From Rhodococcus tibetensis (GTDB lineage Bacteria; Actinomycetota; Actinomycetes; Mycobacteriales; Mycobacteriaceae), in contig NZ_JANFQF010000005.1 of assembly GCF_024438035.1 (NCBI RefSeq), positions 1 to 64,000 on the forward strand: a stretch of DNA of 64,000 nucleotides, written 5' to 3'. The position numbers and the translations under genes were made by a program. Shown here one piece after another: positions 1-64,000 of the stretch (position 1 is its first letter; every line of letters starts with the position of its first letter). The notes under the pieces are model-generated. The model had not been told where the DNA came from, did not search any database, and saw only the letters and a list, made by a program, of their open reading frames with translations.

Positions 1-123
1 ACGGGCAGGGGCACGATCTTTTTCAGGACTCCAGGTCCAGGGGGGAAGAGTGCTCACCTGCCCGCCGCTACCGGTGACGAGTCTGCCGTATGAGCGGACT
101 CGCTGACTCTCATTAGGGGGGGC

Positions 124-579
124 TCACTGACCGGTCCCAGCCCGGTCGACCGCGGTAAGAAGGGCTCGAAGATCCACGTCCTGTCCGACTCGAACGGTAT
201 CCCGCTGGTCGTCAATGTTTCCGGAGCGAACACCCACGACAGCACCCTGCTGCAACCGATGGTCAGCGCGATTCCGGCGGTGAAATCCCGGCGTGGTCCA
301 CGCCGCCGCAAACCCAGCAAAACCCGGGCCGACAAGGGCTACGACTACGACAAGCACCGCCGGTGGCTTCGCGAACACGGCATCGTTCCGCGCATTGCCC
401 GACGCGGTATCGATAGGAATGATCGGCTCGGCAGGTACCGGTGGAAGGTCGAACGCACTATCGCCTGGCTCACCGGCTACCGACGCCTGACCATCCGCTA
501 CGAACGCCAGGGGGAACACTTCGCCGGCTTCCTCCACCTCGCCGCCGCACTCACCTGCTTCAAGAAACTCCCCACATGA
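124..579 (+). pseudogene. IS5-family transposase, C-terminal fragment
   Basis: The reading frame carries the C-terminal half of an IS5/IS427-type DDE transposase. It starts at GPSPVDRGKKGSKIHVLSD, passes through the DKGYDYDKHRRWL and WKVERTIAWLTGYRRL blocks typical of the family, and stops at 577-579. An in-frame stop lies at 91-93 and I see no N-terminal catalytic part upstream, so the gene is truncated; the first in-frame ATG is at 259. The element's right end probably lies within a few tens of bases after the stop. The fragment marks the left flank of the accessory region. Family is sure from motifs; loss of function is inferred from the missing N-terminus. Confidence 0.8.
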
Positions 580-792
580 GACAAGCTCTTAGGACGTTAC
601 GCCCGAGAGTCTGTTGACGACACCCAGATGAGCGCCCCGGACAGGCAGTGATCGAATCAGTGCTGGGCACCCCGGGTACGTATCCGTTCCGGTGCAAGCT
701 CGCCTGCCTCGTCCCGGACGAATCCTGACCGACACGCAGGGAAAGATAGGTTGACCTGGTGAGATGATACCTCCCCCCTTCGGTGAGACCGG
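580..792. other. Gap between transposase fragment and PLD pseudogene
   Basis: I see no gene, RNA or clear hairpin here. The first bases may still belong to the terminal repeat of the IS5-type element. Confidence 0.4.
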
Positions 793-1730
793 TCAGAGGT
801 TCCAGAGCCGGAGGAGGGCGGCGCGCAGGGTGGGGGAGATGATGCGGTGGTCGGTCCGCAGCCGCGGGTTGCGGTGGCCGAGATCGGTGAGCGCCTTCTC
901 TGCCTCCCGCAGCGCGATGAGTTCCAGATCGATTCGGGTGCGGAGGAAGTGCGCGACAGCGCTGCGGGAGCGGGGAATCGTGACGGCCTCGGAGTGTACG
1001 ACGGCGGGTGGATGAATCCAGTTGTCGGTGACCTGGATCAGGACGTCCCCGAGTTTCAGGTGGCCGGGCTCGCCGAGGCGGAACCACTCGAGTTGGTACC
1101 TCGCTGCCGGTCCGGCGCTACGCCGCTGCCGCCGCTGTTGGGTCGTCCATTTGCGTTGCTCGGACGCGCTCGGGTCGTACTCTTCGGTCTGCCAGAGAAA
1201 CATCCGGGTCACCGGTGAGGGAAGGAAGTCGGGTTCGGCCTATATCCGGCCGGTCACTCCCGGAATGGTCAGCGCCCGGCCCTTCGCCCACTCGGTGTTG
1301 GCGTTGTCGAGGAAGGCCGCATCGACTTCGGTGATCTCGGCGATGTCGTCGATGAACGCGCCGGCCGAGGTAAGTAGGCCCGGGTCGTCGGAGATGATCA
1401 CGGCTTCGTCGACGACGGTGGAGTTGTGTGAGGCGTTCGGGGGGCGATGACCGCCCGCCGGTCGGTGACGATCACCTTCGCATGCAGGTTCGGCGACGAC
1501 AGGACCCGCACCCCGGCATCGATGTAGTGGGCGAGGGCAGCCGGTGAGGTGGCGTGGGCGCGCAGTGCCGCTTTCGAGGCGTTCACGATGAGGACATCGC
1601 CGGCGCGGAGGGGGAGCAGGGTGGGTGCGTCCTGGCCGAGGTAGGCGATCGCGGCCCGGCGGCGGCCTTTCGTTCTGATCGCCGCGGTGATGTGCGGCCA
1701 GGGGCTCGGCCCGTGGAATGTCGTCCCCAT
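793..1730 (-). pseudogene. Phospholipase D-like protein, frameshifted and with an in-frame stop
   Basis: One minus-strand frame from about 1730 encodes a PLD-like domain ending in a single HKD-type motif (LHAKVIVTDRRAVI, the HxKxxxxD pattern). Homologous-looking sequence then continues in a second frame (VDEAVIISDDPGLLTSAGAF onward), so there is a frameshift near 1435. In that second frame a TAG at 1240-1242 interrupts GVTGRI-stop-AEPDFLPSPVTRMF. The frame then stays open through QTEEYDPSASEQRKW to a stop at 793. The pieces read as one continuous protein of roughly 310 residues broken twice. The start at the ATG near 1730 is a guess. PLD-like proteins hydrolyse phosphodiesters; this copy is probably dead unless the lesions are sequencing errors. 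Confidence 0.65.
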
Positions 1731-2125
1731 ACCCGGGAACGGTAGCGCGGCCGCGAGACGCCCGGGGCCGGTAGCGCCCGATCGCATCCCACGATCGGTT
1801 TCCATGCCCCACAGGCGTTGATGCCATCCGGGGTGTGCAGGATTCGCAGGAAAAGTGCCATTGAGCTGGGCGGATGACATGTCCCCACCTCGTGCGCCAG
1901 TGGAGGGATGAACGCGACGAAAGAGTGCGAACGGGTGGAAAAGTCTGCGTTCCACCGGTACCCGCTTGATCAATACAGCGTGACATTGTTCGGTCGGTTC
2001 CGAACAGACGACGGTGACATCCACCCGGCTTACCTCACGCACTCTGCGGAAAAGGAACCTGCGCTTGACGATTGCTTGCGCTGACCTGCCGGTGAACGTC
2101 GGCGATCCTGCACCGAAGGTGGTGC
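1731..2125. other. Region with no supported gene
   Basis: The frame of the PLD pseudogene stays open on the minus strand up to 2042, but the extra residues look like random high-GC translation. I see no recognisable domain, RNA or repeat. Confidence 0.35.
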
Positions 2126-2731
2126 TCAGCTACGCGGCGACACGGCCGTCGAAAAGATGTCTGCGGCAGAGATGGAAAGAACCGCCCTACCGGCGCCAGG
2201 AGAGTGCCCGGACCGCGGCAGCCGCACCCTCGCCGTGCGCGGTCGTGGGGTCGAGGCCAAGGCGAGTACTGCGTCGACGGCGGCGGTCCTTTGCTGCTGC
2301 CACTCCTCATAGGAAACCACTTCGCCGGTGATCGGGGACCGCCGCGGGAAACGGTCCCCAGGCCCGGCCGGCTCGTTGGTGATGACCTTGCAGCGCAGCC
2401 GCGCACGGGCCAATTCGGGGTCTACGCCGCGAGCCCACTGCGCATCGTTGTTGCAGAACAAATGAGCGAGGCGGCAATTCGCCTGCGTATGCGGACCTTC
2501 TCGGTCGATGTGGTCGATCGACATGACGTCGGGGCGGCCGTGCAGGGCATCGAGGTCCACGGGCTCGAGGCAGATTTGGCATATCCCGCCATCACGGACG
2601 GAGACGTCTATGGGAGTGAACCGCTCGATGATGACGCTTCGTCGACGCCACCGGCGAAGTTTCAGGACCTCACATCTACAAGCGGAGCAGACTCTTCGAT
2701 AGCAGTTCTTGCGAGGGCACGTGCCGTGTAG
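2126..2731 (-). pseudogene. HNH endonuclease-like fragment without a clear start
   Basis: The minus-strand frame begins right after a TGA near 2732. It carries cysteine pairs (CPRKNCYRRVCSAC), a CQIC knuckle, then the HNH core MSIDHIDREGPHTQANC followed by LAHLFCNN. That is the usual zinc-finger plus DHI/H/N layout of HNH nucleases. The tail is rich in Arg and Pro and ends at 2126. No ATG or GTG with a ribosome site precedes the first cysteine cluster; the first ATG, at 2560, would cut off the zinc knuckle. I therefore call it a 5'-truncated remnant. Such nucleases are common in phages and mobile islands, which fits its neighbours. Confidence 0.55.
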
Positions 2732-2811
2732 TCACCTCGTACGACCACCCGGGCCTAGCAGTCAGTCACTGGTCAGCGCCTACCTGGCCCGGTGTATCCA
2801 ACGTCATGGCT

Positions 2812-3444
2812 TCATGCGTCTGCCCAGCTACTCCCCAGACGATTACGAAGGACCGCGACGCCGTCGCCCTCGAGTTCGTCGAGCACGACCCGCCGCCCAG
2901 TCGCTGCCAACGCGAGTGCTTCACCGGTGCCGCGAATCTCTGGTCCGTTGCCTTTCGACCATGTGAGGTCCGTTGCTTCGAACCGAAGGCCTCGGGTATA
3001 GCGCCGGGTGAACGCGAACGGGTCGGGGTGGTTGAGGACAAAGCGCAATCGGTCGGGTTCGATAGTGCGGTCCCGACCGAGCGGGCGGCGAATATCCTGA
3101 TGGTGAACCAACATGTCGGCCAGAGCCGTTCTAGGACTGAGCCTCGAGAGCGTTCCGTTCTCGATGGAAGCAAATCGCGTGAGCAGAGTCGACGGTGATG
3201 TCGAACGTTCAGTGTCTACGAGGTGGTTATTTAGCCGGTCGACACCGGGCCCGTTGCGTACGGCGGCAAACATATACTGGCACAGGGGAATAGCGTCGTA
3301 TAGCAAATGTGCCACGACATCCCTTACGCGCCATTTCTCGCACAGGGAGGGTGCCTGCCATTCCTCAGGTGTGAGGGTCTGCAAGAAGTTGACGAGTTCT
3401 CGGCGTTCGCTTGCCAGCATTCCCAGTGTATTCATGCCGCTCAC
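2812..3444 (-). CDS. Maleylpyruvate isomerase family mycothiol-dependent enzyme
   Basis: A 210-residue protein with the DinB-like four-helix N-terminal pattern of the TIGR03083 / MDMPI-N family: LASERRELVNFLQTLTPEEW, then PSLCEKWRVRDVVAHL, with a histidine in the HLL motif and HHQDIRRPLG later as the second metal-binding region. Family members use mycothiol, the thiol of actinomycetes, for isomerase or transferase reactions; the substrate here is unknown. GTG at 3444 and ATG at 3435 are both possible starts. It is a lone gene between an HNH remnant and an empty stretch. Confidence 0.75.
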   Translation of the reverse strand: MSGMNTLGMLASERRELVNFLQTLTPEEWQAPSLCEKWRVRDVVAHLLYDAIPLCQYMFAAVRNGPGVDRLNNHLVDTERSTSPSTLLTRFASIENGTLSRLSPRTALADMLVHHQDIRRPLGRDRTIEPDRLRFVLNHPDPFAFTRRYTRGLRFEATDLTWSKGNGPEIRGTGEALALAATGRRVVLDELEGDGVAVLRNRLGSSWADA

Positions 3445-4361
3445 CGTAGCTCAGGATCGAAGAAGGCCGCATCGTGTTCGGTGAGTCGTCCGGGTGTCTT
3501 ATCCTCCTGTTGGGTTCATGCCGATGTCGCAGGTGGCCTTACTGGGACAGCAACGCGCAATGTAGGGCCGTGGTCACGCGAACGGCTCACGGGCACTCTC
3601 AGGTGCGCAGCCCTGGCCGCATACGCGTCGAATGGGGAGCCGATATGAATGGCGGGATTGGACTACTTGCAGCTGCGCTACAGCGATACTCGGATCTCGG
3701 AAATGGGTGCGCCTGTCCCCACATCGGGGGTGTAGTCGGGTGGATGCGTTCGCTTCAATCGTTCCCAGTACGCGCGGTGGACTGGCTAGCGGAGGTTCAT
3801 GGCTCGACCGATCGGAGTTCGCTTCGAAGGTGACCAATGCTTGGTAAGCGCACGGTCGTGCCATAGGACTCGAGCGCGCAGTCGGTCGATGTGGGGTATC
3901 AACGCCGGATAGAGTCGATGCCGCCGGTCGGGTCCACCGCGACACTGCAAATGTTTCCGGCAAGCACACTCGGAGCGGGACATCTCGAATCGATTTGTGA
4001 GGTGACTCAGGTAGCGTCAGCGGCCTTGTGGACTGTCCGACTCGATCGATTTCTGGCTCCTCCTCTCTCGGCCTCGCAGGGATACGTCGTCGGGAGGCCT
4101 TTTGCACGGATCCCGGACGTGGGACTGCGATCGTGTACCACCACCCAGAGGGTACGAAGACGTTCTCCAGGGCTGAAGTAGGTCCCGGTGAACTTTCGAG
4201 ACGGTCCACGGCGATCGATGTCGCCAATACTGCCGGTTCGTTGCGAGTATGCAACAGGCTCAACGATGAGTCCGAGTCGGGAGCGATCCCACCAAGGAGT
4301 GCCCGGTCAGCAAACGGCCGGCCAGGGCGGTAGCAATGCCCAGACGCACGGCCGCAGCGCA
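3445..4361. other. About 900 bases with no credible gene
   Basis: Open frames exist on both strands here, the longest being a 298-codon minus frame that also runs through the 3' end of the TetR gene. Their translations show no domain, no hydrophobic pattern and no plausible start. I see no repeat array, tRNA or strong hairpin. It may be a decayed gene. Confidence 0.45.
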
Positions 4362-4967
4362 CTACTCGCTGCGACGAAATCCTGAGAACATGCACAAGAT
4401 CGCTACTTCCAGTTCGTGCGCCGCCACTTCGGCGTTCGTCGCATCGACCAGAGATGACGCAGCTCCACATAACACGTCGAAGATGATTCGAGCTGTCGCA
4501 TCAATAGATACCGGTTTGAGTTCACCCACCTTGTCAAGTTCGACGAGCATCGCTCGGATGATCGGAAGCGCGAACTCCTCGTCGAGCGCACGAGTGCGCT
4601 GTTCTCCGAGCACGCCGACGACCTGCTGTAGCAACATGCGAGCCTCCGGATCGGCGACATAGACAGCGAGGAACGTTCGAGTGGCCGCGTCCACACGCGC
4701 CCACGGCTGGTCGAATCCCAGCATCGAATCGGCGACTGCCTGCAGCACGCCACCGAGGGACTCGCGAAACAGCTGCGCGAATATTTCCTGTTTGTCGTCG
4801 AAGTGGTGATAGACCGCGCCTTTGCTGACGTTGGCCAAAGTGGCGATGTCACCTACTGAGGTGTTCGCGAACCCCTTTCCCACGAAGAGGGTCTTGGCTG
4901 CATCGAGGACAGCTTTCCGCGTCAACGCAGCGTAGATCTCTCGCCGGCCATGCTTGACATCACTCAT
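4362..4967 (-). CDS. TetR/AcrR-family transcriptional regulator
   Basis: A 201-residue regulator. The N-terminal helix-turn-helix is clear: AVLDAAKTLFVGKGFANTSV, then IATLANVSKGAVYHHFDDKQ, the signature TetR recognition helix. The C-terminal ligand-binding part is family-typical in length. It is the only regulator next to the biosynthetic operon that begins 0.8 kb to the right, so it is a candidate pathway or export regulator, but that link is inferred from position alone. An inverted repeat in the upstream gap could be its operator. Confidence 0.9.
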   Translation of the reverse strand: MSDVKHGRREIYAALTRKAVLDAAKTLFVGKGFANTSVGDIATLANVSKGAVYHHFDDKQEIFAQLFRESLGGVLQAVADSMLGFDQPWARVDAATRTFLAVYVADPEARMLLQQVVGVLGEQRTRALDEEFALPIIRAMLVELDKVGELKPVSIDATARIIFDVLCGAASSLVDATNAEVAAHELEVAILCMFSGFRRSE

Positions 4968-4977
4968 AAGACCTAAC

Positions 4978-5018
4978 CATACTCGATGAACGTCAGTATT
5001 TCACCGACCACGAGTATG
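4978..5018. promoter_or_regulatory. Inverted repeat, possible TetR operator
   Basis: Arms CATACTCG (4978-4985) and CGAGTATG (5011-5018) are perfect inverted copies separated by 25 bases. They lie in the divergent gap between the tetR start (4967) and the gene at 5091. The position suits autoregulation plus control of the divergent gene. The spacing is wide for a single TetR dimer site, so this is only a candidate. Confidence 0.35.
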
Positions 5019-5090
5019 TGAAAGGTTCGAAGTCCGGAACGAGTCGCGGTCGCCGTATCGGTCAGTTATCCGTCACAAAGAGGAGTAGAC

Positions 5091-5588
5091 GTGAGTTGGG
5101 ATGAATACCACCGCAGAGCCGTTGCCATCGACGCAGTACTGGAGCAAGCCGCTCGGACGGGCCAAACATCGCTTCCCTTCTTCGAAGTGCCGGAAGCGTC
5201 AGCCATATTCGAGTCGGAGTCGGCTTTGCTGGCAGCTCTCGAGGCGAAGTGGTCAACACTCTATGGCGGGTTTCTCGAGCAGGAGACGTTCGCAGCGGAG
5301 ACTTCGGGCGCAAACCGCATAGAGATCGCTCGCCGGGCTTGGGCGCGGGCAGACGCTGCAAAACCCTTCTTGCGGAACTTAATTGATCACAATGCGGTCG
5401 ACGGCAAAACTGTCATGCATTCGGATGGGAAGGAGAGGGGAACGCCGACTGGCGGACTCAAAAGCAGTGCCCTCACGGTCGAGCGAACTGAATCCGATAG
5501 CGAGCGGGAGGCGGGCGGGTTCGGTTCGGAGATCGCCGCGGGGGCAGTGCTGTTGGCCTTCTTCCTGATCCTGTGGTCGTTGCTCTGA
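5091..5588 (+). CDS. Hypothetical protein with C-terminal membrane anchor
   Basis: A 165-residue protein starting at GTG 5091, six bases after a good AGGAG ribosome site. The N-terminal part (MSWDEYHRRAVAIDAVLEQA) is helical and soluble. The middle is polar and low-complexity, and the last 19 or so residues (AAGAVLLAFFLILWSLL) form one membrane segment ending at the stop, so it is probably a tail-anchored cytoplasmic protein. I do not recognise the family. It is divergent from tetR and ends 46 bases before the promoter candidate of the large operon. Confidence 0.7.
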   Translation: MSWDEYHRRAVAIDAVLEQAARTGQTSLPFFEVPEASAIFESESALLAALEAKWSTLYGGFLEQETFAAETSGANRIEIARRAWARADAAKPFLRNLIDHNAVDGKTVMHSDGKERGTPTGGLKSSALTVERTESDSEREAGGFGSEIAAGAVLLAFFLILWSLL

Positions 5589-5634
5589 CGGGCTGAGGCC
5601 GACAAACAAGAGTGAGTGCCACTGCCGTAGCGGT

Positions 5635-5663
5635 TGCTGTATCGGCGGTCACACACTAATCTT
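5635..5663 (+). promoter_or_regulatory. Candidate promoter of the biosynthetic operon
   Basis: TTGCTG (5635-5640) and TAATCT (5658-5663) are separated by 17 bases, a reasonable match to an SigA-type promoter. It lies in the gap before the methyltransferase, the first gene of the cluster. Transcription would start near 5670, leaving a leader of about 115 bases. Consensus match only. Confidence 0.35.
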
Positions 5664-5786
5664 CTGATTCACACCCACCCGCGGAGCTGGCTCATTACTC
5701 TGACGGCGACGGTTCGTGACGGGGAGTTTGTTCACACAAGGGGGCTATTTTTCTATGCGATCTTCAAGGATCCAGTCGGTACAACC

Positions 5787-6467
5787 ATGCCGGCGTCTCA
5801 GGTGAGGCAACCACTCGAGTTGCTCGAAGCAAACTTCCTTAAACCAACTGGTTTCTGGGGCCGAGCAGTCGGACGTCTTATGTCGGTCCAGCACAGAAGT
5901 TTGACCACGTGGGCTCTCGATACCATAGGAATCGACCCGGAATCCAGTGTGCTGGACATTGGTTGCGGATCAGGAATGGCGCTCGAGATGATCTCTCGAC
6001 GAACATCGGGAAAGCTGATGGGCGTCGACTATTCCGACGTGATGGTCGAACAAACACTCCAGCGAAACCGGACGGAGGTTACTTCGCAGCGATTGACCGC
6101 CGAAATTGCAACGGCAGACCAGTTGCCCTGCGCAGACGAGTCCTTCGATCTGGCCCTGGCAATCGAAACTGTCTACTTCTGGCCGGACATCATGGCTGGC
6201 CTGAGAGAAATGCACAGAATTCTTCGTCCAGGTGGTCGAGTCGGGATTGTCGTGGAAATGAGCAAGGAGTCCATGCATAATCCCACGCTGACACAACGTG
6301 CAGTAGGACGGCGCTTCATTCAGCGATCGGAATCTAGTGGCATGACGATTCTTTCGGGACAAAGCCTGTGCACGTTACTCACCGAAGCTGGCTTCATCAG
6401 TAGCCAATGGACTGGGCGGCCAGAACGTTCCCTTGGTTGGCTGTGCGCATCGGCTACCAAGCCGTGA
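5787..6467 (+). CDS. SAM-dependent class I methyltransferase
   Basis: About 226 residues from ATG 5787. Motif I is plain (SVLDIGCGSGMALEMISRR), followed by the acidic end of strand 2 (LMGVDYSDVMV), ATADQLPCADESFDLAL and a post-motif III LREMHRILRPGGRVGIV. This is the ubiquinone/menaquinone-methylase-like fold that methylates O, N or C of small molecules. The frame is open upstream to 5634 but those residues look random; the start at MPASQVRQPLELLEANFLKP is chosen because homology-like sequence begins there, although the ribosome site is weak. First gene of the operon; its stop overlaps the P450 start. Confidence 0.85.
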   Translation: MPASQVRQPLELLEANFLKPTGFWGRAVGRLMSVQHRSLTTWALDTIGIDPESSVLDIGCGSGMALEMISRRTSGKLMGVDYSDVMVEQTLQRNRTEVTSQRLTAEIATADQLPCADESFDLALAIETVYFWPDIMAGLREMHRILRPGGRVGIVVEMSKESMHNPTLTQRAVGRRFIQRSESSGMTILSGQSLCTLLTEAGFISSQWTGRPERSLGWLCASATKP

Positions 6468-7924
6468 GCGCCCGCAATAGTCGGCCGGACGGTGACGACA
6501 AGACGGTGAAGCGGCATGAAATCGACACGGCAGCCGAACCGATGGAGGTTCCCACGAGTGACCGTGGAGTCATTCAAACGATCAGAGATTTCCGCGCAGA
6601 CATCCTGAAGGCCACCGAGTTGGGTTGGCGCCGCCACGGCGATATCGTCAAATACCGCCTCGGACCGGTCTCGGTGTATTGCATCTCCAGCAGTGAGCTC
6701 GCACATGAGGTATTCACCAATACTTCCCTCTACGGAAAGCTGGGTCCGGACAACCCCCTACGCTTGGTACTGGGCACGGGACTGTTGACTTCCTCCGATC
6801 ATGAGGTGTGGAAACGGAACCGGCGGATGATGCAACCGCTGTATACGCGGACGAGCATCGAGCAGATGTATTCCACGATGCAGGAGTGCGTCGAGCGAAT
6901 GTTGGTTCGTCTCGACCATCACGCAGAGTCGGCGGACCTCGTCGACATGCATCGAGTTCAAATGCAGGTGACCCTCGATGTCGTATCGCAATGCATGTTC
7001 GGCGTCGGAGTCGATGAGCTCGGTGATGCTGCGAAACCCGAATCCGTCGAACACGCACTCAACTTCGCGTTCGACAGGCTGCAGAATCCGTTCAGCGCCC
7101 CGTTGTCCTGGCCAACGCGGACGAACCGTCGTTTTCGCACAATCATGAGTGAATTTGACGAATACGTGTACAAACTGATCGCGGACCGTCGCAATACGGA
7201 GCCTGGTTATGGAGACCTCCTGGACATGCTCCTAGGAGCTCGCGATGAGGAAACCGGAGAGGGACTGAATGACAGAGAGATTCGCGATGAGGTAATGACG
7301 ACCTTCGCTGCAGGGCACGAATCCACCGCGCAGACACTCACCTGGGCGATGTATCTGCTATCACAGAACCCAGAAGCTGCGGCCCGACTGCGGCAAGAAA
7401 TAGATACCGTCCTGGACGGACGGAGCCCCACGGCGCAGGACCTGCGAGATCTCAAGTACACCGCTCAGGTTGCCTCCGAGGCACTGCGCCTGTATCCCTC
7501 GGCCCCACTCATTCCCCGCCTCGTTGCACGCGATTGCACCTTGGGCGGCTACCGACTTCGTGCCGGCAGCCGCATCCTGATCAGCTTGTTCAATATTGGG
7601 AGGGATGTCAGGCATTGGGACGACCCTGACGAGTTCCGGCCTGAACGGTTCGATGCCGACAAACCAATCGGAGTAGAGCACAAAGCGTATGCGCCATTCG
7701 GTGCGGGGCCACACATCTGCATCGGTAAGCACTTCGCAACGGCCGAATCTCAGCTGATCCTAGCTGGCCTTTTCCAGCGGTTCGACTTTCGGCACAATCC
7801 GCACCACGACGTCCAGACACTGGCCTCCATTACTCTGCGCCCGAGATATGGCATGGAAATGATCTTCCGCCCGAGAACAGACAGGGCTTCGCGAATGCGC
7901 ACCGAGTCGAGGAGCCACTCGTGA
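6464..7924 (+). CDS. Cytochrome P450
   Basis: A 486-residue P450 if it starts at the GTG that overlaps the methyltransferase stop (GTGA); an ATG at 6542 is an alternative. Diagnostic motifs: I-helix AAGHESTAQT, K-helix EALRLYPSAP (ExxR), PERF region FRPERFDADKP, and the heme loop FGAGPHICIGKHFA with the thiolate Cys at residue 419. The I-helix and heme loop resemble CYP102/CYP4-like fatty-acid or lipid hydroxylases more than narrow macrolide P450s, so a lipophilic substrate is plausible. No ferredoxin or reductase gene is present in the operon. It overlaps the mmpL start by 4 bases. Confidence 0.92.
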   Translation: MSARNSRPDGDDKTVKRHEIDTAAEPMEVPTSDRGVIQTIRDFRADILKATELGWRRHGDIVKYRLGPVSVYCISSSELAHEVFTNTSLYGKLGPDNPLRLVLGTGLLTSSDHEVWKRNRRMMQPLYTRTSIEQMYSTMQECVERMLVRLDHHAESADLVDMHRVQMQVTLDVVSQCMFGVGVDELGDAAKPESVEHALNFAFDRLQNPFSAPLSWPTRTNRRFRTIMSEFDEYVYKLIADRRNTEPGYGDLLDMLLGARDEETGEGLNDREIRDEVMTTFAAGHESTAQTLTWAMYLLSQNPEAAARLRQEIDTVLDGRSPTAQDLRDLKYTAQVASEALRLYPSAPLIPRLVARDCTLGGYRLRAGSRILISLFNIGRDVRHWDDPDEFRPERFDADKPIGVEHKAYAPFGAGPHICIGKHFATAESQLILAGLFQRFDFRHNPHHDVQTLASITLRPRYGMEMIFRPRTDRASRMRTESRSHS

Positions 7925-10209
7925 AGAGGACCTTTGATTTGATCGTGCGATCACGGTGGGGCGTTGTAATGGTTTGGCTGGGGGTCTGTGGGATCAGCGC
8001 CATCTTCGCTTTGACGTCGAACAACTACTTGTCCGGCGGCGGCTGGTATGTCGAGGGATCCGATTCCAGGATCGCGGCACAGACGCTCAGTGACGGTTTC
8101 GAAGGCCGAGGACCCTCCTCGTTTGCGTTGGTCGTCACTTCCGAGAGTATGGAGGTGTCGGATCCTGATTTCCGCAGGTCCGTGCAATCCGTGTTCGATG
8201 TGGTAGCGGCAGATCTCGGCATAGAGTCGGTCGATCGTTTCGGATGGTCAACACTCCCGGATGGCTTCGGTGGGCAGTTCGTCGGAACTGACCGGCAGAC
8301 TGTTGTCGATTTCGTGGGAACCAGCCTCGACGACGGTTCGGCGCGGCGGGAGTTCCCGCGCCTGCAAGCGATGTTGACGGAACGTTTCGATGGCTCCGGG
8401 ATTCAGGCGACCATGGTCTCCGCGTCGTCGTTCTGGGGCGAGATGAACGAGCTTTCCGAATCGGGGCTGATCCGATCGGAACTCATCGCACTCCCCGTTC
8501 TGGCGCTTGTTCTGCTGTACGTATTCCGCAGCGTTCCCGCTGCCCTGCTGTCGGGAGTTGTCGGTGGAGCGTCGGTTCTCTTGTCAGTTGGTGCGTTGGG
8601 CTTCATGGCACGCTTTACCGAAATCTCGCTCTTCGGAAAGAGTGCGGCGACAATGCTCGGACTCGCGATCGGTGTCGACTATTCATTGTTCATCATCAGC
8701 CGATACCGCGAGGAACTCGCCGCCGGTCTCACGCCCGTGGCAGCATTGCGTATAGCTTGGCTGAGGTCGGGCGAGACAGTCGCGGTGTCCGGATTCACTA
8801 TCGTCGTGGCATCGACAGCTCTGTTCATCGTGCAGCTTGATGTCATCAAATCGATGGCTATCGGTGCAATGCTCGGTATCGGATCGGCCATGGTGATCAG
8901 CCTGATTGTGCTGCCTCCTCTGATACTGATCTTCTCGCGATTCATCAGTCCATCCGCCACAACCGAGAGCAAATCTCGGAAACGGACGTCGATCTGGGAA
9001 CGCGGACCGAGGTTCGCGATGAAACGGCCCTACGTAACAGTGGGTATTTGCCTCTGCATCTGCGGGCTCTTGGCATTACCGGCGCTCGATATGAAGACAG
9101 TCACCCCTGATTCGGGAATTCTTCCACAGTCATCATCAATGGCAGCGGGGTACGAGTCGATGCGAACCCAGTTCGGCGAAGGCTCAGTCGCACCGATCAA
9201 CGTGGTTGCGACCTTCGACGAGCCCCTCGTCGAACTACAGAACGTGGAGGCAATCGACAGGTTCGTCGAATCAGTCTCGGAGGTACCCGGCGTGACGGCG
9301 GTCAACAGCGTGTTGCCGACCTTGGCCACGCTCGGTCGCGGGAATGCTATCGACGGACTTCGTAATATCGATAGAGACGGCGGTGACCCTCGGGCAGCAG
9401 CGGTCAATCGATACATCGCACGCGATGGGAAAGCCCTTGTTGTCGAGGCACTCGTTGATGGAGATGCGTCATCGGCGATCGCTCGAGACGCGGTCCGACA
9501 GATTCGCGAACTCGGAACGCATGAAACCGCGTTCACGATCAACGTTGGCGGTGAGACCGCCGAGGGTATGGATGCTAATGCCGAGATTGAACGAAAACTG
9601 TGGATTGTTCTGGCTCTGATGCTCGTCGGGATCTTCGCGTTGCTCTTCGTGTTCTTCCGTTCCGTATTCATTCCACTCAAAGCTGTTGTCGTCAACGTCC
9701 TGTCAATCTCCGCAACGTATGGTGTTGTCGTTCTAGTATTTCAACATGGTTTGGGAAGACCGCTCTTCGGCGCGGAAAGCGTCGGCAGTCTGACGAACTT
9801 CGTTCCGATTGTTCTCGCGGTCCTCCTTTTCGGTATCAGTACCGACTATGAGGTCTTTCTCATCAGCCGAATTCGAGAGGCATACCGTTCGAACGGCGGT
9901 AACACCAAAGCAGCGGTCGTCGAGGGTTCAGTGAAGACCGCTCCGCTGATTTCGGGTGCCGCACTCCTGATGATTGCTGTGTTCATGGCGTTCACGCTCG
10001 CGTCAGTCCTTCCGATGAAGCAACTGGGTCTCGGCCTTGCCGCGGCGGTTGCCTTGGACGCCACCCTTATTCGCTTGCTGGCCATTCCCGCTGCCATGTC
10101 CCTGATGGGCCGGTTGAATTGGTGGACACCAATATTTCCTGACAAGACGGTTCTGCATGCACCGCCAGAGATTGCGGACGAACCGAGGCACGCACACAGC
10201 GCTCTGTGA
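7921..10209 (+). CDS. MmpL-family RND transporter
   Basis: A 762-residue inner-membrane protein with the duplicated MmpL layout: one N-terminal membrane helix, a periplasmic domain, a helix bundle with LGLAIGVDYSLFIISRYREEL, a second periplasmic domain, and a second bundle with LFGISTDYEVFLISRIREAY. The GxxxDY motifs are those of proton-driven MmpL pumps. MmpL proteins export lipids and lipopeptides of the actinobacterial envelope or siderophores. Placement inside the operon, coupled to the P450, suggests that it exports the pathway product and that the product is amphiphilic. Confidence 0.92.
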   Translation: MKRTFDLIVRSRWGVVMVWLGVCGISAIFALTSNNYLSGGGWYVEGSDSRIAAQTLSDGFEGRGPSSFALVVTSESMEVSDPDFRRSVQSVFDVVAADLGIESVDRFGWSTLPDGFGGQFVGTDRQTVVDFVGTSLDDGSARREFPRLQAMLTERFDGSGIQATMVSASSFWGEMNELSESGLIRSELIALPVLALVLLYVFRSVPAALLSGVVGGASVLLSVGALGFMARFTEISLFGKSAATMLGLAIGVDYSLFIISRYREELAAGLTPVAALRIAWLRSGETVAVSGFTIVVASTALFIVQLDVIKSMAIGAMLGIGSAMVISLIVLPPLILIFSRFISPSATTESKSRKRTSIWERGPRFAMKRPYVTVGICLCICGLLALPALDMKTVTPDSGILPQSSSMAAGYESMRTQFGEGSVAPINVVATFDEPLVELQNVEAIDRFVESVSEVPGVTAVNSVLPTLATLGRGNAIDGLRNIDRDGGDPRAAAVNRYIARDGKALVVEALVDGDASSAIARDAVRQIRELGTHETAFTINVGGETAEGMDANAEIERKLWIVLALMLVGIFALLFVFFRSVFIPLKAVVVNVLSISATYGVVVLVFQHGLGRPLFGAESVGSLTNFVPIVLAVLLFGISTDYEVFLISRIREAYRSNGGNTKAAVVEGSVKTAPLISGAALLMIAVFMAFTLASVLPMKQLGLGLAAAVALDATLIRLLAIPAAMSLMGRLNWWTPIFPDKTVLHAPPEIADEPRHAHSAL

Positions 10210-10323
10210 GCGTATTTCCGTCCGACTTCCGTCAGCTGCAGGGTCGTTGCGGCGACGCGGCCAGCGGGGATCTTTTTCGGCCGCATGACAATCATCGAAC
10301 GCACTTACATGGGGGTTCATTGC

Positions 10324-11550
10324 ATGGGTACTACGTCGCTTACAAGGCTAATCGGCCACGATCCTCGGATCGAGATGTTCAAGGCGCTGCGCGACAGCGG
10401 TCACCTGCCATTTTTTCGCGAAATGCAATCGGCCACGGCACCGACAATGTCGGTCGAAGGACGCCAGATGACCATGCTCGGTTCCAATAACTACCTGGGT
10501 CTCTCGACGCACCCGGCGGTAGTGGAAGGTGCCGCCCGCGCCCTTCGTGAGTTCGGCACCGCTACCACTGGTAGCCGCCTGATGAACGGCACAATCGACT
10601 TGCACCTTCGTATCGAAGCCGAGTTGGCGCAATGGCACGGCACCGAAGACGCGATCGTCTTCACAACCGGGTACCAGACCAATCTCGGAACGATCGGCGC
10701 GCTGGTGCCACCCGGTGGGCCAGTGGTCGTCGACCAGTATGCCCACGCCTCAATACAGGACGGGTGCCGCCTAGCTGGTGCTGACTTGCGACGCTTTCGC
10801 CATAACGACATGGGTTCACTGAGGGCGGCATTGACTGAACTCGGTTCCGTTGTGCCGGTACTGGTCATCATCGATGGGCTCTACTCCATGGAAGGCGACT
10901 TCGCCCCTCTAACAGAAGTGCAAGAGCTCTGTGACGACTTCGGCGCAGTGCTCATGGTGGACGAGGCACACAGCGTCGGGCTCTTCGGGGATCGAGGCAC
11001 TGGCGTAAGCGAAATGGCCGGACTAGCCGACCGTGTGCCCGTTCGGATGGGTTCACTGTCGAAGGGTCTGGCGTCGACCGGTGGCTTCGTGGCTGGTACT
11101 CGCGACCTGATCGACACTATCCGTGGCAGAGCGCGAGCCTTCCAATTCAGCACGGCCGGCGTCCCGTCGACTTTGGGTGCAGCTCTGGCAGCGATCCAAC
11201 TCGCGAGGAGCGACGAAGGTCGCGCTCTCGCCGCGCAGTCTGCCGAAAACGCGCGATTCCTGCGATCGGAGCTACAGGCGCGTGGTGTCGACGTCGGAAG
11301 CGACCCCTCGGTAGCAGGCCTGTCTCCATCGCCGATTGTTCCTGTCTACGTCGGTGACGATCTTCGTGTGATCGAAGCTTGGCGCACACTGTTTGACGAC
11401 GGAATTTATTGCAACGCTGCGGTTCACCCCGCGGTCCCGGCAGGGAATGCGCTGCTGCGTGTGTGCGTCATGGCGACACACACGGCGGAACAACTCGAAT
11501 TCGCTGCGGATGCCATCGCCCAGAGTCTCGATGTCACCGCAGCCGCGTAG
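10324..11550 (+). CDS. Alpha-oxoamine synthase (serine palmitoyltransferase / AONS-like)
   Basis: A fold-type I PLP enzyme of 408 residues from ATG 10324. That start is chosen over ATGs at 10285 and 10309 because GGGGG sits 8 bases upstream. Family marks: SNNYLGLSTHPAVVEGA, TTGSRLMNGTIDLHLRIEAE, VFTTGYQTNLGTIGAL, VDEAHSVGLFGDRGTG, and the PLP lysine in GSLSKGLAS (Lys247). Such enzymes decarboxylatively condense an amino acid with an acyl-CoA or acyl-ACP to an alpha-amino ketone. The GSRLMNGT-DLH block resembles serine palmitoyltransferase and secondary-metabolism members more than BioF, and no other biotin gene is near. Probably the first carbon-skeleton step of the pathway; the substrate is unknown. 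Confidence 0.88.
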   Translation: MGTTSLTRLIGHDPRIEMFKALRDSGHLPFFREMQSATAPTMSVEGRQMTMLGSNNYLGLSTHPAVVEGAARALREFGTATTGSRLMNGTIDLHLRIEAELAQWHGTEDAIVFTTGYQTNLGTIGALVPPGGPVVVDQYAHASIQDGCRLAGADLRRFRHNDMGSLRAALTELGSVVPVLVIIDGLYSMEGDFAPLTEVQELCDDFGAVLMVDEAHSVGLFGDRGTGVSEMAGLADRVPVRMGSLSKGLASTGGFVAGTRDLIDTIRGRARAFQFSTAGVPSTLGAALAAIQLARSDEGRALAAQSAENARFLRSELQARGVDVGSDPSVAGLSPSPIVPVYVGDDLRVIEAWRTLFDDGIYCNAAVHPAVPAGNALLRVCVMATHTAEQLEFAADAIAQSLDVTAAA

Positions 11551-11587
11551 TTCGGCACTGCCACCCTCTTCAGCCGGGAGTTCACTT

Positions 11588-12790
11588 ATGAGTGCAGCCA
11601 CCTATCAACGAGCCGAAGCGGCTCATACTATCTGGCCGACCCGGGAGCCCCTGCTCGAGAACATGTTTCCCGAGCTGTTCGAGTACCTCTCGGGCACCCC
11701 GCTGCTGACACTCGAAACCCGAGGGTCAGGTGTAGTCGAGCGCTTCAAGACATCTGGAGCGATCGGACTGATCGTTCCCCAAGAACTCGGCGGCGTGGGT
11801 GCCTCCGCACGAACGGCAATTGCCGTACAGCGTGAGATCGGCGGCCGTTCTCCATCGCTGGCTGCAGCGACGACGATGCACCATTTGTCCCTTGCCACAC
11901 TTCTCGAGTATGCACATGCAGGGACCGAAGACGATCTAGATCTCGCTCGGGCCATCGTTGGAGCCAACACCCTGATCGCCTCGGGATTCGCCGAGGGTAA
12001 GTCGGGATCGAGTGTGTTCGAACCGAGTATGAAGGCTGAACAAGTGACCGGCGGTTATCTCGTTTCGGGCTCGAAGAAGCCGTGCAGCATGTCGTCCTCG
12101 ATGGACCTGCTGACTGCAACAGTTGTTGTGCCTTCGGAGAACGGACCTTTACGGGGCATCGCACTCATCTCGGCCGAGACTCCCGGACTATCAGTACGTC
12201 CCTTCTGGAAAACTCATGTTCTCGGTGGCTCGGAAAGCGACGAGGTGGTTCTAGACGAAGTATTCGTGCCCGAGCAACTCGTCATCGCCGACACCGACGG
12301 ACAGTCAATGCACAGACACGAGATGACTGGTTTCCTCTGGTTCGGGATGCTGATCACTGCCTCGTACCTGGGCGCCGCCAGCCGACTGGTCGAGTTGCTG
12401 ATGGCGAAGCCGAACGCGAACAGCGATCTGATCGTGAGCGCCGCAGGGGAACTGGAGATGTCGTACTCCGCAGTCGAAAGTATCGCGCGTCGCTTCGACG
12501 GCGGAGAACGCGGCGCCGACTTGTCGGCGCAACTTCTGCTAGTACGGTATGCCACTCGCGACTCACTGACGCGATCTGCTGCGTCGAGCGTTGCAGGCCT
12601 CGGTGGCTCCGCCTTCATTGATAAACCTGAAGTGGCATATCTAGAGTCTGTCGTACACGCTTACGGGTTCCATCCCCCATTCCGGTCTCAGATGGCCGCC
12701 GGCATAGTCGAGTACCTTGAGGGGGGTCTGTTTATGCTGACTCCCGACTCGTCTGAGCGTTCGTCCGCGGCGTCAGGAGGGTCAAGATGA
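11588..12790 (+). CDS. Acyl-CoA dehydrogenase-like flavoprotein
   Basis: A 400-residue protein with the three-domain acyl-CoA dehydrogenase fold: helical N-terminus with IGLIVPQELGGVGAS, a middle beta domain (SGFAEGKSGSSVFEP, GSKKPCSMSSSMDLL), and a C-terminal helix bundle. ATG 11588 follows GGGAG by 6 bases; the open frame upstream overlaps the previous gene and is not used. The usual C-terminal YGGxGY...E active-site region is replaced by HAYGFHPPFRSQMAAGIVEY, so ordinary alpha,beta-dehydrogenation is doubtful. Relatives of this kind act as flavin monooxygenases (for example amine N-hydroxylases such as VlmH) or as carrier-bound desaturases. Which applies here is unknown; no partner flavin reductase is seen. 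Ends with an ATGA overlap. Confidence 0.78.
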   Translation: MSAATYQRAEAAHTIWPTREPLLENMFPELFEYLSGTPLLTLETRGSGVVERFKTSGAIGLIVPQELGGVGASARTAIAVQREIGGRSPSLAAATTMHHLSLATLLEYAHAGTEDDLDLARAIVGANTLIASGFAEGKSGSSVFEPSMKAEQVTGGYLVSGSKKPCSMSSSMDLLTATVVVPSENGPLRGIALISAETPGLSVRPFWKTHVLGGSESDEVVLDEVFVPEQLVIADTDGQSMHRHEMTGFLWFGMLITASYLGAASRLVELLMAKPNANSDLIVSAAGELEMSYSAVESIARRFDGGERGADLSAQLLLVRYATRDSLTRSAASSVAGLGGSAFIDKPEVAYLESVVHAYGFHPPFRSQMAAGIVEYLEGGLFMLTPDSSERSSAASGGSR

Positions 12791-13836
12791 CAGGCAATTC
12801 CCGCCCCCGCGTACTCGTTATCGGTTCAGGAGTGCTCGGTACCTTCGTCGCTCGCACGGTCAGGGCGTGGGCGGATGTCGTCGTCGCAAGTCGTTCCAGA
12901 CCGAAGGACCCCGGACCTCATCTACCGATCGAACTGGCCGATCCTGAGTCAGTGGCAAGTGTATTGGGCGGGTTCGATCTGATCATCAACTGCGTCCACA
13001 CCCCGGAACTGTTGGCGGAGAAACGCGTTCTGGAAACCGGTGGCACACTTTTGAACCTGTCCAACCTCAGTTTGTCCGAAAGTGCATCGTTACGGTCCTA
13101 CGCGAAAGGTGCCCGCGGAACGGTCATCATCAATGCGGGACTTTCACCCGGCGTCAATAGTTTGCTCTGCGCGGACCTCCTGACGAGGTACCCGAATGCA
13201 GATGAGATCAGACTAGTGATGAGTTTCTCGTGCTCGGAGTCCGGAGGGCCGCAGGCGGTGGGCGGGCTTGCATACCGTCTCTTGGCCCGCGGGTCACGCC
13301 ACCGAACCGGCATGTTCACTCTCGCCGCTCCTTACGCCGAGAGGCAGTGCATCGAGGTGGGCAGTGAGGCTGACGGTTTGTTCGGTGATGCCGCGGAAGG
13401 TCGGATCGGAAGGGTCTACTTTTTCTTCGTGGAGTCGTGGTTCCAACGAAGCCTCCTCGCCCTCAATTCGGTGGCACTGTTGCGGTTCGTACCGCAATGG
13501 CTGTTCGTCCTGGGGCTGAAGGTCCCCGACGAGTTGACCAGTGAGAGAAAGGGCGACTTGGTCGAAGTCGCGCTGAAAGGTCAGGCGATCGCCGGATACC
13601 GACTGACGGGTTCTGGAGATTATCGGCTCACGGTTGCCGCCGCCGATGTCTTCGGTAGGGCACTTCTCGACCGCACGCCAGTACACCCAGGTGTGCACTC
13701 GCTCGAGAAAATGGTCACATTCACCGAATTACGCACGGAACTCGAACGAGTTGGCTTCAAGTTCGAGTTCGTGCCCGCCAAAAGCTCACCGGTTGAACCG
13801 GTCACCCGCAGCTCTGCCGCTGGCGCGGCATCGTGA
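12787..13836 (+). CDS. Saccharopine dehydrogenase-like NAD(P)-binding protein
   Basis: 349 residues. The N-terminal Rossmann motif is VLVIGSGVLGTFVARTV, followed by DLIINCVHTPELLAEK and NLSNLSLSESASL, the pattern of the saccharopine dehydrogenase NADP-binding domain. The C-terminal half holds VINAGLSPGVNSLLCADLL-type sequence and a conserved-looking GYRLTGSGDYRLTV block. Such proteins reduce or oxidise imines, or reductively join an amine with a carbonyl. Within this operon a role in C-N bond reduction is plausible but inferred. Translationally coupled at both ends (ATGA upstream, GTGA downstream). Confidence 0.75.
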   Translation: MTGNSRPRVLVIGSGVLGTFVARTVRAWADVVVASRSRPKDPGPHLPIELADPESVASVLGGFDLIINCVHTPELLAEKRVLETGGTLLNLSNLSLSESASLRSYAKGARGTVIINAGLSPGVNSLLCADLLTRYPNADEIRLVMSFSCSESGGPQAVGGLAYRLLARGSRHRTGMFTLAAPYAERQCIEVGSEADGLFGDAAEGRIGRVYFFFVESWFQRSLLALNSVALLRFVPQWLFVLGLKVPDELTSERKGDLVEVALKGQAIAGYRLTGSGDYRLTVAAADVFGRALLDRTPVHPGVHSLEKMVTFTELRTELERVGFKFEFVPAKSSPVEPVTRSSAAGAAS

Positions 13837-16139
13837 TCGATCTCGTCAATGCCGCCGATCACAGCATCGACGTGGTTGGGAACAAAGCCAGAATGCTCTC
13901 GCGGGCGGCGCGACAGGGATTCAACGTGCCAAACGGGATCGTTATACCGCCGGGGACGCCGCCGCAGGGAATCGCGATCGCGCAATTTCTTGGCGCCACT
14001 CTTTTCGCGGTCCGTTCATCCGCACCGGACGAGGATGGCTCCGCGTCGTCGATGGCGGGCCAGTTCAGCACAGTACTCGACGTCGAAGGACATGATCTCG
14101 ATGATGTCGTCGAATCTGTCCGGCGCGGTAGAGAGGATTCGGCCGACGGCGGGGTGATTCCCGTCATCGTCCAACGCATGGTCGATCCGCTGTTCGCCGG
14201 TGTGGGCTTCTCTATCGATCCAGTCAGCGGCGACGGAGACGTCACCACCATCGAAGTGGTCGCCGGGCTGGGGGACAGGGTGACGGACGGATCAGCGTCG
14301 CCCACGACTGTGCAACGCAGGCTCGGCGTCGACGGGGCGTACGTCACCGAATTTGCCGGTGATGCGCCGCCCCTCGCGGTTACGAAGATGTGCGATCTAG
14401 TCGACGACCTAGCCGAGTGGCTCGGTGTTCCCGTCGATGTCGAGTTCGCCAGCGACACGTCGACGATGTGGCTCCTCCAGGTGCGGCCGGTGACCGCTGT
14501 CGGGTTCGGCGGTATCGACGGTGTATGGACATCAGCCAATCTTCGGGACTCTCTGACCGACACGGTATCGACGCTGACTGCGACTACTACACTGGAATTG
14601 ACCTTTCCTGCAGCGGTCAACGCAGCGGTTCGGTCGATCATGAAGAGTGATCGTTCCGATATGCCGCTCGTCACTGCACGGCCAATGTATGCAAAGCCCT
14701 ACTGGCGCGTCGACCGACTGCGCGCACAGTTGCAGAGACTGCCGGGCCACGATGCCCGTGTCTTCGACACCTCAGTCGGGATCGAGCACGACCCACACGC
14801 CGTCGAGTCGAGGCAAGGATGGCTCCGTGCGTTTCGATACCCATCTATCGTGGTCCGCGGCATGTTATACGCAAGGCGGATTCAGCGGGATGCCGAGTCA
14901 TGTGTCGCTCGCAATGAGAACGTTGACTGGGCCGTGGACCGTCACAGGTACCAGGGTTCGCCGCGGACTCTGAGCCAGCGATTGCGTGAAGCGCTGGCCA
15001 CACACCATCAAGTGTATCTATTGTCGATGCAGGTTTCGCTTATCGCAGAGCAAGCCCTCGATGCATTGCGGGTCTGTGCAGAGTCCGCTTCCACCGACGG
15101 TGCCCCTACCATCCATCCGTCCGAAATGATGTCGGATCTCGGCGTGCTCGCTACCAATCGCGGAGCCACGGCCCTAGCGGATCTCGCGAACCGTCACCGC
15201 GCCTCGGCCCGAGTTATCTTGGCTGCAAGCTCGGTGGATGACTTGCCCGCACCGGTGCGCGCAGACCTGGAACAGATCGCCGAACAGTGGGGCTACCTGT
15301 CCTTCTGTGATGACGAACTCTCGAACCCACGGTGGGACGAGGACCTGAACGTCCCTTTGGCCCTGCTGCAAGCCAATCTTCGGACTAGGAGCACCAGGAC
15401 ACTTGCGTCGACAGTCGCTTCCCGCCACACCAGTGCTCGGCAAGCATTGCTGAGCGGACCCCTGTACCGCCGACCGCTGCTCGCCCTGATCCTTAGACAC
15501 GCACGGTCCTGGGCTGTTCTTCGAGAGGCCATGCGGGCATGCGCAGCACGGCACAACTACCTGGTTCGCAAAGTATGTCTCGAACTGGGCGACCAGCTTG
15601 TCGACTCGCACCGTCTGACCAAACAGGAAGACGTCTTTTGGCTCACCCGCGACGAGGTACTCCTTGCGTCCACCCTCTCAGACACCGGGGACCTAAGCTT
15701 GTACGCGGACAACCGGCGACGACGCGCGTCGACCTTCCGCAACTGGGTGGTCCCGGACACAATCCGGAATGCCGTGGGACAGTCCGAGCAGGGGCCTCAA
15801 TCCGCCGCAGTCCATTCGAGAACTGAACTGGCTGGAATCGGTTGCTCGTACGGTGTCGCCGAAGGCCCGGCGCGGGTGGTCGACACGCAATCGGATCTTG
15901 CCGCTGTGACGGAGAACGACATCCTCGTGGTGCGCACCATCAACCCCGGCTGGGCCGGCGTTTTCGGTTGCGCAAGTGGGTTGGTATCGGAAAGCGGTGG
16001 GATGCTGTCGCACGGTTCAATCCTCGCCCGGGAACAAGGATTGCCGGCGGTGGTAGGTGTTCGAGGCGCAACCACACGCATAACTACCGGTGACATCATT
16101 CGGATCGATGGAACTACAGGGGAAGTAGTCCGACGATGA
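13833..16139 (+). CDS. PEP synthase / rifampicin phosphotransferase-like enzyme
   Basis: 768 residues from GTG 13833. Residues 1 to about 215 form the ATP-grasp domain of the PEP-synthase family (GNKARMLSRAARQGFNVP, FAVRSSAPDEDGSASSMAGQ, VEFASDTSTMWLLQVRPVTA). About 220-660 is a long, mostly helical middle domain without the PEP/pyruvate TIM barrel. The C-terminal swivelling domain has the phosphorylated histidine in GGMLSHGSILAREQGLP (His727). The order ATP-middle-His matches rifampicin phosphotransferase and the prodiginine condensing enzyme PigC/RedH, not PEP synthase itself. The protein therefore probably phosphorylates or ATP-activates a small molecule bound by the middle domain. Coupled by overlaps to both neighbours. 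Confidence 0.85.
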   Translation: MIDLVNAADHSIDVVGNKARMLSRAARQGFNVPNGIVIPPGTPPQGIAIAQFLGATLFAVRSSAPDEDGSASSMAGQFSTVLDVEGHDLDDVVESVRRGREDSADGGVIPVIVQRMVDPLFAGVGFSIDPVSGDGDVTTIEVVAGLGDRVTDGSASPTTVQRRLGVDGAYVTEFAGDAPPLAVTKMCDLVDDLAEWLGVPVDVEFASDTSTMWLLQVRPVTAVGFGGIDGVWTSANLRDSLTDTVSTLTATTTLELTFPAAVNAAVRSIMKSDRSDMPLVTARPMYAKPYWRVDRLRAQLQRLPGHDARVFDTSVGIEHDPHAVESRQGWLRAFRYPSIVVRGMLYARRIQRDAESCVARNENVDWAVDRHRYQGSPRTLSQRLREALATHHQVYLLSMQVSLIAEQALDALRVCAESASTDGAPTIHPSEMMSDLGVLATNRGATALADLANRHRASARVILAASSVDDLPAPVRADLEQIAEQWGYLSFCDDELSNPRWDEDLNVPLALLQANLRTRSTRTLASTVASRHTSARQALLSGPLYRRPLLALILRHARSWAVLREAMRACAARHNYLVRKVCLELGDQLVDSHRLTKQEDVFWLTRDEVLLASTLSDTGDLSLYADNRRRRASTFRNWVVPDTIRNAVGQSEQGPQSAAVHSRTELAGIGCSYGVAEGPARVVDTQSDLAAVTENDILVVRTINPGWAGVFGCASGLVSESGGMLSHGSILAREQGLPAVVGVRGATTRITTGDIIRIDGTTGEVVRR

Positions 16140-17380
16140 CTGCAGACAGACAATTCGCGGGTGAACCAACCGACACCCTCGACGTCCTCGAGCGATACCT
16201 GTCCCCACCGCGGGCGGCGTTCTACCGCGCGCTGGGTGACGTCCCGACGCCATCAGGCAGTGACGGAGTTTTCATATACCACTCCGACGGCCGTGACCTG
16301 CTCGACTGCCGCAGTGCAGGAGGCGTATTCAACCTCGGTCACCGAAACCCAAGAATCCGTGAGCTCGTCACTGACAGTCTCAACTCCGTGGACATCGGTG
16401 ACTGGCTGTTACCGTCCGTCGACCGCGGCACCGCCGCACGTGCGATCGCCAAAGTACTGCCCGATCCGCTGGAGCTGGTGACCTTCGGGACCAGTGGCGG
16501 TGAGGCCGTCGATATGGCTTGCGACCTAGCGCGCCGCCACACTGGGCGCGAGAGAATCGTCGGTACCGATAATGCTTACCACGGTCAGATCGGCACCGCG
16601 GAGCTGCTCTCACAAACCGGAGCGACCTCCACTCGTACCGTTTCGCCGCAAATTGGTGTTGTGCCGTTCGGCGATATCGACGCAGCGCTGAACGCGGTAA
16701 ACGACGACGTGGCAGCCTTCGTCCTCGAACCGATCCAAGCCGCCGCAGGATTGATAATTCCCGCATACGAGTACCTGCAAGCCGTGCGGCGCCGTTGTAA
16801 CGAAACGGGGACAGTGCTCGTCGTCGACGAAGTGCAGACGGGCCTGGGACGAACCGGATCGATGTGGGCGATCGACATCTTCGGTGTTGTACCGGATGTT
16901 CTCGTCGTGGGTAAAGGCCTCTCCGGTGGTGTGTACCCGATCTCGGCCTGCATCTACACTCGAGAAATCGGACGTGCCATTTCCGACACACCATTCTTCC
17001 GCCCCAGCAGCTTCAGCGGTTCCGAACTCGGGTGCCGAGTAGCCCGCAGTGTCGTCGAAACTGTGAGCGACGCGAAATTTCTTGCGTCGGTGCGCGAGTG
17101 CGGTGGACTCCTAGCCCACGGATTGAACGAGTTGGTGAAACGCCGTCCCACCCTCTTTGCGGCCTCACGTGGCGTAGGACTGATGTGCGCATTGGAATTG
17201 GCGAACCCCGACACACGCATGAGTTTCGTACGAAATTGCTGGGCGAAGGGACTGCTCGTATCTCCCGCACCGAACCATGCGCGCGCAGTTCTCATGATGC
17301 CGCCGCTGATCATCACCACAGATCAAGTAGACCTTTTGCTGACCAGACTTTCGGAGGCAGCTGCACTAACTCAGGGTTAG
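16136..17380 (+). CDS. Class III aminotransferase (PLP)
   Basis: 414 residues, fold-type I class III (ornithine/GABA aminotransferase type). Visible: GVFNLGHRNPRIRELV, TFGTSGGEAVDMACDLARRH, the DEVQTGLGRTG signature, and the PLP lysine in VVGKGLSGGVYP (Lys260). Class III enzymes usually move amino groups to or from terminal amines, aldehydes or ketones, or act as racemases. In this operon it could make an amine from an aldehyde or ketone intermediate. It starts inside the preceding stop (ATGA) and is followed by a 60-base gap. Confidence 0.9.
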   Translation: MTADRQFAGEPTDTLDVLERYLSPPRAAFYRALGDVPTPSGSDGVFIYHSDGRDLLDCRSAGGVFNLGHRNPRIRELVTDSLNSVDIGDWLLPSVDRGTAARAIAKVLPDPLELVTFGTSGGEAVDMACDLARRHTGRERIVGTDNAYHGQIGTAELLSQTGATSTRTVSPQIGVVPFGDIDAALNAVNDDVAAFVLEPIQAAAGLIIPAYEYLQAVRRRCNETGTVLVVDEVQTGLGRTGSMWAIDIFGVVPDVLVVGKGLSGGVYPISACIYTREIGRAISDTPFFRPSSFSGSELGCRVARSVVETVSDAKFLASVRECGGLLAHGLNELVKRRPTLFAASRGVGLMCALELANPDTRMSFVRNCWAKGLLVSPAPNHARAVLMMPPLIITTDQVDLLLTRLSEAAALTQG

Positions 17381-17440
17381 CGCAGCGGACCAGCAGACTA
17401 TCGACGAAACTACAGACAAGCGGACGGGCAGGCTCACAAC

Positions 17441-17920
17441 GTGGACGCCAAAAACTACTTCGATACACGAACGACGTACAACCTAGTGCGAATCGAATAC
17501 ACGGCTGCATTCGCGGTGTGTGTCGCGCTCGCCGTCGCCCACATCGATCGGATCGACTGGATCCCGGCACTACTGCTGTTCTTCTACATCGACGTCATCG
17601 GATACGTGCCAGGCGCCATCTACTGTCGGCTTCGACGAACAAACCATCCACCCCGCAGTTTCTACGTCTTGTACAACGTCATGCACAGTGCCATTACGCA
17701 GGGAGCCGTGGTCGGTGCGTGGATTGCAGCCTTCGGCGCCCAATGGGCGCTTCTGGCAATTCCAATACACGTATTCGCCGACCGCGGACTATTCGGCAAT
17801 CAAATGAAGGTGTTCTCCACCCCCTTCGAACCGACACGGATCCAACCGTTCACAGACTTGCTCATCGCGATGAAGGAGCAGCAACAGAAGGAAGCACGAC
17901 TTACACAGGCCTGGCGTTGA
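17441..17920 (+). CDS. Small integral membrane protein, unknown function
   Basis: 159 residues from GTG 17441. Hydrophobic segments at about 18-36, 38-60 and 84-110 suggest three to four membrane helices. Polar residues are scattered inside the bundle: YIDVIGYVPGAIYCRL, YNVMHSAITQ and IHVFADRGLFGN contain His, Asp, Asn and Tyr that could bind a metal or substrate, so it need not be a plain transporter. I do not recognise the family. Small membrane proteins accompany the VlmA-type transferase in aliphatic azoxy clusters, and this one may be of that kind (inference from memory). It ends two bases before the next ATG. Confidence 0.7.
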   Translation: MDAKNYFDTRTTYNLVRIEYTAAFAVCVALAVAHIDRIDWIPALLLFFYIDVIGYVPGAIYCRLRRTNHPPRSFYVLYNVMHSAITQGAVVGAWIAAFGAQWALLAIPIHVFADRGLFGNQMKVFSTPFEPTRIQPFTDLLIAMKEQQQKEARLTQAWR

Positions 17921-17922
17921 CC

Positions 17923-19284
17923 ATGGATTCCGCAATACTCGAGAGCCCGCCTTGGGTCGGTTACGAAGAAGCTTCCTCGAACACCGAAGAGTTGAATTGC
18001 TCACCCACCTTCGACCGCGTAGTGATCGGCGCGGGACTTGTGGGCATGGCCACGGCCGTAGAGTTGCTGCGGCGAGAACCTCAGGCGTCAATAGCAATAC
18101 TGGAAATCCACGCGCCGACTGCTGGCGCGAGCGGGCGTGGGACAGGGCTTGTGGGGCCTCGGATCGGGCCCGCCATCGACGTTCTGGAGCGGCGAGTGGG
18201 TAACGCATCGGCTCTGCGCTCGTACCGAGCGTCTGAGCAGGCTGTCGAGTTGACCACAGCGCTGTGCAGCGAATTGGGTGTTCCGTGGAACGAGTCGACC
18301 CAGTACGTGGTGGCTCGTACCGCCGCCGAGCAGCGAACATTATTCGCACAAGCATCGACCTACCGGCGCCTCGGAATCGACGTGCGCATGTGCACCCAGA
18401 AGCGACTCGCCCACGAAACGTCCGCACCACAATTCGGCGGGCTGGAGTATCAACGGGCCGCGACTGTCGATCCTGCGCTACTGACAGGGGCCCTTGCGCG
18501 CCGCGCCAAAGCGCTCGGTGCGCACGTCTACCACAGGACACCCGTTTCTGAGATCGACAACTTCCGTGGTCGGGTTCGAGTACAGACGGGGCAAGGACCG
18601 GTCTTCGCTCGATCAGTAGTCGTGGCAACGAACACCCCGACAATCTCGTCGATCGCTCAACGTGTAGGTGCGGTCGTCGGACTCGAAGTCTTCGGTGCGC
18701 TGACAGTACAGTCCGAAGATACCGAATTGATTGGAGCAACAGGGCGTGCGTTCGTCGGTGCCGATTCGCTCGCCCCATTCCACCTGACGCGAGCGGATGG
18801 CTCGACAATAATTGGCGGTGGGGGTGCGCGATCGAGACCCGCTAAAGGATCGAGAAAAGCATTCGACCTCGCGACGTGGGACTGGCTAGCGCAATGGTGG
18901 GAAACTGCTCAGGACGGGCAGGGACAGAAGGCATTCAGCCATCGTTGGTCCGGTCCGATCGCAGTGACGGGTGACGGACTTCCCGTCGTGGGCCCGGTGG
19001 CCGGCCTGCCTGATGTGTGGTTCATGGGCGGATGTGGAGGGCACGGGCTTGCCATGGCGGCCTTCAACGCCGCCGTGATAGCGAGCTCGGTCACAAGTTC
19101 CGATAGCCATTCCATCGACCTACCGTGGTTACGATCGCGTGCTCCAGGGCCAGCGGCCTCGAGACCAGTCTCCGTGGCTGTCGGTGCGTTGGTGCACGCC
19201 AAGACGATGGCGATGAGACGGTCACAGGCCAACGCGGTGAAGAAGACAGGCGAACGACCCATCCGAACGAGGAGAAGCCAGTGA
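17923..19284 (+). CDS. DAO-type FAD-dependent oxidoreductase
   Basis: 453 residues from ATG 17923, two bases after the previous stop. The dinucleotide-binding motif is RVVIGAGLVGMATAVELLRR with an acidic strand-2 end (AILEIHAP), then GASGRGTGLVGPRIG, typical of D-amino-acid oxidase/glycine oxidase/sarcosine oxidase relatives. The second FAD contact near the C-terminus is WFMGGCGGHGLAMAAFNA. These enzymes oxidise C-N bonds of amines or amino acids with oxygen or another acceptor. Here it could oxidise an amine or hydrazine intermediate. The basic tail (AKTMAMRRSQANAVKK) is unusual. The stop overlaps the next start (GTGA). The frame is open far upstream through the aminotransferase, but that part is a shadow. 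Confidence 0.85.
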   Translation: MDSAILESPPWVGYEEASSNTEELNCSPTFDRVVIGAGLVGMATAVELLRREPQASIAILEIHAPTAGASGRGTGLVGPRIGPAIDVLERRVGNASALRSYRASEQAVELTTALCSELGVPWNESTQYVVARTAAEQRTLFAQASTYRRLGIDVRMCTQKRLAHETSAPQFGGLEYQRAATVDPALLTGALARRAKALGAHVYHRTPVSEIDNFRGRVRVQTGQGPVFARSVVVATNTPTISSIAQRVGAVVGLEVFGALTVQSEDTELIGATGRAFVGADSLAPFHLTRADGSTIIGGGGARSRPAKGSRKAFDLATWDWLAQWWETAQDGQGQKAFSHRWSGPIAVTGDGLPVVGPVAGLPDVWFMGGCGGHGLAMAAFNAAVIASSVTSSDSHSIDLPWLRSRAPGPAASRPVSVAVGALVHAKTMAMRRSQANAVKKTGERPIRTRRSQ

Positions 19285-20297
19285 GAATCGAAAGTAGTCT
19301 GCGTAATCCCGATGAGCTCAACCACGCGCAGTATGACGGTGGGATGCGTGGTGGACACTACGAAAGCTTCTACCAACGCGCCAACCATCCCACCCGCCCA
19401 CTGGCATTCTGGATTCGATACACAGTGTTCGTTCCGAAGGGGCGACCAGAATCCGCAATCGGTGAATTGTGGTTCGTGTTCTTCGACGGTGAGTCCGGTG
19501 AGCACACTGTGATGAAGGAAGAACTGCCGATCGCTCAATGCGCATTCGCGACAACTTCCTTCGACGTTCGGATCGGTGATGCAGTGTTGTCACCCGGTCG
19601 ACTGATCGGCGGCGGGTCTTCTGAGGGAATACGCTGCGAGTGGGACCTTTCGTACTCCTCATCCCACGACCCCGTCTTCCTGCAATCGCGCCGGGCCTAT
19701 TCCCTTCCGTTCCCGAAGGCGAAAAGTCTTATTGCACATCCACTTGCGGTCTTCAGTGGTGTGTTGAACGTCGGTGATCGCGTGGTTCAGGTACAAGACT
19801 GGGTTGGGAGCCAGAATCACAACTGGGGTTCAGCGCACACCGACCGGTATGCGTTCGCTCAGGTCGCGGGATTCGACGAGGAGCCGGACAGCTTCCTCGA
19901 AATCGCCACGGCACAGGTGAGGGTGGGTCCTCTTCGTACCCCGTGGGCAACGATGATGGTCTTGCGAGCACGCGGTCGCGAGTACGACATGTCATCTCTG
20001 ATACGAGCGGTCCGCAACGAAGGCAAGTACTCATTCTTCGAATGGGACTTCGTCACCGAGAACGATCAGGCTCGAATCACCGGGCGTATTACTGCTCCAC
20101 GGGACGCGTTCGTCGGGCTCGTCTATTACAACCCATCCGGTGGTATCAAGCATTGCATCAACACTAAGATCGGTAGTTGTGAACTCGAGGTCAACGACAA
20201 GACGGATGGCCACAGCTTTCGTCTTTCCACCTCCCATCGAGCGTTGTTCGAGATTTTGACGGACGAACGCCGTCACGGCGTCGGAATTCGAGCGTGA
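19281..20297 (+). CDS. AttH/CrtC-like (carotenoid hydratase/tocopherol cyclase-type) beta-barrel protein
   Basis: 338 residues from GTG 19281, preceded by GGAGAAG at 19270-19276. The beta-rich sequence with repeated Trp/Phe strands (AFWIRYTVFVPKGRP, IGELWFVFFDGE, IRCEWDLSYSS) and QDWVGSQNHNWGSAHTDRYA matches the double-lipocalin fold of AttH and hydroxyneurosporene synthase (CrtC). Family members hydrate or cyclise hydrophobic chains or simply bind lipids. No carotenoid gene is nearby, so the substrate is likely the pathway intermediate. Overlaps both neighbours by 4 bases. Assignment rests on the NHNWG-type motif and fold pattern. Confidence 0.6.
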   Translation: MRIESSLRNPDELNHAQYDGGMRGGHYESFYQRANHPTRPLAFWIRYTVFVPKGRPESAIGELWFVFFDGESGEHTVMKEELPIAQCAFATTSFDVRIGDAVLSPGRLIGGGSSEGIRCEWDLSYSSSHDPVFLQSRRAYSLPFPKAKSLIAHPLAVFSGVLNVGDRVVQVQDWVGSQNHNWGSAHTDRYAFAQVAGFDEEPDSFLEIATAQVRVGPLRTPWATMMVLRARGREYDMSSLIRAVRNEGKYSFFEWDFVTENDQARITGRITAPRDAFVGLVYYNPSGGIKHCINTKIGSCELEVNDKTDGHSFRLSTSHRALFEILTDERRHGVGIRA

Positions 20298-21328
20298 TAT
20301 CGGAGCAGATGGCGGCCGACGCCGACCCGCCCACGGAGGCGCACGAGTACGTGGTTCGATCGGCTCACCGTCTCGTGTCGGCGTATTCGGAGAATCCAAG
20401 TGCCTTCAATGGATTATCCGATCGCAATGACTACTACTTCGGTCGGCACTGCGACGGAGTCGTCGCGTACCGGAATCGCGGTCACTCGGCGGTCATCTTC
20501 GGTGGACCGATCTGCGCGCCGGAGGCCCGAGCGGCCCTCCTCGAGGAATTTAGTGCTCACTGTGCAAGCCACCGTCGGCGAATAGTCGCGATACAAGTCG
20601 GTGAGCAGGATGCAGATGCATATGCTCAGCTCGGCTTCCGCCTCAACCAGATCGGATCGTCATACGCCGTCGATCTGCGCACATTCGGACTGACTGGAAA
20701 GCGGTTCGTCAAGCTGCGCAACAAGATCTCACGTGCTCGACGCGCCGGTGTCGAGGTTCATGAACGGGTATACGACGATGTCGCGCGGGACATAGACCGC
20801 ATCGACACCAGATGGCTGTGGGCGATGGAACATGGGGGAGACCGTGAACTCGACTTCCTGACCGGTTCCATGGGTGACACACTTCAGGCACATCGACGAC
20901 TGTTCGTGGCAGAGATGGCGGGTCGCCCCATTGGATACGTGTCCTACTCGCCGAGCTACGGTGCTCGCACGGGATGGCTCCACGATCTGACAAGGCGAGT
21001 TCCTACCTCTCCGCCAGGAACGATGGAACTGATCAATGTCACCGCCATGAACACCTTCCACACCGAGGACGTTCGCTGGCTGCACTTTGGGTTTACCCCA
21101 TTCGTGGACTTGTCTCCAGCGAACGATGTTGAGCGAAGCAGCCCGATCATGAAATGGGCAATTGGCATGATCGCCGAGCACGGTAGCGCGCTGTATCCCG
21201 GCCGGAGTCAAGTCGAGTACAAGACCAAGTGGGGAACCGAACCTGCTAGCGCGGAATATATTGCGTTCCGTGGAATGCTATCGCCGTTGGATATGGTCAA
21301 TGCCCTACGGGTAACGGGCGTGGTATGA
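20294..21328 (+). CDS. DUF2156 (MprF C-terminal/VlmA-like) GNAT-fold transferase
   Basis: 344 residues. DUF2156 marks: GLSDRNDYYF near the N-terminus, VEVHERV after the basic block LRNKISRARRAG, IGYVSYSPSYGARTGWLHDL, TSPPGTMELINVTAM, and LHFGFTPFVDLS. This double-GNAT module is the catalytic half of MprF, which moves an amino acid from aminoacyl-tRNA to lipid. Stand-alone homologues in natural-product clusters (such as valanimycin VlmA) move an aminoacyl group to a hydroxylamine or amine. The MprF flippase domain is absent. A tRNA-dependent aminoacylation step is therefore the best inference. GTG 20294 overlaps the previous stop; ATG 20309 is an alternative start. Confidence 0.8.
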   Translation: MISEQMAADADPPTEAHEYVVRSAHRLVSAYSENPSAFNGLSDRNDYYFGRHCDGVVAYRNRGHSAVIFGGPICAPEARAALLEEFSAHCASHRRRIVAIQVGEQDADAYAQLGFRLNQIGSSYAVDLRTFGLTGKRFVKLRNKISRARRAGVEVHERVYDDVARDIDRIDTRWLWAMEHGGDRELDFLTGSMGDTLQAHRRLFVAEMAGRPIGYVSYSPSYGARTGWLHDLTRRVPTSPPGTMELINVTAMNTFHTEDVRWLHFGFTPFVDLSPANDVERSSPIMKWAIGMIAEHGSALYPGRSQVEYKTKWGTEPASAEYIAFRGMLSPLDMVNALRVTGVV

Positions 21329-21350
21329 ACTCGCCCGTCGGAGAAAACCA

Positions 21351-22295
21351 GTGAGGGTCGCTGTCGTGGGCGCTACCGGCAACTTCGGCCGAGTGATAAT
21401 TCCACGCCTGCTGGAGAACTCGACCACGACATCCGTTCTAGCCATTGCGCGCCGTCTTTACGTGAGCGATGATCCAAGGGTTTGCAGTGTCGCATTGGAC
21501 GTGCGCGACCCCGATCTACACGAACACCTGCGCGGTTACGACGCGGTAATCCACCTGGCATTCATCGTCGAAGAGACCCGCGACAAGAGGGTTTCTCACG
21601 ACATCAATGTGCGCGGAACTATGAACGTCGTCACGGCTGCCGAGAAGGCCGGGGTGCGACACTTAGTTGTGGCATCCAGCGTCAATGCATACGGGTCTGA
21701 GATCTCCGACGACTTCGTCACCGAAGACGTCTTCCCCCTCAGTGATCCCGGCCGGTTCTATTTTCACGACAAGTCCCAGATTGAGCACTACATTGAATGG
21801 TTCCGAGCAACTGCGGCTTCCCCCATGTCCATTGTGACTCTACGGTGCTCATTCGTCGTCGGTCCAAGCATTTCGAACATCGCGATCGACGCGATGTGCG
21901 CGAAATTCGCAGCCATTCCGGAGGCCGATCGGGCTTCGTACCAGTTCCTCAATGAAACCGACTTAGCAGAGGCTTTTGCCCTTGCAGTATCCGACGAGTT
22001 GTTGGAGGGGGCATACAACGTCGCGCCGCCCGACCGGACGACCATGCGGACGCTGGCGAGCCTGCACGGGCAAATCTTGGTCTCGCTCCCCATGCGGGTG
22101 GCTGTTGCTGCCGCTAATCTCCTCTACCGCCTGCGCCTGGTCAAGTATTCTGGCCATTGGGTCACAGCCGGAGATATCAGTGTCGACTCTTCCCGCTTTT
22201 CGGACGCCACCGGATGGAAATCGTCGACATCATCGGATGAAAATGCCAGCATGATGCTGCGGCTGAACGGGCGCACAGTCCGGAGAGTGGTGTAG
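21351..22295 (+). CDS. NAD-dependent epimerase/dehydratase (extended SDR)
   Basis: 314 residues from GTG 21351 with GGAGAAA about 5 bases upstream. Rossmann motif VAVVGATGNFGRVIIPRLL, then GYDAVIHLAF and the SSVNAYG block. The usual YxxxK becomes FYFHDKSQIEH, where a Tyr or His and the Lys (DK) can be recognised but spacing is not standard, so catalysis should be checked. Extended SDRs reduce ketones, epimerise sugars or dehydrate. Here reduction of the alpha-amino ketone from the oxoamine synthase is an attractive guess. Gap of 22 bases from the preceding gene. Confidence 0.82.
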   Translation: MRVAVVGATGNFGRVIIPRLLENSTTTSVLAIARRLYVSDDPRVCSVALDVRDPDLHEHLRGYDAVIHLAFIVEETRDKRVSHDINVRGTMNVVTAAEKAGVRHLVVASSVNAYGSEISDDFVTEDVFPLSDPGRFYFHDKSQIEHYIEWFRATAASPMSIVTLRCSFVVGPSISNIAIDAMCAKFAAIPEADRASYQFLNETDLAEAFALAVSDELLEGAYNVAPPDRTTMRTLASLHGQILVSLPMRVAVAAANLLYRLRLVKYSGHWVTAGDISVDSSRFSDATGWKSSTSSDENASMMLRLNGRTVRRVV

Positions 22296-22298
22296 TCA

Positions 22299-22457
22299 AT
22301 GGTCTCGGACCGTCCCTCACCCACTGCTCATGACAGGGCACTCGACCGCTTCTATCTGCAGGGCACGCTACGGTGGTGGGACGAGCCTGGATTCGCAGGT
22401 ATCCCCTTTCGGTGCGTGCGCTTCGGCTGCCATGCGGTGCAGACGAGGTGCAAGTGA
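22299..22457 (+). CDS. Candidate 52-residue small protein
   Basis: ATG 22299 lies three bases after the SDR stop, with GGAG about 14 bases upstream. The peptide starts MVSDRPSPTAHDRALDRFYL and ends GCHAVQTRCK; it is charged, with two Trp and three Cys and no membrane segment. I do not recognise it. The stop TGA overlaps the GTG of the next frame, the arrangement used all through this operon, which favours real translation. It may instead be the first part of one gene broken by a frameshift. Confidence 0.35.
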   Translation: MVSDRPSPTAHDRALDRFYLQGTLRWWDEPGFAGIPFRCVRFGCHAVQTRCK

Positions 22458-22816
22458 CCGCCTCGACTCGCGCCGGGTTCTGGCTCCGACTTCGCGTAGT
22501 AGGAGTGCACCGCACTCACCACCGGCACGTACAAAGTTTGGCGTCGCTGTGCGCGAAAACTCTATATGACCACGGCTATCCGATACTTCGACACGAGCCA
22601 GGGCAGTGCGGGGTTTACCAGCCCCCCGACGGCGGACGGCCGCCTCGCGGCGTGATAATTTGCCGCGAGGCGATCGAGGCCGTCAACCGAAAACGGTCCG
22701 CTGCGATGGGCAGCAGCGCCCACTCATTTCCGCGTTGCGGCGCCGTCCGGCACTGGAGCCACCTCGAAGACTTCGTGAGACGGCACCACGAGGTTCGGGC
22801 TTTGGAGACCAAGTGA
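22454..22816 (+). CDS. Candidate 120-residue protein of unknown function
   Basis: GTG 22454 overlaps the stop of the 52-residue ORF (GTGA). The sequence is rich in Arg and His (VVGVHRTHHRHVQSLASL, REAIEAVNRKRSAAMG, FVRRHHEVRALETK) with a few Cys. I recognise no domain; it has no signal peptide and no membrane segment. It ends 48 bases before the BASS gene. Codon use looks less regular than in the flanking enzymes, so this could be non-coding or a decayed gene. Confidence 0.3.
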   Translation: MTASTRAGFWLRLRVVGVHRTHHRHVQSLASLCAKTLYDHGYPILRHEPGQCGVYQPPDGGRPPRGVIICREAIEAVNRKRSAAMGSSAHSFPRCGAVRHWSHLEDFVRRHHEVRALETK

Positions 22817-22864
22817 TGCACTTACCGTTCGGCGGCTGACCTTCCAAGAGATGGAGATTCGAGA

Positions 22865-23779
22865 ATGAGTTCGGAATTCGCCACGGTTGCACTTTCGGTT
22901 ACGTTGGCCATCATCATGTTTGGCCTTGGGCTCTCGCTGACCATTGGCGACTTTTCACGGGTCGTGCGGCATCCACGTGCGGTCGCGATTGCGCTGGGAT
23001 GCCAGTTGATCCTCCTCCCTGTCATCGCGTTCGGATTGGCTAGGCTCTTCGATCTGTCGCCGATGCTTGCGGTCGGAATGATGCTGCTGGCGGCCTCACC
23101 GGGCGGAACGACTGCGAATCTCTTCAGTCACCTGTTTCGGGGTGACGTTGCCCTGAATGTCACTCTAACAGCTGTAAATTCAGTGATTGCGGTGGTGACG
23201 TTACCCCTGGTGACCAATTTCGCGCTTGACTATTTCAATCCGCCTGGCGGCGGTTCGTTGGGTCTGCAGTTCTCGAAGGTGGTGCAAATCTTCGCGATTG
23301 TCCTGGTGCCGGTCGCCGTCGGTGTTAGTGCTCGCCGAATGTGGCCATCCTTCGCGCGGAGAATGGACCGACCGGTGCGGACCGGTTCAGCGGTTGTCCT
23401 TGCGTTGGTTATCGTCGGTACCGTAATCACCGAACGCAATAACATTTCCGGGTATTTGGCCGATATCGGTCTGATTGCGTTGATCTTTAGCGTAAGCAGC
23501 CTGGTCGTTGGCTATGCCGTACCACGGGGACTCGGGATCACCGATCGTCAGTCGATAGCCAGCTCGATGGAGATCGGCATCCACAATGGCACTTTGGCCA
23601 TCACTATTGCAATCAGCGTCCTCGACAGTGTCCAGATGGCGGTGCCCGCCGCCGTGTATGCCGTGGTCACCTTCCCTGTTGCAGCCCTGTTCGGGTGGGT
23701 GATTGCTCGCGGCCGAAGTTCAGCCCGGGACGGGGCCGGGAAATCCGTAACCGTGGGTGACCTCGACCTGGCACCGTAG
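22865..23779 (+). CDS. Bile acid:sodium symporter family (BASS) transporter
   Basis: 304 residues, about nine to ten membrane helices. ATG 22865 follows GATGGAGATTCGAG. The family motif ASPGGTTANLFSHLFRGDVA is complete, followed by LNVTLTAVNSVIAVVTLPL with the two unwound helices that bind sodium. BASS members import or export organic anions (bile acids, keto acids, small amino-acid-like acids). As last gene of the operon it could bring in a precursor or clear an intermediate. The short charged C-terminus ends the operon; no strong terminator hairpin is evident after it. Confidence 0.88.
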   Translation: MSSEFATVALSVTLAIIMFGLGLSLTIGDFSRVVRHPRAVAIALGCQLILLPVIAFGLARLFDLSPMLAVGMMLLAASPGGTTANLFSHLFRGDVALNVTLTAVNSVIAVVTLPLVTNFALDYFNPPGGGSLGLQFSKVVQIFAIVLVPVAVGVSARRMWPSFARRMDRPVRTGSAVVLALVIVGTVITERNNISGYLADIGLIALIFSVSSLVVGYAVPRGLGITDRQSIASSMEIGIHNGTLAITIAISVLDSVQMAVPAAVYAVVTFPVAALFGWVIARGRSSARDGAGKSVTVGDLDLAP

Positions 23780-24238
23780 CGCCCTCGGAATACGTGACCG
23801 GCTCGAATACGCACGCCGACGCATTACGCCTTCGACGTCAGTCTAGTTCGGTTAGCCGAATGCGCATGTGGATCGATGGTGCACCGTCACGTCCGGGATG
23901 TTGCGGACGATGGCAGAGGCTGCTTACGGTCTCCGCGCGTCTCGGTTTCGACCCACTCTGCTGAGTAGCAACCCGATCGACGTGGGCTCGCGCCGCGATG
24001 GCCCTCGTGGCCACAACTTAAGTTCCGGGCGCGCAAGGGTACCTTCCGCCTGATGCGGGAACAGACACGCTGGCAGCAGGATCCGTGCTCGGATTCGCGC
24101 TTGTGGTCGCCGCCCCGGGTGACGGACAGCCGACCCGGTGCGCTGTGCTGGTGTGCGCGGCCCGCGCGGGCGCGGGTTGGGGGAGACCCCGAGAACAGCG
24201 AGCGGGCCACGTTCCTCGTCCGGGAGGGTGTCGGCCCG
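23780..24238. other. Gap with no supported gene
   Basis: About 460 bases between the end of the biosynthetic operon and the first pseudogene of the mobile wreckage. I see no plausible ORF, tRNA or strong hairpin. Confidence 0.4.
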
Positions 24239-24621
24239 TCACTTCTTCACCGCCCGATAGAGCCACTGACCGACCTGTTCACCGTCGTGGGTGACATAGT
24301 TCGCGGGAACCAGTGCGTTCCCGTGCTCTTCGCGATAGGCGGCGATCTCGGTCAGCATCCGCCGTCGCTTGCTATCGGCCCGGGACACGGCGGGAAGGGG
24401 AGTGTTGTCATCGCTCCACACGAATCCGATCGCATCGAGCTGCGCAATGCGTTGCGGTGGCAGGGTTCGAGCATGCGCGCCACACGTTGGCGGTCCTGCC
24501 AGCGGCCGAGGTGGAAACCGTCTTCGGTGACATAGTCGGCCGGAATCGCAGTGCCGGGGTGTTCGCGGTGAAAATCGGAGTAGAGCTGCACAGGGAAGGC
24601 TGCGGACCGAGTCGCACGCAT
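24239..24621 (-). pseudogene. Helicase-associated (HA) domain remnant, frameshifted
   Basis: Two HA repeats (PF03457 type) are visible on the minus strand in two frames. The first frame, from 24621, reads VQLYSDFHREHPGTAIPADY, then VTEDGFHLGRWQDRQRVAR. After a shift near 24480 the second frame continues with LPPQRIAQLDAIGFVWSD and EIAAYREEHGNALVPANYVT, ending QVGQWLYRAVKK at 24239. HA repeats occur at the C-termini of helicases in plasmids and integrative elements. No helicase core is present, so this is a 3' remnant with an extra frameshift. Confidence 0.7.
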
Positions 24622-24978
24622 CGAGATCGCATCCTTCCCGCAGCCGGCGAATGTTGTTCGAAATTGTCATTAGTTCAAGTATGTCCACCAGTTGGACGAT
24701 GCAGCAAGAAGGTTGACCCCTATTTCGCGGCACCGGTGCGTGCGAACATCGGTCTCGATGAAGGACTCGAACGAGGAATGTTGATCGGGTCGTTGTTGTT
24801 CGCCGTGCCGGCAACGACGAATTCACGCAGCAACTCCACCGAAAACGCAGGTCCCAAAGCGTTTCCCGCTGCAGTGATCGTGTCGGTGGCCGCCGGTAGG
24901 GTTCCGGCTCGTGACGATCGAACAGGTGAGGTGACGGCCGGGGCCGCAGTGGATGTGGTGCCGGTCGGTGGGTGGGGG
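24622..24978. other. Gap with no supported gene
   Basis: No gene recognised. Open frames on both strands translate to low-complexity Arg/Pro-rich sequence. This probably belongs to the decayed mobile element on either side. Confidence 0.35.
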
Positions 24979-25998
24979 ATGGCACCGGACCTGAGTGAGG
25001 AGGCCGCCGCCCGGATCGCCGGCGCGGTCGCCTCGTCACGGGCGCCGGGCACTCGCCGTTGCCGGCGCACCCGGTCACTATTGCCGCCGACACCGTCGAT
25101 GGTGAGGGCGAGCGCGCGTATTCGCCGTCCACTCTCAGTCGGTGGGTGTCGGTGATCGGGCACCACCACCGGACCGCCAGCCTGCCGAACCCAGCGGGGG
25201 AGGTGCTGGTGTCCTCGGCCCTGTCCGGGATCCGACGGAACTACGCCGCCGCCGGCGCCCGACCCCGGATGCCGCGGGCACCGTTGTTGGCCACGGACAT
25301 CGTCACCATCGTAGGATCCGCCCGGTAGGCTGTAACCGGCTGGGCGGCCGAGTTCCACGAACGCCGCGACTCGGCCTTACTGTTGATGGGGTTCGCCGGG
25401 GCGTTCCGGCGCAGCGACCTCGTCGGCCTCACGTGTGGGAATGTCACCCCGCACCGCCTCGACGGGGTCCACGCGCGCTTGCGCAGGTCGAAAACCGACC
25501 ACGAAGGCACCGGCACGGTCCGGGCGTTGCCAGTCACCAACTCCCATGCCAGTTGCCCACCGTGCGCATATTTTCGGTGGGCTCAGGTCGTCGCCGCATT
25601 CGACGTGGCCAGCCGACGGGGGTGATCCGGTTACTGCGCACCGCACCAACGTCCGAGGCGCATGTATGTCGGGGGGCGCTGCCGCGGATGCGGGCGCGGG
25701 CTCCGTTGTTCCGGTCGATCCGCAAGAACGGCGACCTCTCCGAGACCGCACTGCCGGGGGCGGCGGTGCATGCGGCGATCGCCGCCGCGCCCAGGCCGCC
25801 GGGTACGACGAGAATGTCGTCGCCCAACTCGGTGGTCACTCCTTGCGGGCGGGGTTCGTCACCCAGGCTTTCCGCAACGGCGGCGACGCGCACGCCATCA
25901 TGCGCCAGACCTGACAGTCCCATCCAGCGACGGTCGAGATCTACGCCCGGGAGAACGCGCCACTGATCGGCAACGCCGTCACCGACATCGGACTCTGA
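24979..25998 (+). pseudogene. Tyrosine recombinase (phage-type integrase), multiply broken
   Basis: An ATG at 24979 with GGGGG just upstream opens MAPDLSEEAAARIAGAVASS. The protein then appears in pieces: STLSRWVSVIGHHHRTASLP and IRRNYAAAGARPRMPRAPL in one frame; DSALLLMGFAGAFRRSDLVG and LRRSKTDHEGTGTV in another; LGGHSLRAGFVTQAFRNG (the HxxR box) in a third. After HAIMRQT an in-frame TGA precedes ATVEIYARENAPLIGNAV, which holds the catalytic Tyr. The N-terminal DNA-binding part is also shortened. This is a dead recombinase with several frameshifts, an internal loss and a nonsense codon. Confidence 0.8.
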
Positions 25999-26005
25999 CA
26001 CTGCG

Positions 26006-26632
26006 ATGAGCCTCAGCACCGAAAGCCCACCGCCGTCGTCGGGTAACAGCCCAGCAGTCGCCCGCCGCTACGCCCACGACTGGACCCTGTTCGCCGACTG
26101 GTGCGACGCGTGCGAGCACCGCGCGCTGCCCGCAAACCCGTCGGTGCTGGCAGAGTTCCTCGCCGACCACCCCGCCGCGAATGGCACCCAACGACGGCGG
26201 GTCACTGCGATCAACACAGTTCACTCGGAAGTCAGCTTCCGCCGCCGGGGCGAGCCGAGACGATCCGCCAACTCCTCAACACGGCCCGGATGGACCGCAT
26301 GCAGCGAATCGCGAACCGCCGCGGAGCGAATCCCGCGAATACCGGTAGAAGGGTGGCCGGCTGGGTTGTTCGGCCGCCGCGACGCCCTCATTCTCGCCCT
26401 GGTCGCTGCTGGCCTGAATTTCGAGCAGATCGCCAGCCTGCGACACACCCACGTCACCGCGGAGTCCGACGCCCTCGCCATCAGCACGGGTGGCGAATGG
26501 ATGCGGGTACCTTCGCCGGTCACGGATCGGACGACTCCGGTTGCCGTGATTGACCGGCCAGTCCATTGCGAGCATCGTGCGCGCCCACCTCACCGGATAG
26601 GCACCCGCCCTCAGCGTCGGCTAGGTTTCTGA
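26006..26632 (+). pseudogene. Second tyrosine-recombinase-like gene, damaged
   Basis: ATG 26006 lies 8 bases after the first recombinase. The N-terminal core-binding part is clear (AVARRYAHDWTLFADWCDAC, LAEFLADHP) and RRDALILALVAAGLNFEQIA corresponds to the start of the catalytic domain. Between about 26233 and 26340 the plausible sequence (LPPPGRAETIRQLLNTARMD) sits in another frame, implying two compensating shifts. The HxxR box and catalytic Tyr are missing before the stop at 26632. The pair looks like a two-recombinase module of an integrative element that has decayed. Confidence 0.6.
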
Positions 26633-26634
26633 CC

Positions 26635-26961
26635 ATGTTTGGCGCCATCGCTATACTCGGAGTTGTCGTTGGCCTGTGTGTGTACGCCTCGGCCTTCCTC
26701 ATTCGATCGCCGGCGGCCCTCTGTTCAGGGTACGAGTTTCCACCTCGCGTGGAGTTCGGCTGGGTGGGTTCGACGTTCGTTCCTGAGTACCGCAGGACAT
26801 GGTCACCTTTGGTTAGTGCGACGTGCCGAGTGACTGAGCCGGATGGGTTCCAACTATCGGTGGTCCTGATCGACTGGCAAGCAAATCTCGTCGCTTTGTT
26901 CGGTCTCGTGATCGTCGTTGTCTCGATCGTGGTTTGGGTCCGCACACGTTCGACTGACTAG
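26635..26961 (+). CDS. Small two-helix membrane protein, unknown
   Basis: 108 residues from ATG 26635. An N-terminal hydrophobic helix (MFGAIAILGVVVGLCVYASA), an extracytoplasmic loop of about 55 residues with two Cys (CSGYEFPPRVEF, ATCRVTE) that might pair, and a C-terminal helix (LVALFGLVIVVVSIVVWV). I do not recognise the family. It is intact although it lies among pseudogenes, and has no obvious ribosome site, so expression is uncertain. Confidence 0.5.
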   Translation: MFGAIAILGVVVGLCVYASAFLIRSPAALCSGYEFPPRVEFGWVGSTFVPEYRRTWSPLVSATCRVTEPDGFQLSVVLIDWQANLVALFGLVIVVVSIVVWVRTRSTD

Positions 26962-27025
26962 TGACTTCCGCTCGACGATCGGCGAATGGTCTCAACCTGG
27001 GACCTCTGTGTCCCGCGGCGGAGTC

Positions 27026-28397
27026 TTAGTACTGCAACGACAGTTTGTGACTAACGAGACTGTTGTGGTAATTGATCCAGTGTGCAGTCAGAGGTGTTGG
27101 AGTGGTCAGCGGGGTTCACCGCGTTTTGTGCGCGGTTCGCCCACCGTTTTTCGCGGGTGGAGTCGCGGCGGCGGATGAGTGCGTACATGCGGGGGCTGCT
27201 CGGTGAGGAAAGAACGCAAGAACGGATGGACACTGGCAGAGGCGGCCGGTGATGCGGGCCCGGAGGGCATGCAGCGGCTGCTGAACTTCTACTCCTGGGA
27301 CTGCGAGGGGCTCCGCGACGACGTGCGTGAGGTCGCGGTCGAGACGATCGGTGACGCGGACAAGGGCGTGTTGATCGTCGACGAGACAGGGTTTTTGAAG
27401 AAGGGCACGCGCTCGGCCGGGGTGGCCCGGCAGTATTCCGGCACGGCCGGGCGGATCGAGAACGGCCAGATCGGGGTGTTCCTCGCCTACGCCTCCGACC
27501 GGGGTCGGGCGCTGATCGATCGGGAGTTGTATCTACCGAAGGCCTGGACCGAGGACCGCGATCGCCGCCGGGCCGCCGGGATCGACGACGAGGTGGCTTT
27601 CGCAACGAAACCCGAACTGGCGCAGACGATGATCGAACGCGCCCTCGACGCCGGAATGCCGTTCGGATGGTTCACCGGCGACGAGGCCTACGGGCAGGTC
27701 GGCAAGCTCCGGCTCTGGCTCGAATCCCGCGGTGTGGCCCATGTTCTCGCCGCTGAAGAAGTCGCAGATGGTGATCTCGATGGAGTTGCGCCAGCGCCGA
27801 GCCCACGCCGTGATCGCCGACCTGCCGACGACCGCGTGGCAGCGGATCAACTGCGGCGACGGCGCCCACGGCCCCAGGGTCTACGACTGGGCGGTCGTCG
27901 ACATCCGGCCACTGCGAGAACGCGGTCGCGGGCACTGGCTGCTGGCGCGCCGGTCGATCACCGACCCCGACGAGATTGCCTACTACATCTGCTATGGCCC
28001 CGCCGACACCGAACCCGCCGAGTTGGTCCGGGTAGCCGGCAGTCGCTGGGCGATCGAGGAGTGCTTCCAGACCGCCAAGAACGAGACCGGGCTCGACCAC
28101 TACCAGGTGCGCGGGTACCCGGCCTGGTACCGGCACATCACCTTGTCGATGGCCGCGGCCGCCTTCCTGACGATCCTGCGCCGCGGCGCTCAAAAAGGGG
28201 ATCTCCAGCCGGTACCCGAGATCTAATACCTCTGACTATCAACGAGATACGGCGATTGTTTGGGCCGCGTCGCCTGTCCGGTGCAACACGCCCTCGTCAA
28301 CGTCTGGCACTGGTCGAACTGGCGCCGGGCCAGTCAGGCCAGAGCGCGCGCCAGCCACTACAAACGTCGACATCACAAACTGTCGTTGCAGTACTAA
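27026..28397 (+). mobile_element. IS701-family insertion sequence with perfect 25-base ends
   Basis: Left end 27026-27050 begins TTAGTACTGCAACGACAG; the right end 28373-28397 is its exact reverse complement over all 25 bases. The interior holds a frameshifted IS701-type transposase. I find no matching direct repeat of 4 bases at the borders (left flank ends AGTC, right flank begins GCAA), so target-site evidence is lost or the insertion was followed by rearrangement. Confidence 0.9.
27082..28397 (+). pseudogene. IS701-family transposase, frameshifted
   Basis: Starts at GTG 27082 (VQSEVLEWSAGF). The protein must cross frames about four times: near 27200 before NGWTLAEAAGDAG, near 27755 after GVAHVLA where KKSQMVISMELRQRRAHAV continues in another frame, near 28195 into GTRDLIPLTINEIRRLFG, and near 28250 into ALVNVWHWSNWRR. 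It ends SLQY at the TAA inside the right terminal repeat. The DDE-family blocks LIVDETGFLKKGTRSAGVAR and WAIEECFQTAKNETGLDHY are intact. The shifts should make it inactive in cis, although the perfect ends could still be moved by another IS701 transposase. Confidence 0.85.
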
Positions 28398-28791
28398 GCA
28401 AGAACGGAACTGGCAAACCCGATTTCTGTGTGGCTGCGACACTTCCGGAAACCTGCAGGTGAGATCAAGAACTCACTCGGTTGCGGCGCTCCTCGCCGCG
28501 ATGTTCGACCGGAAGCTCAGGCCTGCGCGGCGAAAGGCTTGCGCAGTGGGTGCACCAGTGCGATGCGGTCACGGCCCAGGCACCGAGATTAAGACCGCGC
28601 AGGCGAGAGCCATCCTACGAGCTGGGTCGCAGTTACCATTCGCCAGATCCTACCGATGCCTCCACTAAGTGATCGGAGCCCACGAGATACTCAGGTGCAC
28701 ATCAGTCACACAGGCAACACGAGAACCAACTGCTCGTTGCCGGGTGCACGTCATGGCGTCCGGGCAGGGAAGGCGGGCGCCGAACTCTACG
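28398..28791. other. Gap after the IS element
   Basis: About 390 bases. Short Arg/Ser-rich frames exist but none has a domain or start signal. I read this as the junction between the accessory region and the conserved chromosome. Confidence 0.4.
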
Positions 28792-29325
28792 ATGACGGGT
28801 ATGGCGATAACTCCCGACACCAAGAACTGGACCTGGGTTCTCGAACGTACTTGTCCCGATTGCGGGTTCGACTCTGCGAACGTCCGGTACGAGGACATTC
28901 CCGATCTCGTGCGCGCGAATGCCACGGCGTGGGTGCCGGTTCTGGAGCGGCCCGAAGTCACGGTGCGGCCGGACGAACAGACGTGGTCGGCGCTCGAGTA
29001 CGCCGCTCATGTCCGTGACGTGTTTCGAATCTTCGATGTGCGCCTGCAGTCGATGTTGGGCGAGAGGGATCCGCTGTTCCCCAACTGGAACCAGGACGAG
29101 ACGGCAGTGGCCGAGCGGTACAACGAACAGGATCCTGGGATGGTCGGGAGGGAACTGGTCGAGGCGGCCGACTCCGTGGCAGCTGCCTTCGAAGCGGTCG
29201 AGGTCGAGGTCGAGCGACGCGACCGAACCGGGCGGCGCAGTGACGGCGCTTCCTTCACTGTCGAGTCGCTGGCGAAGTACTTCATTCACGATCCAATCCA
29301 CCACCTCCACGACGTTTCGGGGTAA
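28792..29325 (+). CDS. DinB-family protein
   Basis: About 177 residues from ATG 28792 (a second ATG lies at 28801). The sequence DTKNWTWVLERTCPDCGFD, then WSALEYAAHVRDVFRIFDVR and FIHDPIHHLHDVSG, is the DinB-like four-helix bundle with His residues placed to bind a metal. The CPDCGFD opening is common in actinobacterial members often mis-named methyltransferase. Function is unknown; relatives are thiol-dependent enzymes. The frame is open upstream to 28669 but those residues look random. It starts the conserved right-hand part of the window. Confidence 0.75.
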   Translation: MTGMAITPDTKNWTWVLERTCPDCGFDSANVRYEDIPDLVRANATAWVPVLERPEVTVRPDEQTWSALEYAAHVRDVFRIFDVRLQSMLGERDPLFPNWNQDETAVAERYNEQDPGMVGRELVEAADSVAAAFEAVEVEVERRDRTGRRSDGASFTVESLAKYFIHDPIHHLHDVSG

Positions 29326-29435
29326 CAGTTTCGGATTCCGGGCCCCGATTCGGTAGAACGTGTTCCAATTCAGCGAGTTTGTGTCTATCGTCACATCAGC
29401 AGATGCGCAGACATGAATGAAGGGTTGGGAGTTCC

Positions 29436-30563
29436 ATGAAGACCAAAGGTGCGATCCTGTGGGGCCTGAACGAGCCGTGGTCGGTCGAGGAGATCGAGAT
29501 CGGCGATCCGGTTGCGGGCGAAGTGCAGATTCGCATGGAGGCCGCGGGAATGTGCCACTCCGACCACCACATCGTCACCGGTTCGATGCCCATGGCGTCC
29601 TTCCCCGTGATGGGCGGCCACGAAGGGTCCGGCGTCATCACCAAGCTGGGGCCGGGCGTCAAGGACCTCGAAGTCGGCGACCATGTCGTGCTCTCGTTCG
29701 TGCCCGCCTGCGGACGCTGTCCGGCGTGCTCGGCGGGACACCAGAATCTCTGTGACCTCGGAATGGGACTCCTGAGCGGGCTGGCGATCAGCGACGGCAC
29801 CTTCCGCATCCACGCGCGCGGCGAGAACGTCATCCCGATGTGTCTCCTCGGGACCTTCTCTCCCTACATGGTCGTGCACGAGACGTCGGTCGTGAAGATC
29901 GACAAGGACATTCCGTTCGACGTCGCCGCCCTCGTCGGCTGCGGCGTACCCACCGGATGGGGTTCGGCGACGCGGATGGCGGAGGTGAAGCCGGGCGAAT
30001 CCGTCGTCATCATGGGGGTCGGCGGCGTCGGCATGAGCGCACTGCAGGGTGCGGTGGCGTCCGGGGCGCGTCAGATCTTCGCCATCGACCCAGTGCCGTG
30101 GAAGCGGGAACAGGCACTGAAGTTCGGGGCCACCCACGCGTTCGAGAGTGCCGCGGCCGCAATCGAGCCGATCATCGCGCTCACCAACGGACTGATGGCG
30201 CAGAAGACGATCATCACAGTCGGAGAGATGCACGGCGAATACGTCGAGGAAGCCCTGTTGCTCACCAGCAAGTTCGGCACGTGCGTCGTCACGGCCATGG
30301 GCGCGATGACCGACATGGACGTCAAGCTGAACCTGTTCCTCTTCTCGATGCTGCAGAAGGACCTGAAGGGCACCATCTTCGGCGGCGGAAACGCGCGGGT
30401 CGAGATCCCGAACCTGCTGGCCATGTACAAATCAGGGCAACTGAACCTCGACGACATGATCACCCGCACCTACACCCTCGAAGGTGTCAACGACGGGTAT
30501 CAGGACATGCTCGACGGCAAGAACATTCGCGGCGTCATTCGGTACACCGAAGCCGACTGGTGA
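29436..30563 (+). CDS. NDMA-dependent alcohol dehydrogenase (zinc MDR)
   Basis: 375 residues, full length for the family. Catalytic zinc ligands: Cys in AAGMCHSDHHIV and His in MGGHEGSGV. The structural zinc loop is CGRCPACSAGHQNLC. The nucleotide-binding motif is VVIMGVGGVGMSALQGAV. Actinobacterial members (TIGR03989) hold NAD(H) tightly and are assayed with N,N-dimethyl-4-nitrosoaniline as electron acceptor; they oxidise primary alcohols and are often coupled to mycofactocin. No mycofactocin gene is in the window. Single gene, 45 bases before the next. Confidence 0.85.
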   Translation: MKTKGAILWGLNEPWSVEEIEIGDPVAGEVQIRMEAAGMCHSDHHIVTGSMPMASFPVMGGHEGSGVITKLGPGVKDLEVGDHVVLSFVPACGRCPACSAGHQNLCDLGMGLLSGLAISDGTFRIHARGENVIPMCLLGTFSPYMVVHETSVVKIDKDIPFDVAALVGCGVPTGWGSATRMAEVKPGESVVIMGVGGVGMSALQGAVASGARQIFAIDPVPWKREQALKFGATHAFESAAAAIEPIIALTNGLMAQKTIITVGEMHGEYVEEALLLTSKFGTCVVTAMGAMTDMDVKLNLFLFSMLQKDLKGTIFGGGNARVEIPNLLAMYKSGQLNLDDMITRTYTLEGVNDGYQDMLDGKNIRGVIRYTEADW

Positions 30564-30608
30564 CGGCTCGCCGCTGCTGACCGCGGGCCGCTCTCGTAGG
30601 CTTACCGG

Positions 30609-31427
30609 GTGCAGAGTCTCGATCAGATTGCCCGATGGCCCGTGGACAACGCTGCGGCGGTGGTCCTGTCGCGCGACGAAGGGGTGATCGGCGAGTACGG
30701 CGACCAACAGCGCGTCTTCCCGCTGGCTTCTGTGACCAAACTGCTGTGCGCGTACGCAGTCCTGGTGGCCACCGAGGAGGGGGCAGTCGAACTCGACCAG
30801 TCCGCAGGCCCGGAAGGCTCGACCGTGCGTCATCTGCTGGCGCACGCGTCGGGGCTAGCGTTCGACGCGAACCGTGTGCAGACGGCGCCGGAGCGCAAGC
30901 GAATCTACTCGAGCGCCGGCTACGAGGTGCTCGCCGACTTCCTCACCGCCGAGACGACGATCGACTTCGCCGACTACGTCGCGGAATCCGTCTTCGTCCC
31001 GCTGTCGATGAGTGCATCCGCGCTCGTCGGTCCCGCCGGCCACGGCGCAGAGTCGTCGGCGGGGGACCTCGGACGCTTCGCCGCGGAGTTGATGCGGCCG
31101 ACGCTGGTGTCTCCGGACACGTTCGAGGCGGCAACATCGGTGCAATTCCCGGGGCTGGACGGCATTCTGCCCGGCTACGGGTCCCAGCGCCCCAACGACT
31201 GGGGTCTGGGGTTCGAGCTCCGTTCCCACAAGAGCCCGCACTGGACGGGCCTTCGCAACTCGCCGCAGACCTTCGGGCACTTCGGCCAGTCGGGCACCTT
31301 CCTGTGGAACGATCCCGGTGCAGGGTTGGCCTGCGTCGTGCTGACGGATCGTCCGTTCGGCGACTGGGCGAAGCCCCTCTGGACCGAGTTGAGCGACGCG
31401 GTGCTGGCCGAGGGCCGGCGATCATGA
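30609..31427 (+). CDS. Serine beta-lactamase-fold hydrolase
   Basis: 272 residues from GTG 30609. The three class C/esterase motifs are readable: the SxxK nucleophile in PLASVTKLLCAY, the YxN-like YSSAGYEV, and a C-terminal GHFGQSGTFLW in place of KTG. This is the beta-lactamase/D-Ala-D-Ala carboxypeptidase/esterase EstB fold; most actinobacterial stand-alone members are esterases or peptidases of unknown substrate. No signal peptide, so it is cytoplasmic. Confidence 0.8.
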   Translation: MQSLDQIARWPVDNAAAVVLSRDEGVIGEYGDQQRVFPLASVTKLLCAYAVLVATEEGAVELDQSAGPEGSTVRHLLAHASGLAFDANRVQTAPERKRIYSSAGYEVLADFLTAETTIDFADYVAESVFVPLSMSASALVGPAGHGAESSAGDLGRFAAELMRPTLVSPDTFEAATSVQFPGLDGILPGYGSQRPNDWGLGFELRSHKSPHWTGLRNSPQTFGHFGQSGTFLWNDPGAGLACVVLTDRPFGDWAKPLWTELSDAVLAEGRRS

Positions 31428-31552
31428 CACACCGAATGTGCGAATCACTGGCGCAACACCGGCAACACAAGGCACACTGGTCAACCGAGCGTGCTGCACG
31501 CATCGACTGAGGCCGTTGGGGAAGACGTCCCTCGTCGAAGTAGGAGGCTGGA

Positions 31553-32062
31553 GTGCGCGCATTGGATCAGTTCGCGGACGCGACGGCTGGAGTTGTCTAC
31601 ATCCACTCGTCGCCCGCCGCGTTGTGCCCCCATATCGAATGGGCGTTGACCGCAACCCTCGACTGCCCACCTAATCTCAAGTGGACCTCGCAGCCGGCTT
31701 CCAAAGGGGTACTGCGCGCTACCACCAGTTGGGTCGGTCCCGTCGGCACCGCTTCACGGCTGGTCAATGCGCTACGCGCCTGGCCGATGCTGCGGTTCGA
31801 GGTGACCGAGGACGCCAGCGAAGGCGTGGACGGCGAGCGATACAGCCACGTTCCCGGCATGGGTCTATGGCACGGGTCCACCAGCGCCAACGGCGATGTC
31901 GTCGTGGGGGAGATGCGCCTGCGGGCTCTGATGCAGGCGGGTGGCGACATCGCCGCCGAACTCGACTACGCGCTGGGCACCGCGTGGGACGAGGCACTCG
32001 AGCCCTACCGTAGCGGCGGGGAAGGCGCAGAGGTCACCTGGCTGCGCAGGGAAGTCGGCTGA
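31553..32062 (+). CDS. DUF3145 domain-containing protein
   Basis: 169 residues from GTG 31553 with GTAGGAGG upstream. The opening (TAGVVYIHSSPAALCPHIEW), WTSQPASKGVLRATTSWVGP and the tail region IAAELDYALGTAWDEALEPY are those of the small actinobacterial DUF3145 family. Function is unknown. It is monocistronic and convergent to the accD gene; a strong shared hairpin follows. Confidence 0.85.
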   Translation: MRALDQFADATAGVVYIHSSPAALCPHIEWALTATLDCPPNLKWTSQPASKGVLRATTSWVGPVGTASRLVNALRAWPMLRFEVTEDASEGVDGERYSHVPGMGLWHGSTSANGDVVVGEMRLRALMQAGGDIAAELDYALGTAWDEALEPYRSGGEGAEVTWLRREVG

Positions 32063-32124
32063 TTCCTCATTGAGTGTGGCGCAGCGCGCCGAGGCGCACC
32101 GTGCACTCACGTGAGTCAGCAGAG

Positions 32125-32166
32125 CACCGGAAAGGCCCCCACCGTGCGGTGGGGGCCTTTCCGGTG
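32125..32166. terminator. Bidirectional hairpin between convergent genes
   Basis: Perfect 20-base-pair stem: arms 32125-32144 (CACCGGAAAGGCC...) and 32147-32166 with a 2-base loop. It lies between the DUF3145 gene and the end of accD and suits both strands. Confidence 0.8.
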
Positions 32167-32180
32167 TCAGAACATTCGGA

Positions 32181-33614
32181 TCAGAGCGGGATGTTCTTGT
32201 GATTACCGCGATGTGTGGGGGCGGCGGCGAGGGCTGCCGTGATGACGCTGCGCGTCTTCGCGGGATCGATCTCCTCATCCACCACGCCGATCGCGACGGC
32301 GCGGTCGACACCGCCGGCGATGCTCTCGTGTTCGATGGCCAGACGCTCGTGCAGCGCCTCACGCTCTTCTTCCGGCGCGGCGGCGAGTGCACGCTTGTGC
32401 AGGATGCCGACAGCAGCCTTGGCGCCCATCACGGCAACCTCGGCGTCGGGCCAGGCGTACACGGCGGTGGCGCCGAGCGCGCGAGAGTTCATGGCGATGT
32501 AGGCGCCACCGTAGATCTTGCGGGTGACGACCGTGACCCGGGGAACGGTGGCCTCGGCGAACGCGTGGAGCAACTTGGCTCCGCGGCGAACCACGCCTTC
32601 CCATTCCATGCTGACGCCGGGGAGATAACCGGGGACGTCGACGATCACGACGAGCGGAATACCGAACGCGTTGCACAGCCGCACGAACCGCGCGGACTTC
32701 TCAGCACTTTCGGAATTCAGGCAACCGCCGAGGCGAAGCGGATTGTTGGCGATGACGCCGACCGTACGACCGCCGAGACGGCCCAGCCCGGTGACGATGC
32801 TGCGCGCATAATTACCCTGCAGCTCTTCGAAACTCGACTCGCCCTCGACGTTGTCGAGAAGTTCGTGGACGATCGGGCGAACGTCGTACGCACGCTTGGC
32901 CGACGCCGGCATGAGAGCGCGGAGATCGGTGTCACCGTGCTCGGCGGCGGCCTGATCGAAATCGCCTTGCTCACAGAACATCGACACGAGGCGGCGGGCC
33001 CGGTGCAGGGCGTCGGCTTCGTCGTGGGCCGCGATGTGCGCGACACCCGACTTCTTGGTGTGGGTGTCGGGGCCGCCGAGGGACACCATGTCGACCTGCT
33101 CGCCGGTGACACTGCGCACCACGTCGGGACCGGTCACGAACACGCGGGCCTCGGGCGCCATGATGACGACGTCGGTGAGGGCGGGACCGTACGCGGCGCC
33201 GCCGGCGGCGAAACCGAGGACGACGGAAATTTGAGGGATGCGACCGGACGCGCGGACCATGGCCTCGAAGACCAGTCCGACGGCGTGCAGTGCCTCCACG
33301 CCTTCGGCGAGACGAGCACCACCCGAATGCCAGAGCCCGACGATGGGGGCATCTTCTTCGAGGGCGGTGTCGATGGCCGCGACGATGTGCTTACAACCCT
33401 CGACCCCCATGGCGCCGCCCATGACGGTGGCATCGGAGCAGTAAGCGATAGTGCGGACACCGTCGATGTTGCCGACCGCAGCCAGCACACCGGACTTGTC
33501 ACGCGGGTGCAAGGGGACGACCGTCCCGGCATCGAACAGCTTTTCCAGACGCGCAAGGGGGTCGCGTGGATCGACTGACGCATCGGACTTCGTTGCGGGT
33601 GCCAAGATTGTCAT
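32181..33614 (-). CDS. accD6: Acyl-CoA carboxylase carboxyltransferase (beta) subunit
   Basis: 477 residues; ATG 33614 follows AAGGAGG by 8 bases. The carboxyltransferase fold is plain: N-half GLWHSGGARLAEGVEALHAV and VLGFAAGGAAYGPALTDVV, C-half VDVPGYLPGVSMEWEGVVRR and KIYGGAYIAMNSRALGATAV, the two oxyanion regions that bind biotin and acyl-CoA. It carboxylates acetyl- or propionyl-CoA to supply malonyl/methylmalonyl units. It is the last gene of the fabD-acpM-kas-accD operon, the position of M. tuberculosis accD6, so the symbol rests on synteny. 98 bases separate it from the kas gene. Confidence 0.9.
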   Translation of the reverse strand: MTILAPATKSDASVDPRDPLARLEKLFDAGTVVPLHPRDKSGVLAAVGNIDGVRTIAYCSDATVMGGAMGVEGCKHIVAAIDTALEEDAPIVGLWHSGGARLAEGVEALHAVGLVFEAMVRASGRIPQISVVLGFAAGGAAYGPALTDVVIMAPEARVFVTGPDVVRSVTGEQVDMVSLGGPDTHTKKSGVAHIAAHDEADALHRARRLVSMFCEQGDFDQAAAEHGDTDLRALMPASAKRAYDVRPIVHELLDNVEGESSFEELQGNYARSIVTGLGRLGGRTVGVIANNPLRLGGCLNSESAEKSARFVRLCNAFGIPLVVIVDVPGYLPGVSMEWEGVVRRGAKLLHAFAEATVPRVTVVTRKIYGGAYIAMNSRALGATAVYAWPDAEVAVMGAKAAVGILHKRALAAAPEEEREALHERLAIEHESIAGGVDRAVAIGVVDEEIDPAKTRSVITAALAAAPTHRGNHKNIPL

Positions 33615-33712
33615 CGCGCGTCCTCCTTGTAGCGAGCCCTGAGGGGCTGTCGATGGGTGGAGACCCCCTGACGAAGGAGGTCTCCACCCGCGATCTAGCT
33701 GGACCGGCTTTG

Positions 33713-34975
33713 TCAGACCCGGCCGAAGGCGAGCGCGACGTTGTGCCCACCGAAACCAAACGAGTTGTTGATCGCGAATTCGATCTCGCCGTAACGGGCA
33801 TCGCCCTTGACGACATCCAGATCGATTTCTGGATCCTGATTCTCGAGATTCAGCGTGGGCGGAATGACTCCGTCACGCAGACTCAGGACCGTGAGCACCG
33901 CCTCGAGCGCACCGACGGCGCCGATCGAGTGCCCCAACGCGGACTTCGGTGCGTACACCGCAGCATGGTTACCGACGGCAGCCTTGATGGCGTTCGCCTC
34001 TGCTGTGTCACCGATCGGCGTGGCCGTGGCGTGCGCGTTGATGTGCTGGATGTCCTTCTTCGTCAATCCAGCAGTCTCGATCGCCCTCGTCATGGCCCGC
34101 GCAGCGCCCGAACCCGAAGGATCGGGAGCGACGATGTGGAAGCCGTCGGAGGTGATTCCCGCGCCCAGTAGACGGGCGTGGATGGTGGCCCCGCGAGCCT
34201 TGGCGTGCTCCTCGGTCTCGAGAACCATCATTGCTCCGGCTTCACCGAAGACGAAGCCGTCGCGATCCTTGTCGAACGGCCGCGAAGCCGCCTTCGGATC
34301 GTCGTTGCGGGTGCTCAGCGCGCGCATCATCGCGAAGCTCGCGATCGGCACGGCGTCGAGGTAACCCTCCACGCCACCGGCCACGATGATGTCGGCGTCA
34401 CCCATCACCAGCATGCGGTACGCATGGGCGATGGCCTCGGAACCCGACGAGCAGGCCGAGACGGGCGTGATGACCCCGGCGCGAGCGCCGAGTTCGAGTC
34501 CGACGGTGGCCGACGGACCGTTGGGCATCACCATCTGGACCGCGAACGGCGACACCTTGCGGTAGCCACCGGCCTTCATCTTCTCGACTGCGTCGATGAG
34601 AGCCTCGCCGCCACCCAATCCGGTGCCGATGACGACACCGAGTCGGTCCTTGTCGACCTCCGGGCTGCCGGCGTTCTCCCAGACCTGACGGCCCAGAACG
34701 AGCGCAAGCCGCTCGACGAAACTCATCCGGCGAATCTCGACCCGCGACAACGACTCGTCGGGCGACACCTTGAGCTTGCCGCCGATCGTCACCGGAAGTT
34801 CGTTCTCGGCGACGAAGGCTTCGTGGATGGTGTCGATGCCGCTCTCGCCGGCCAGCAGGCCCTTCCACGTGGCATCCACATCACCAGCGATCGACGTCGT
34901 GGCCGCGAGGCTCGTGACGACGATGTTGGGGAATTGTCTCCCGTTGGTCGAGGCGGAAGTCACGGTTGAGCTCAC
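33713..34975 (-). CDS. kasA: Beta-ketoacyl-ACP synthase (KasA type) of FAS-II
   Basis: 420 residues, starting at a GTG that overlaps the acpM stop. Thiolase-fold triad: Cys175 in [11 protein letters not shown], His315 in [13 protein letters not shown], His349 in [13 protein letters not shown], and [10 protein letters not shown] at the end. It elongates acyl-AcpM for long-chain and mycolic acid synthesis. Mycobacteria carry kasA and kasB side by side; here only one synthase lies between acpM and accD6. Confidence 0.92.
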
Positions 34976-35283
34976 TCCTCGTCGTTCTTGGCTGCTTCGA
35001 GCTTTGCCTTCACGGCGTCAGCCTCGGCGCCGCCTTCGGCTTCGAGCTTCTGGATGTAGGACACGGCGTCACCGACGGTGCGCAGTCCGGCGAGATCCTC
35101 GTCGGGGATCTTCACGCCGTACTTGTCTTCGGTCTGAACGGCGATCTCAACCATGGAGAGGGAGTCGATGTCGAGGTCGTCGACGAAAGACTTTTCGATG
35201 GTCACCTCGGACGGCTCAATGCCGGTGACCTCCTCGATGATCTCGGCGAGTCCGGCGATGATGTCTTCCTGGGTGGCGGCCAC
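34972..35283 (-). CDS. acpM: Meromycolate-type acyl carrier protein
   Basis: 103 residues from GTG 35283, 8 bases after a GGGAG ribosome site; the longer open frame upstream is unlikely. The phosphopantetheine serine is in [13 protein letters not shown]. The C-terminal extension of about 20 residues ([18 protein letters not shown]) beyond a normal ACP is the hallmark of AcpM. It carries growing chains for FabD and Kas in FAS-II. The stop overlaps the kas start (GTGA). Confidence 0.93.
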
Positions 35284-35391
35284 TGAGTGGCTCCCTTCTG
35301 ATTCGGTGTAGATGTATCTGGAGTTGTGCGGACGCGCCCCCATCGGCCGCGCCCGCGGGCCCTGCACACACCGTGAGGTGCGCGCAGCAAA

Positions 35392-36309
35392 CTAGCCGAC
35401 TTCTGTGAGTTCGGCCAGCGCGGAGATATCCCCCGGGGTCTTGAGCGCCAGAGTCGGCGTACCGCGCATTTCACGCTTGGCGATGCCGACCAGGGTTCCA
35501 GCTGGTGGAAGTTCCGCGATCGCGGAGACCTGGGCGGTCCGCAGGCTCGCGGTGCACAGGTCCCAACGCACAGGTCGGGTCACCTGCGCAGCCAGCTTAG
35601 TCAGTGCGTCGGCTCCGGATGCGACCGGTGCGCCGTCGGCGTTGGAGAGCAGCGTGCGGGTGGGTTCGTTGGGGTTGATCTTGGATGCCGCTTCGCTGAC
35701 GGCTTCCTGTGCGGGTGCCATGAACCGGGTGTGGAAGGCGCCGGCGACGGGCAGTGCGCGCACCCGTGCCTTCTCCGGAGGGTTGGCGGCGAGCTCTTCG
35801 AGCGCGGAGAGCAGTCCTGCTGCCACGATCTGGCCGGCAGCGTTGCGGTTGGCCGGTTCGAGGCCCAGTTCTTCCAGGCGAGCGAGGACCACGGTTTCGT
35901 CACCGCCGAGGACGGCGGACATTCCGGTCGGCTCGAGGGCACATGCCTTGGCCATCTCGGCGCCGCGGATCGCGGCGAGGGCAACAGCGTCGTCTGCGGA
36001 GAGGACTCCGGCGACCGCAGCGGCAGCGAGTTCCCCTACCGAGTGCCCGGCGGCGATGGCGTCGGCGGGGATCAGGCCGCGGGTGTCGAGTTCCTCGAAA
36101 GCGAGCAACGCGGCGGCCACGACGAGAGGCTGGGTGACCGACGTGTCGGTGATCTCCTCCGCCGTCGCAGTGGTGCCGAGCCGGACGAGATCGAGGCCGG
36201 CAGCCTTCGACCACAATGCGACGCGGTCATGAGAACCCGGCAGCTCCAACCAAGGAATGAGCATGCCGGGTGTCTGAGAGCCCTGACCCGGGGCGAGCAA
36301 CGAAATCAC
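35392..36309 (-). CDS. fabD: Malonyl-CoA:ACP transacylase
   Basis: 305 residues from GTG 36309. Starts ISLLAPGQGSQTPGML; the catalytic serine is Ser90 in AAGHSVGELAAAAV, and the partner His lies in GAFHTRFMAPAQ. It loads malonyl groups onto AcpM. First gene of the FAS-II operon, preceded by 127 bases after the PucR-type regulator, which probably hold its promoter and the regulator's site. Confidence 0.93.
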   Translation of the reverse strand: MISLLAPGQGSQTPGMLIPWLELPGSHDRVALWSKAAGLDLVRLGTTATAEEITDTSVTQPLVVAAALLAFEELDTRGLIPADAIAAGHSVGELAAAAVAGVLSADDAVALAAIRGAEMAKACALEPTGMSAVLGGDETVVLARLEELGLEPANRNAAGQIVAAGLLSALEELAANPPEKARVRALPVAGAFHTRFMAPAQEAVSEAASKINPNEPTRTLLSNADGAPVASGADALTKLAAQVTRPVRWDLCTASLRTAQVSAIAELPPAGTLVGIAKREMRGTPTLALKTPGDISALAELTEVG

Positions 36310-36436
36310 TCTTCAAGAGAACACCGTCGAGCACACACTGCGAGATGTCGTTGCGGATGAACCTTTGTGGGCGGATTTGTAGGGTTCCCACAAAATTGCA
36401 CGTGGGCCCCTCGCATCGAAATTGGACAACCGTTCG

Positions 36437-37714
36437 TTACAGCCCTGGTTCTCCGAATGGGAAACCTGTGACTGGTGTTAAACGTGTGATGGGTTCGTTA
36501 TGGGAACGTGTCAAACGACCCACGGTGGCGGCCACGCGAAGCACGTAGGCATCCCTCGGATTTGTCGGATCTCGACCCGTGACTTCGGCGATTCGCTTGA
36601 GTCGATACCGCACAGTATTTGGATGAACAAACAGCTGCCGTGCACAAGTCTCAACCGCACCTCCACAGTCGAGATAGGCGTCCAGAGTATCCGTCAGAAC
36701 CCCCCCAGCGGCCGCCAGCGGGGCGACGAGGTGTTCGTTGAGAGCCGTAACTGCCGCGTTGTCACCGAGGAGCGCGCGCTCGGGGAGGAGCTCGGCGGCG
36801 TGGACCGGCCTCGGGGCACCCCGCCAGCCCGCTACCGCCTGCATTGCGGCCAGCGCCTCGACGGCACTGAAGTGGGCGGCACCCAGGGTCGGGGTGGTCG
36901 GACCGATGATCACCGGCTCGTCCGAGAACTTGCCGAGTAGATCCGACATGAAACTCGAGTGGCCCGACCCCTCGTGCAGCTCACCGCTGACCACCATCAC
37001 CAGGCGCGATCCCTGCACGACGGCCAGTGCGGCGCGGCCGTGTTTCTGCGCAATGGTGTGCACGGTCCCGACCACGGACACACGCTCGTCCTCCGGCGGT
37101 GTGCCCACGATGACGGTGGCGGGCGCCGTGGCGTCCCAGTTGAGGGTCGCGGCCCTCGACAACATGTCGGACCCGGTGTCGCCGCGGACAACGGCGTCGA
37201 CGACGAGTGCCTCGAGCCTGGTGTCCCAGGCGCCGCGGGATTCGGCCGCGCTCGCGTAGACGGAGGCCGCAGCGAAACCGAGTTCGCGGCCGTACCGCAA
37301 CACGGCCTCGGTCAGCGCGATCAATTGCTGATCGTTGCGGGCGAGGGCGGGCAGCCACTGCTCGAAGAACTCCATGGCCACCCGAACCATGTCCACCGTC
37401 TGGCGGAGAGTGAGTCGGCGGGCCAGGTCCTGGGGGATGACCTGGAAGGCGTCCAGGCTGAAACGGATATCGCTGTCGGGATCCTTGAGCCACTCGAGGA
37501 AGTTGACGACGGCCGTCTGCACGAGGAGCTGCACGTTGGAGCGTTGAGCGGCATCGAGGTCGTCGAAGAAGGGCAGTTGATCCTGCATGGTGGTGACGGC
37601 CTCGGTGGAGAGGCGGCCGGAGAATTGCTTGACGCGGCGCAGAAGAGCATCGGGCAACGGATCTCTGGGCGCTCGTCTGCGGGAGACCATCGGACTCTGC
37701 TCGACCATGGTCAA
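36437..37714 (-). CDS. fasR: PucR-type transcriptional regulator of the fatty-acid operon
   Basis: 425 residues. The C-terminal PucR HTH is clear: LDAYLDCGGAVETCARQL, then FVHPNTVRYRLKRIAEVTGR. The middle is the GGDEF-like/CdaR region, the N-terminus a helical sensor part. Its place directly upstream of fabD matches M. tuberculosis Rv2242 and Streptomyces FasR (the activator of fabD-acpP-fabF); the symbol is given on that basis. It likely activates the downstream operon in response to acyl thioester status. Note that the mycobacterial protein now named FasR is a different, TetR-type regulator. Confidence 0.8.
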   Translation of the reverse strand: MTMVEQSPMVSRRRAPRDPLPDALLRRVKQFSGRLSTEAVTTMQDQLPFFDDLDAAQRSNVQLLVQTAVVNFLEWLKDPDSDIRFSLDAFQVIPQDLARRLTLRQTVDMVRVAMEFFEQWLPALARNDQQLIALTEAVLRYGRELGFAAASVYASAAESRGAWDTRLEALVVDAVVRGDTGSDMLSRAATLNWDATAPATVIVGTPPEDERVSVVGTVHTIAQKHGRAALAVVQGSRLVMVVSGELHEGSGHSSFMSDLLGKFSDEPVIIGPTTPTLGAAHFSAVEALAAMQAVAGWRGAPRPVHAAELLPERALLGDNAAVTALNEHLVAPLAAAGGVLTDTLDAYLDCGGAVETCARQLFVHPNTVRYRLKRIAEVTGRDPTNPRDAYVLRVAATVGRLTRSHNEPITRLTPVTGFPFGEPGL

Positions 37715-37722
37715 GAACCTAC

Positions 37723-37770
37723 GCTCACCGCCGCCCGAGATGTCCGACGGACACTCGGGCGGCGGTGAGC
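37723..37770 (-). terminator. Terminator after aceE
   Basis: Arms 37723-37739 and 37754-37770 form a 17-base-pair G+C-rich stem (arm GCTCACCGCCGCCCGAG). The 14-base loop itself contains TGTCC/GGACA, which can extend the hairpin. It lies between the aceE stop and the start of the PucR-type gene. Confidence 0.7.
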
Positions 37771-37788
37771 AAGGAACTTATCGGTGTG

Positions 37789-40644
<2,856 letters not shown>

Positions 40645-40866
40645 CGTTGCTCCTCATTGTGGTGGGACGCGCGGTGTGGCGTCCTCTCCATGTGATCGGG
40701 ACCTTGTTAGGTCCGACCCATCTCCTTTATGAAATATGGCGCAGACCCCATCTTTCCCCATTGCGGCGCAGTCGGCACACTCCGCTGGGGTTACTCTCCG
40801 GTAGCGTTTGCGCAGTTACGGGGCCTGGCAGTTCACTTGTGGGGAGTCGTAGAACGGGGGAGAGGG

Positions 40867-41397
40867 ATGCGCGCCGGAACGGGAAGAGGGGGGGTGGTCG
40901 GCGCCGCTGCGCTGATTGCACTCGGGCTGGTCGCGGGTTGCTCCGCCCCGCTGGAGGGGCGCCCGGAGGAAAACCGAGCGCAGGCCGCCGAGTACGCCGA
41001 AGAAGTCACGTCGTCGAGGGAAGCGGCCTCGTCGTCGCAGAAGGCTGCAGACGAACTCGCCGCACTCGAGGCGGAATGCGCGCTGTTCCTCGCCCGCGCC
41101 GGCGAGACCATCGACGCGTACAACGCCTTTATCGACGCGGCCAATGCCGACGCGGCGGACATCGGCGCGAAAGCCGCTCTCGCAGTAGGAGCCCTGCGGT
41201 CAGCGGCGGACCGGGCCGAGGAGGCGAGCACGGCACTGCCCCCCGATCTCGGCGGTCTCTTCGTCGACTACGCCACCACATATCGCGACCTTGCGGCCGC
41301 CGTGGACAGCGGCGAACGTGGGGACGATCTGAACACGCTGGCGGGTCGTGGGGACGAACTCCGCGACTCGATTCGGGCAGCCTGCCCCACTTCCTGA
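40867..41397 (+). CDS. Lipoprotein, helical, unknown function
   Basis: 176 residues from ATG 40867. Signal peptide with lipobox LVAGC, the lipidated cysteine being Cys25. The mature part is alanine-rich and largely helical (EEVTSSREAASSSQKAADEL) with two further Cys. Synteny suggests it corresponds to the Rv2240c position. Divergent from aceE; the 222 bases between must hold both promoters. Confidence 0.75.
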   Translation: MRAGTGRGGVVGAAALIALGLVAGCSAPLEGRPEENRAQAAEYAEEVTSSREAASSSQKAADELAALEAECALFLARAGETIDAYNAFIDAANADAADIGAKAALAVGALRSAADRAEEASTALPPDLGGLFVDYATTYRDLAAAVDSGERGDDLNTLAGRGDELRDSIRAACPTS

Positions 41398-41516
41398 GCG
41401 CCGCACCGTAGGCTCGGTCGATGACCACGTGGCAGATTCTCCACATTTTTCGCGTAGTCGGCTTGCGCGAAAGCGTCCGAGCATGTTCGCTTTCACCTAA
41501 TTGATCTTCATTCGGC

Positions 41517-41540
41517 CGGTGTTCGGGTACCCGAACACCG
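41517..41540. promoter_or_regulatory. Perfect 24-base palindrome upstream of the DUF3052 gene
   Basis: The left half CGGTGTTCGGGT (41517-41528) is followed directly by its exact reverse complement (41529-41540), centred on GGTACC. It ends 8 bases before the AAAGGAGG ribosome site of the next gene. It could be an operator or a hairpin in the leader RNA. Confidence 0.5.
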
Positions 41541-41562
41541 TCAACAAAAGGAGGACCCCACC

Positions 41563-41988
41563 GTGGTCGCCGCGGCGGACGCCCAGAACTACGCTCAGAA
41601 ACTCGGGATCACTGCTGACATGGCAGTACAAGAACTGGGCTGGGACGAGGACACCGACGACGACCTGCGTGCCGCGGTCGAGGACACCATCGGTGGAGAC
41701 ATGCTCGACGAGGATTCGGACGAGGTGATCGACGTCGTGCTGCTGTGGTGGCGCGACGAAGACGGAGACCTCGTCGACGCCCTCATGGACGCGATCGGCC
41801 CGCTGGCCGACGACGGGTTCGTGTGGGTCCTCACCCCCAAGACCGGCCAGCCCGGTCATGTGGAACCCAGCGAGATCGCAGAATCAGCCCCCACGGCCGG
41901 CTTGACCCAGACATCTGCGGCCAACCTCGGGGACTGGTCCGGAAGCCGCCTGGTACAGCCGAAATCACGCCCCGTGAACAAGCGCTGA
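41563..41988 (+). CDS. DUF3052 domain-containing protein
   Basis: 141 residues from GTG 41563 behind AAAGGAGG. The core [20 protein letters not shown] and [38 protein letters not shown] is the actinobacterial DUF3052 family (Rv2239c position). Acidic, soluble, function unknown. 38 bases before ahpE, so probably one transcript with it. Confidence 0.88.
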
Positions 41989-42026
41989 CCCGCCGGCACT
42001 TCCATCACACATCGAAGGATCACGTC

Positions 42027-42491
42027 ATGCCGCTCGAGGTGGGCGCCACCGCCCCCGATTTCACCCTCAAGGACCAGAACAACCAACAGGTGACTCTGTC
42101 CGACTTCCGCGGGAAGAAGAATGTCCTGCTGGTGTTCTATCCGCTCGCCTTCACCGGAACTTGCCAGGGCGAGCTCTGCAAGGTGCGTGACGAGCTGCCG
42201 AAGTTCGAGAACGACGACACCGCCATCCTCGCGCTGTCGGTCGGCGCCTCGCCCACACACAAGATCTGGTCCGCCGAACAGGGGTATACCTTCCCGCTGC
42301 TCGCCGACTTCTGGCCGCACGGCGAGGTCGCACAGGCATACGACGTCTTCAACGAGAAACTGGGCTTCGCCAACCGCGGCACCTTCGTGATCGACAAAGA
42401 AGGCATCATCCGGTTCGCCGAGATGAACGGCCCCGGAGAAGCCCGTGACCAGGGAGCTTGGGAGAAAGCGCTCGCCACGCTAGAGTCCTGA
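42027..42491 (+). CDS. ahpE: AhpE-type peroxiredoxin
   Basis: 154 residues from ATG 42027. The thioredoxin-fold peroxiredoxin motif [13 protein letters not shown] gives the peroxidatic Cys46, with Thr43 completing the P-xxx-T/S-x-x-C site. AhpE of mycobacteria is a one-Cys enzyme reducing peroxides and peroxynitrite with mycoredoxin. Here a second Cys (Cys51) sits in the same helix and might act in resolution. A hairpin and tRNA-Val follow. Confidence 0.93.
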
Positions 42492-42495
42492 TGCA

Positions 42496-42520
42496 CATCC
42501 GGCGAGTTTCTCGCCGGATG
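42496..42520 (+). terminator. Hairpin between ahpE and tRNA-Val
   Basis: CATCCGGCGAG, a TTT loop and CTCGCCGGATG form a perfect 11-base-pair stem immediately after ahpE and 3 bases before the tRNA. Confidence 0.65.
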
Positions 42521-42523
42521 TTC

Positions 42524-42598
42524 GGGCGTGTAGCTCAGTGGTAGAGCTCTGGTTTTACACACCAGCGGTCGGGGGTTCGAAACCCTCCGCGCCCACCA
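42524..42598 (+). tRNA. tRNA-Val (anticodon TAC)
   Basis: The acceptor stem GGGCGTG pairs with CGCGCCC (one G-T pair). The D arm is GCTCAGTGGTAGAGC. The anticodon stem CTGGT/ACCAG encloses TTTACAC, giving anticodon TAC. The T arm holds the invariant GTTCGAAAC. The CCA end is encoded (42596-42598). It reads GUA/GUG valine codons. Confidence 0.95.
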
Positions 42599-42689
42599 TT
42601 TTCGTCTTCTCCGCATCCCCGCACCGATCTGGGGGACTTGCCGACCGATTACTCGGCATCTGACCGAAGCGTGCGCGGCTGTGCGGCCG

Positions 42690-43052
42690 CTACCGCGCGC
42701 GGGTGCCGGGACCGACCGTTTCGTAGGCCTCGGTGAGGAGTGCGGCGAGGGTGTCGTCGAGCTGGCCGTCTGCGGTGATCGTGAGCCGATGCGTGATCAC
42801 CGTTTTGGTGGTGGGGAAAGCGTCGCGCAGTTGCGGGTGGTGCACGCGACGACGAAGGTCGAGGGCGATCTCGAGTCGGGACGAGTAGATGAACGCGGCG
42901 GCGAAGACGCGGGTGCGCGCCCAGGCGATCTCGGTCCTGTGAACTCGCTCGTCCACCTCGCCGCATGCCAACACCAGGTCCCGGAACTGCAGAAGACGCT
43001 CCGTGGCGTCCGGGTCTTTTCCTGCCAGGTACTCGTCGATCACGGCACTCAT
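42690..43052 (-). CDS. DUF5655-like small protein
   Basis: 120 residues from ATG 43052, six bases after GGAG. The order FIYSSRLEIALDLRRRVHHP, HPQLRDAFPTTKTVITHRLT and a C-terminal helix LLTEAYETVG resembles the DUF5655 family, a small alpha/beta domain of unknown role also found at the ends of some nucleases and transporters. It lies antisense between tRNA-Val and cobD. The longer upstream frame is not needed. Confidence 0.65.
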   Translation of the reverse strand: MSAVIDEYLAGKDPDATERLLQFRDLVLACGEVDERVHRTEIAWARTRVFAAAFIYSSRLEIALDLRRRVHHPQLRDAFPTTKTVITHRLTITADGQLDDTLAALLTEAYETVGPGTRAR

Positions 43053-43099
43053 GGACGCTCCTTCACTCCACTGCAACGGTAGTTGATACAAATAACGGC

Positions 43100-44083
43100 G
43101 TGTATCCAACCTCCCGCCGAGGCACCGCCCGTGCAGCGGGCCTGTTGCTCGGCTTCGCCGCCGACCGGCTGCTGGCCGACCCCGCCCGGTGGCATCCCGT
43201 GTCCGGGTTCGGCAGGGCAGCAGTGGCGTGCGAGAGAACCATCTACAGCGACTCGCGGCTCGCGGGTGTTGTGCATGCCGGAGTGCTCGTCAGCGTCGTC
43301 GGGGCGCTAGGGATGGTCACCACAGGGGCTGTGCGGCAGGGAGGCTGGGCTGGAGAGGCTGCCGGGACAGCGATCGCGACCTGGGCCGTGCTCGGCGGAA
43401 CGTCGCTCGGCCGCACCGGCGCGGCGATGGCCGGACACCTCGCGGGGGACGATCTCACCGCCGCCCGGGCCCTGCTGCCGTCTCTCTGCGGCCGGGACCC
43501 CAGCGTGCTCGACGCCGAGGGCATCACCCGGGCGACACTGGAGTCGGTGGCGGAGAACACGTCCGACGCGGCCGTGGGAGCTCTCTTCTGGGGTGCGGTG
43601 GCAGGAATCCCCGGCCTGTTCGTCTATCGGGCATCCAACACGCTGGACGCGATGGTCGGGTATCGCTCGCAGAGATACCGCAATTTCGGGTGGGCTGCGG
43701 CGCGCGGCGACGACGTCCTCAATCTCCTGCCTGCCCGGCTGACAGGCGCGCTCACCGTGGCGCTCGCCCCCGTGGTGGGTGGTTCACCGCGGCAGGCAAC
43801 GACGGCATGGTTCCGGGACGCGGCGGGGCACCCGAGCCCCAACGCGGGCGTCGTGGAAGCCGCGACCGCGGGCGCCCTCGGAATCTCGCTCGGTGGCCGC
43901 ACCCAGTATGCGCACGGAGTGGAAATGCGCCCCCAGCTCGGGAATGGCCGTATGCCCGCGCCTACGGATCTCCGTCGTGCGGTGCAGCTGTCGACTGCCG
44001 TCCAGTACGGGGCGACGTTTCTCTCAGCGGCTCTTGCCGTAGCGGTCGGCCATCTTCGCTTCCGCCGCCGTCCGAGGCGCTGA
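43100..44083 (+). CDS. cobD: Adenosylcobinamide-phosphate synthase
   Basis: 327 residues from GTG 43100, a membrane protein of CobD/CbiB type: LLLGFAADRLLADPARWHPV, HPVSGFGRAA, the RATLESVAENTSDAAVGALF signature, and FVYRASNTLDAMVGYRSQRY. It attaches aminopropanol phosphate (made by CobC from threonine phosphate) to cobyric acid in cobalamin synthesis. The cognate cobC lies 2 kb to the right. The start is uncertain because the ribosome site is poor. Its 3' end overlaps the convergent SURF1 gene by 60 bases. Confidence 0.9.
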   Translation: MYPTSRRGTARAAGLLLGFAADRLLADPARWHPVSGFGRAAVACERTIYSDSRLAGVVHAGVLVSVVGALGMVTTGAVRQGGWAGEAAGTAIATWAVLGGTSLGRTGAAMAGHLAGDDLTAARALLPSLCGRDPSVLDAEGITRATLESVAENTSDAAVGALFWGAVAGIPGLFVYRASNTLDAMVGYRSQRYRNFGWAAARGDDVLNLLPARLTGALTVALAPVVGGSPRQATTAWFRDAAGHPSPNAGVVEAATAGALGISLGGRTQYAHGVEMRPQLGNGRMPAPTDLRRAVQLSTAVQYGATFLSAALAVAVGHLRFRRRPRR

Positions 44084-44905
44084 GTCGGTGGGCTTGCCCC
44101 GGGTGAACGGCGTTTTCCTCGCAGTCGGAACCGGAGCGGGAGCCGAGGACGAGCCGTCTCCGGCAGCCTTCTCCTTGCGACGTTCCCGCCATTCGGCGCG
44201 GACGAAGTACGCCAATCCCAGGGGCGCCATGATTCCGAACGCCAGCCACTGCAATCCGTACGAGAGGTAGGGGCCGGCGTCGAGCTGCGGAAGCGGAATT
44301 GCGCCCAAACCGCCGGGCTGATCGGGTTCCAACTGCACGTATGCGTCGAGAAGTTCGATGCCGATGAAGTCGCTGATCTGACCTGCATCGATGAAGTAGA
44401 CCTGGCGCAGGCCGTTCTCCGCGATCGGATCCTTCCCGGCGACGGTGCCCTCCGACTTGCGGATGCGCCCGTCGAGCGTGACCTGCCCGGCGGGAGGCGG
44501 GCCGACCGGCGGGGGTTCGGTTCCCTGTATCGGCCGCACGTATCCGCGGTTGACGAGAATCGCGCGACCGTCCGCGAGCTGCAGGGGAGTGAGCACCTCG
44601 TACGCGGGCTCCGACTCGATCGACCGCAATCGGACCAGGATGTCAGTGTTCTGAACGTACGAGCCGGTGACGCTGACGCGGCGCCACTCGTCGTCCGGAT
44701 TCGGCGCCGACCCTGGGAGCAGGCTTTCGAGGGACACCGGCTCGGCCTCGACCGAGTCGGCGATCAACTGGTTGCGGTGTTCGGTCGAGGTGTTCTTGCC
44801 GAGTTGCCACGGCGCGAGTACGTAGAAGCACATGAATGCGAATCCGGCGACCACGACGGCCAACACCAGCCAGCCGGGTCGCAACAGAAATTTCAGCCTT
44901 CGCAC
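44024..44905 (-). CDS. SURF1-family cytochrome oxidase assembly protein
   Basis: 293 residues from GTG 44905. An N-terminal membrane helix (LVLAVVVAGFAFMCFYVLAP) ends in WQLGKNTSTEHRNQ, then come RRVSVTGSYV, ILVNRGYVRP and a second helix GLQWLAFGIMAPLGLAYFVR before a basic tail rich in Pro, Ala and Ser. This is the SURF1 layout, which helps insert heme A into cytochrome c oxidase. Same order as Rv2235. A convergent overlap with cobD covers its tail. Confidence 0.88.
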   Translation of the reverse strand: MRRLKFLLRPGWLVLAVVVAGFAFMCFYVLAPWQLGKNTSTEHRNQLIADSVEAEPVSLESLLPGSAPNPDDEWRRVSVTGSYVQNTDILVRLRSIESEPAYEVLTPLQLADGRAILVNRGYVRPIQGTEPPPVGPPPAGQVTLDGRIRKSEGTVAGKDPIAENGLRQVYFIDAGQISDFIGIELLDAYVQLEPDQPGGLGAIPLPQLDAGPYLSYGLQWLAFGIMAPLGLAYFVRAEWRERRKEKAAGDGSSSAPAPVPTARKTPFTRGKPTDSAPRTAAEAKMADRYGKSR

Positions 44906-44948
44906 ACTGCCACGGTAGCCGCTCGCAGGTGAGACCCTTGATCGCGGG

Positions 44949-45422
44949 TCAGCGACCGCGCACCCACTCGAGAAGCCCGGGCACCGCTGCCTCGATCTGC
45001 CGGCGCACGCGCTCGAAATCCTCGAGACCGCCGTAGAACGGGTCGGGGACCGACGACGTGTCGGCGTCCGGGTCGAAGCTGCGCAGCAGTCGGCGACGCT
45101 CGTCGGGTACACCGAGGTGAGCGAGTTCACGATCATGATTGGCAGCCAGGGCGACCACGAGATCGGCGCCGAGGTGGTACGGCCCGACTTCGGCAGCGGT
45201 GTGGCCGGTGGGGTACCCGTTCAGCTTCAGGATCTCGTTTGTCCGGAGGTCCGCCTCCCGGCCGATGTGCCAGCCGTGGGTCCCGGCACTGCTCACTGTC
45301 ACCCGGTGGTCGAGGGCGGCGCGCCGCAGGTGCTCGCCGAAGATCTTCTCGGCCATAGGGGAGCGGCAGATGTTCCCGGTGCACACGAAGGTGACGTGCA
45401 ACCGGGCGTCAGGCTGCGCCAT
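44949..45422 (-). CDS. ptpA: Low-molecular-weight protein tyrosine phosphatase
   Basis: 157 residues from ATG 45422. The P-loop CTGNICRS (Cys14 to Arg20) and the general-acid loop SVPDPFYGG are complete. It removes phosphate from protein tyrosine; the mycobacterial orthologue is secreted and paired with the HAD-type protein PtkA. The HAD gene directly upstream overlaps its start by 14 bases, the same pairing. Confidence 0.92.
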   Translation of the reverse strand: MAQPDARLHVTFVCTGNICRSPMAEKIFGEHLRRAALDHRVTVSSAGTHGWHIGREADLRTNEILKLNGYPTGHTAAEVGPYHLGADLVVALAANHDRELAHLGVPDERRRLLRSFDPDADTSSVPDPFYGGLEDFERVRRQIEAAVPGLLEWVRGR

Positions 45423-46134
45423 CGAGCATCTTCCCCAATTCGGTGACCGTGCGCGCCGAACGGTGCGCACCGGAGGCCTCGGCCGGTGATCCGTACCCCC
45501 ACTCGACGAAGACCGCCGGAATGCCCCAGCGGGCGGCACCGAGCACGTCGTGATCGCGGTCGCCGATCATCAGCACATCGGATGTCGCACCCTCGGTGGC
45601 AGCGACCCCCAGGGCCTGCAGCGAGTGTGCGATGACGTCCGCCTTGGCGCGGCGTCGTCCGTCGTTGCTGGCCCCGCCGATGAACTCGAAATAGTGCGCC
45701 AACTCGAAGTGCTCGAGGATGCGGACGGCGAACCGCTCGGATTTCGAGGTGGCGACTGCGAGTCTCCTGCCGCTTTTCCGGGCGGCGGCCAGGACGTCCG
45801 CGATGCCGTCGAAGACGGAGTTCTCCGCCCACCCCACGGTGTCGTAGCGCTCGAAGTACGCCGCGAGTGCGCGTTGGACATCGGCCTCGTCGAGGCCGAG
45901 CGAACGGAATGTGTCGATCATCGGCGGGCCGATTACGTTGTCGAGCATCTCCGGTGTCGGTTCCGGCTGCCCGATCGTGGCGAGCGCGTGCCGGAAACCG
46001 CCGTGGATGCCGGGAGCCGAGTCGGTGAGGGTGCCGTCGAGGTCGAACAGCACGATCGGCGCGGACAGGGCCGACTGAGCAGACAGTGCCGACTGGGTGG
46101 ACAGGGCCGACGGGGCGGTGGAGAGCGAAGTCAC
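45409..46134 (-). CDS. HAD-superfamily phosphatase (PtkA-like)
   Basis: 241 residues from GTG 46134. HAD motifs: I VLFDLDGTLTDS, II VATSKSE, III-IV with Lys in RRRAKADVIAHS and MIGDRDHDVLGAARWG, the phosphoglycolate-phosphatase-like subfamily. Its place just upstream of ptpA matches M. tuberculosis Rv2232 (PtkA), reported as a tyrosine kinase of HAD fold. The N-terminus carries a short imperfect repeat (ALSTQSALSAQSALSAP), a variable leader. Divergent from cobC with only 29 bases between starts. Confidence 0.85.
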   Translation of the reverse strand: MTSLSTAPSALSTQSALSAQSALSAPIVLFDLDGTLTDSAPGIHGGFRHALATIGQPEPTPEMLDNVIGPPMIDTFRSLGLDEADVQRALAAYFERYDTVGWAENSVFDGIADVLAAARKSGRRLAVATSKSERFAVRILEHFELAHYFEFIGGASNDGRRRAKADVIAHSLQALGVAATEGATSDVLMIGDRDHDVLGAARWGIPAVFVEWGYGSPAEASGAHRSARTVTELGKMLDGAA

Positions 46135-46163
46135 CGGACCATTGTCCCTTAGGCTCGACAGCT

Positions 46164-47198
46164 GTGGACATTCGTGCCGGTAGTCGGGAGAGCCTGCGTC
46201 ATCACGGTGACGTGGAAGCAGGCCCCGGTCTGCTCGATTTCGCAGTGAACGTGCAAGGTGACGGCCCACCGGAATGGTTGCGCCGACGCCTCGCCGACGC
46301 GCTCGGGAACCTCGGCACCTACCCCACGGTTGCCGCGGACCTCGCTGCCCGTACCGCTGTCGCTGAGCGGCATGGGCGGACACCGGACGAGGTGCTGCTT
46401 CTTGCGGGCGGGGCCGAGGGATTCTCGTTGCTGCCCCGGCTCGGTGTACGCAAGGCTGCGCTGTTTCATCCTTCGTTCACCGAGCCCGAATGGGCATTGC
46501 GGGAGGCGGGGGTACCTGTCACCCAGGTCCTGCTCGAGGATCCGTACCGACTCGAGGACGGGGCGGTACCCGACTCGGCGGACCTCGTCGTGGTCGGAAA
46601 CCCGACCAATCCCACATCGGTGCTGCACCCGGTCGAGGACATTCTCCGGCTGCGCCGACCGGGACGGATTCTAGTAGTCGACGAGGCCTTCGCCGACGCG
46701 GTGCCCGGTGAAGTGGAGTCGCTGGCCGGCCTGTCTCTGCCCGACGTCCTGGTGTTGCGCAGCCTCACCAAGACATGGGCGCTGGCGGGACTGCGCTGCG
46801 GGTACGTTCTCGGACCTCCCGGGCTTCTCGAGCGACTGCAGGTAGGACGTGCGCACTGGCCGCTGGGAAGCCTGCAGGTGGAGGCGATCGCGGCATGCAG
46901 TACTGCCGACGCCGTCGCTGCCGCGCAGGACAACGCGGCGCTCCTGGGGTCCTGGCGCGAGGACATGATTCGGCGACTGCGAGACATCGGTGTGGCGGTG
47001 CACCAGCCGGCGTCTGCTCCTTTCCTCCTGCTGCGACTCCCGGATGGCGAACTGATGCGAAAGCACCTACGGGAGCGGGGCATTGCCGTCCGGCGTTGTG
47101 ACACGTTCCCTGGTCTGGACGGGAATTCTCTGCGGGTGGCGGTGCGGCCCCCCGAGCGGACCGAGGTACTGATCGACGCGATGAAGGAGATCCTGTGA
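46164..47198 (+). CDS. cobC: Threonine-phosphate decarboxylase-like aminotransferase
   Basis: 344 residues from GTG 46164. Fold-type I PLP enzyme: [49 protein letters not shown], and the PLP lysine in [17 protein letters not shown]. This subfamily makes (R)-1-aminopropan-2-yl phosphate for the cobalamin side chain used by CobD. Synteny with Rv2231c supports the symbol. Coupled to the Nif3-like gene by a GTGA overlap. Confidence 0.87.
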
Positions 47199-48343
47199 AC
47201 CCTGTTCGTCTGGGCGACGTCATCGCGGTTCTGGACGAGGCATATCCACCTGCCCTTGCGGAATCGTGGGACTCCGTCGGCCTGGTCTGCGGTGACCCCG
47301 AGGACCCGGTAAACACGGTGATGATCGCGGTGGACCCGACCGCGGCGGTGGTCGCGGAGGCCGTCGACGCGGGCGCCGACCTGCTTCTCGTCCACCACCC
47401 GCTGCTGCTGCGCGGCGTGGACACCGTCGGCGCGCACACGCCCAAAGGCGCACTGATCCACACGCTGATCAAGGCGGGCTGCGCTCTCTTCACTGCGCAC
47501 ACCAACGCGGATTCCGCGGACCCCGGCGTGTCCGACGCGTTGGCGGCAGCACTCGGGGTCGACGTCACCGGGCCGATCGAGCCGCAGCCCACCGAGCCAC
47601 TCGACAAGTGGGTCGTGCCGGTGCCGGTCGACGATGCCGCGAAGATCCGGCGTGCGCTGTTCGACGCGGGAGCCGGCCACATCGGCAACTACCGAGACTG
47701 CAGCTGGTCCGTCACCGGAGAGGGACAGTTCCTGCCGACGGACGGCGCGAATCCCGCCCTCGGCTCGGTCGGGGAGCTCGAACACGTGGAAGAGAGCCGG
47801 GTGGAGGTGATCGCGCCGCGGCGCATCAGGGCCGCAGTACTCGCCGCCCTGCGGGCCGCGCACCCCTACGAGGAAGTCGCGTTCGACGTCTTCGAGACCG
47901 CCACGTTCCCCGGCCCACGGGGTCTCGGCCGAGTAGGTGAACTGCGCGAGGCGGTGTCGCTGCGGAACTTCACGCAGCAGGTTGCGGACGCCCTCCCGAC
48001 CACCGCGTGGGGAGTGCGGGCGGCCGGCAATCCGGACGCGATGGTGCGCACGGTCGCTGTGTGCGGGGGTTCGGGGGACTCGTTCCTCAGCGCAATTGCG
48101 CAGTTGGGCGTCGACGCGTATGTGACCGCGGACCTGCGTCACCATCCCGCCGACGAGCACCTACGCGACAGTGGCCCAGCGTTGATCGACGTCGCGCACT
48201 GGGCCAGTGAGCAGCCCTGGTGCGCACAGGCAAAAGGCGTACTGGACACGGCTTTCGGTGAGACACCGGGATGGCAGGTACAGGTGTCGGCGGTGCGGAC
48301 CGATCCGTGGTCGGTCGGCGCGACGTCGGACTGCCCGCGGTAG
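47195..48343 (+). CDS. Nif3-like dinuclear metal-centre protein
   Basis: 382 residues. Metal ligands of the NIF3/YbgI family: [14 protein letters not shown] near the N-terminus, [20 protein letters not shown], and a C-terminal [20 protein letters not shown] with a further His/Glu set. The central insertion (about residues 130-230, including a PII-like segment [18 protein letters not shown]) is the long actinobacterial form. It is thought to be a GTP cyclohydrolase-like hydrolase; the real substrate is unknown. Starts inside the cobC stop. Confidence 0.88.
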
Positions 48344-48431
48344 CGCCGATCGGGCCCAGCGGCCGGGGTACGGTTGGCCTACACATCTCCAGAGAAGAAC
48401 CCTTCACAGAAGACAGCAGGAGTTACCACGC

Positions 48432-49169
48432 GTGAACGTCGAACCACAGGTCCAGTCCAAGCTCCTCGACCTCGCCGGCGTCGATGCGGAGCTGTCGAGG
48501 ATCACCTACCGACGCACTGCGCTCCCGGAACAGCAGGAAGTCGAGCGCCTCGAGGCCGAACGGCTCACCCGCAAGGACGCGGCAGTGGCGGTGGAGATCA
48601 TCCTGGACGACCTCGACCGCGACATCCGCAAGCTCGAGGGCGAGGTCGACGCCGTGCGTAAGCGGGAGGATCGCGACCGTGCGCTGCTCCAGAGCGGCTC
48701 GGTGGGGTCGAAGCAGCTCACCGAACTCGAACACGAACTCGGCAGCCTCGTCCGACGGCAGGGTCTCCTCGAGGACGAACTGCTCGAAGTAATGGAACGG
48801 CGCGAAGCATCCCAGTCCGACCACGACCATGCCGGCGCCCAGCTGTCGCAAATCGAGGACGAACTGATCGACGCACGACGACGCCGCGACGATGCGGTGG
48901 CCGACCTCGATTCCGCGGAGCAGCGGTGCAACGCGGACCGTATCGCGCTGGCCGAGCAGCTCCCCGCCGACCTGGTCGCCGTCTACGAGAAGCAGCGTAG
49001 CCAGAACAGTGTCGGTGCGGCTCTGCTGCAGGCGCGCCGGTGCGGCGCGTGCCGTATCGAACTCGACCGCGGCGAGATCTCGCGCATCACCGCGACCGCA
49101 CCGGACATCGTGGTGCGGTGCCCGGAATGTGGAGCAATCCTGGTGCGTACCAAGGAGTCCGGTCTGTGA
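48432..49169 (+). CDS. Coiled-coil zinc-ribbon protein
   Basis: 245 residues from GTG 48432, ten bases after AGGAG. Residues 1 to about 180 are a long coiled coil (LDDLDRDIRKLEGEVDAVRK). The C-terminus is a C4 ribbon: CGACRIELDRGEI and VVRCPECGAIL. Corresponds to Rv2229c. Function unknown; relatives are annotated as nucleic-acid-binding C4-type zinc-ribbon proteins. Coupled to the RNase HI gene by GTGA. Confidence 0.87.
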   Translation: MNVEPQVQSKLLDLAGVDAELSRITYRRTALPEQQEVERLEAERLTRKDAAVAVEIILDDLDRDIRKLEGEVDAVRKREDRDRALLQSGSVGSKQLTELEHELGSLVRRQGLLEDELLEVMERREASQSDHDHAGAQLSQIEDELIDARRRRDDAVADLDSAEQRCNADRIALAEQLPADLVAVYEKQRSQNSVGAALLQARRCGACRIELDRGEISRITATAPDIVVRCPECGAILVRTKESGL

Positions 49170-50278
49170 GTGCCGGGCGGGTGGTCGTCGAGGCCGACGG
49201 TGGGTCGCGGGGCAACCCCGGGCCCGCCGGATACGGCGCCGTCGTGTTCGACTCGGCGCACAGCACCGTTCTTGCGGAGCGCAAGGAAGGCCTCGGTGTC
49301 GCTACCAACAATGTCGCCGAGTACCGGGGACTGATCGCCGGTCTCGGGGCGGCGGCCGAACTCGGCGCCTCGGCAGTCGAGGTGCGGATGGATTCGAAAC
49401 TGGTGGTCGAGCAGATGTCGGGGCGCTGGAAGGTCAAGCACCCCGACATGATTCCGTTGCAACGCCGGGCCGCCGACCTTGCCGGTCAGTTCCAGCAGGT
49501 GACGTACACGTGGATCCCGCGCGCGGAGAACTCTCATGCCGACCGCCTTGCGAACGAGGCGATGGATGCGGCCGAAGCCGTGGACATCCCCGCACCTTCC
49601 AAGGCGACACCGTCTCCCGCACCTGCGTCGACCACGCCGGCCGCGCCGGGCTGGATGGACACGCACGGTGCACCCACCCGGATGCTGCTGCTGCGGCACG
49701 GGCAGACAGCCCTGTCCGTCGACCGTCGATACTCCGGTCGCGGCAACCCGTCGCTCACCGAACTGGGTCAGGTGCAGGCGGGCGGTGCGGCCAAGCGCCT
49801 GGCCGGACGAGGCGGTATCGCCGCGGTGGTGTCCTCCCCGCTGGGACGTGCGCAGCAGACCGCGGCGGCGGCGGCGGAGGTCCTCGGGCTTCCCGTCACC
49901 GTGCACGAGGGCCTCACCGAAACCGACTTCGGGAAGTGGGAGGGGCTCACGTTCGCGGAGGCCGCGGCCCGCGACCCGGAACTTCACCGCAGCTGGCTGT
50001 CGGACACGTCCGTGCGCCCGCCGTCCGGGGAGAGCTTCGACGAGGTGCGCGAGCGGATCGAGCAGGTGAGAGAAGACCTGACTTCCTCCTACTCCGGTTC
50101 GACCATCCTCGTGGTCACCCACGTGACTCCTATCAAGACGCTCCTGCAGCTGGCTCTGGCTGCCGGACCCTCGCTGCTGTACAAACTGCACCTGGATCTG
50201 GCGTCGCTGAGCATCGCCGAGTTCTATCCGGACGGTGGCTCGTCGGTCCGCCTGGTCAACGACACTTCGCACCTCTGA
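49166..50278 (+). CDS. Bifunctional RNase HI / acid phosphatase (CobC-type)
   Basis: 370 residues. N-terminal RNase HI: VEADGGSRGNPGPAGYGAV, TNNVAEYRGLIAGL, VRMDSKLVVEQM and a final ADRLANEAMD, giving the DEDD set. A Pro/Ala linker near 135-165 leads into a histidine phosphatase: RMLLLRHGQTALS with the catalytic RHG, VSSPLGRAQQTA, and VVTHVTPIKTLL with the second His. The mycobacterial homologue Rv2228c cleaves RNA of RNA/DNA hybrids and has alpha-ribazole phosphatase-like activity in cobalamin synthesis. That suits cobC and cobD nearby. Confidence 0.92.
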   Translation: MSAGRVVVEADGGSRGNPGPAGYGAVVFDSAHSTVLAERKEGLGVATNNVAEYRGLIAGLGAAAELGASAVEVRMDSKLVVEQMSGRWKVKHPDMIPLQRRAADLAGQFQQVTYTWIPRAENSHADRLANEAMDAAEAVDIPAPSKATPSPAPASTTPAAPGWMDTHGAPTRMLLLRHGQTALSVDRRYSGRGNPSLTELGQVQAGGAAKRLAGRGGIAAVVSSPLGRAQQTAAAAAEVLGLPVTVHEGLTETDFGKWEGLTFAEAAARDPELHRSWLSDTSVRPPSGESFDEVRERIEQVREDLTSSYSGSTILVVTHVTPIKTLLQLALAAGPSLLYKLHLDLASLSIAEFYPDGGSSVRLVNDTSHL

Positions 50279-50284
50279 GACGGG

Positions 50285-51520
50285 TCATCGGACCACCAGC
50301 CACAGCGCCGTGACGGAGACGAGCAGTGTCAACGGAGTCGTGAGGAGGCCCAGAACGGTGAACGTCCGCAGCTCGGGCGGAGAACCGGCGCGCGCGGACA
50401 CCCGACGCCACAGCATGCTTGCCAGCGACCCGACATAGGTGAGGTTGGGACCGAGGTTGACACCCAGCAGCAGTGCAAGAATCAGGGCGGGTGTGGCCTG
50501 GGTGCCCAGCGCCGCCAACAAGAGAAGAGTCGCCGGCAGATTGTTGACGAGGTTGGCCGCCACGGCCGCCACCACGGCCATCACCAGCAAGCCGAGGAAC
50601 GTGGCGTCGGTGGGAAGCCGCTCGCTGATCCACTGACCGATCGGACCGTTCGCCACTCCCGCCACCACGACGCCGAGGAGGAGGACGAACATGCAGAACC
50701 ACACGTCCACCGCGTAGATGATGTGACGGATTTTGGTTCGTCCCTCACGCAGGGCGAGTACGCCCAGCGCGAGCGCCCCGAGGGCCGCCACCCACACCGG
50801 GGCGACGTCGACGACGCTGGACACAGCGAATCCTGCCAGCGTGCCCCCGACGATCGCCAACGCCGCAGTCGGCGCGCGTGTGTCGCGTTCCGCCTCGGGT
50901 TCGGCGCCTGGCCGACCGAGCAGTTCCCGCCGGAAAAACACGCGGAAGAGCGCGAGTTCGACGAGAACCGACACGATCCAGGGCAGCGCCATCACCGCGG
51001 TGAAATGGAGGAAGGTCATCCCCGTCGCCGAAAACGCGATGAGGTTGGTGAGGTTGGACACCGGCAGAAGTGTCGACGCGGTGTTCGACAGATGCGCTGT
51101 GGCATACGAATGCGGACGTGGATCCATCTGCAACGCACGCGCCGTGGCGATGACCGCCGGCGTGAGGAGCACCACCGTGGCGTCGAGGCTCAGGACCGCA
51201 GTGGTGAGTGCGGCGGCCCCGAACACCAGCGTCAGCAAACGCGCCGGGTCTCCCCGTGCGCCGCGCCGTAACCGGCTCGCGATCCAGGCGAACACACCCA
51301 TCGCATCCGCCAGGTGCGCCAGGACGAGGATCGCGGCCAGGAACCCGACGGTCGGCGCCATCTCGGCCACCTCGTCCCAGGCCTGGGACGGCGTCACCAG
51401 GCCCACCCCCACTGCGACGGCTGCGGCCGGGGCGGCCACCACGACCTCGGGGAGGCGGTACGGGCGGACGACCGCGAACAGGAGGACCGCGGCGACCAAC
51501 GCCGCTGCCAGAACTATCAC
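50285..51520 (-). CDS. ArsB/NhaD-type ion permease
   Basis: 411 residues, about eleven membrane helices. Features of the ion-transporter superfamily: TAVLSLDATVVLLTPAVIAT in the first half and AANLVNNLPATLLLLAALGT, ALLLGVNLGPNLTYVGSLAS in the second, the paired NxP/NLG motifs of ArsB-like antiporters. It probably exports an oxyanion such as arsenite or exchanges an anion with protons; no ars gene is near, so arsenite is only one option. Convergent with the RNase HI gene, 6 bases apart. Confidence 0.82.
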   Translation of the reverse strand: MIVLAAALVAAVLLFAVVRPYRLPEVVVAAPAAAVAVGVGLVTPSQAWDEVAEMAPTVGFLAAILVLAHLADAMGVFAWIASRLRRGARGDPARLLTLVFGAAALTTAVLSLDATVVLLTPAVIATARALQMDPRPHSYATAHLSNTASTLLPVSNLTNLIAFSATGMTFLHFTAVMALPWIVSVLVELALFRVFFRRELLGRPGAEPEAERDTRAPTAALAIVGGTLAGFAVSSVVDVAPVWVAALGALALGVLALREGRTKIRHIIYAVDVWFCMFVLLLGVVVAGVANGPIGQWISERLPTDATFLGLLVMAVVAAVAANLVNNLPATLLLLAALGTQATPALILALLLGVNLGPNLTYVGSLASMLWRRVSARAGSPPELRTFTVLGLLTTPLTLLVSVTALWLVVR

Positions 51521-51526
51521 CGCGAG

Positions 51527-52054
51527 TTACTTCAAGAGCTTCTGCAGGGTGCGCAGGTTGCGGGTGGTGGTGGAGGCCTTGAGTCGCGGTGTGCCCGTGC
51601 TCTTGCCGAACGCGCTCTTCAGTGTCATACCACGCTCGACCTCCCAGTACAGAACCCCGTTCCCGGCCTGGATTCGCTCGACGGCAGGATCCAGCTCCTC
51701 ACGCTTGGCGACGAACCCGGAAAGGACGTCGGGGTCGGGCGTCACTAGTACGTACGGGTGCCAGCCTTCTCGTTCGGGATCGAACGGGTAGTCGTCGACG
51801 ATCTTCCGAACCGTATCGAGTTCCAGAACGAAAACCCACGCCTCGTAACGGAACTCGGCACTCAAGGCCTTCTCGATCTCACCTTTCAGCCCCGCGGTGT
51901 CGGTGCGATCGGAGTCGAAGAGCACGTTGCCGGACGCGAGCACCGTCTTCACGTTCTCGAATCCCAAGTCGCTGAAGGTGCGGCGTAGCTCTGCCATCTT
52001 GATGTTGATGCCACCCACATTGATTCCGCGCAGAAGGGCGACGTATCGAGTCAT
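51527..52054 (-). CDS. DUF1697 domain-containing protein
   Basis: 175 residues from ATG 52054. Opening MTRYVALLRGINVGGINIKM, then LRRTFSDLGFENVKTVLASG and NVLFDSD, with C-terminal SAFGKSTGTPRLKASTTTRN: the complete DUF1697 family pattern. The fold is ferredoxin-like; function unknown. The frame is open far upstream into rnpB and the hydrolase on the other strand but that is not coding. Confidence 0.9.
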   Translation of the reverse strand: MTRYVALLRGINVGGINIKMAELRRTFSDLGFENVKTVLASGNVLFDSDRTDTAGLKGEIEKALSAEFRYEAWVFVLELDTVRKIVDDYPFDPEREGWHPYVLVTPDPDVLSGFVAKREELDPAVERIQAGNGVLYWEVERGMTLKSAFGKSTGTPRLKASTTTRNLRTLQKLLK

Positions 52055-52124
52055 GATTCCGACCATAGTGCGAGGGGATGACACCGCGACGTCGGAGGCG
52101 GAGCGCGCGCCGAGTATCCTGATC

Positions 52125-52568
<444 letters not shown>

Positions 52569-52624
52569 CTCGTCGTTTTACCCGGAGCTTTAGGTGTTAC
52601 CTGTGGGAGCGCTAACATCTGCCC

Positions 52625-53428
52625 ATGGACTTGCCTCATGACATCGCCGGCTCCGGCCCCACGCTCGTCCTCGTACACGGCGTGGTGCATCGTCGCCAGG
52701 CGTGGAACGCCCTGCTGGACCAGTTGACGCCGTATCGACGAGTGGTCACCGTCGACCTTCCGGGCCATGGGGAGTGTCCGGCGCTCGAGCACGACGGTGT
52801 GGACGCGATGGCCGCGCTGCTCGAGGGGCTGAGCGCGTTCGTCCGTTCGGTGACGCCGCCGGGGGAACGCGCACATATCGCCGGGAACTCTCTCGGCGGC
52901 TGGCTTTCCCTCGCTCTCGCAGCCAGGGGTGAGGTGGCCTCCGCCACAGCGCTCTCGCCGGCCGGGTTCTTCGTCAACAGGGCGGATCAGGCGCGCACCA
53001 TCTACACCTTCCGCGCGCTCCGCAAGGTTACGAGGGCAATGGGGGAGAATGCTCCGAAGGCGCTGAGCTACCGCGCCATCCGTTATCCGTCGCTCGCCGC
53101 GTTCTTCGCCAGGCCGAGCCACGTGCCGTACGAGGATGCCGTGATCGACGCCCGGTCCCTCGCCACCAACGCGTTGGTGGACCAGGGGATGACGGCCACC
53201 TTCGCGCTGCCGCCCGTCGTGGACGCCACCGTTCCTGTCACCGTGGCGTGGGGGAGGCGCGATTTCATCCTGCCCGTGTACCAGGCGCGACGGGTGCGCA
53301 AGTCCTTTCCCCAGGCCCGGCTGCTGGTGCTTCCCGGAATTGGCCACGTCCCCATGAGCGACGACCCCGATCTCATCGGCACCATCCTGCTGGGCGGTAG
53401 CTCGGCGACATCCTCGGCGCCACGCTGA
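52625..53428 (+). CDS. Alpha/beta hydrolase
   Basis: 267 residues from ATG 52625. Fold marks: LVLVHGVVHRRQAWNALLDQ (oxyanion HG), TVDLPGHGECPAL, the nucleophile elbow IAGNSLGGWLSLAL (Ser in GNSLGG), an acid in VAWGRRDFILP and the final His in PGIGHVPMSDDP. Substrate unknown; cytoplasmic. Convergent with the LysE gene. Confidence 0.87.
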   Translation: MDLPHDIAGSGPTLVLVHGVVHRRQAWNALLDQLTPYRRVVTVDLPGHGECPALEHDGVDAMAALLEGLSAFVRSVTPPGERAHIAGNSLGGWLSLALAARGEVASATALSPAGFFVNRADQARTIYTFRALRKVTRAMGENAPKALSYRAIRYPSLAAFFARPSHVPYEDAVIDARSLATNALVDQGMTATFALPPVVDATVPVTVAWGRRDFILPVYQARRVRKSFPQARLLVLPGIGHVPMSDDPDLIGTILLGGSSATSSAPR

Positions 53429-53438
53429 CCCGCGTCCA

Positions 53439-54062
53439 CTACCTCGCCTCGGCGACCACCACCGCCCCGAAACCGAAGAGCACGGTGCCCGTGATGCGGT
53501 CGAGGATTCGCCGTATCGACGGCTTCCCCAGGGTGGCGCGGGCCCGGGTCAACAGAAGACTGTAGGCACCGAGCCACACGATGCCGAGAAGCCCGTGGAC
53601 GAGCACCAGCGCTGCCAGAGTGGGGGCGGTGGGCCAGCCGGGCGGAACGAGCTGGGGGAGAAGTCCGGTGTAGAACACCGCGATCTTCGGATTGAGGAGG
53701 TTGGTGAGGAATCCCGCCCGCCAACTCGAGCCTTGCAAGTGCACGGAAACGGGCTTCGTCCCGGCCGATTCCTTGCGGGTGCGGCTCTGCCACAGCGTGG
53801 TGACACCGAGGTACACGAGGTAGAGCCCACCGACGACCTTGACCACCGTGTACGCCTCCGCGGACGCCGCGAGTACGGCGCCGAGCCCGACAACGGTCAG
53901 CGCACCCCAGACCATCAGCCCGGCAACCACACCGAACGTCGCCCTCAGCGCGGAGCTCCGCCCCCCGGACAGGCCTTCCCTGGTGACCACCGCCATGTCC
54001 GGACCCGGAACAACCGTCAACTGCGCCAGCACGGCAAGTGCGGTCGCGACAACTCCCCACAT
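53439..54062 (-). CDS. LysE/RhtB-family amino acid exporter
   Basis: 207 residues, six membrane helices. The signature VVPGPDMAVVTREGLSGGRS near the N-terminus is the LysE family motif; AGFLTNLLNPKIAVFYTGLL (the NPK block) is also typical. It exports amino acids or related compounds; which is unknown. No LysG-type regulator is adjacent. Confidence 0.88.
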   Translation of the reverse strand: MWGVVATALAVLAQLTVVPGPDMAVVTREGLSGGRSSALRATFGVVAGLMVWGALTVVGLGAVLAASAEAYTVVKVVGGLYLVYLGVTTLWQSRTRKESAGTKPVSVHLQGSSWRAGFLTNLLNPKIAVFYTGLLPQLVPPGWPTAPTLAALVLVHGLLGIVWLGAYSLLLTRARATLGKPSIRRILDRITGTVLFGFGAVVVAEAR

Positions 54063-54084
54063 GCCCCCAGTATCTCGTTCGGAG

Positions 54085-54504
54085 TCAGTGGAGCGAAATC
54101 CACACCTGCGACTTACCCAGCACCGTGTGGCCGTCGCACGTCACGGTGAGGTCGATCCGGGCGCTACCCGCATCGTCGTCCACCTCTGCAGCCTTGGCGA
54201 CCACGTCGACGAACGCGCCGTCCTCGGGATGAACGACCACCGGCTTCGTGAAGCGTGCCCGGTAGCCGTTGATCCGCGCGGGATCGCCGAGCCAATCGAC
54301 GACGCACTGTGTGGCGAGCCCCAACGTGAGCATCCCCTGAGCCAGGACGCCGGGAAGTCCGACGTCTGCCGCAATGTCGTCGCGATAGTGAATCGGATTG
54401 AAATCACCGGAGGCGCCGGCGTAGCGGACCAACGACGCGCGGGTCAGGTGATATCGCGACTTGGCGACGGTGTCGCCCAACAGAATTCGCTCCGGAGAGG
54501 TCAC
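54085..54504 (-). CDS. MaoC-type (R)-hydratase, HadB-like
   Basis: 139 residues. Hot-dog fold with the hydratase-2 motif YAGASGDFNPIHYRDDIA (catalytic Asp and His) and GLPGVLAQGMLTLGLATQ. It works with a partner lacking the motif to dehydrate beta-hydroxyacyl-ACP. The partner gene directly upstream overlaps by 4 bases. This is the HadAB arrangement of mycolic-acid FAS-II; in mycobacteria it lies elsewhere, so this could be a paralogous pair. Confidence 0.85.
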   Translation of the reverse strand: MTSPERILLGDTVAKSRYHLTRASLVRYAGASGDFNPIHYRDDIAADVGLPGVLAQGMLTLGLATQCVVDWLGDPARINGYRARFTKPVVVHPEDGAFVDVVAKAAEVDDDAGSARIDLTVTCDGHTVLGKSQVWISLH

Positions 54505-54950
54505 TGTTCACCGCGCACGAACAGGCTGGACGTCATCGTAGCGACGAGATCACCGCTCGCGTCGGTGATGTCGATGGTGGCGACGATGAGGGTGTGGGGC
54601 CCCCGAGGTGCCACATCGGTGACCGTGAGCACCGCGGACAGCTCGTCGCCGGCGACGACCGGGCGAAGGGACGACGCGTGTTCGGTGCTGTGTACCAGGT
54701 TGACGGGCTCGATGCCCGTAGTCGGATCGGCGACCAACTGCGCGAGGGCGCGTTCCTGCACGATGACGGGAAACGTCGGCGGCGCAACGAGATCGGCATG
54801 TCCGGCGGCTCGGGCGCGTTCGACGTCGAAGGAGGTCGGGTTGGTGGCGAACACGGCCCGTGCGAATTCGCGGATCTTCTCACGGCCGACGAGGTACGGC
54901 TCGGTGGGCGGATAGACCCGTCCCTCGATCGCTCGATTGACTGCCATCAT
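54501..54950 (-). CDS. FAS1-like dehydratase domain protein, HadA/HadC-like
   Basis: 149 residues. Hot-dog fold of the MaoC_dehydrat_N type: VYPPTEPYLVGREKIREFAR, APPTFPVIVQERALAQLV, LVHSTEHASSLRPVVAGDEL. The catalytic motif is absent, as usual in the substrate-binding partner. It should pair with the HadB-like product of the next gene. ATG at 54950 or 54947. Confidence 0.85.
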   Translation of the reverse strand: MMAVNRAIEGRVYPPTEPYLVGREKIREFARAVFATNPTSFDVERARAAGHADLVAPPTFPVIVQERALAQLVADPTTGIEPVNLVHSTEHASSLRPVVAGDELSAVLTVTDVAPRGPHTLIVATIDITDASGDLVATMTSSLFVRGEQ

Positions 54951-55058
54951 GTCAGCGTAGAGAGACTGTGGGCGACGGGCAGGGGAAACGGCCTGTGATT
55001 CGTCACCGCTGCGTCGACCACCACCTCCGACCGCTCAGCTACCGACCCCGGACACGGT

Positions 55059-55088
55059 GAAGCCCCCGCCGAGTTCGGCGGGGGCTTC
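55059..55088 (-). terminator. Strong hairpin downstream of a 30-residue ORF
   Basis: GAAGCCCCCGCCGA, a 2-base loop and TCGGCGGGGGCTTC form a perfect 14-base-pair stem, 27 bases after the stop of the small minus-strand ORF at 55116-55208. Confidence 0.75.
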
Positions 55089-55115
55089 GCTCCGAATCAG
55101 CTGACCGGCATCCCG

Positions 55116-55208
55116 TCAGACGGGATCGACCATCAGAAGCTGGGCCCAGTAGGAGGCGCCTTCGGCGCCGAGGTAGGGAAGTAGCTGATCAAAGATGATC
55201 GTTGACAT
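55116..55208 (-). CDS. Candidate 30-residue small protein with its own terminator
   Basis: ATG 55208 is preceded by ATGGAGCGAGC (GGAG with 6-base spacing). The peptide begins MSTIIFDQLLPYLGAEGA and ends LLMVDPV; it is amphipathic and acidic with no signal peptide. A strong hairpin follows within 30 bases, and it is flanked by genes with which it shares no operon. These signals favour a real short gene. I do not recognise the family. Confidence 0.55.
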   Translation of the reverse strand: MSTIIFDQLLPYLGAEGASYWAQLLMVDPV

Positions 55209-55365
55209 GCTCGCTCCATTCTCTGTTCGGGCACTGCACGCGGGAGACGCCTCCACGACACCGCACGTACCGGCGCCGGGGAACGTATCACCGGACAGGC
55301 CCCGAGGGTAACAGTCTGGGCATGATCCACAACTCCACACGGTCTGCCGGTGCCACACTGGGAAC

Positions 55366-55551
55366 ATGACTGACGAAGATCAACTCTGGTACTACAACGT
55401 CGACGACGGGACCGTCACTCGAGGAAAGGCGGCTTCGTCCATGTCCAGGATGGGCCCGTACCCCGACCGGGCATCAGCCGAGAAGGCGCTGCAGATCGCC
55501 GCTGAACGAAACAAGGCGGCAGATCACGCCGACGAGGAATGGAACAACTGA
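55366..55551 (+). CDS. SPOR-like small protein
   Basis: 61 residues from ATG 55366. The pattern LWYYNVDDGTVTRGKAASSM, GPYPDRASAEKALQIAAERN is that of the short actinobacterial proteins annotated as SPOR-domain-containing. One beta-alpha-beta unit, cytoplasmic, role unknown. Confidence 0.75.
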   Translation: MTDEDQLWYYNVDDGTVTRGKAASSMSRMGPYPDRASAEKALQIAAERNKAADHADEEWNN

Positions 55552-55599
55552 CAGTGCGCACCGTCAGGGTGCCTACGGCGTGAAAGGGGCGTTCCTACG

Positions 55600-57003
55600 G
55601 TGCCGATAACTCGTTTCCTTGCGCACGGAATCGACTTCGGTGCCGTGCGCGAGGAGTTCAACCTTCCACCCGGCTACCCGCCGCAGGCTGTGTCCCAGGC
55701 GGTAGAGGCCACCGACCGGTGCGCCGCAGAGCGTGAGGACCGCACGGATCTTCCTCTCGTCACCATCGACCCGCCGGAGTCGATGGACCTGGACCAGGCG
55801 CTTCACCTCGAACGCACCGCGGGCGGGTTCGTCCTGCACTATGCGATCGCGGATGTGGGTGCCGTCGTCGAACCCGGCAGTGCGCTGGAGGCGGAGAGCC
55901 GCAAGAGGGGACAGACGTTCTACCTTCCGGACGGCAAGGTCCCGTTGCACCCCAAGGAGCTGTCGGAGGGGTCGGCGAGCCTCCTGCCGGACCAGATCCG
56001 TCCCGCAGCCCTGTGGCGGATCGACCTCGACCAGCGGGCCGAACCGCTGGCGTGGACGGTGTCCCGCGCGACCGTGCGCTCGGTCGCGCGGCTCGACTAT
56101 GCCGGGGTCCAGTCGGATTCCGAGGCGGGCCGATTGCATCCGTCCATCACGTCACTGCCCGAGTTCGGCCGGCTTCGCGCCGCAGCCGCGGTAGCCCGGG
56201 GAGCGATCGAACTGAGACTGCCGGAACAGGATGTGGTGCCCGACGGAGACGGCTGGCGCATCGATCTGGCGCCCCGCACCGAGGCCGACGACTGGAACGC
56301 CGAGGTGTCCTTGCTCACTGGAATGTGTGCCGCCGCCATGATGATCGACGCGAATGTCGGGTTGCTGCGGACGTTGCCGCCCGCGGGGCCCGACGCCGTG
56401 AATGCTCTGCGACGCACCGCGGCGGCATTGGGCATCGAGTGGCCACGCGACGTCGGTGTGGGTGAAATGCTCGCCGGGCTGGACCCGAATGCGCCGACGC
56501 TCGTACTGATGACCGAGGCGCCGTCGTTGCTGCGGGGGGCCGCTTACGCGGCCTTCGACGGCACCGTTCCGGAGTTGACGGTGCATGCGGCCATCGGCGC
56601 CCCCTATGCGCACGTCACCGCACCTTTGCGCCGGCTCTCGGACCGATACTCCACGGAAGTGTGCCTGGCCATTGCGTCCGGTGCCGCGGTCCCGTCGTGG
56701 GTGCGCGAGGCACTGGGATCGATGCCCGAAATCATGGGCGGCTCGGACACGCTGGCCGGCAAGGTGGAACGCGCCTGCATCGACCTCGCCGAGGCGACGG
56801 TCCTCGCCGACCGGGTGGGGGAGGTGTTCGATGCCACCGTTCTCCGCTCACGCAACGGCAAGCGCACTGCGGACGTGTTCGTCCCGTCCGTGTCGGTAAT
56901 GGCCAAATGCGTCGGCGATCCTGCGGAAGGTGAGCAGGTCAAGATCCGGCTCGTCGTCGCCGACGTCGCCAAGAGGACCGTCGAGTTCAGCTATCCGGCG
57001 TAG
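55600..57003 (+). CDS. RNB-domain (RNase II family) ribonuclease
   Basis: 467 residues from GTG 55600. The RNB catalytic signature is ITIDPPESMDLDQALHLE in essence: TIDPPESMDLDQAL with the clustered Asp residues, then LHYAIADVGAVVEPGSALE and the closing block HVTAPLRRLSDRYS. It degrades RNA from the 3' end. The actinobacterial form lacks the cold-shock domains at the N-terminus, as here. Convergent with pip, 5 bases apart. Confidence 0.9.
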   Translation: MPITRFLAHGIDFGAVREEFNLPPGYPPQAVSQAVEATDRCAAEREDRTDLPLVTIDPPESMDLDQALHLERTAGGFVLHYAIADVGAVVEPGSALEAESRKRGQTFYLPDGKVPLHPKELSEGSASLLPDQIRPAALWRIDLDQRAEPLAWTVSRATVRSVARLDYAGVQSDSEAGRLHPSITSLPEFGRLRAAAAVARGAIELRLPEQDVVPDGDGWRIDLAPRTEADDWNAEVSLLTGMCAAAMMIDANVGLLRTLPPAGPDAVNALRRTAAALGIEWPRDVGVGEMLAGLDPNAPTLVLMTEAPSLLRGAAYAAFDGTVPELTVHAAIGAPYAHVTAPLRRLSDRYSTEVCLAIASGAAVPSWVREALGSMPEIMGGSDTLAGKVERACIDLAEATVLADRVGEVFDATVLRSRNGKRTADVFVPSVSVMAKCVGDPAEGEQVKIRLVVADVAKRTVEFSYPA

Positions 57004-57008
57004 AAACG

Positions 57009-57983
57009 TCAGGGGCGGAACCGGTCGGTGGCCGATACCAGACGATCGACGATCCCCGGCTCCATCGCCGAATGGCCGGCGTCGCCGACGATGTCGAGCT
57101 GGGAGCCGGGCCACGCCCGGTGGAGGGCCCACGCGCTCGTCGCCGGGCATACCACGTCGTAACGACCCTGCACGATCACACCCGGAATGCCCTCGAGTGT
57201 CGCAGCGTCGCGTAGCAGCTGGCCCTCGGCGAGGAATCCGCGGTGGTGGAAATAGTGGTTCTCGATCCGGGCGAAGGCGAGCGCGAACCGAGGCTCCGAG
57301 CTCTCGGCAACCCGTTCCGGCTTCGGCAGGAGAGAACTGGTCGCGCCTTCCCAAGCCGACCACGCGATCGCGGCCCGTGTGGCTACCTCCGGATCTGCGG
57401 CATGCAACAGCCGGTGGTAGGCCTCGACCAGATCACCGTCCCGCTCCTGCTCGGGTACGGGGGCCAAGAACTCCTCCCACAGTTCCGGGAAGAGATGCGC
57501 AGCACCCCCGTTGTAGTACCAGTCGACCTCGCTGCGCCGCAGCAGGAAGATGCCCCGCAAGATCAATTCGGTGACCCGGAGCGGATGCTTCTGCGCGTAC
57601 GCCAGCGCCAGGGTGGAACCCCACGAACCGCCGAACACCTGCCATCGCTCCACGCCGAGGTGGCTGCGCAGCAGCTCGATGTCCGAGATCAAGCGGTCCG
57701 TCGTATTCACCGACAGATCGGCACCGTCGGCGACGTGCGGCGTGGAACGGCCACACCCGCGCTGATCGAAGAGCACGATTCGGTACACGGTGGGATCGAA
57801 GAACTGGCGATACACGGGGTCCGTGCCACCGCCCGGCCCACCGTGCAGGAAAACGACGGGCTTTCCGGCGGGATTGCCGCTCAGTTCCCAGTACACCTGC
57901 TGGCCGTCACCCACGTCGAGATGCCCGAACCGGAACGGCTCCAACGCCGGATAGAGGGTGCGCAGTTGCGCCTCGGCCGGCAC
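57009..57983 (-). CDS. pip: Prolyl iminopeptidase
   Basis: 324 residues from GTG 57983, just after the stop of the upstream lipoprotein gene; the longer frame is a read-through of that region. Family block LYPALEPFRFGHLDVGDGQ, QVYWELSGNP, FLHGGPGGGT (oxyanion), DQRGCGRSTP, the nucleophile GGSWGSTLAL and the final His in DAGHSAMEPG. It removes N-terminal proline from peptides in the cytoplasm. Confidence 0.92.
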   Translation of the reverse strand: MPAEAQLRTLYPALEPFRFGHLDVGDGQQVYWELSGNPAGKPVVFLHGGPGGGTDPVYRQFFDPTVYRIVLFDQRGCGRSTPHVADGADLSVNTTDRLISDIELLRSHLGVERWQVFGGSWGSTLALAYAQKHPLRVTELILRGIFLLRRSEVDWYYNGGAAHLFPELWEEFLAPVPEQERDGDLVEAYHRLLHAADPEVATRAAIAWSAWEGATSSLLPKPERVAESSEPRFALAFARIENHYFHHRGFLAEGQLLRDAATLEGIPGVIVQGRYDVVCPATSAWALHRAWPGSQLDIVGDAGHSAMEPGIVDRLVSATDRFRP

Positions 57984-57985
57984 CT

Positions 57986-58441
57986 TCAGAACCCGATCAG
58001 GCCGGACGCCAGATCGGGTATCTCCAACGCTGTCACGGCTTCCTGACGGATCTGCGGGCAGGCGGTCGTCGTGATCACGTCGACGCGTCCACGATCCTGC
58101 AGAAAGTCGAGGGCATTGAGGTTGTTCTTCGCGATCCACGTCCCGACCAGCCCGTTGAGCCCGGTCTTTCCGATGGTGGGCGTGTACGTGCGCCAGCTCT
58201 GCAGCTGCCCCTCGAGATCACTGCACAACTGGGCGGCCTGGGCCTCGGTGACCCCACCCGGCACCAGGGCGGCGCCGGGAACCGCGGTGGTGGTCGGTGC
58301 CGGGGGTGCCGTGGTGCCGGGGGCGGGTGCAGGGCTCTGTCCGGCACACCCCGTGACCAGCGTCGCGGCGGCCACCATCCCGGCCGCGACCACGGCCAGG
58401 CGGTGACGACGTCCGGTGCCCTGCACGCATCGCTGTCCCAT
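57986..58441 (-). CDS. Lipoprotein of unknown function
   Basis: 151 residues from ATG 58441, chosen because GAGGGGG lies 7 bases upstream. Signal peptide with lipobox LVTGC (Cys32), then a Pro/Ala/Thr-rich linker, then a folded part with two Cys (AAQLCSDLEGQLQSW, TTTACPQIRQEA), probably a disulfide. No recognised domain. Likely co-transcribed with pip, whose start follows its stop. Confidence 0.75.
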   Translation of the reverse strand: MGQRCVQGTGRRHRLAVVAAGMVAAATLVTGCAGQSPAPAPGTTAPPAPTTTAVPGAALVPGGVTEAQAAQLCSDLEGQLQSWRTYTPTIGKTGLNGLVGTWIAKNNLNALDFLQDRGRVDVITTTACPQIRQEAVTALEIPDLASGLIGF

Positions 58442-58487
58442 GAACATCCCCCTCGAGTGTGTGCCGCCCTGGTGAATTGAGGACGAC

Positions 58488-59357
58488 CTAGAAGCTGTGC
58501 TCTTCCGCCGGGAACGTTCCGGCGCGTACTTCGGTCGCGTATGCGGCGGCCGCGTTCCGCAACTCGTCACCGACGTTACCGAAGCGCTTGACGAACTTCG
58601 CAGTCTTACCGCTGGTGTAGCCGGCCATGTCCTGCCACACCAGTACCTGGGCGTCGCATTCGGCGCCCGCTCCGATGCCCACGGTGGGGATGGTGAGCTT
58701 GCGGGTGACCTGGCCGGCGATCTCCGCCGGCACCATCTCCATGACGACCGAGAAAGCGCCTGCTTCCTGGACGGCGATGGCGTCGGCCACCAGTTGCTCT
58801 GCGGCATCACCTCGGCCCTGGACGCGGAAGCCGCCGAGCGAGTTGACGCTCTGGGGAGTGAAGCCGACGTGGGCCATCACGGGAATGCCTGCGGCGGTGA
58901 TCGCGGCGATCTGGGGTGCGACGCGTTCGCCGCCCTCCAACTTGACGGCGTGGGCGAGGCCTTCCTTCATGAACCGGGTGGCGGTGGCGAGGGCCTGCTC
59001 GGGCGAGCTCTCGTAGCTACCGAACGGAAGGTCGGCCACGACCAGGGCATGCGGTGCCCCTCGTACGACACCCCGGACGAGGGGGAGGAGTTCGTCGACG
59101 GTGACCGGAACGGTTGTCTCGTACCCGTAGACGACGTTGGCGGCGGAATCGCCGACGAGAAGAACCGGAATGCCGGCTTCTTCGAAGATGCGGGCGCTCG
59201 AGTAGTCGTACGCGGTGAGCATGGCCCAGCGTTCGCCCTCGGCCTTCATGGCTTGCAGGTGGTGGGTACGGGTCTTGCGCTTGGGAACGTCGTGAGAGGG
59301 GGCTGATCCGTAGAGCCGATTCTCGGACGTGCTCTCGGAAGACTTGCTAGCGGACAT
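58488..59357 (-). CDS. panB: 3-methyl-2-oxobutanoate hydroxymethyltransferase
   Basis: 289 residues from ATG 59357. TIM-barrel family blocks: [73 protein letters not shown] and [20 protein letters not shown]. It converts alpha-ketoisovalerate to ketopantoate for pantothenate and CoA. The N-terminal extension of about 25 residues ([20 protein letters not shown]) is common in actinomycetes. Divergent from the Hip1-like gene, as in M. tuberculosis Rv2225/Rv2224c. Confidence 0.95.
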
Positions 59358-59539
59358 CGTTGTCCCTTTCTGGCCTCGAGGCCCTTGGCGGGTCCCCGGG
59401 TGCGGGTGATGACGCCTACAGTCTGCCACCGGGCCACGAGGGTGCGAACCCCTGTCGCGGGTGCGATAGGTCACATCGGTCGGTGCGGGCTGACCTGCCC
59501 TTCGAGCACGCACACGGTGAACACTGGCACGATCGTCGT

Positions 59540-61108
59540 ATGTTTCGCAGTGCTCGCGTACCGGCCGCGTTTGCGGGTGCCGTCGCAGTTGTTCTCGTCG
59601 TCGCAGGATGTAGCGAAAGTGGGGGAGAGTCCGGAGAGGCAGTCGCGGAAGCGTCGCCTTCCGCTGCGTCGCCCGGGGAGTCCGCTCCCGACGGACTGGA
59701 GGCCTTTTATACCCAGCAGGTGAGCTGGGGTTCGTGCGACGGATACAGCACGGACGGCTCACCGCTCGGTGACAACCTCGACTGCGCCAAGGTGAGCGTG
59801 CCCAACGATTACGCGGATCCGGGCGGCGCCATCGCCCAGATCGCGATCTCGCGGTCCCGGGCAAGTGGCGCGAAACTCGGGTCCCTCCTCGTCAATCCCG
59901 GCGGCCCCGGGGCATCCGGGCTGGCGCTCGCATCTGTCGCCGACGGCACGGAACTCGGCGAAAAGTTCGACGTCATCGGGTTCGATCCGCGCGGTGTCGG
60001 CGCGTCCACCCCGGCAGTGGCCTGCCTGACCGATCCCGAGGTGGATGCCAAGCGCAGGGACGACGACGTCGACATGAGTCCTGCCGGTATCGCGCAGACG
60101 GAAGCAGAGAACCGTGATTACGCGACCAAGTGCGCAGAGCGGACAGGGCCGGACGTGCTGGCCCACGTGGGCACCTACGACGTCGTCCGGGACATGGATG
60201 TCATCCGGGCGGTGCTCGGCGACGCGAAGCTGAACTACCTCGGATACTCCTACGGCACGCGGCTGGGGTCCACGTACGCGGAGACGTTCCCCGGCAACGT
60301 GCGGGCCATGGTGCTCGACGGCGCCCTCGACCCCGAGCAGGATCCGACTGACGAGGTGATCCTGCAGGCCGAAGGTTTCCAGAAGGCGTTCGACGCCTTC
60401 GTCGCCGACTGCATGAGGCAGCAGGACTGCCCCTTGGGTACCGACCCGGCGCAGGCCGACGAGAGGTTCCGCGCCCTGGTCGATCCGCTGATCGCGAAGC
60501 CGGCGGCCACGACCGATCCGCGAGGTCTCAGTTACACCGACGCGATCACCGGAGTCCAGCAGGCGTTGTACTCGCCCAACCTGTGGGGACCGCTGCGCGG
60601 CGGATTGCAGAGTCTGCGGACGGGCACCGGGGATTCGCTTCTGATGCTGGCCGATCTGTACGAGGGCCGGGCGGACGACGGCAGCTACTCGAACCTCAAC
60701 GACGCTTTCAACGCCATCCGGTGTGTGGACGATCCGCCGGTCACCGATCGCGCGAAGGTCGGCGAGGCCGATGTGCGGTACCGGCAGGCGGCACCGTTCC
60801 TCGACGACGGTCGCGGCACGGGCAACGCGCCACTCGACGTCTGCGCGTTCTGGCCGGTGCCCAGCACGGGTGCACCGCACACTGTCGACGCCCCTGGAAT
60901 TCCGACGGTGGTAGTGGTCTCGACCACCGAGGATCCGGCCACCCCATATCAGGCAGGGGTGGATCTGGCGAAGCAGATGAACGGGGCGTTGATCACGTTC
61001 CGAGGCACTCAGCACACGGTTGTTCTCGACGGCGAAGCGTGCGTCGACCACGCCGTCATCGACTATTTCGTGAACCTCGAGACGCCGCCCGCGGACCTCA
61101 CGTGTTGA
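59540..61108 (+). CDS. Secreted lipoprotein serine protease, Hip1/CaeA-like
   Basis: 522 residues. Signal peptide with lipobox VVAGC. Alpha/beta hydrolase of the tripeptidyl-aminopeptidase type: [17 protein letters not shown] (oxyanion), [15 protein letters not shown], nucleophile [14 protein letters not shown], the TAP-like C-terminal domain with Asp in [15 protein letters not shown] and His in [12 protein letters not shown]. Several Cys pairs. The mycobacterial orthologue is cell-wall bound and cleaves GroEL2. The ATG start is set by the signal peptide; the frame is open further upstream from a TTG inside the panB promoter region. Confidence 0.9.
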
Positions 61109-61224
61109 CACGCCCGTCCGCCGCGAGGGGTCGATGTGCCCGCACGCTGGCACGATGCGGAATCGTAGCCGGGCGAATCCGCGAAGTAACACAGATTTAA
61201 CGAACTTTGCTTACTCTCGCGGAC

Positions 61225-62565
61225 ATGGATCGCCAAAAGGAATTCGTGCTTCGCACCCTGGAAGAGCGCGACATTCGGTTCGTCCGATTGTGGTTCACGG
61301 ATGTTCTCGGATACCTGAAATCGGTGGCGATCGCCCCCGCGGAACTGGAAGGTGCCTTCGAGGAGGGCATCGGCTTCGACGGATCCGCGATCGAAGGGTT
61401 CTCGCGGGTGTCGGAAGCGGACACTGTCGCGAAGCCGGACGCCTCCACTTTCCAGGTCCTGCCCTGGAGTTCGAGCAAGGGCCATCAGCACTCCGCCCGC
61501 ATGTTCTGCGACATCGCGATGCCCGACGGATCTCCGTCCTGGGCCGATTCGCGGCATGTGCTCCGCAGGCAGCTGAACAAGGCCAGCGACCTCGGCTTCA
61601 GCTGCTACGTGCACCCCGAAATCGAGTTCTTCCTCCTCGAGAACGGGCCGATCGACGGCACGCCGCCCAAGCCCGCCGACTCCGGAGGGTACTTCGACCA
61701 GGCCGTCCACGACTCCGCCCCCAACTTCCGCCGCCACGCCATCGACGCGCTCGAGTCGATGGGAATCTCCGTCGAGTTCAGCCACCACGAGGCGGCTCCC
61801 GGCCAGCAAGAGATCGACCTGCGGTACGCGGATGCACTGTCGATGGCCGACAACGTCATGACCTTCCGTTACGTGGTGAAGGAAGTTGCCATCGCCGAGG
61901 GTGTGCGGGCCACGTTCATGCCCAAGCCGTTCAGCGATCAGGCCGGCTCGGCCATGCACACGCACATGAGCCTGTTCGAGGGCGACACCAACGCCTTCCA
62001 CAATCCGGACGATCCGATGCAGCTGTCGGAGACCGGTAAGGCGTTCATTGCCGGCATCCTCGAACACGCCAACGAAATCAGTGCCGTCACCAATCAGTGG
62101 GTGAACTCGTACAAGCGCCTCATCCACGGTGGTGAAGCTCCGACCGCGGCGTCCTGGGGTCCGTCGAACCGGTCGGCGCTCGTGCGTGTCCCGATGTACA
62201 CGCCCAACAAGGCGTCCTCGCGTCGCGTCGAGATCCGCAGCCCGGACTCTGCGTGCAACCCGTATCTCACGTTCGCGGTCTTGCTCGCCGCGGGCCTGCG
62301 CGGCATCGAGAAGGGTTACGCGTTGCCGCCGGAGGCCGAGGACGACGTGTGGGCGTTGACGTCGGCCGAGCGGCGTGCCATGGGGTACCGCGAACTCCCC
62401 GGAAACCTCGACGGCGCGCTGCGGGAAATGGAGAAGTCCGAACTGGTCGCCGAAGCACTCGGTGAGCACGTGTTCGACTTCTTCCTCCGCAACAAGCGTC
62501 GCGAGTGGGAAGAGTACCGAAGCCACGTGACGCCGTTCGAACTCAAGACGTATCTGGGGTTGTGA
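61225..62565 (+). CDS. glnA2: Type I glutamine synthetase, GlnA2
   Basis: 446 residues, the exact length of M. tuberculosis GlnA2. Blocks: [33 protein letters not shown], the ATP-binding [39 protein letters not shown], and [20 protein letters not shown]. The tyrosine region adenylylated in GlnA1 (NLYDLP) is replaced by [14 protein letters not shown], so control by GlnE is not expected. It joins ammonia to glutamate or a related acid. The stop overlaps the glnE start. Confidence 0.93.
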
Positions 62566-64000
62566 GCAAGAACATGGTGAAGCCTCCGGCAGCGCGGTCT
62601 GCCGTTCCCGGGCCGGGTCGACTGGGTCTAGTCGAGCCGACCGCTCCCACCGAACTTCGTGATCTGGGCTGGGTGGGCGAAGACAGCATCGAACTGCTCT
62701 GGTCCCTCTCCCGCGCCGCGAACGCCGACCTCGCGCTGCGCACGTTGGTGCGACTGAAGGACGGTCTGGGCGGCGGATGGGAAGCTCTCGACAAGGCCCT
62801 GCGCACCGACAAGGGCCTGCGCGGGCGACTGTTCGGCTTGCTGGGTGCCTCGAGCGCGTTCGGTGATCACCTTGTAGCCGACCCTGCGCTGTGGACCAGC
62901 CTCGCGGGCGACGTCACTCTGCCGACGAAGGAACAGGCGACCGCCAGAATGCTGGCGTCCGTCGAGGCTCACCCGGAGGAGGGCGCCCATCCGGGCGCCA
63001 ACCTGTACCGGGCCGCCGTTACCGGCTCGGAGGCTGTCGCCGCACTGCGCAAGACCTACCGTGACCAGCTCATGCTCCTCGCCGCCGCGGATCTCGCAGC
63101 AACAGTGGAGAACGAACCGGTACTGCCGTACCAGACCGTCGGGCGTCAGTTGTCCGATCTGGCGGACGCCGCGCTGAATGCCGCCCTTGCGGTCGCGGTC
63201 GCTGCGGTGTGCCCGGAAGCGCCGTGCCCGGTGCGGCTCGCAGTGATCGCGATGGGCAAGTGCGGTGCGCGCGAACTGAACTACGTCAGCGATGTGGACG
63301 TGGTCTTCGTCGCGGAACCGGCCGATTCGATCGCGAGCCGGATCGCGGGCGAGATGATGCGTATCGGATCGACCGCGTTCTTCGACGTGGATGCGGCGCT
63401 GCGGCCCGAGGGCAAACGCGGGGAACTCGTGCGCACCCTCGAATCCCACGTCACCTACTACAAGCGGTGGGCCAAGACCTGGGAGTTCCAGGCGCTGCTG
63501 AAGGCTCGACCGATGGTCGGCGATCTGGAGCTGGGGCGGCAGTACGTCGAGGCCCTCAGCCCGATGGTGTGGACCGCCTCCGAGCGGGAGGACTTCGTTC
63601 CCGAGGTGCAGGCCATGCGCCGGCGGGTCGAGGAGATGGTTCCGCCCGAATTGCGCGAGCGCGAGCTCAAACTGGGACGGGGCAGCCTGCGGGACGTCGA
63701 GTTCGCGGTGCAGCTGCTCCAGCTCGTCCACGGTCGTGCGGACGAGGCACTCCACGTGCAGAGCACCATCGACGCATTGACGGCGCTCGCCGCGCGCGGA
63801 TACGTCGGGCGCGACGACGCCGCGAACCTGGCAGCGTCGTACGAGTTCCTGCGGCTACTCGAGCATCGGCTGCAACTGCAGAAGTTGCGACGCACCCACA
63901 CCCTTCCGTCGGCCGAGGACGAGGAAGCATTGCGGTGGCTGGCGCGCGCCGCCCACATGCGGCCGGACGGCAGCAAGGATGCCCTCGGTGTCCTCAATGC
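62562..64000 (+). CDS. glnE: Glutamine synthetase adenylyltransferase, 5' part (runs off the window)
   Basis: The frame opens at GTG 62562, overlapping the glnA2 stop (ATG 62574 is an alternative), and stays open to the end of the window, so only about 480 residues are seen. The nucleotidyltransferase signature of the N-terminal adenylyl-removing domain is present: [19 protein letters not shown], followed by [32 protein letters not shown] and [16 protein letters not shown]. GlnE switches glutamine synthetase on and off with nitrogen supply. Order glnA2-glnE matches mycobacteria. Confidence 0.95.

Follow-up and report, generated by a model that had tools for sequence, protein, structure and literature searches.

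Does a compact operon of Rhodococcus tibetensis join two nitrogens as valanimycin biosynthesis does, and by which enzyme would its product leave the hydrazine stage? The window, meaning the whole stretch analysed, comprises 64,000 nucleotides (assembly GCF_024438035.1, contig NZ_JANFQF010000005.1, positions 1 to 64,000 of the forward strand). An initial annotation had placed a possible valanimycin-type hydrazine or azoxy pathway at 11588–21328. The open reading frames that it named are all present on the + strand, and the single operon that it assumed is indeed a closely packed + strand run of genes on a low-GC island. From 5787 to 22295 every gene lies on the + strand, with 4-base overlaps at 6 of 12 junctions (5 of 7 within 11588–21328). 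The operon very probably joins two nitrogens as in valanimycin, but the step that follows would fall to another enzyme, which points to an undescribed branch of rare N–N chemistry.

The real cluster extends past 11588–21328, because its P450, MMPL, oxoamine synthase, and SDR genes are syntenic in Rhodococcus phenolicus, and because its methyltransferase and P450 are matched in another DAO-type N–N locus (L104/L118). The ortholog operon of R. phenolicus runs from the P450 through the SBF gene at 60–80% gene by gene; the P450 match (78% over 158 aa) is truncated where the stretch ends. The true start of the P450 is probably near 6470–6480, and the SBF-type transporter is probably a cluster member. 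The genes are collected in Table 1.

Table 1. Genes of the proposed N–N cluster and the evidence for their assignment.
Coordinates	Strand	Assignment	Evidence
5787..6467	+	SAM-dependent methyltransferase, tailoring	Pfam Methyltransf_11; 50% to gene in DAO-type N–N locus L104/L118
6407..7924	+	Cytochrome P450, tailoring	Pfam p450, 300 bits; 52% to L118 P450
7921..10209	+	MMPL exporter (predicted)	Pfam MMPL; 75% in R. phenolicus
10285..11550	+	Alpha-oxoamine synthase, BioF/serine palmitoyltransferase-like	NCBIfam SPT/BioF below cut-offs; 79% R. phenolicus
11588..12790	+	VlmH-like flavin N-hydroxylase, ACAD fold	41% over 364 aa to VlmH-position protein of L007
12787..13836	+	NAD(P)-binding reductase-like, distant saccharopine dehydrogenase type	Weak matches; 72% R. 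phenolicus
13833..16139	+	PEP-synthase/rifampicin-phosphotransferase-like ATP-dependent phosphotransferase	Pfam PPDK_N and PEP-utilizers
16136..17380	+	Class III aminotransferase, proposed amine supply	Pfam Aminotran_3; 66% R. phenolicus
17441..17920	+	VlmO-like membrane hydrazine synthase (predicted)	34–57% to other VlmO-locus proteins; 74% R. phenolicus
17923..19284	+	DAO-family FAD oxidase, proposed VlmB substitute acting on the hydrazine	Pfam DAO
19281..20297	+	AttH/CrtC-type (lipocalin-like): hydratase, lyase, or cyclase	Weak tocopherol cyclase match
20294..21328	+	VlmA-like aminoacyl-tRNA:hydroxylamine transferase	LPG_synthase_C/DUF2156 alone, 344 aa
21351..22295	+	Extended SDR, epimerase/3-beta-HSD type	Pfam Epimerase; 70% R. 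phenolicus
22865..23779	+	SBF-type transporter	Pfam SBF; 70%, syntenic in R. phenolicus

Hydrazine formation by the products of 11588, 20294, and 17441 is well supported by sequence comparison. The Vlm reference proteins were assigned by their position and annotation in related clusters. One of these, L007, holds the VlmH/VlmA/VlmO trio together with acetolactate synthase, ketol-acid reductoisomerase, SerRS, PLP decarboxylase, MmgE/PrpD, and diacylglycerol kinase genes, which is the gene content of the vlm cluster.

The 11588 product has the ACAD N and M domains without the C-terminal ACAD domain (Pfam), a domain that one valanimycin-type cluster's VlmH-position protein lacks as well. In a quick tree of 59 VlmH-locus and 28 ACAD rows it groups with the former and apart from the ACADs (SH-aLRT 99); the ACAD rows cover 27 of 30 own-genome loci, drawn from the 54 matches listed. 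An ordinary acyl-CoA dehydrogenase was rejected on its separation from these 27 same-genome enzymes. A prodigiosin-type desaturase was also rejected, as the VlmH-position protein of L007 weakly matches RedW and PigA too.

The 20294 product is 38–46% alike to relatives on 13 plasmid records (12 with VlmO) and about 25–27% to MprF-type proteins, and Pfam finds no MprF flippase part in it. A second quick tree compared 50 VlmA-locus rows with 16 other LPG_synthase_C rows (usable rows came from 17 of 25 loci, and the window's own was taken out). It places 20294 with the VlmA type and MprF/LysX on a separate branch (support 100), and an MprF-like lipid synthase was rejected on this split.

The 17441 product is a VlmO homologue. 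Four VlmO residues, D51, H82, H110, and D114, are described as essential in the accessible part of PMC11705231; all four are kept here at VlmO's own numbers, and in 62 of 62 aligned rows. The structure model is helical (pLDDT 86.5), and the protein is probably located in the membrane. It weakly matches DUF4260 (22.9 bits against a cut-off of 27), and Ady6 is described in the accessible part of PMC9379638 as an integral membrane protein weakly like DUF4260. Against the PDB, sequence search gives nothing at E≤1 and fold search nothing at E≤0.001, which does not by itself make the fold new. The core of the initial proposal, a valanimycin-type N–N pathway, thus survives comparison with VlmA, VlmH, and VlmO. 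The two phylogenetic placements that the initial annotation named as refuting it were both examined by the trees, and neither was obtained.

The association was compared across 62 other VlmO loci, comprising the R. phenolicus locus, 7 plasmid loci (7 of the 13 plasmid records with a VlmO match were opened), and 54 genome regions. Locus L030, which is the R. phenolicus contig again, and L011, whose stretch contains VlmA but not VlmO, were excluded. VlmO, VlmA-like, and VlmH-like genes occur together in 49 of the 62, so the association is not chance.

The azoxy half of the initial proposal is not supported, as it is left without an enzyme: 19281, once considered as VlmB, is not VlmB, and one genome search for VlmB gave nothing at E≤1. 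The modelled fold of 19281 is all-beta, of the AttH/CrtC type, and not a ferritin-like or diiron protein; on this fold the VlmB assignment was rejected. It is 8–13% identical to members of the AttH/CrtC/CghA fold family (kievitone hydratase, the Fsa2/Phm7/CghA pericyclases, and 25-phosphosteroid lyase). By Pfam, no operon gene belongs to the VlmB family, and the operon's own genome gave no match at E≤1 in that search, run without a positive-control genome. The same query matched 39 of the 62 other loci by tblastn.

Those 39 loci stand beside 17 with a DAO-family gene like 17923 and 6 with neither; none has both. VlmB was sought in the fetched stretch of each of the 62, and a contig end is close by in three of the six (L089, L102, and L044). 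On the VlmO tree, from which the DAO locus L111 was omitted since its VlmO is split over two frames, at least three changes between the VlmB and DAO states are counted. Two independent pairs have branches with support, too few for a pair test of VlmB against DAO (median p of the sign test, 1). With so few changes, part of the alternation may be inheritance.

The initial assignment of 17923 as a DAO oxidase agrees with Pfam. Its comparison with the DAOs from the 17 VlmO loci that have one gives 97–483 bits, and none of the eight other own-genome DAO-family loci compared (77 matches listed) exceeds 56 bits. Its nearest curated models are aminophosphonate, pipecolate, and glycine oxidases. A DAO tree with own-genome outgroups, in which the outgroup rows were badly trimmed and one row was omitted, does not resolve the DAOs as a single clade.

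The valanimycin (vlm), azodyrecin, KA57-A, and elaiomycin azoxy clusters share with this operon the VlmH, VlmA, and VlmO homologues in one cluster and the essential VlmO residues. In contrast, no operon gene belongs to the VlmB, VlmR flavin reductase, VlmL seryl-tRNA synthetase, VlmJ kinase, or VlmK dehydratase families (Pfam), in line with the missing flavin reductase and seryl-tRNA synthetase of the initial annotation. A DAO, an AttH-fold protein, an oxoamine synthase, an RPH-like phosphotransferase, and an MMPL protein are present instead. VlmJ, VlmK, and VlmL are not universal either, occurring in 15, 15, and 17 of the 39 VlmB loci. Six VlmR-like matches lie elsewhere in the genome. Because two of the DAO queries were read-through sequences, some VlmR labels and one VlmO label were hidden in the gene tally across loci; flavin reductases were therefore counted from another tally, which finds them in 14 of 17 DAO loci. 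Other clusters have NAD_binding_4 reductase, ALDH, and SRPBCC genes that this one lacks.

The s56-p1, azaserine, and triacsin routes (Spb38-Spb40-Spb39; AzsL-AzsN-AzsM) have a common order with the scheme below: N-hydroxylation, joining of an amino acid with N–N formation, and an FAD oxidase. Their N–N enzyme is a cupin/MetRS protein with N6-hydroxylysine as donor, whereas VlmO and VlmA are found here. The FAD oxidases of these routes are only distantly like 17923, and the AzsM/Spb39 type aligns over only 47 aa at 40%.

Among the remaining genes, the 10285 product would make an amino ketone. The 12787 product has weak matches only (Sacchrp_dh_NADP, E=0.22; PDB 3abi, E=0.0076). The 13833 product has the mobile histidine in GGMLSHG, in a loop from residue 722, and its best PDB sequence matches are 5fbs, 5hv2, and 5hv1; a PigC/RedH prodigiosin ligase was rejected at 178.5 of 1300 and 178.3 of 1350 bits (NCBIfam cut-offs). 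Plasmid searches with 13833, 12787, and 19281 gave no match at the limits set. MMPL genes occur in 4 of 17 DAO-type loci and 0 of 39 VlmB-type loci. The aminotransferase 16136 is just 31–34% alike to those of four other N–N loci, and a class III relative is present in all 17 DAO-type loci.

In the proposed pathway, a primary amine would come from the aminotransferase 16136, possibly helped by the oxoamine synthase 10285. The 11588 product, by homology, would N-hydroxylate this amine, and the reduced flavin for it would come from a reductase encoded outside the operon. The 20294 product, also by homology, would then move an aminoacyl group from a charged tRNA to the hydroxylamine oxygen. With a metal on D51/H82/H110/D114, 17441 would rearrange this ester to an N-alkyl-hydrazino acid, as its homology and conserved essential residues suggest. 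In this VlmB-free branch the DAO 17923 would oxidise the hydrazine at C–N, probably to a hydrazone, whose hydrolysis may release a free substituted hydrazine. The model for this is Spb39 of s56-p1, where C–N oxidation and then hydrolysis give free hydrazinoacetic acid (accessible part of PMC10445470). The P450, methyltransferase, AttH-fold protein, RPH-like phosphotransferase, and SDR may decorate the product, and the MMPL protein may export it. For the whole scheme, a valanimycin-logic N–N product with exit through 17923 instead of VlmB, the probability is put at about 0.7.

Two other roles of the DAO keep the hydrazine core. It might do part of the VlmB chemistry, a two-electron N–N oxidation to an azo compound with C–N intact. 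The mutual exclusion with VlmB would put it at that place in the pathway, but the precedent for an FAD oxidase in a hydrazine pathway, Spb39 as described in the accessible text, is C–N oxidation, and the azo product is unlikely. The DAO could also act earlier, on the amine or amino-acid precursor, which it would make or trim. Any azo or azoxy oxidation would then be the work of the P450, or be absent, and the pathway would end in a plain hydrazino acid or in an azoxy compound. The nearest curated DAO models do act on amines and amino acids, and 5 of the 17 DAO-type loci have a P450 relative. However, replacement fits the absence of DAO and VlmB from the same locus better than precursor supply does, and the aminotransferase of every DAO-type locus already covers the amine supply. 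This earlier role is thus rather improbable.

The remaining alternatives concern other genes. A lipid-modifying or acyl-carrier pathway would make 20294 an aminoacyl-phospholipid synthase, 11588 a prodigiosin-type carrier-protein desaturase, 13833 a PigC-like ligase, and 16136 PigE-like. RedW is the best NCBIfam model for 11588, and PigC/RedH and PigE are among the best for 13833 and 16136, but the scores are far under the cut-offs (67 of 650, 179 of 1300, and 219 of 850 bits, respectively). The trees also part VlmA from MprF/LysX and VlmH from the ACADs, and 20294 has no flippase part. This pathway is largely refuted by the VlmA, VlmH, and VlmO comparisons and is highly improbable. It is also doubtful that 13833 and 19281 act together as an ATP-dependent dehydration pair that stands in for VlmJ/VlmK. 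The 25-phosphosteroid lyase has the fold of 19281, but 13833 is about twice as large as the steroid-pathway kinase, a 40-kDa phosphotransferase in the accessible part of PMC8449060, and the stretch read of L104/L118 contains a 19281 homologue and no 13833 homologue.

The proposed replacement of VlmB by the DAO tentatively suggests, at somewhat less than even odds, that VlmO chemistry has two exits. VlmB would lead to azoxy compounds, and the DAO would strip one side of the hydrazine to leave a substituted hydrazine, which would be the missing route to alkylhydrazides such as hydrazidomycins. The window would represent the Rhodococcus-type form of this route, with an amino ketone as building block. 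DAO-type loci are found on a Paraburkholderia megaplasmid and in three families that belong to the same class as the window, and the L042-type DAO locus has an additional acyltransferase and methyltransferase. No description of enzymes for hydrazide natural products was found in the accessible parts of the literature searched. Few enzymes join two nitrogens, and they are sought as catalysts. If the reading is right, it adds a branch that works without VlmB and relies on a simple flavoprotein for the oxidation. It would offer candidate genes for hydrazide natural products and a testable rule, by which VlmB leads to azoxy compounds and a DAO to a hydrazone or hydrazine.

The product of gene 17441 (genes are named by their start coordinates) resembles VlmO, the membrane hydrazine synthase, in which D51, H82, H110, and D114 are essential (excerpt of PMC11705231). 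All four residues are present in the 17441 product at VlmO's own numbering, and they are invariant in nine aligned proteins and in 62/62 rows of a larger alignment. The predicted structure (29 rows, pLDDT 86.5) is helical, with H110 and D114 in one helix, four residues apart. Weak likeness to DUF4260 is shared with the VlmO homologue Ady6 (excerpt of PMC9379638). Hydrazine formation by the operon is likely (about 0.85).

The open reading frames named in the initial annotation are all present at the positions stated there, on the forward strand throughout. The genes are closely spaced, with 4-base overlaps at 6 of the 12 junctions. By Pfam and NCBIfam, they comprise a P450, an MMPL protein, a BioF/SPT-like oxoamine synthase, ACAD N and M domains, a PEP-synthase/RPH-like phosphotransferase, a class III aminotransferase, a weak DUF4260 match, DAO, a weak tocopherol cyclase match, LPG_synthase_C, and an extended SDR. 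In Rhodococcus phenolicus DSM 44812 the operon is present from the P450 to SBF at 60-80% identity, with the P450 truncated by the end of the stretch. Operon genes also match the prodigiosin enzymes RedW/PigA, PigC/RedH, and PigE, but the matches fall far under the NCBIfam cut-offs. A valanimycin-type cluster likewise has, at the VlmH position, a protein that matches RedW and PigA weakly; the prodigiosin lead is therefore a superfamily property, and that reading was rejected.

Coordinates of features in the window and in compared loci
Location	Coordinates	Strand	Feature
Window	4000-24000		Low-GC island (4-24 kb)
Window	4362-4967	-	Putative TetR-type regulator gene, divergent, upstream of cluster
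Window	5787 to 22295		Closely spaced operon genes
Window	27179-28462		Transposase ORF (DDE_5), behind the island
Window	32181-40644	-	Carboxyl transferase, ketoacyl synthase, acyl transferase, and pyruvate dehydrogenase E1 genes
L010, Pseudoalteromonas rhizosphaerae plasmid p1	10001-10438		VlmO relative (36%)
L032	17501-18487 and 2034-3353		MPAB/Lcp-type oxygenase and flavin monooxygenase-like gene
L035	9732-10214		Lone VlmO relative (57%)
L008, Streptomyces lavendulae plasmid pSA3239	9898-15948		VlmB-type azoxy core
L123, Streptomyces lavendulae plasmid pSA3239	5235-28582		Azaserine-type hydrazone cluster

In the known pathway the amine is N-hydroxylated by VlmH/VlmR, VlmA makes the seryl ester, and the diiron enzyme VlmB forms the azoxy group (excerpt of PMC11705231). 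The suggestion that 20294 is VlmA-like and 11588 VlmH-like came with two phylogenetic tests that might have refuted it, and neither does. In quick trees, both with long-branch warnings, 50 VlmA-locus rows separate from 16 other LPG_synthase_C rows of relatives (split support 100), and 59 VlmH-locus rows from 28 ACAD rows, 27 from the window's own genome and one AzsF-like protein (support 99). VlmO relatives occur on 13 plasmid records, of which at least 12 are also among the matches listed for VlmA; the Pseudoalteromonas record is not among these. The 20294 product has 39-46% identity to the VlmA relatives in those 12 records, compared with about 25-27% to MprF-type proteins. Five loci (L006-L009 and L013) have annotated VlmB-like, flavin reductase, acyl-CoA dehydrogenase family, and DUF2156 genes near one another. 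L007, from Streptomyces sp. NBC_00212, additionally contains acetolactate synthase, ketol-acid reductoisomerase, SerRS, PLP decarboxylase, MmgE/PrpD, and diacylglycerol kinase genes, a set that vlm has as well. Identity between the window and L007 is 54% for VlmO, 44% for VlmA, and 40-41% for VlmH, where the reference VlmH, VlmA, and VlmR are named from position and family in related clusters and not from experimentally tested Vlm sequences. As initially remarked, the operon has no flavin reductase. Six VlmR-like matches lie elsewhere in the genome, and the proteins encoded there could provide the N-hydroxylase 11588 with reduced flavin.

The exit step differs among clusters. The 62 other VlmO loci (11-31 kb read per locus) contain VlmB in 39 cases, a DAO-family relative in 17, neither in six, and both in none; the 17 DAOs and the 17923 product form a single similarity cluster. 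SerRS (17/39), KASIII (27/39), and APC (16/39) accompany VlmB, and none was seen across the 17 DAO loci. MMPL occurs in 4/17 DAO loci and 0/39 VlmB loci. A member of a flavin reductase family, so named from one scanned protein, is present in 14/17 DAO loci, and a member of an NAD_binding_4 (fatty acyl-CoA reductase type) family, so named from two, in 12/17; neither is in the window operon. The VlmB/DAO state changes at least three times on the VlmO tree. The exclusion is clean but covers few independent events, because the pair test finds two independent pairs on supported branches (five on all branches) and is not significant. A Fisher value computed for the loci takes no account of their relatedness and does not serve as a probability. 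A search for VlmB across the window's genome came back empty at E<=1; run with no positive-control genome, it is weak proof of absence. It is moderately likely that the DAO stands in for VlmB. In the accessible literature on valanimycin, VlmO/VlmB, Rhodococcus azoxy compounds, azodyrecin, elaiomycin, and hydrazidomycin, as far as listings and excerpts show, no description of a DAO in VlmO clusters was found. In genome G525 the two types coexist, as a VlmB-type (L037) and a DAO-type (L042) VlmO locus. The two L032 genes, at a locus with neither enzyme, are perhaps a third exit.

Genes 10285 (oxoamine synthase), 12787 (reductase-like), 13833 (RPH-like), and 21351 (SDR) have counterparts among the 62 loci only in R. 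phenolicus, and probably serve special amine synthesis or product modification. The 19281 product has a predicted AttH/CrtC fold (pLDDT 82.9), nearest to NE1406 AttH, CghA, Fsa2, Phm7, kievitone hydratase, and 25-phosphosteroid lyase. A DAO-type locus (L104/L118, genome G896) has a methyltransferase, a P450, and a 19281-like gene at 50%, 52%, and 55% identity to the window. Since relatives at 75-78% in two genomes (L191/L192, L193/L194) lie in stretches where no VlmO gene was seen, 19281 is not tied to N-N chemistry.

VlmO relatives occur in 1/28 genomes of the genus, only the window's own, in 8/401 of the family and 8/394 of the class (own genome counted in each), and in 40/249 of the family sampled round G525 (f21). 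The GC content of the island is 57-62%, compared with 63-69% beyond 24 kb; because of this and the nearby transposase, the cluster looks acquired. The regulator's N-terminal helix-turn-helix was recognised by eye, and the reverse-strand genes from carboxyl transferase to pyruvate dehydrogenase E1 look like ordinary core chromosome. The L010 relative keeps all four essential residues and adjoins genes for an MMPL transporter and for lipoprotein sorting, with no VlmA or VlmH match found within the stretch read. The L035 relative adjoins a metallopeptidase-like gene, with no VlmA, VlmH, VlmB, or DAO match found across about 40 kb. L111 has two overlapping N-N gene sets with VlmO split across two frames, in a genome 76% complete, and is decayed or a sequencing fault. 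On pSA3239 the hydrazone cluster directly adjoins the azoxy core, as two distinct N-N systems in neighbouring positions.

In s56-p1 biosynthesis, Spb39 oxidises the hydrazine C-N bond and hydrolysis then gives hydrazinoacetic acid; AzsM is tabulated as an FAD-binding oxidoreductase, like Tri27 (excerpt of PMC10445470). The AzsM-type reference, the FAD oxidoreductase of the azs-like cluster on pSA3239 beside the VlmB-type locus, resembles the 17923 product over 47 aa only, so the Spb39/AzsM analogy is one of function, with no descent shown. That the C-N bond is cleaved and a free hydrazine released is possible, at somewhat below even odds. Six f21 DAO loci (L042, L043, L103, L105, L106, L108) have in common WS/DGAT-type acyltransferase and LCM methyltransferase families, named from L042 members. 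Hydrazidomycin D combines an acetylhydrazide with a cis-vaccenic acid moiety (excerpt of PMC6344404); S. atratus produces hydrazidomycins (excerpt of PMC11212599) and is tabulated with an elaiomycin ElaO (excerpt of PMC11705231). If the DAO freed an alkylhydrazine, its acylation would yield hydrazidomycin-like compounds, and we infer a link between DAO-type loci and the hydrazidomycins.
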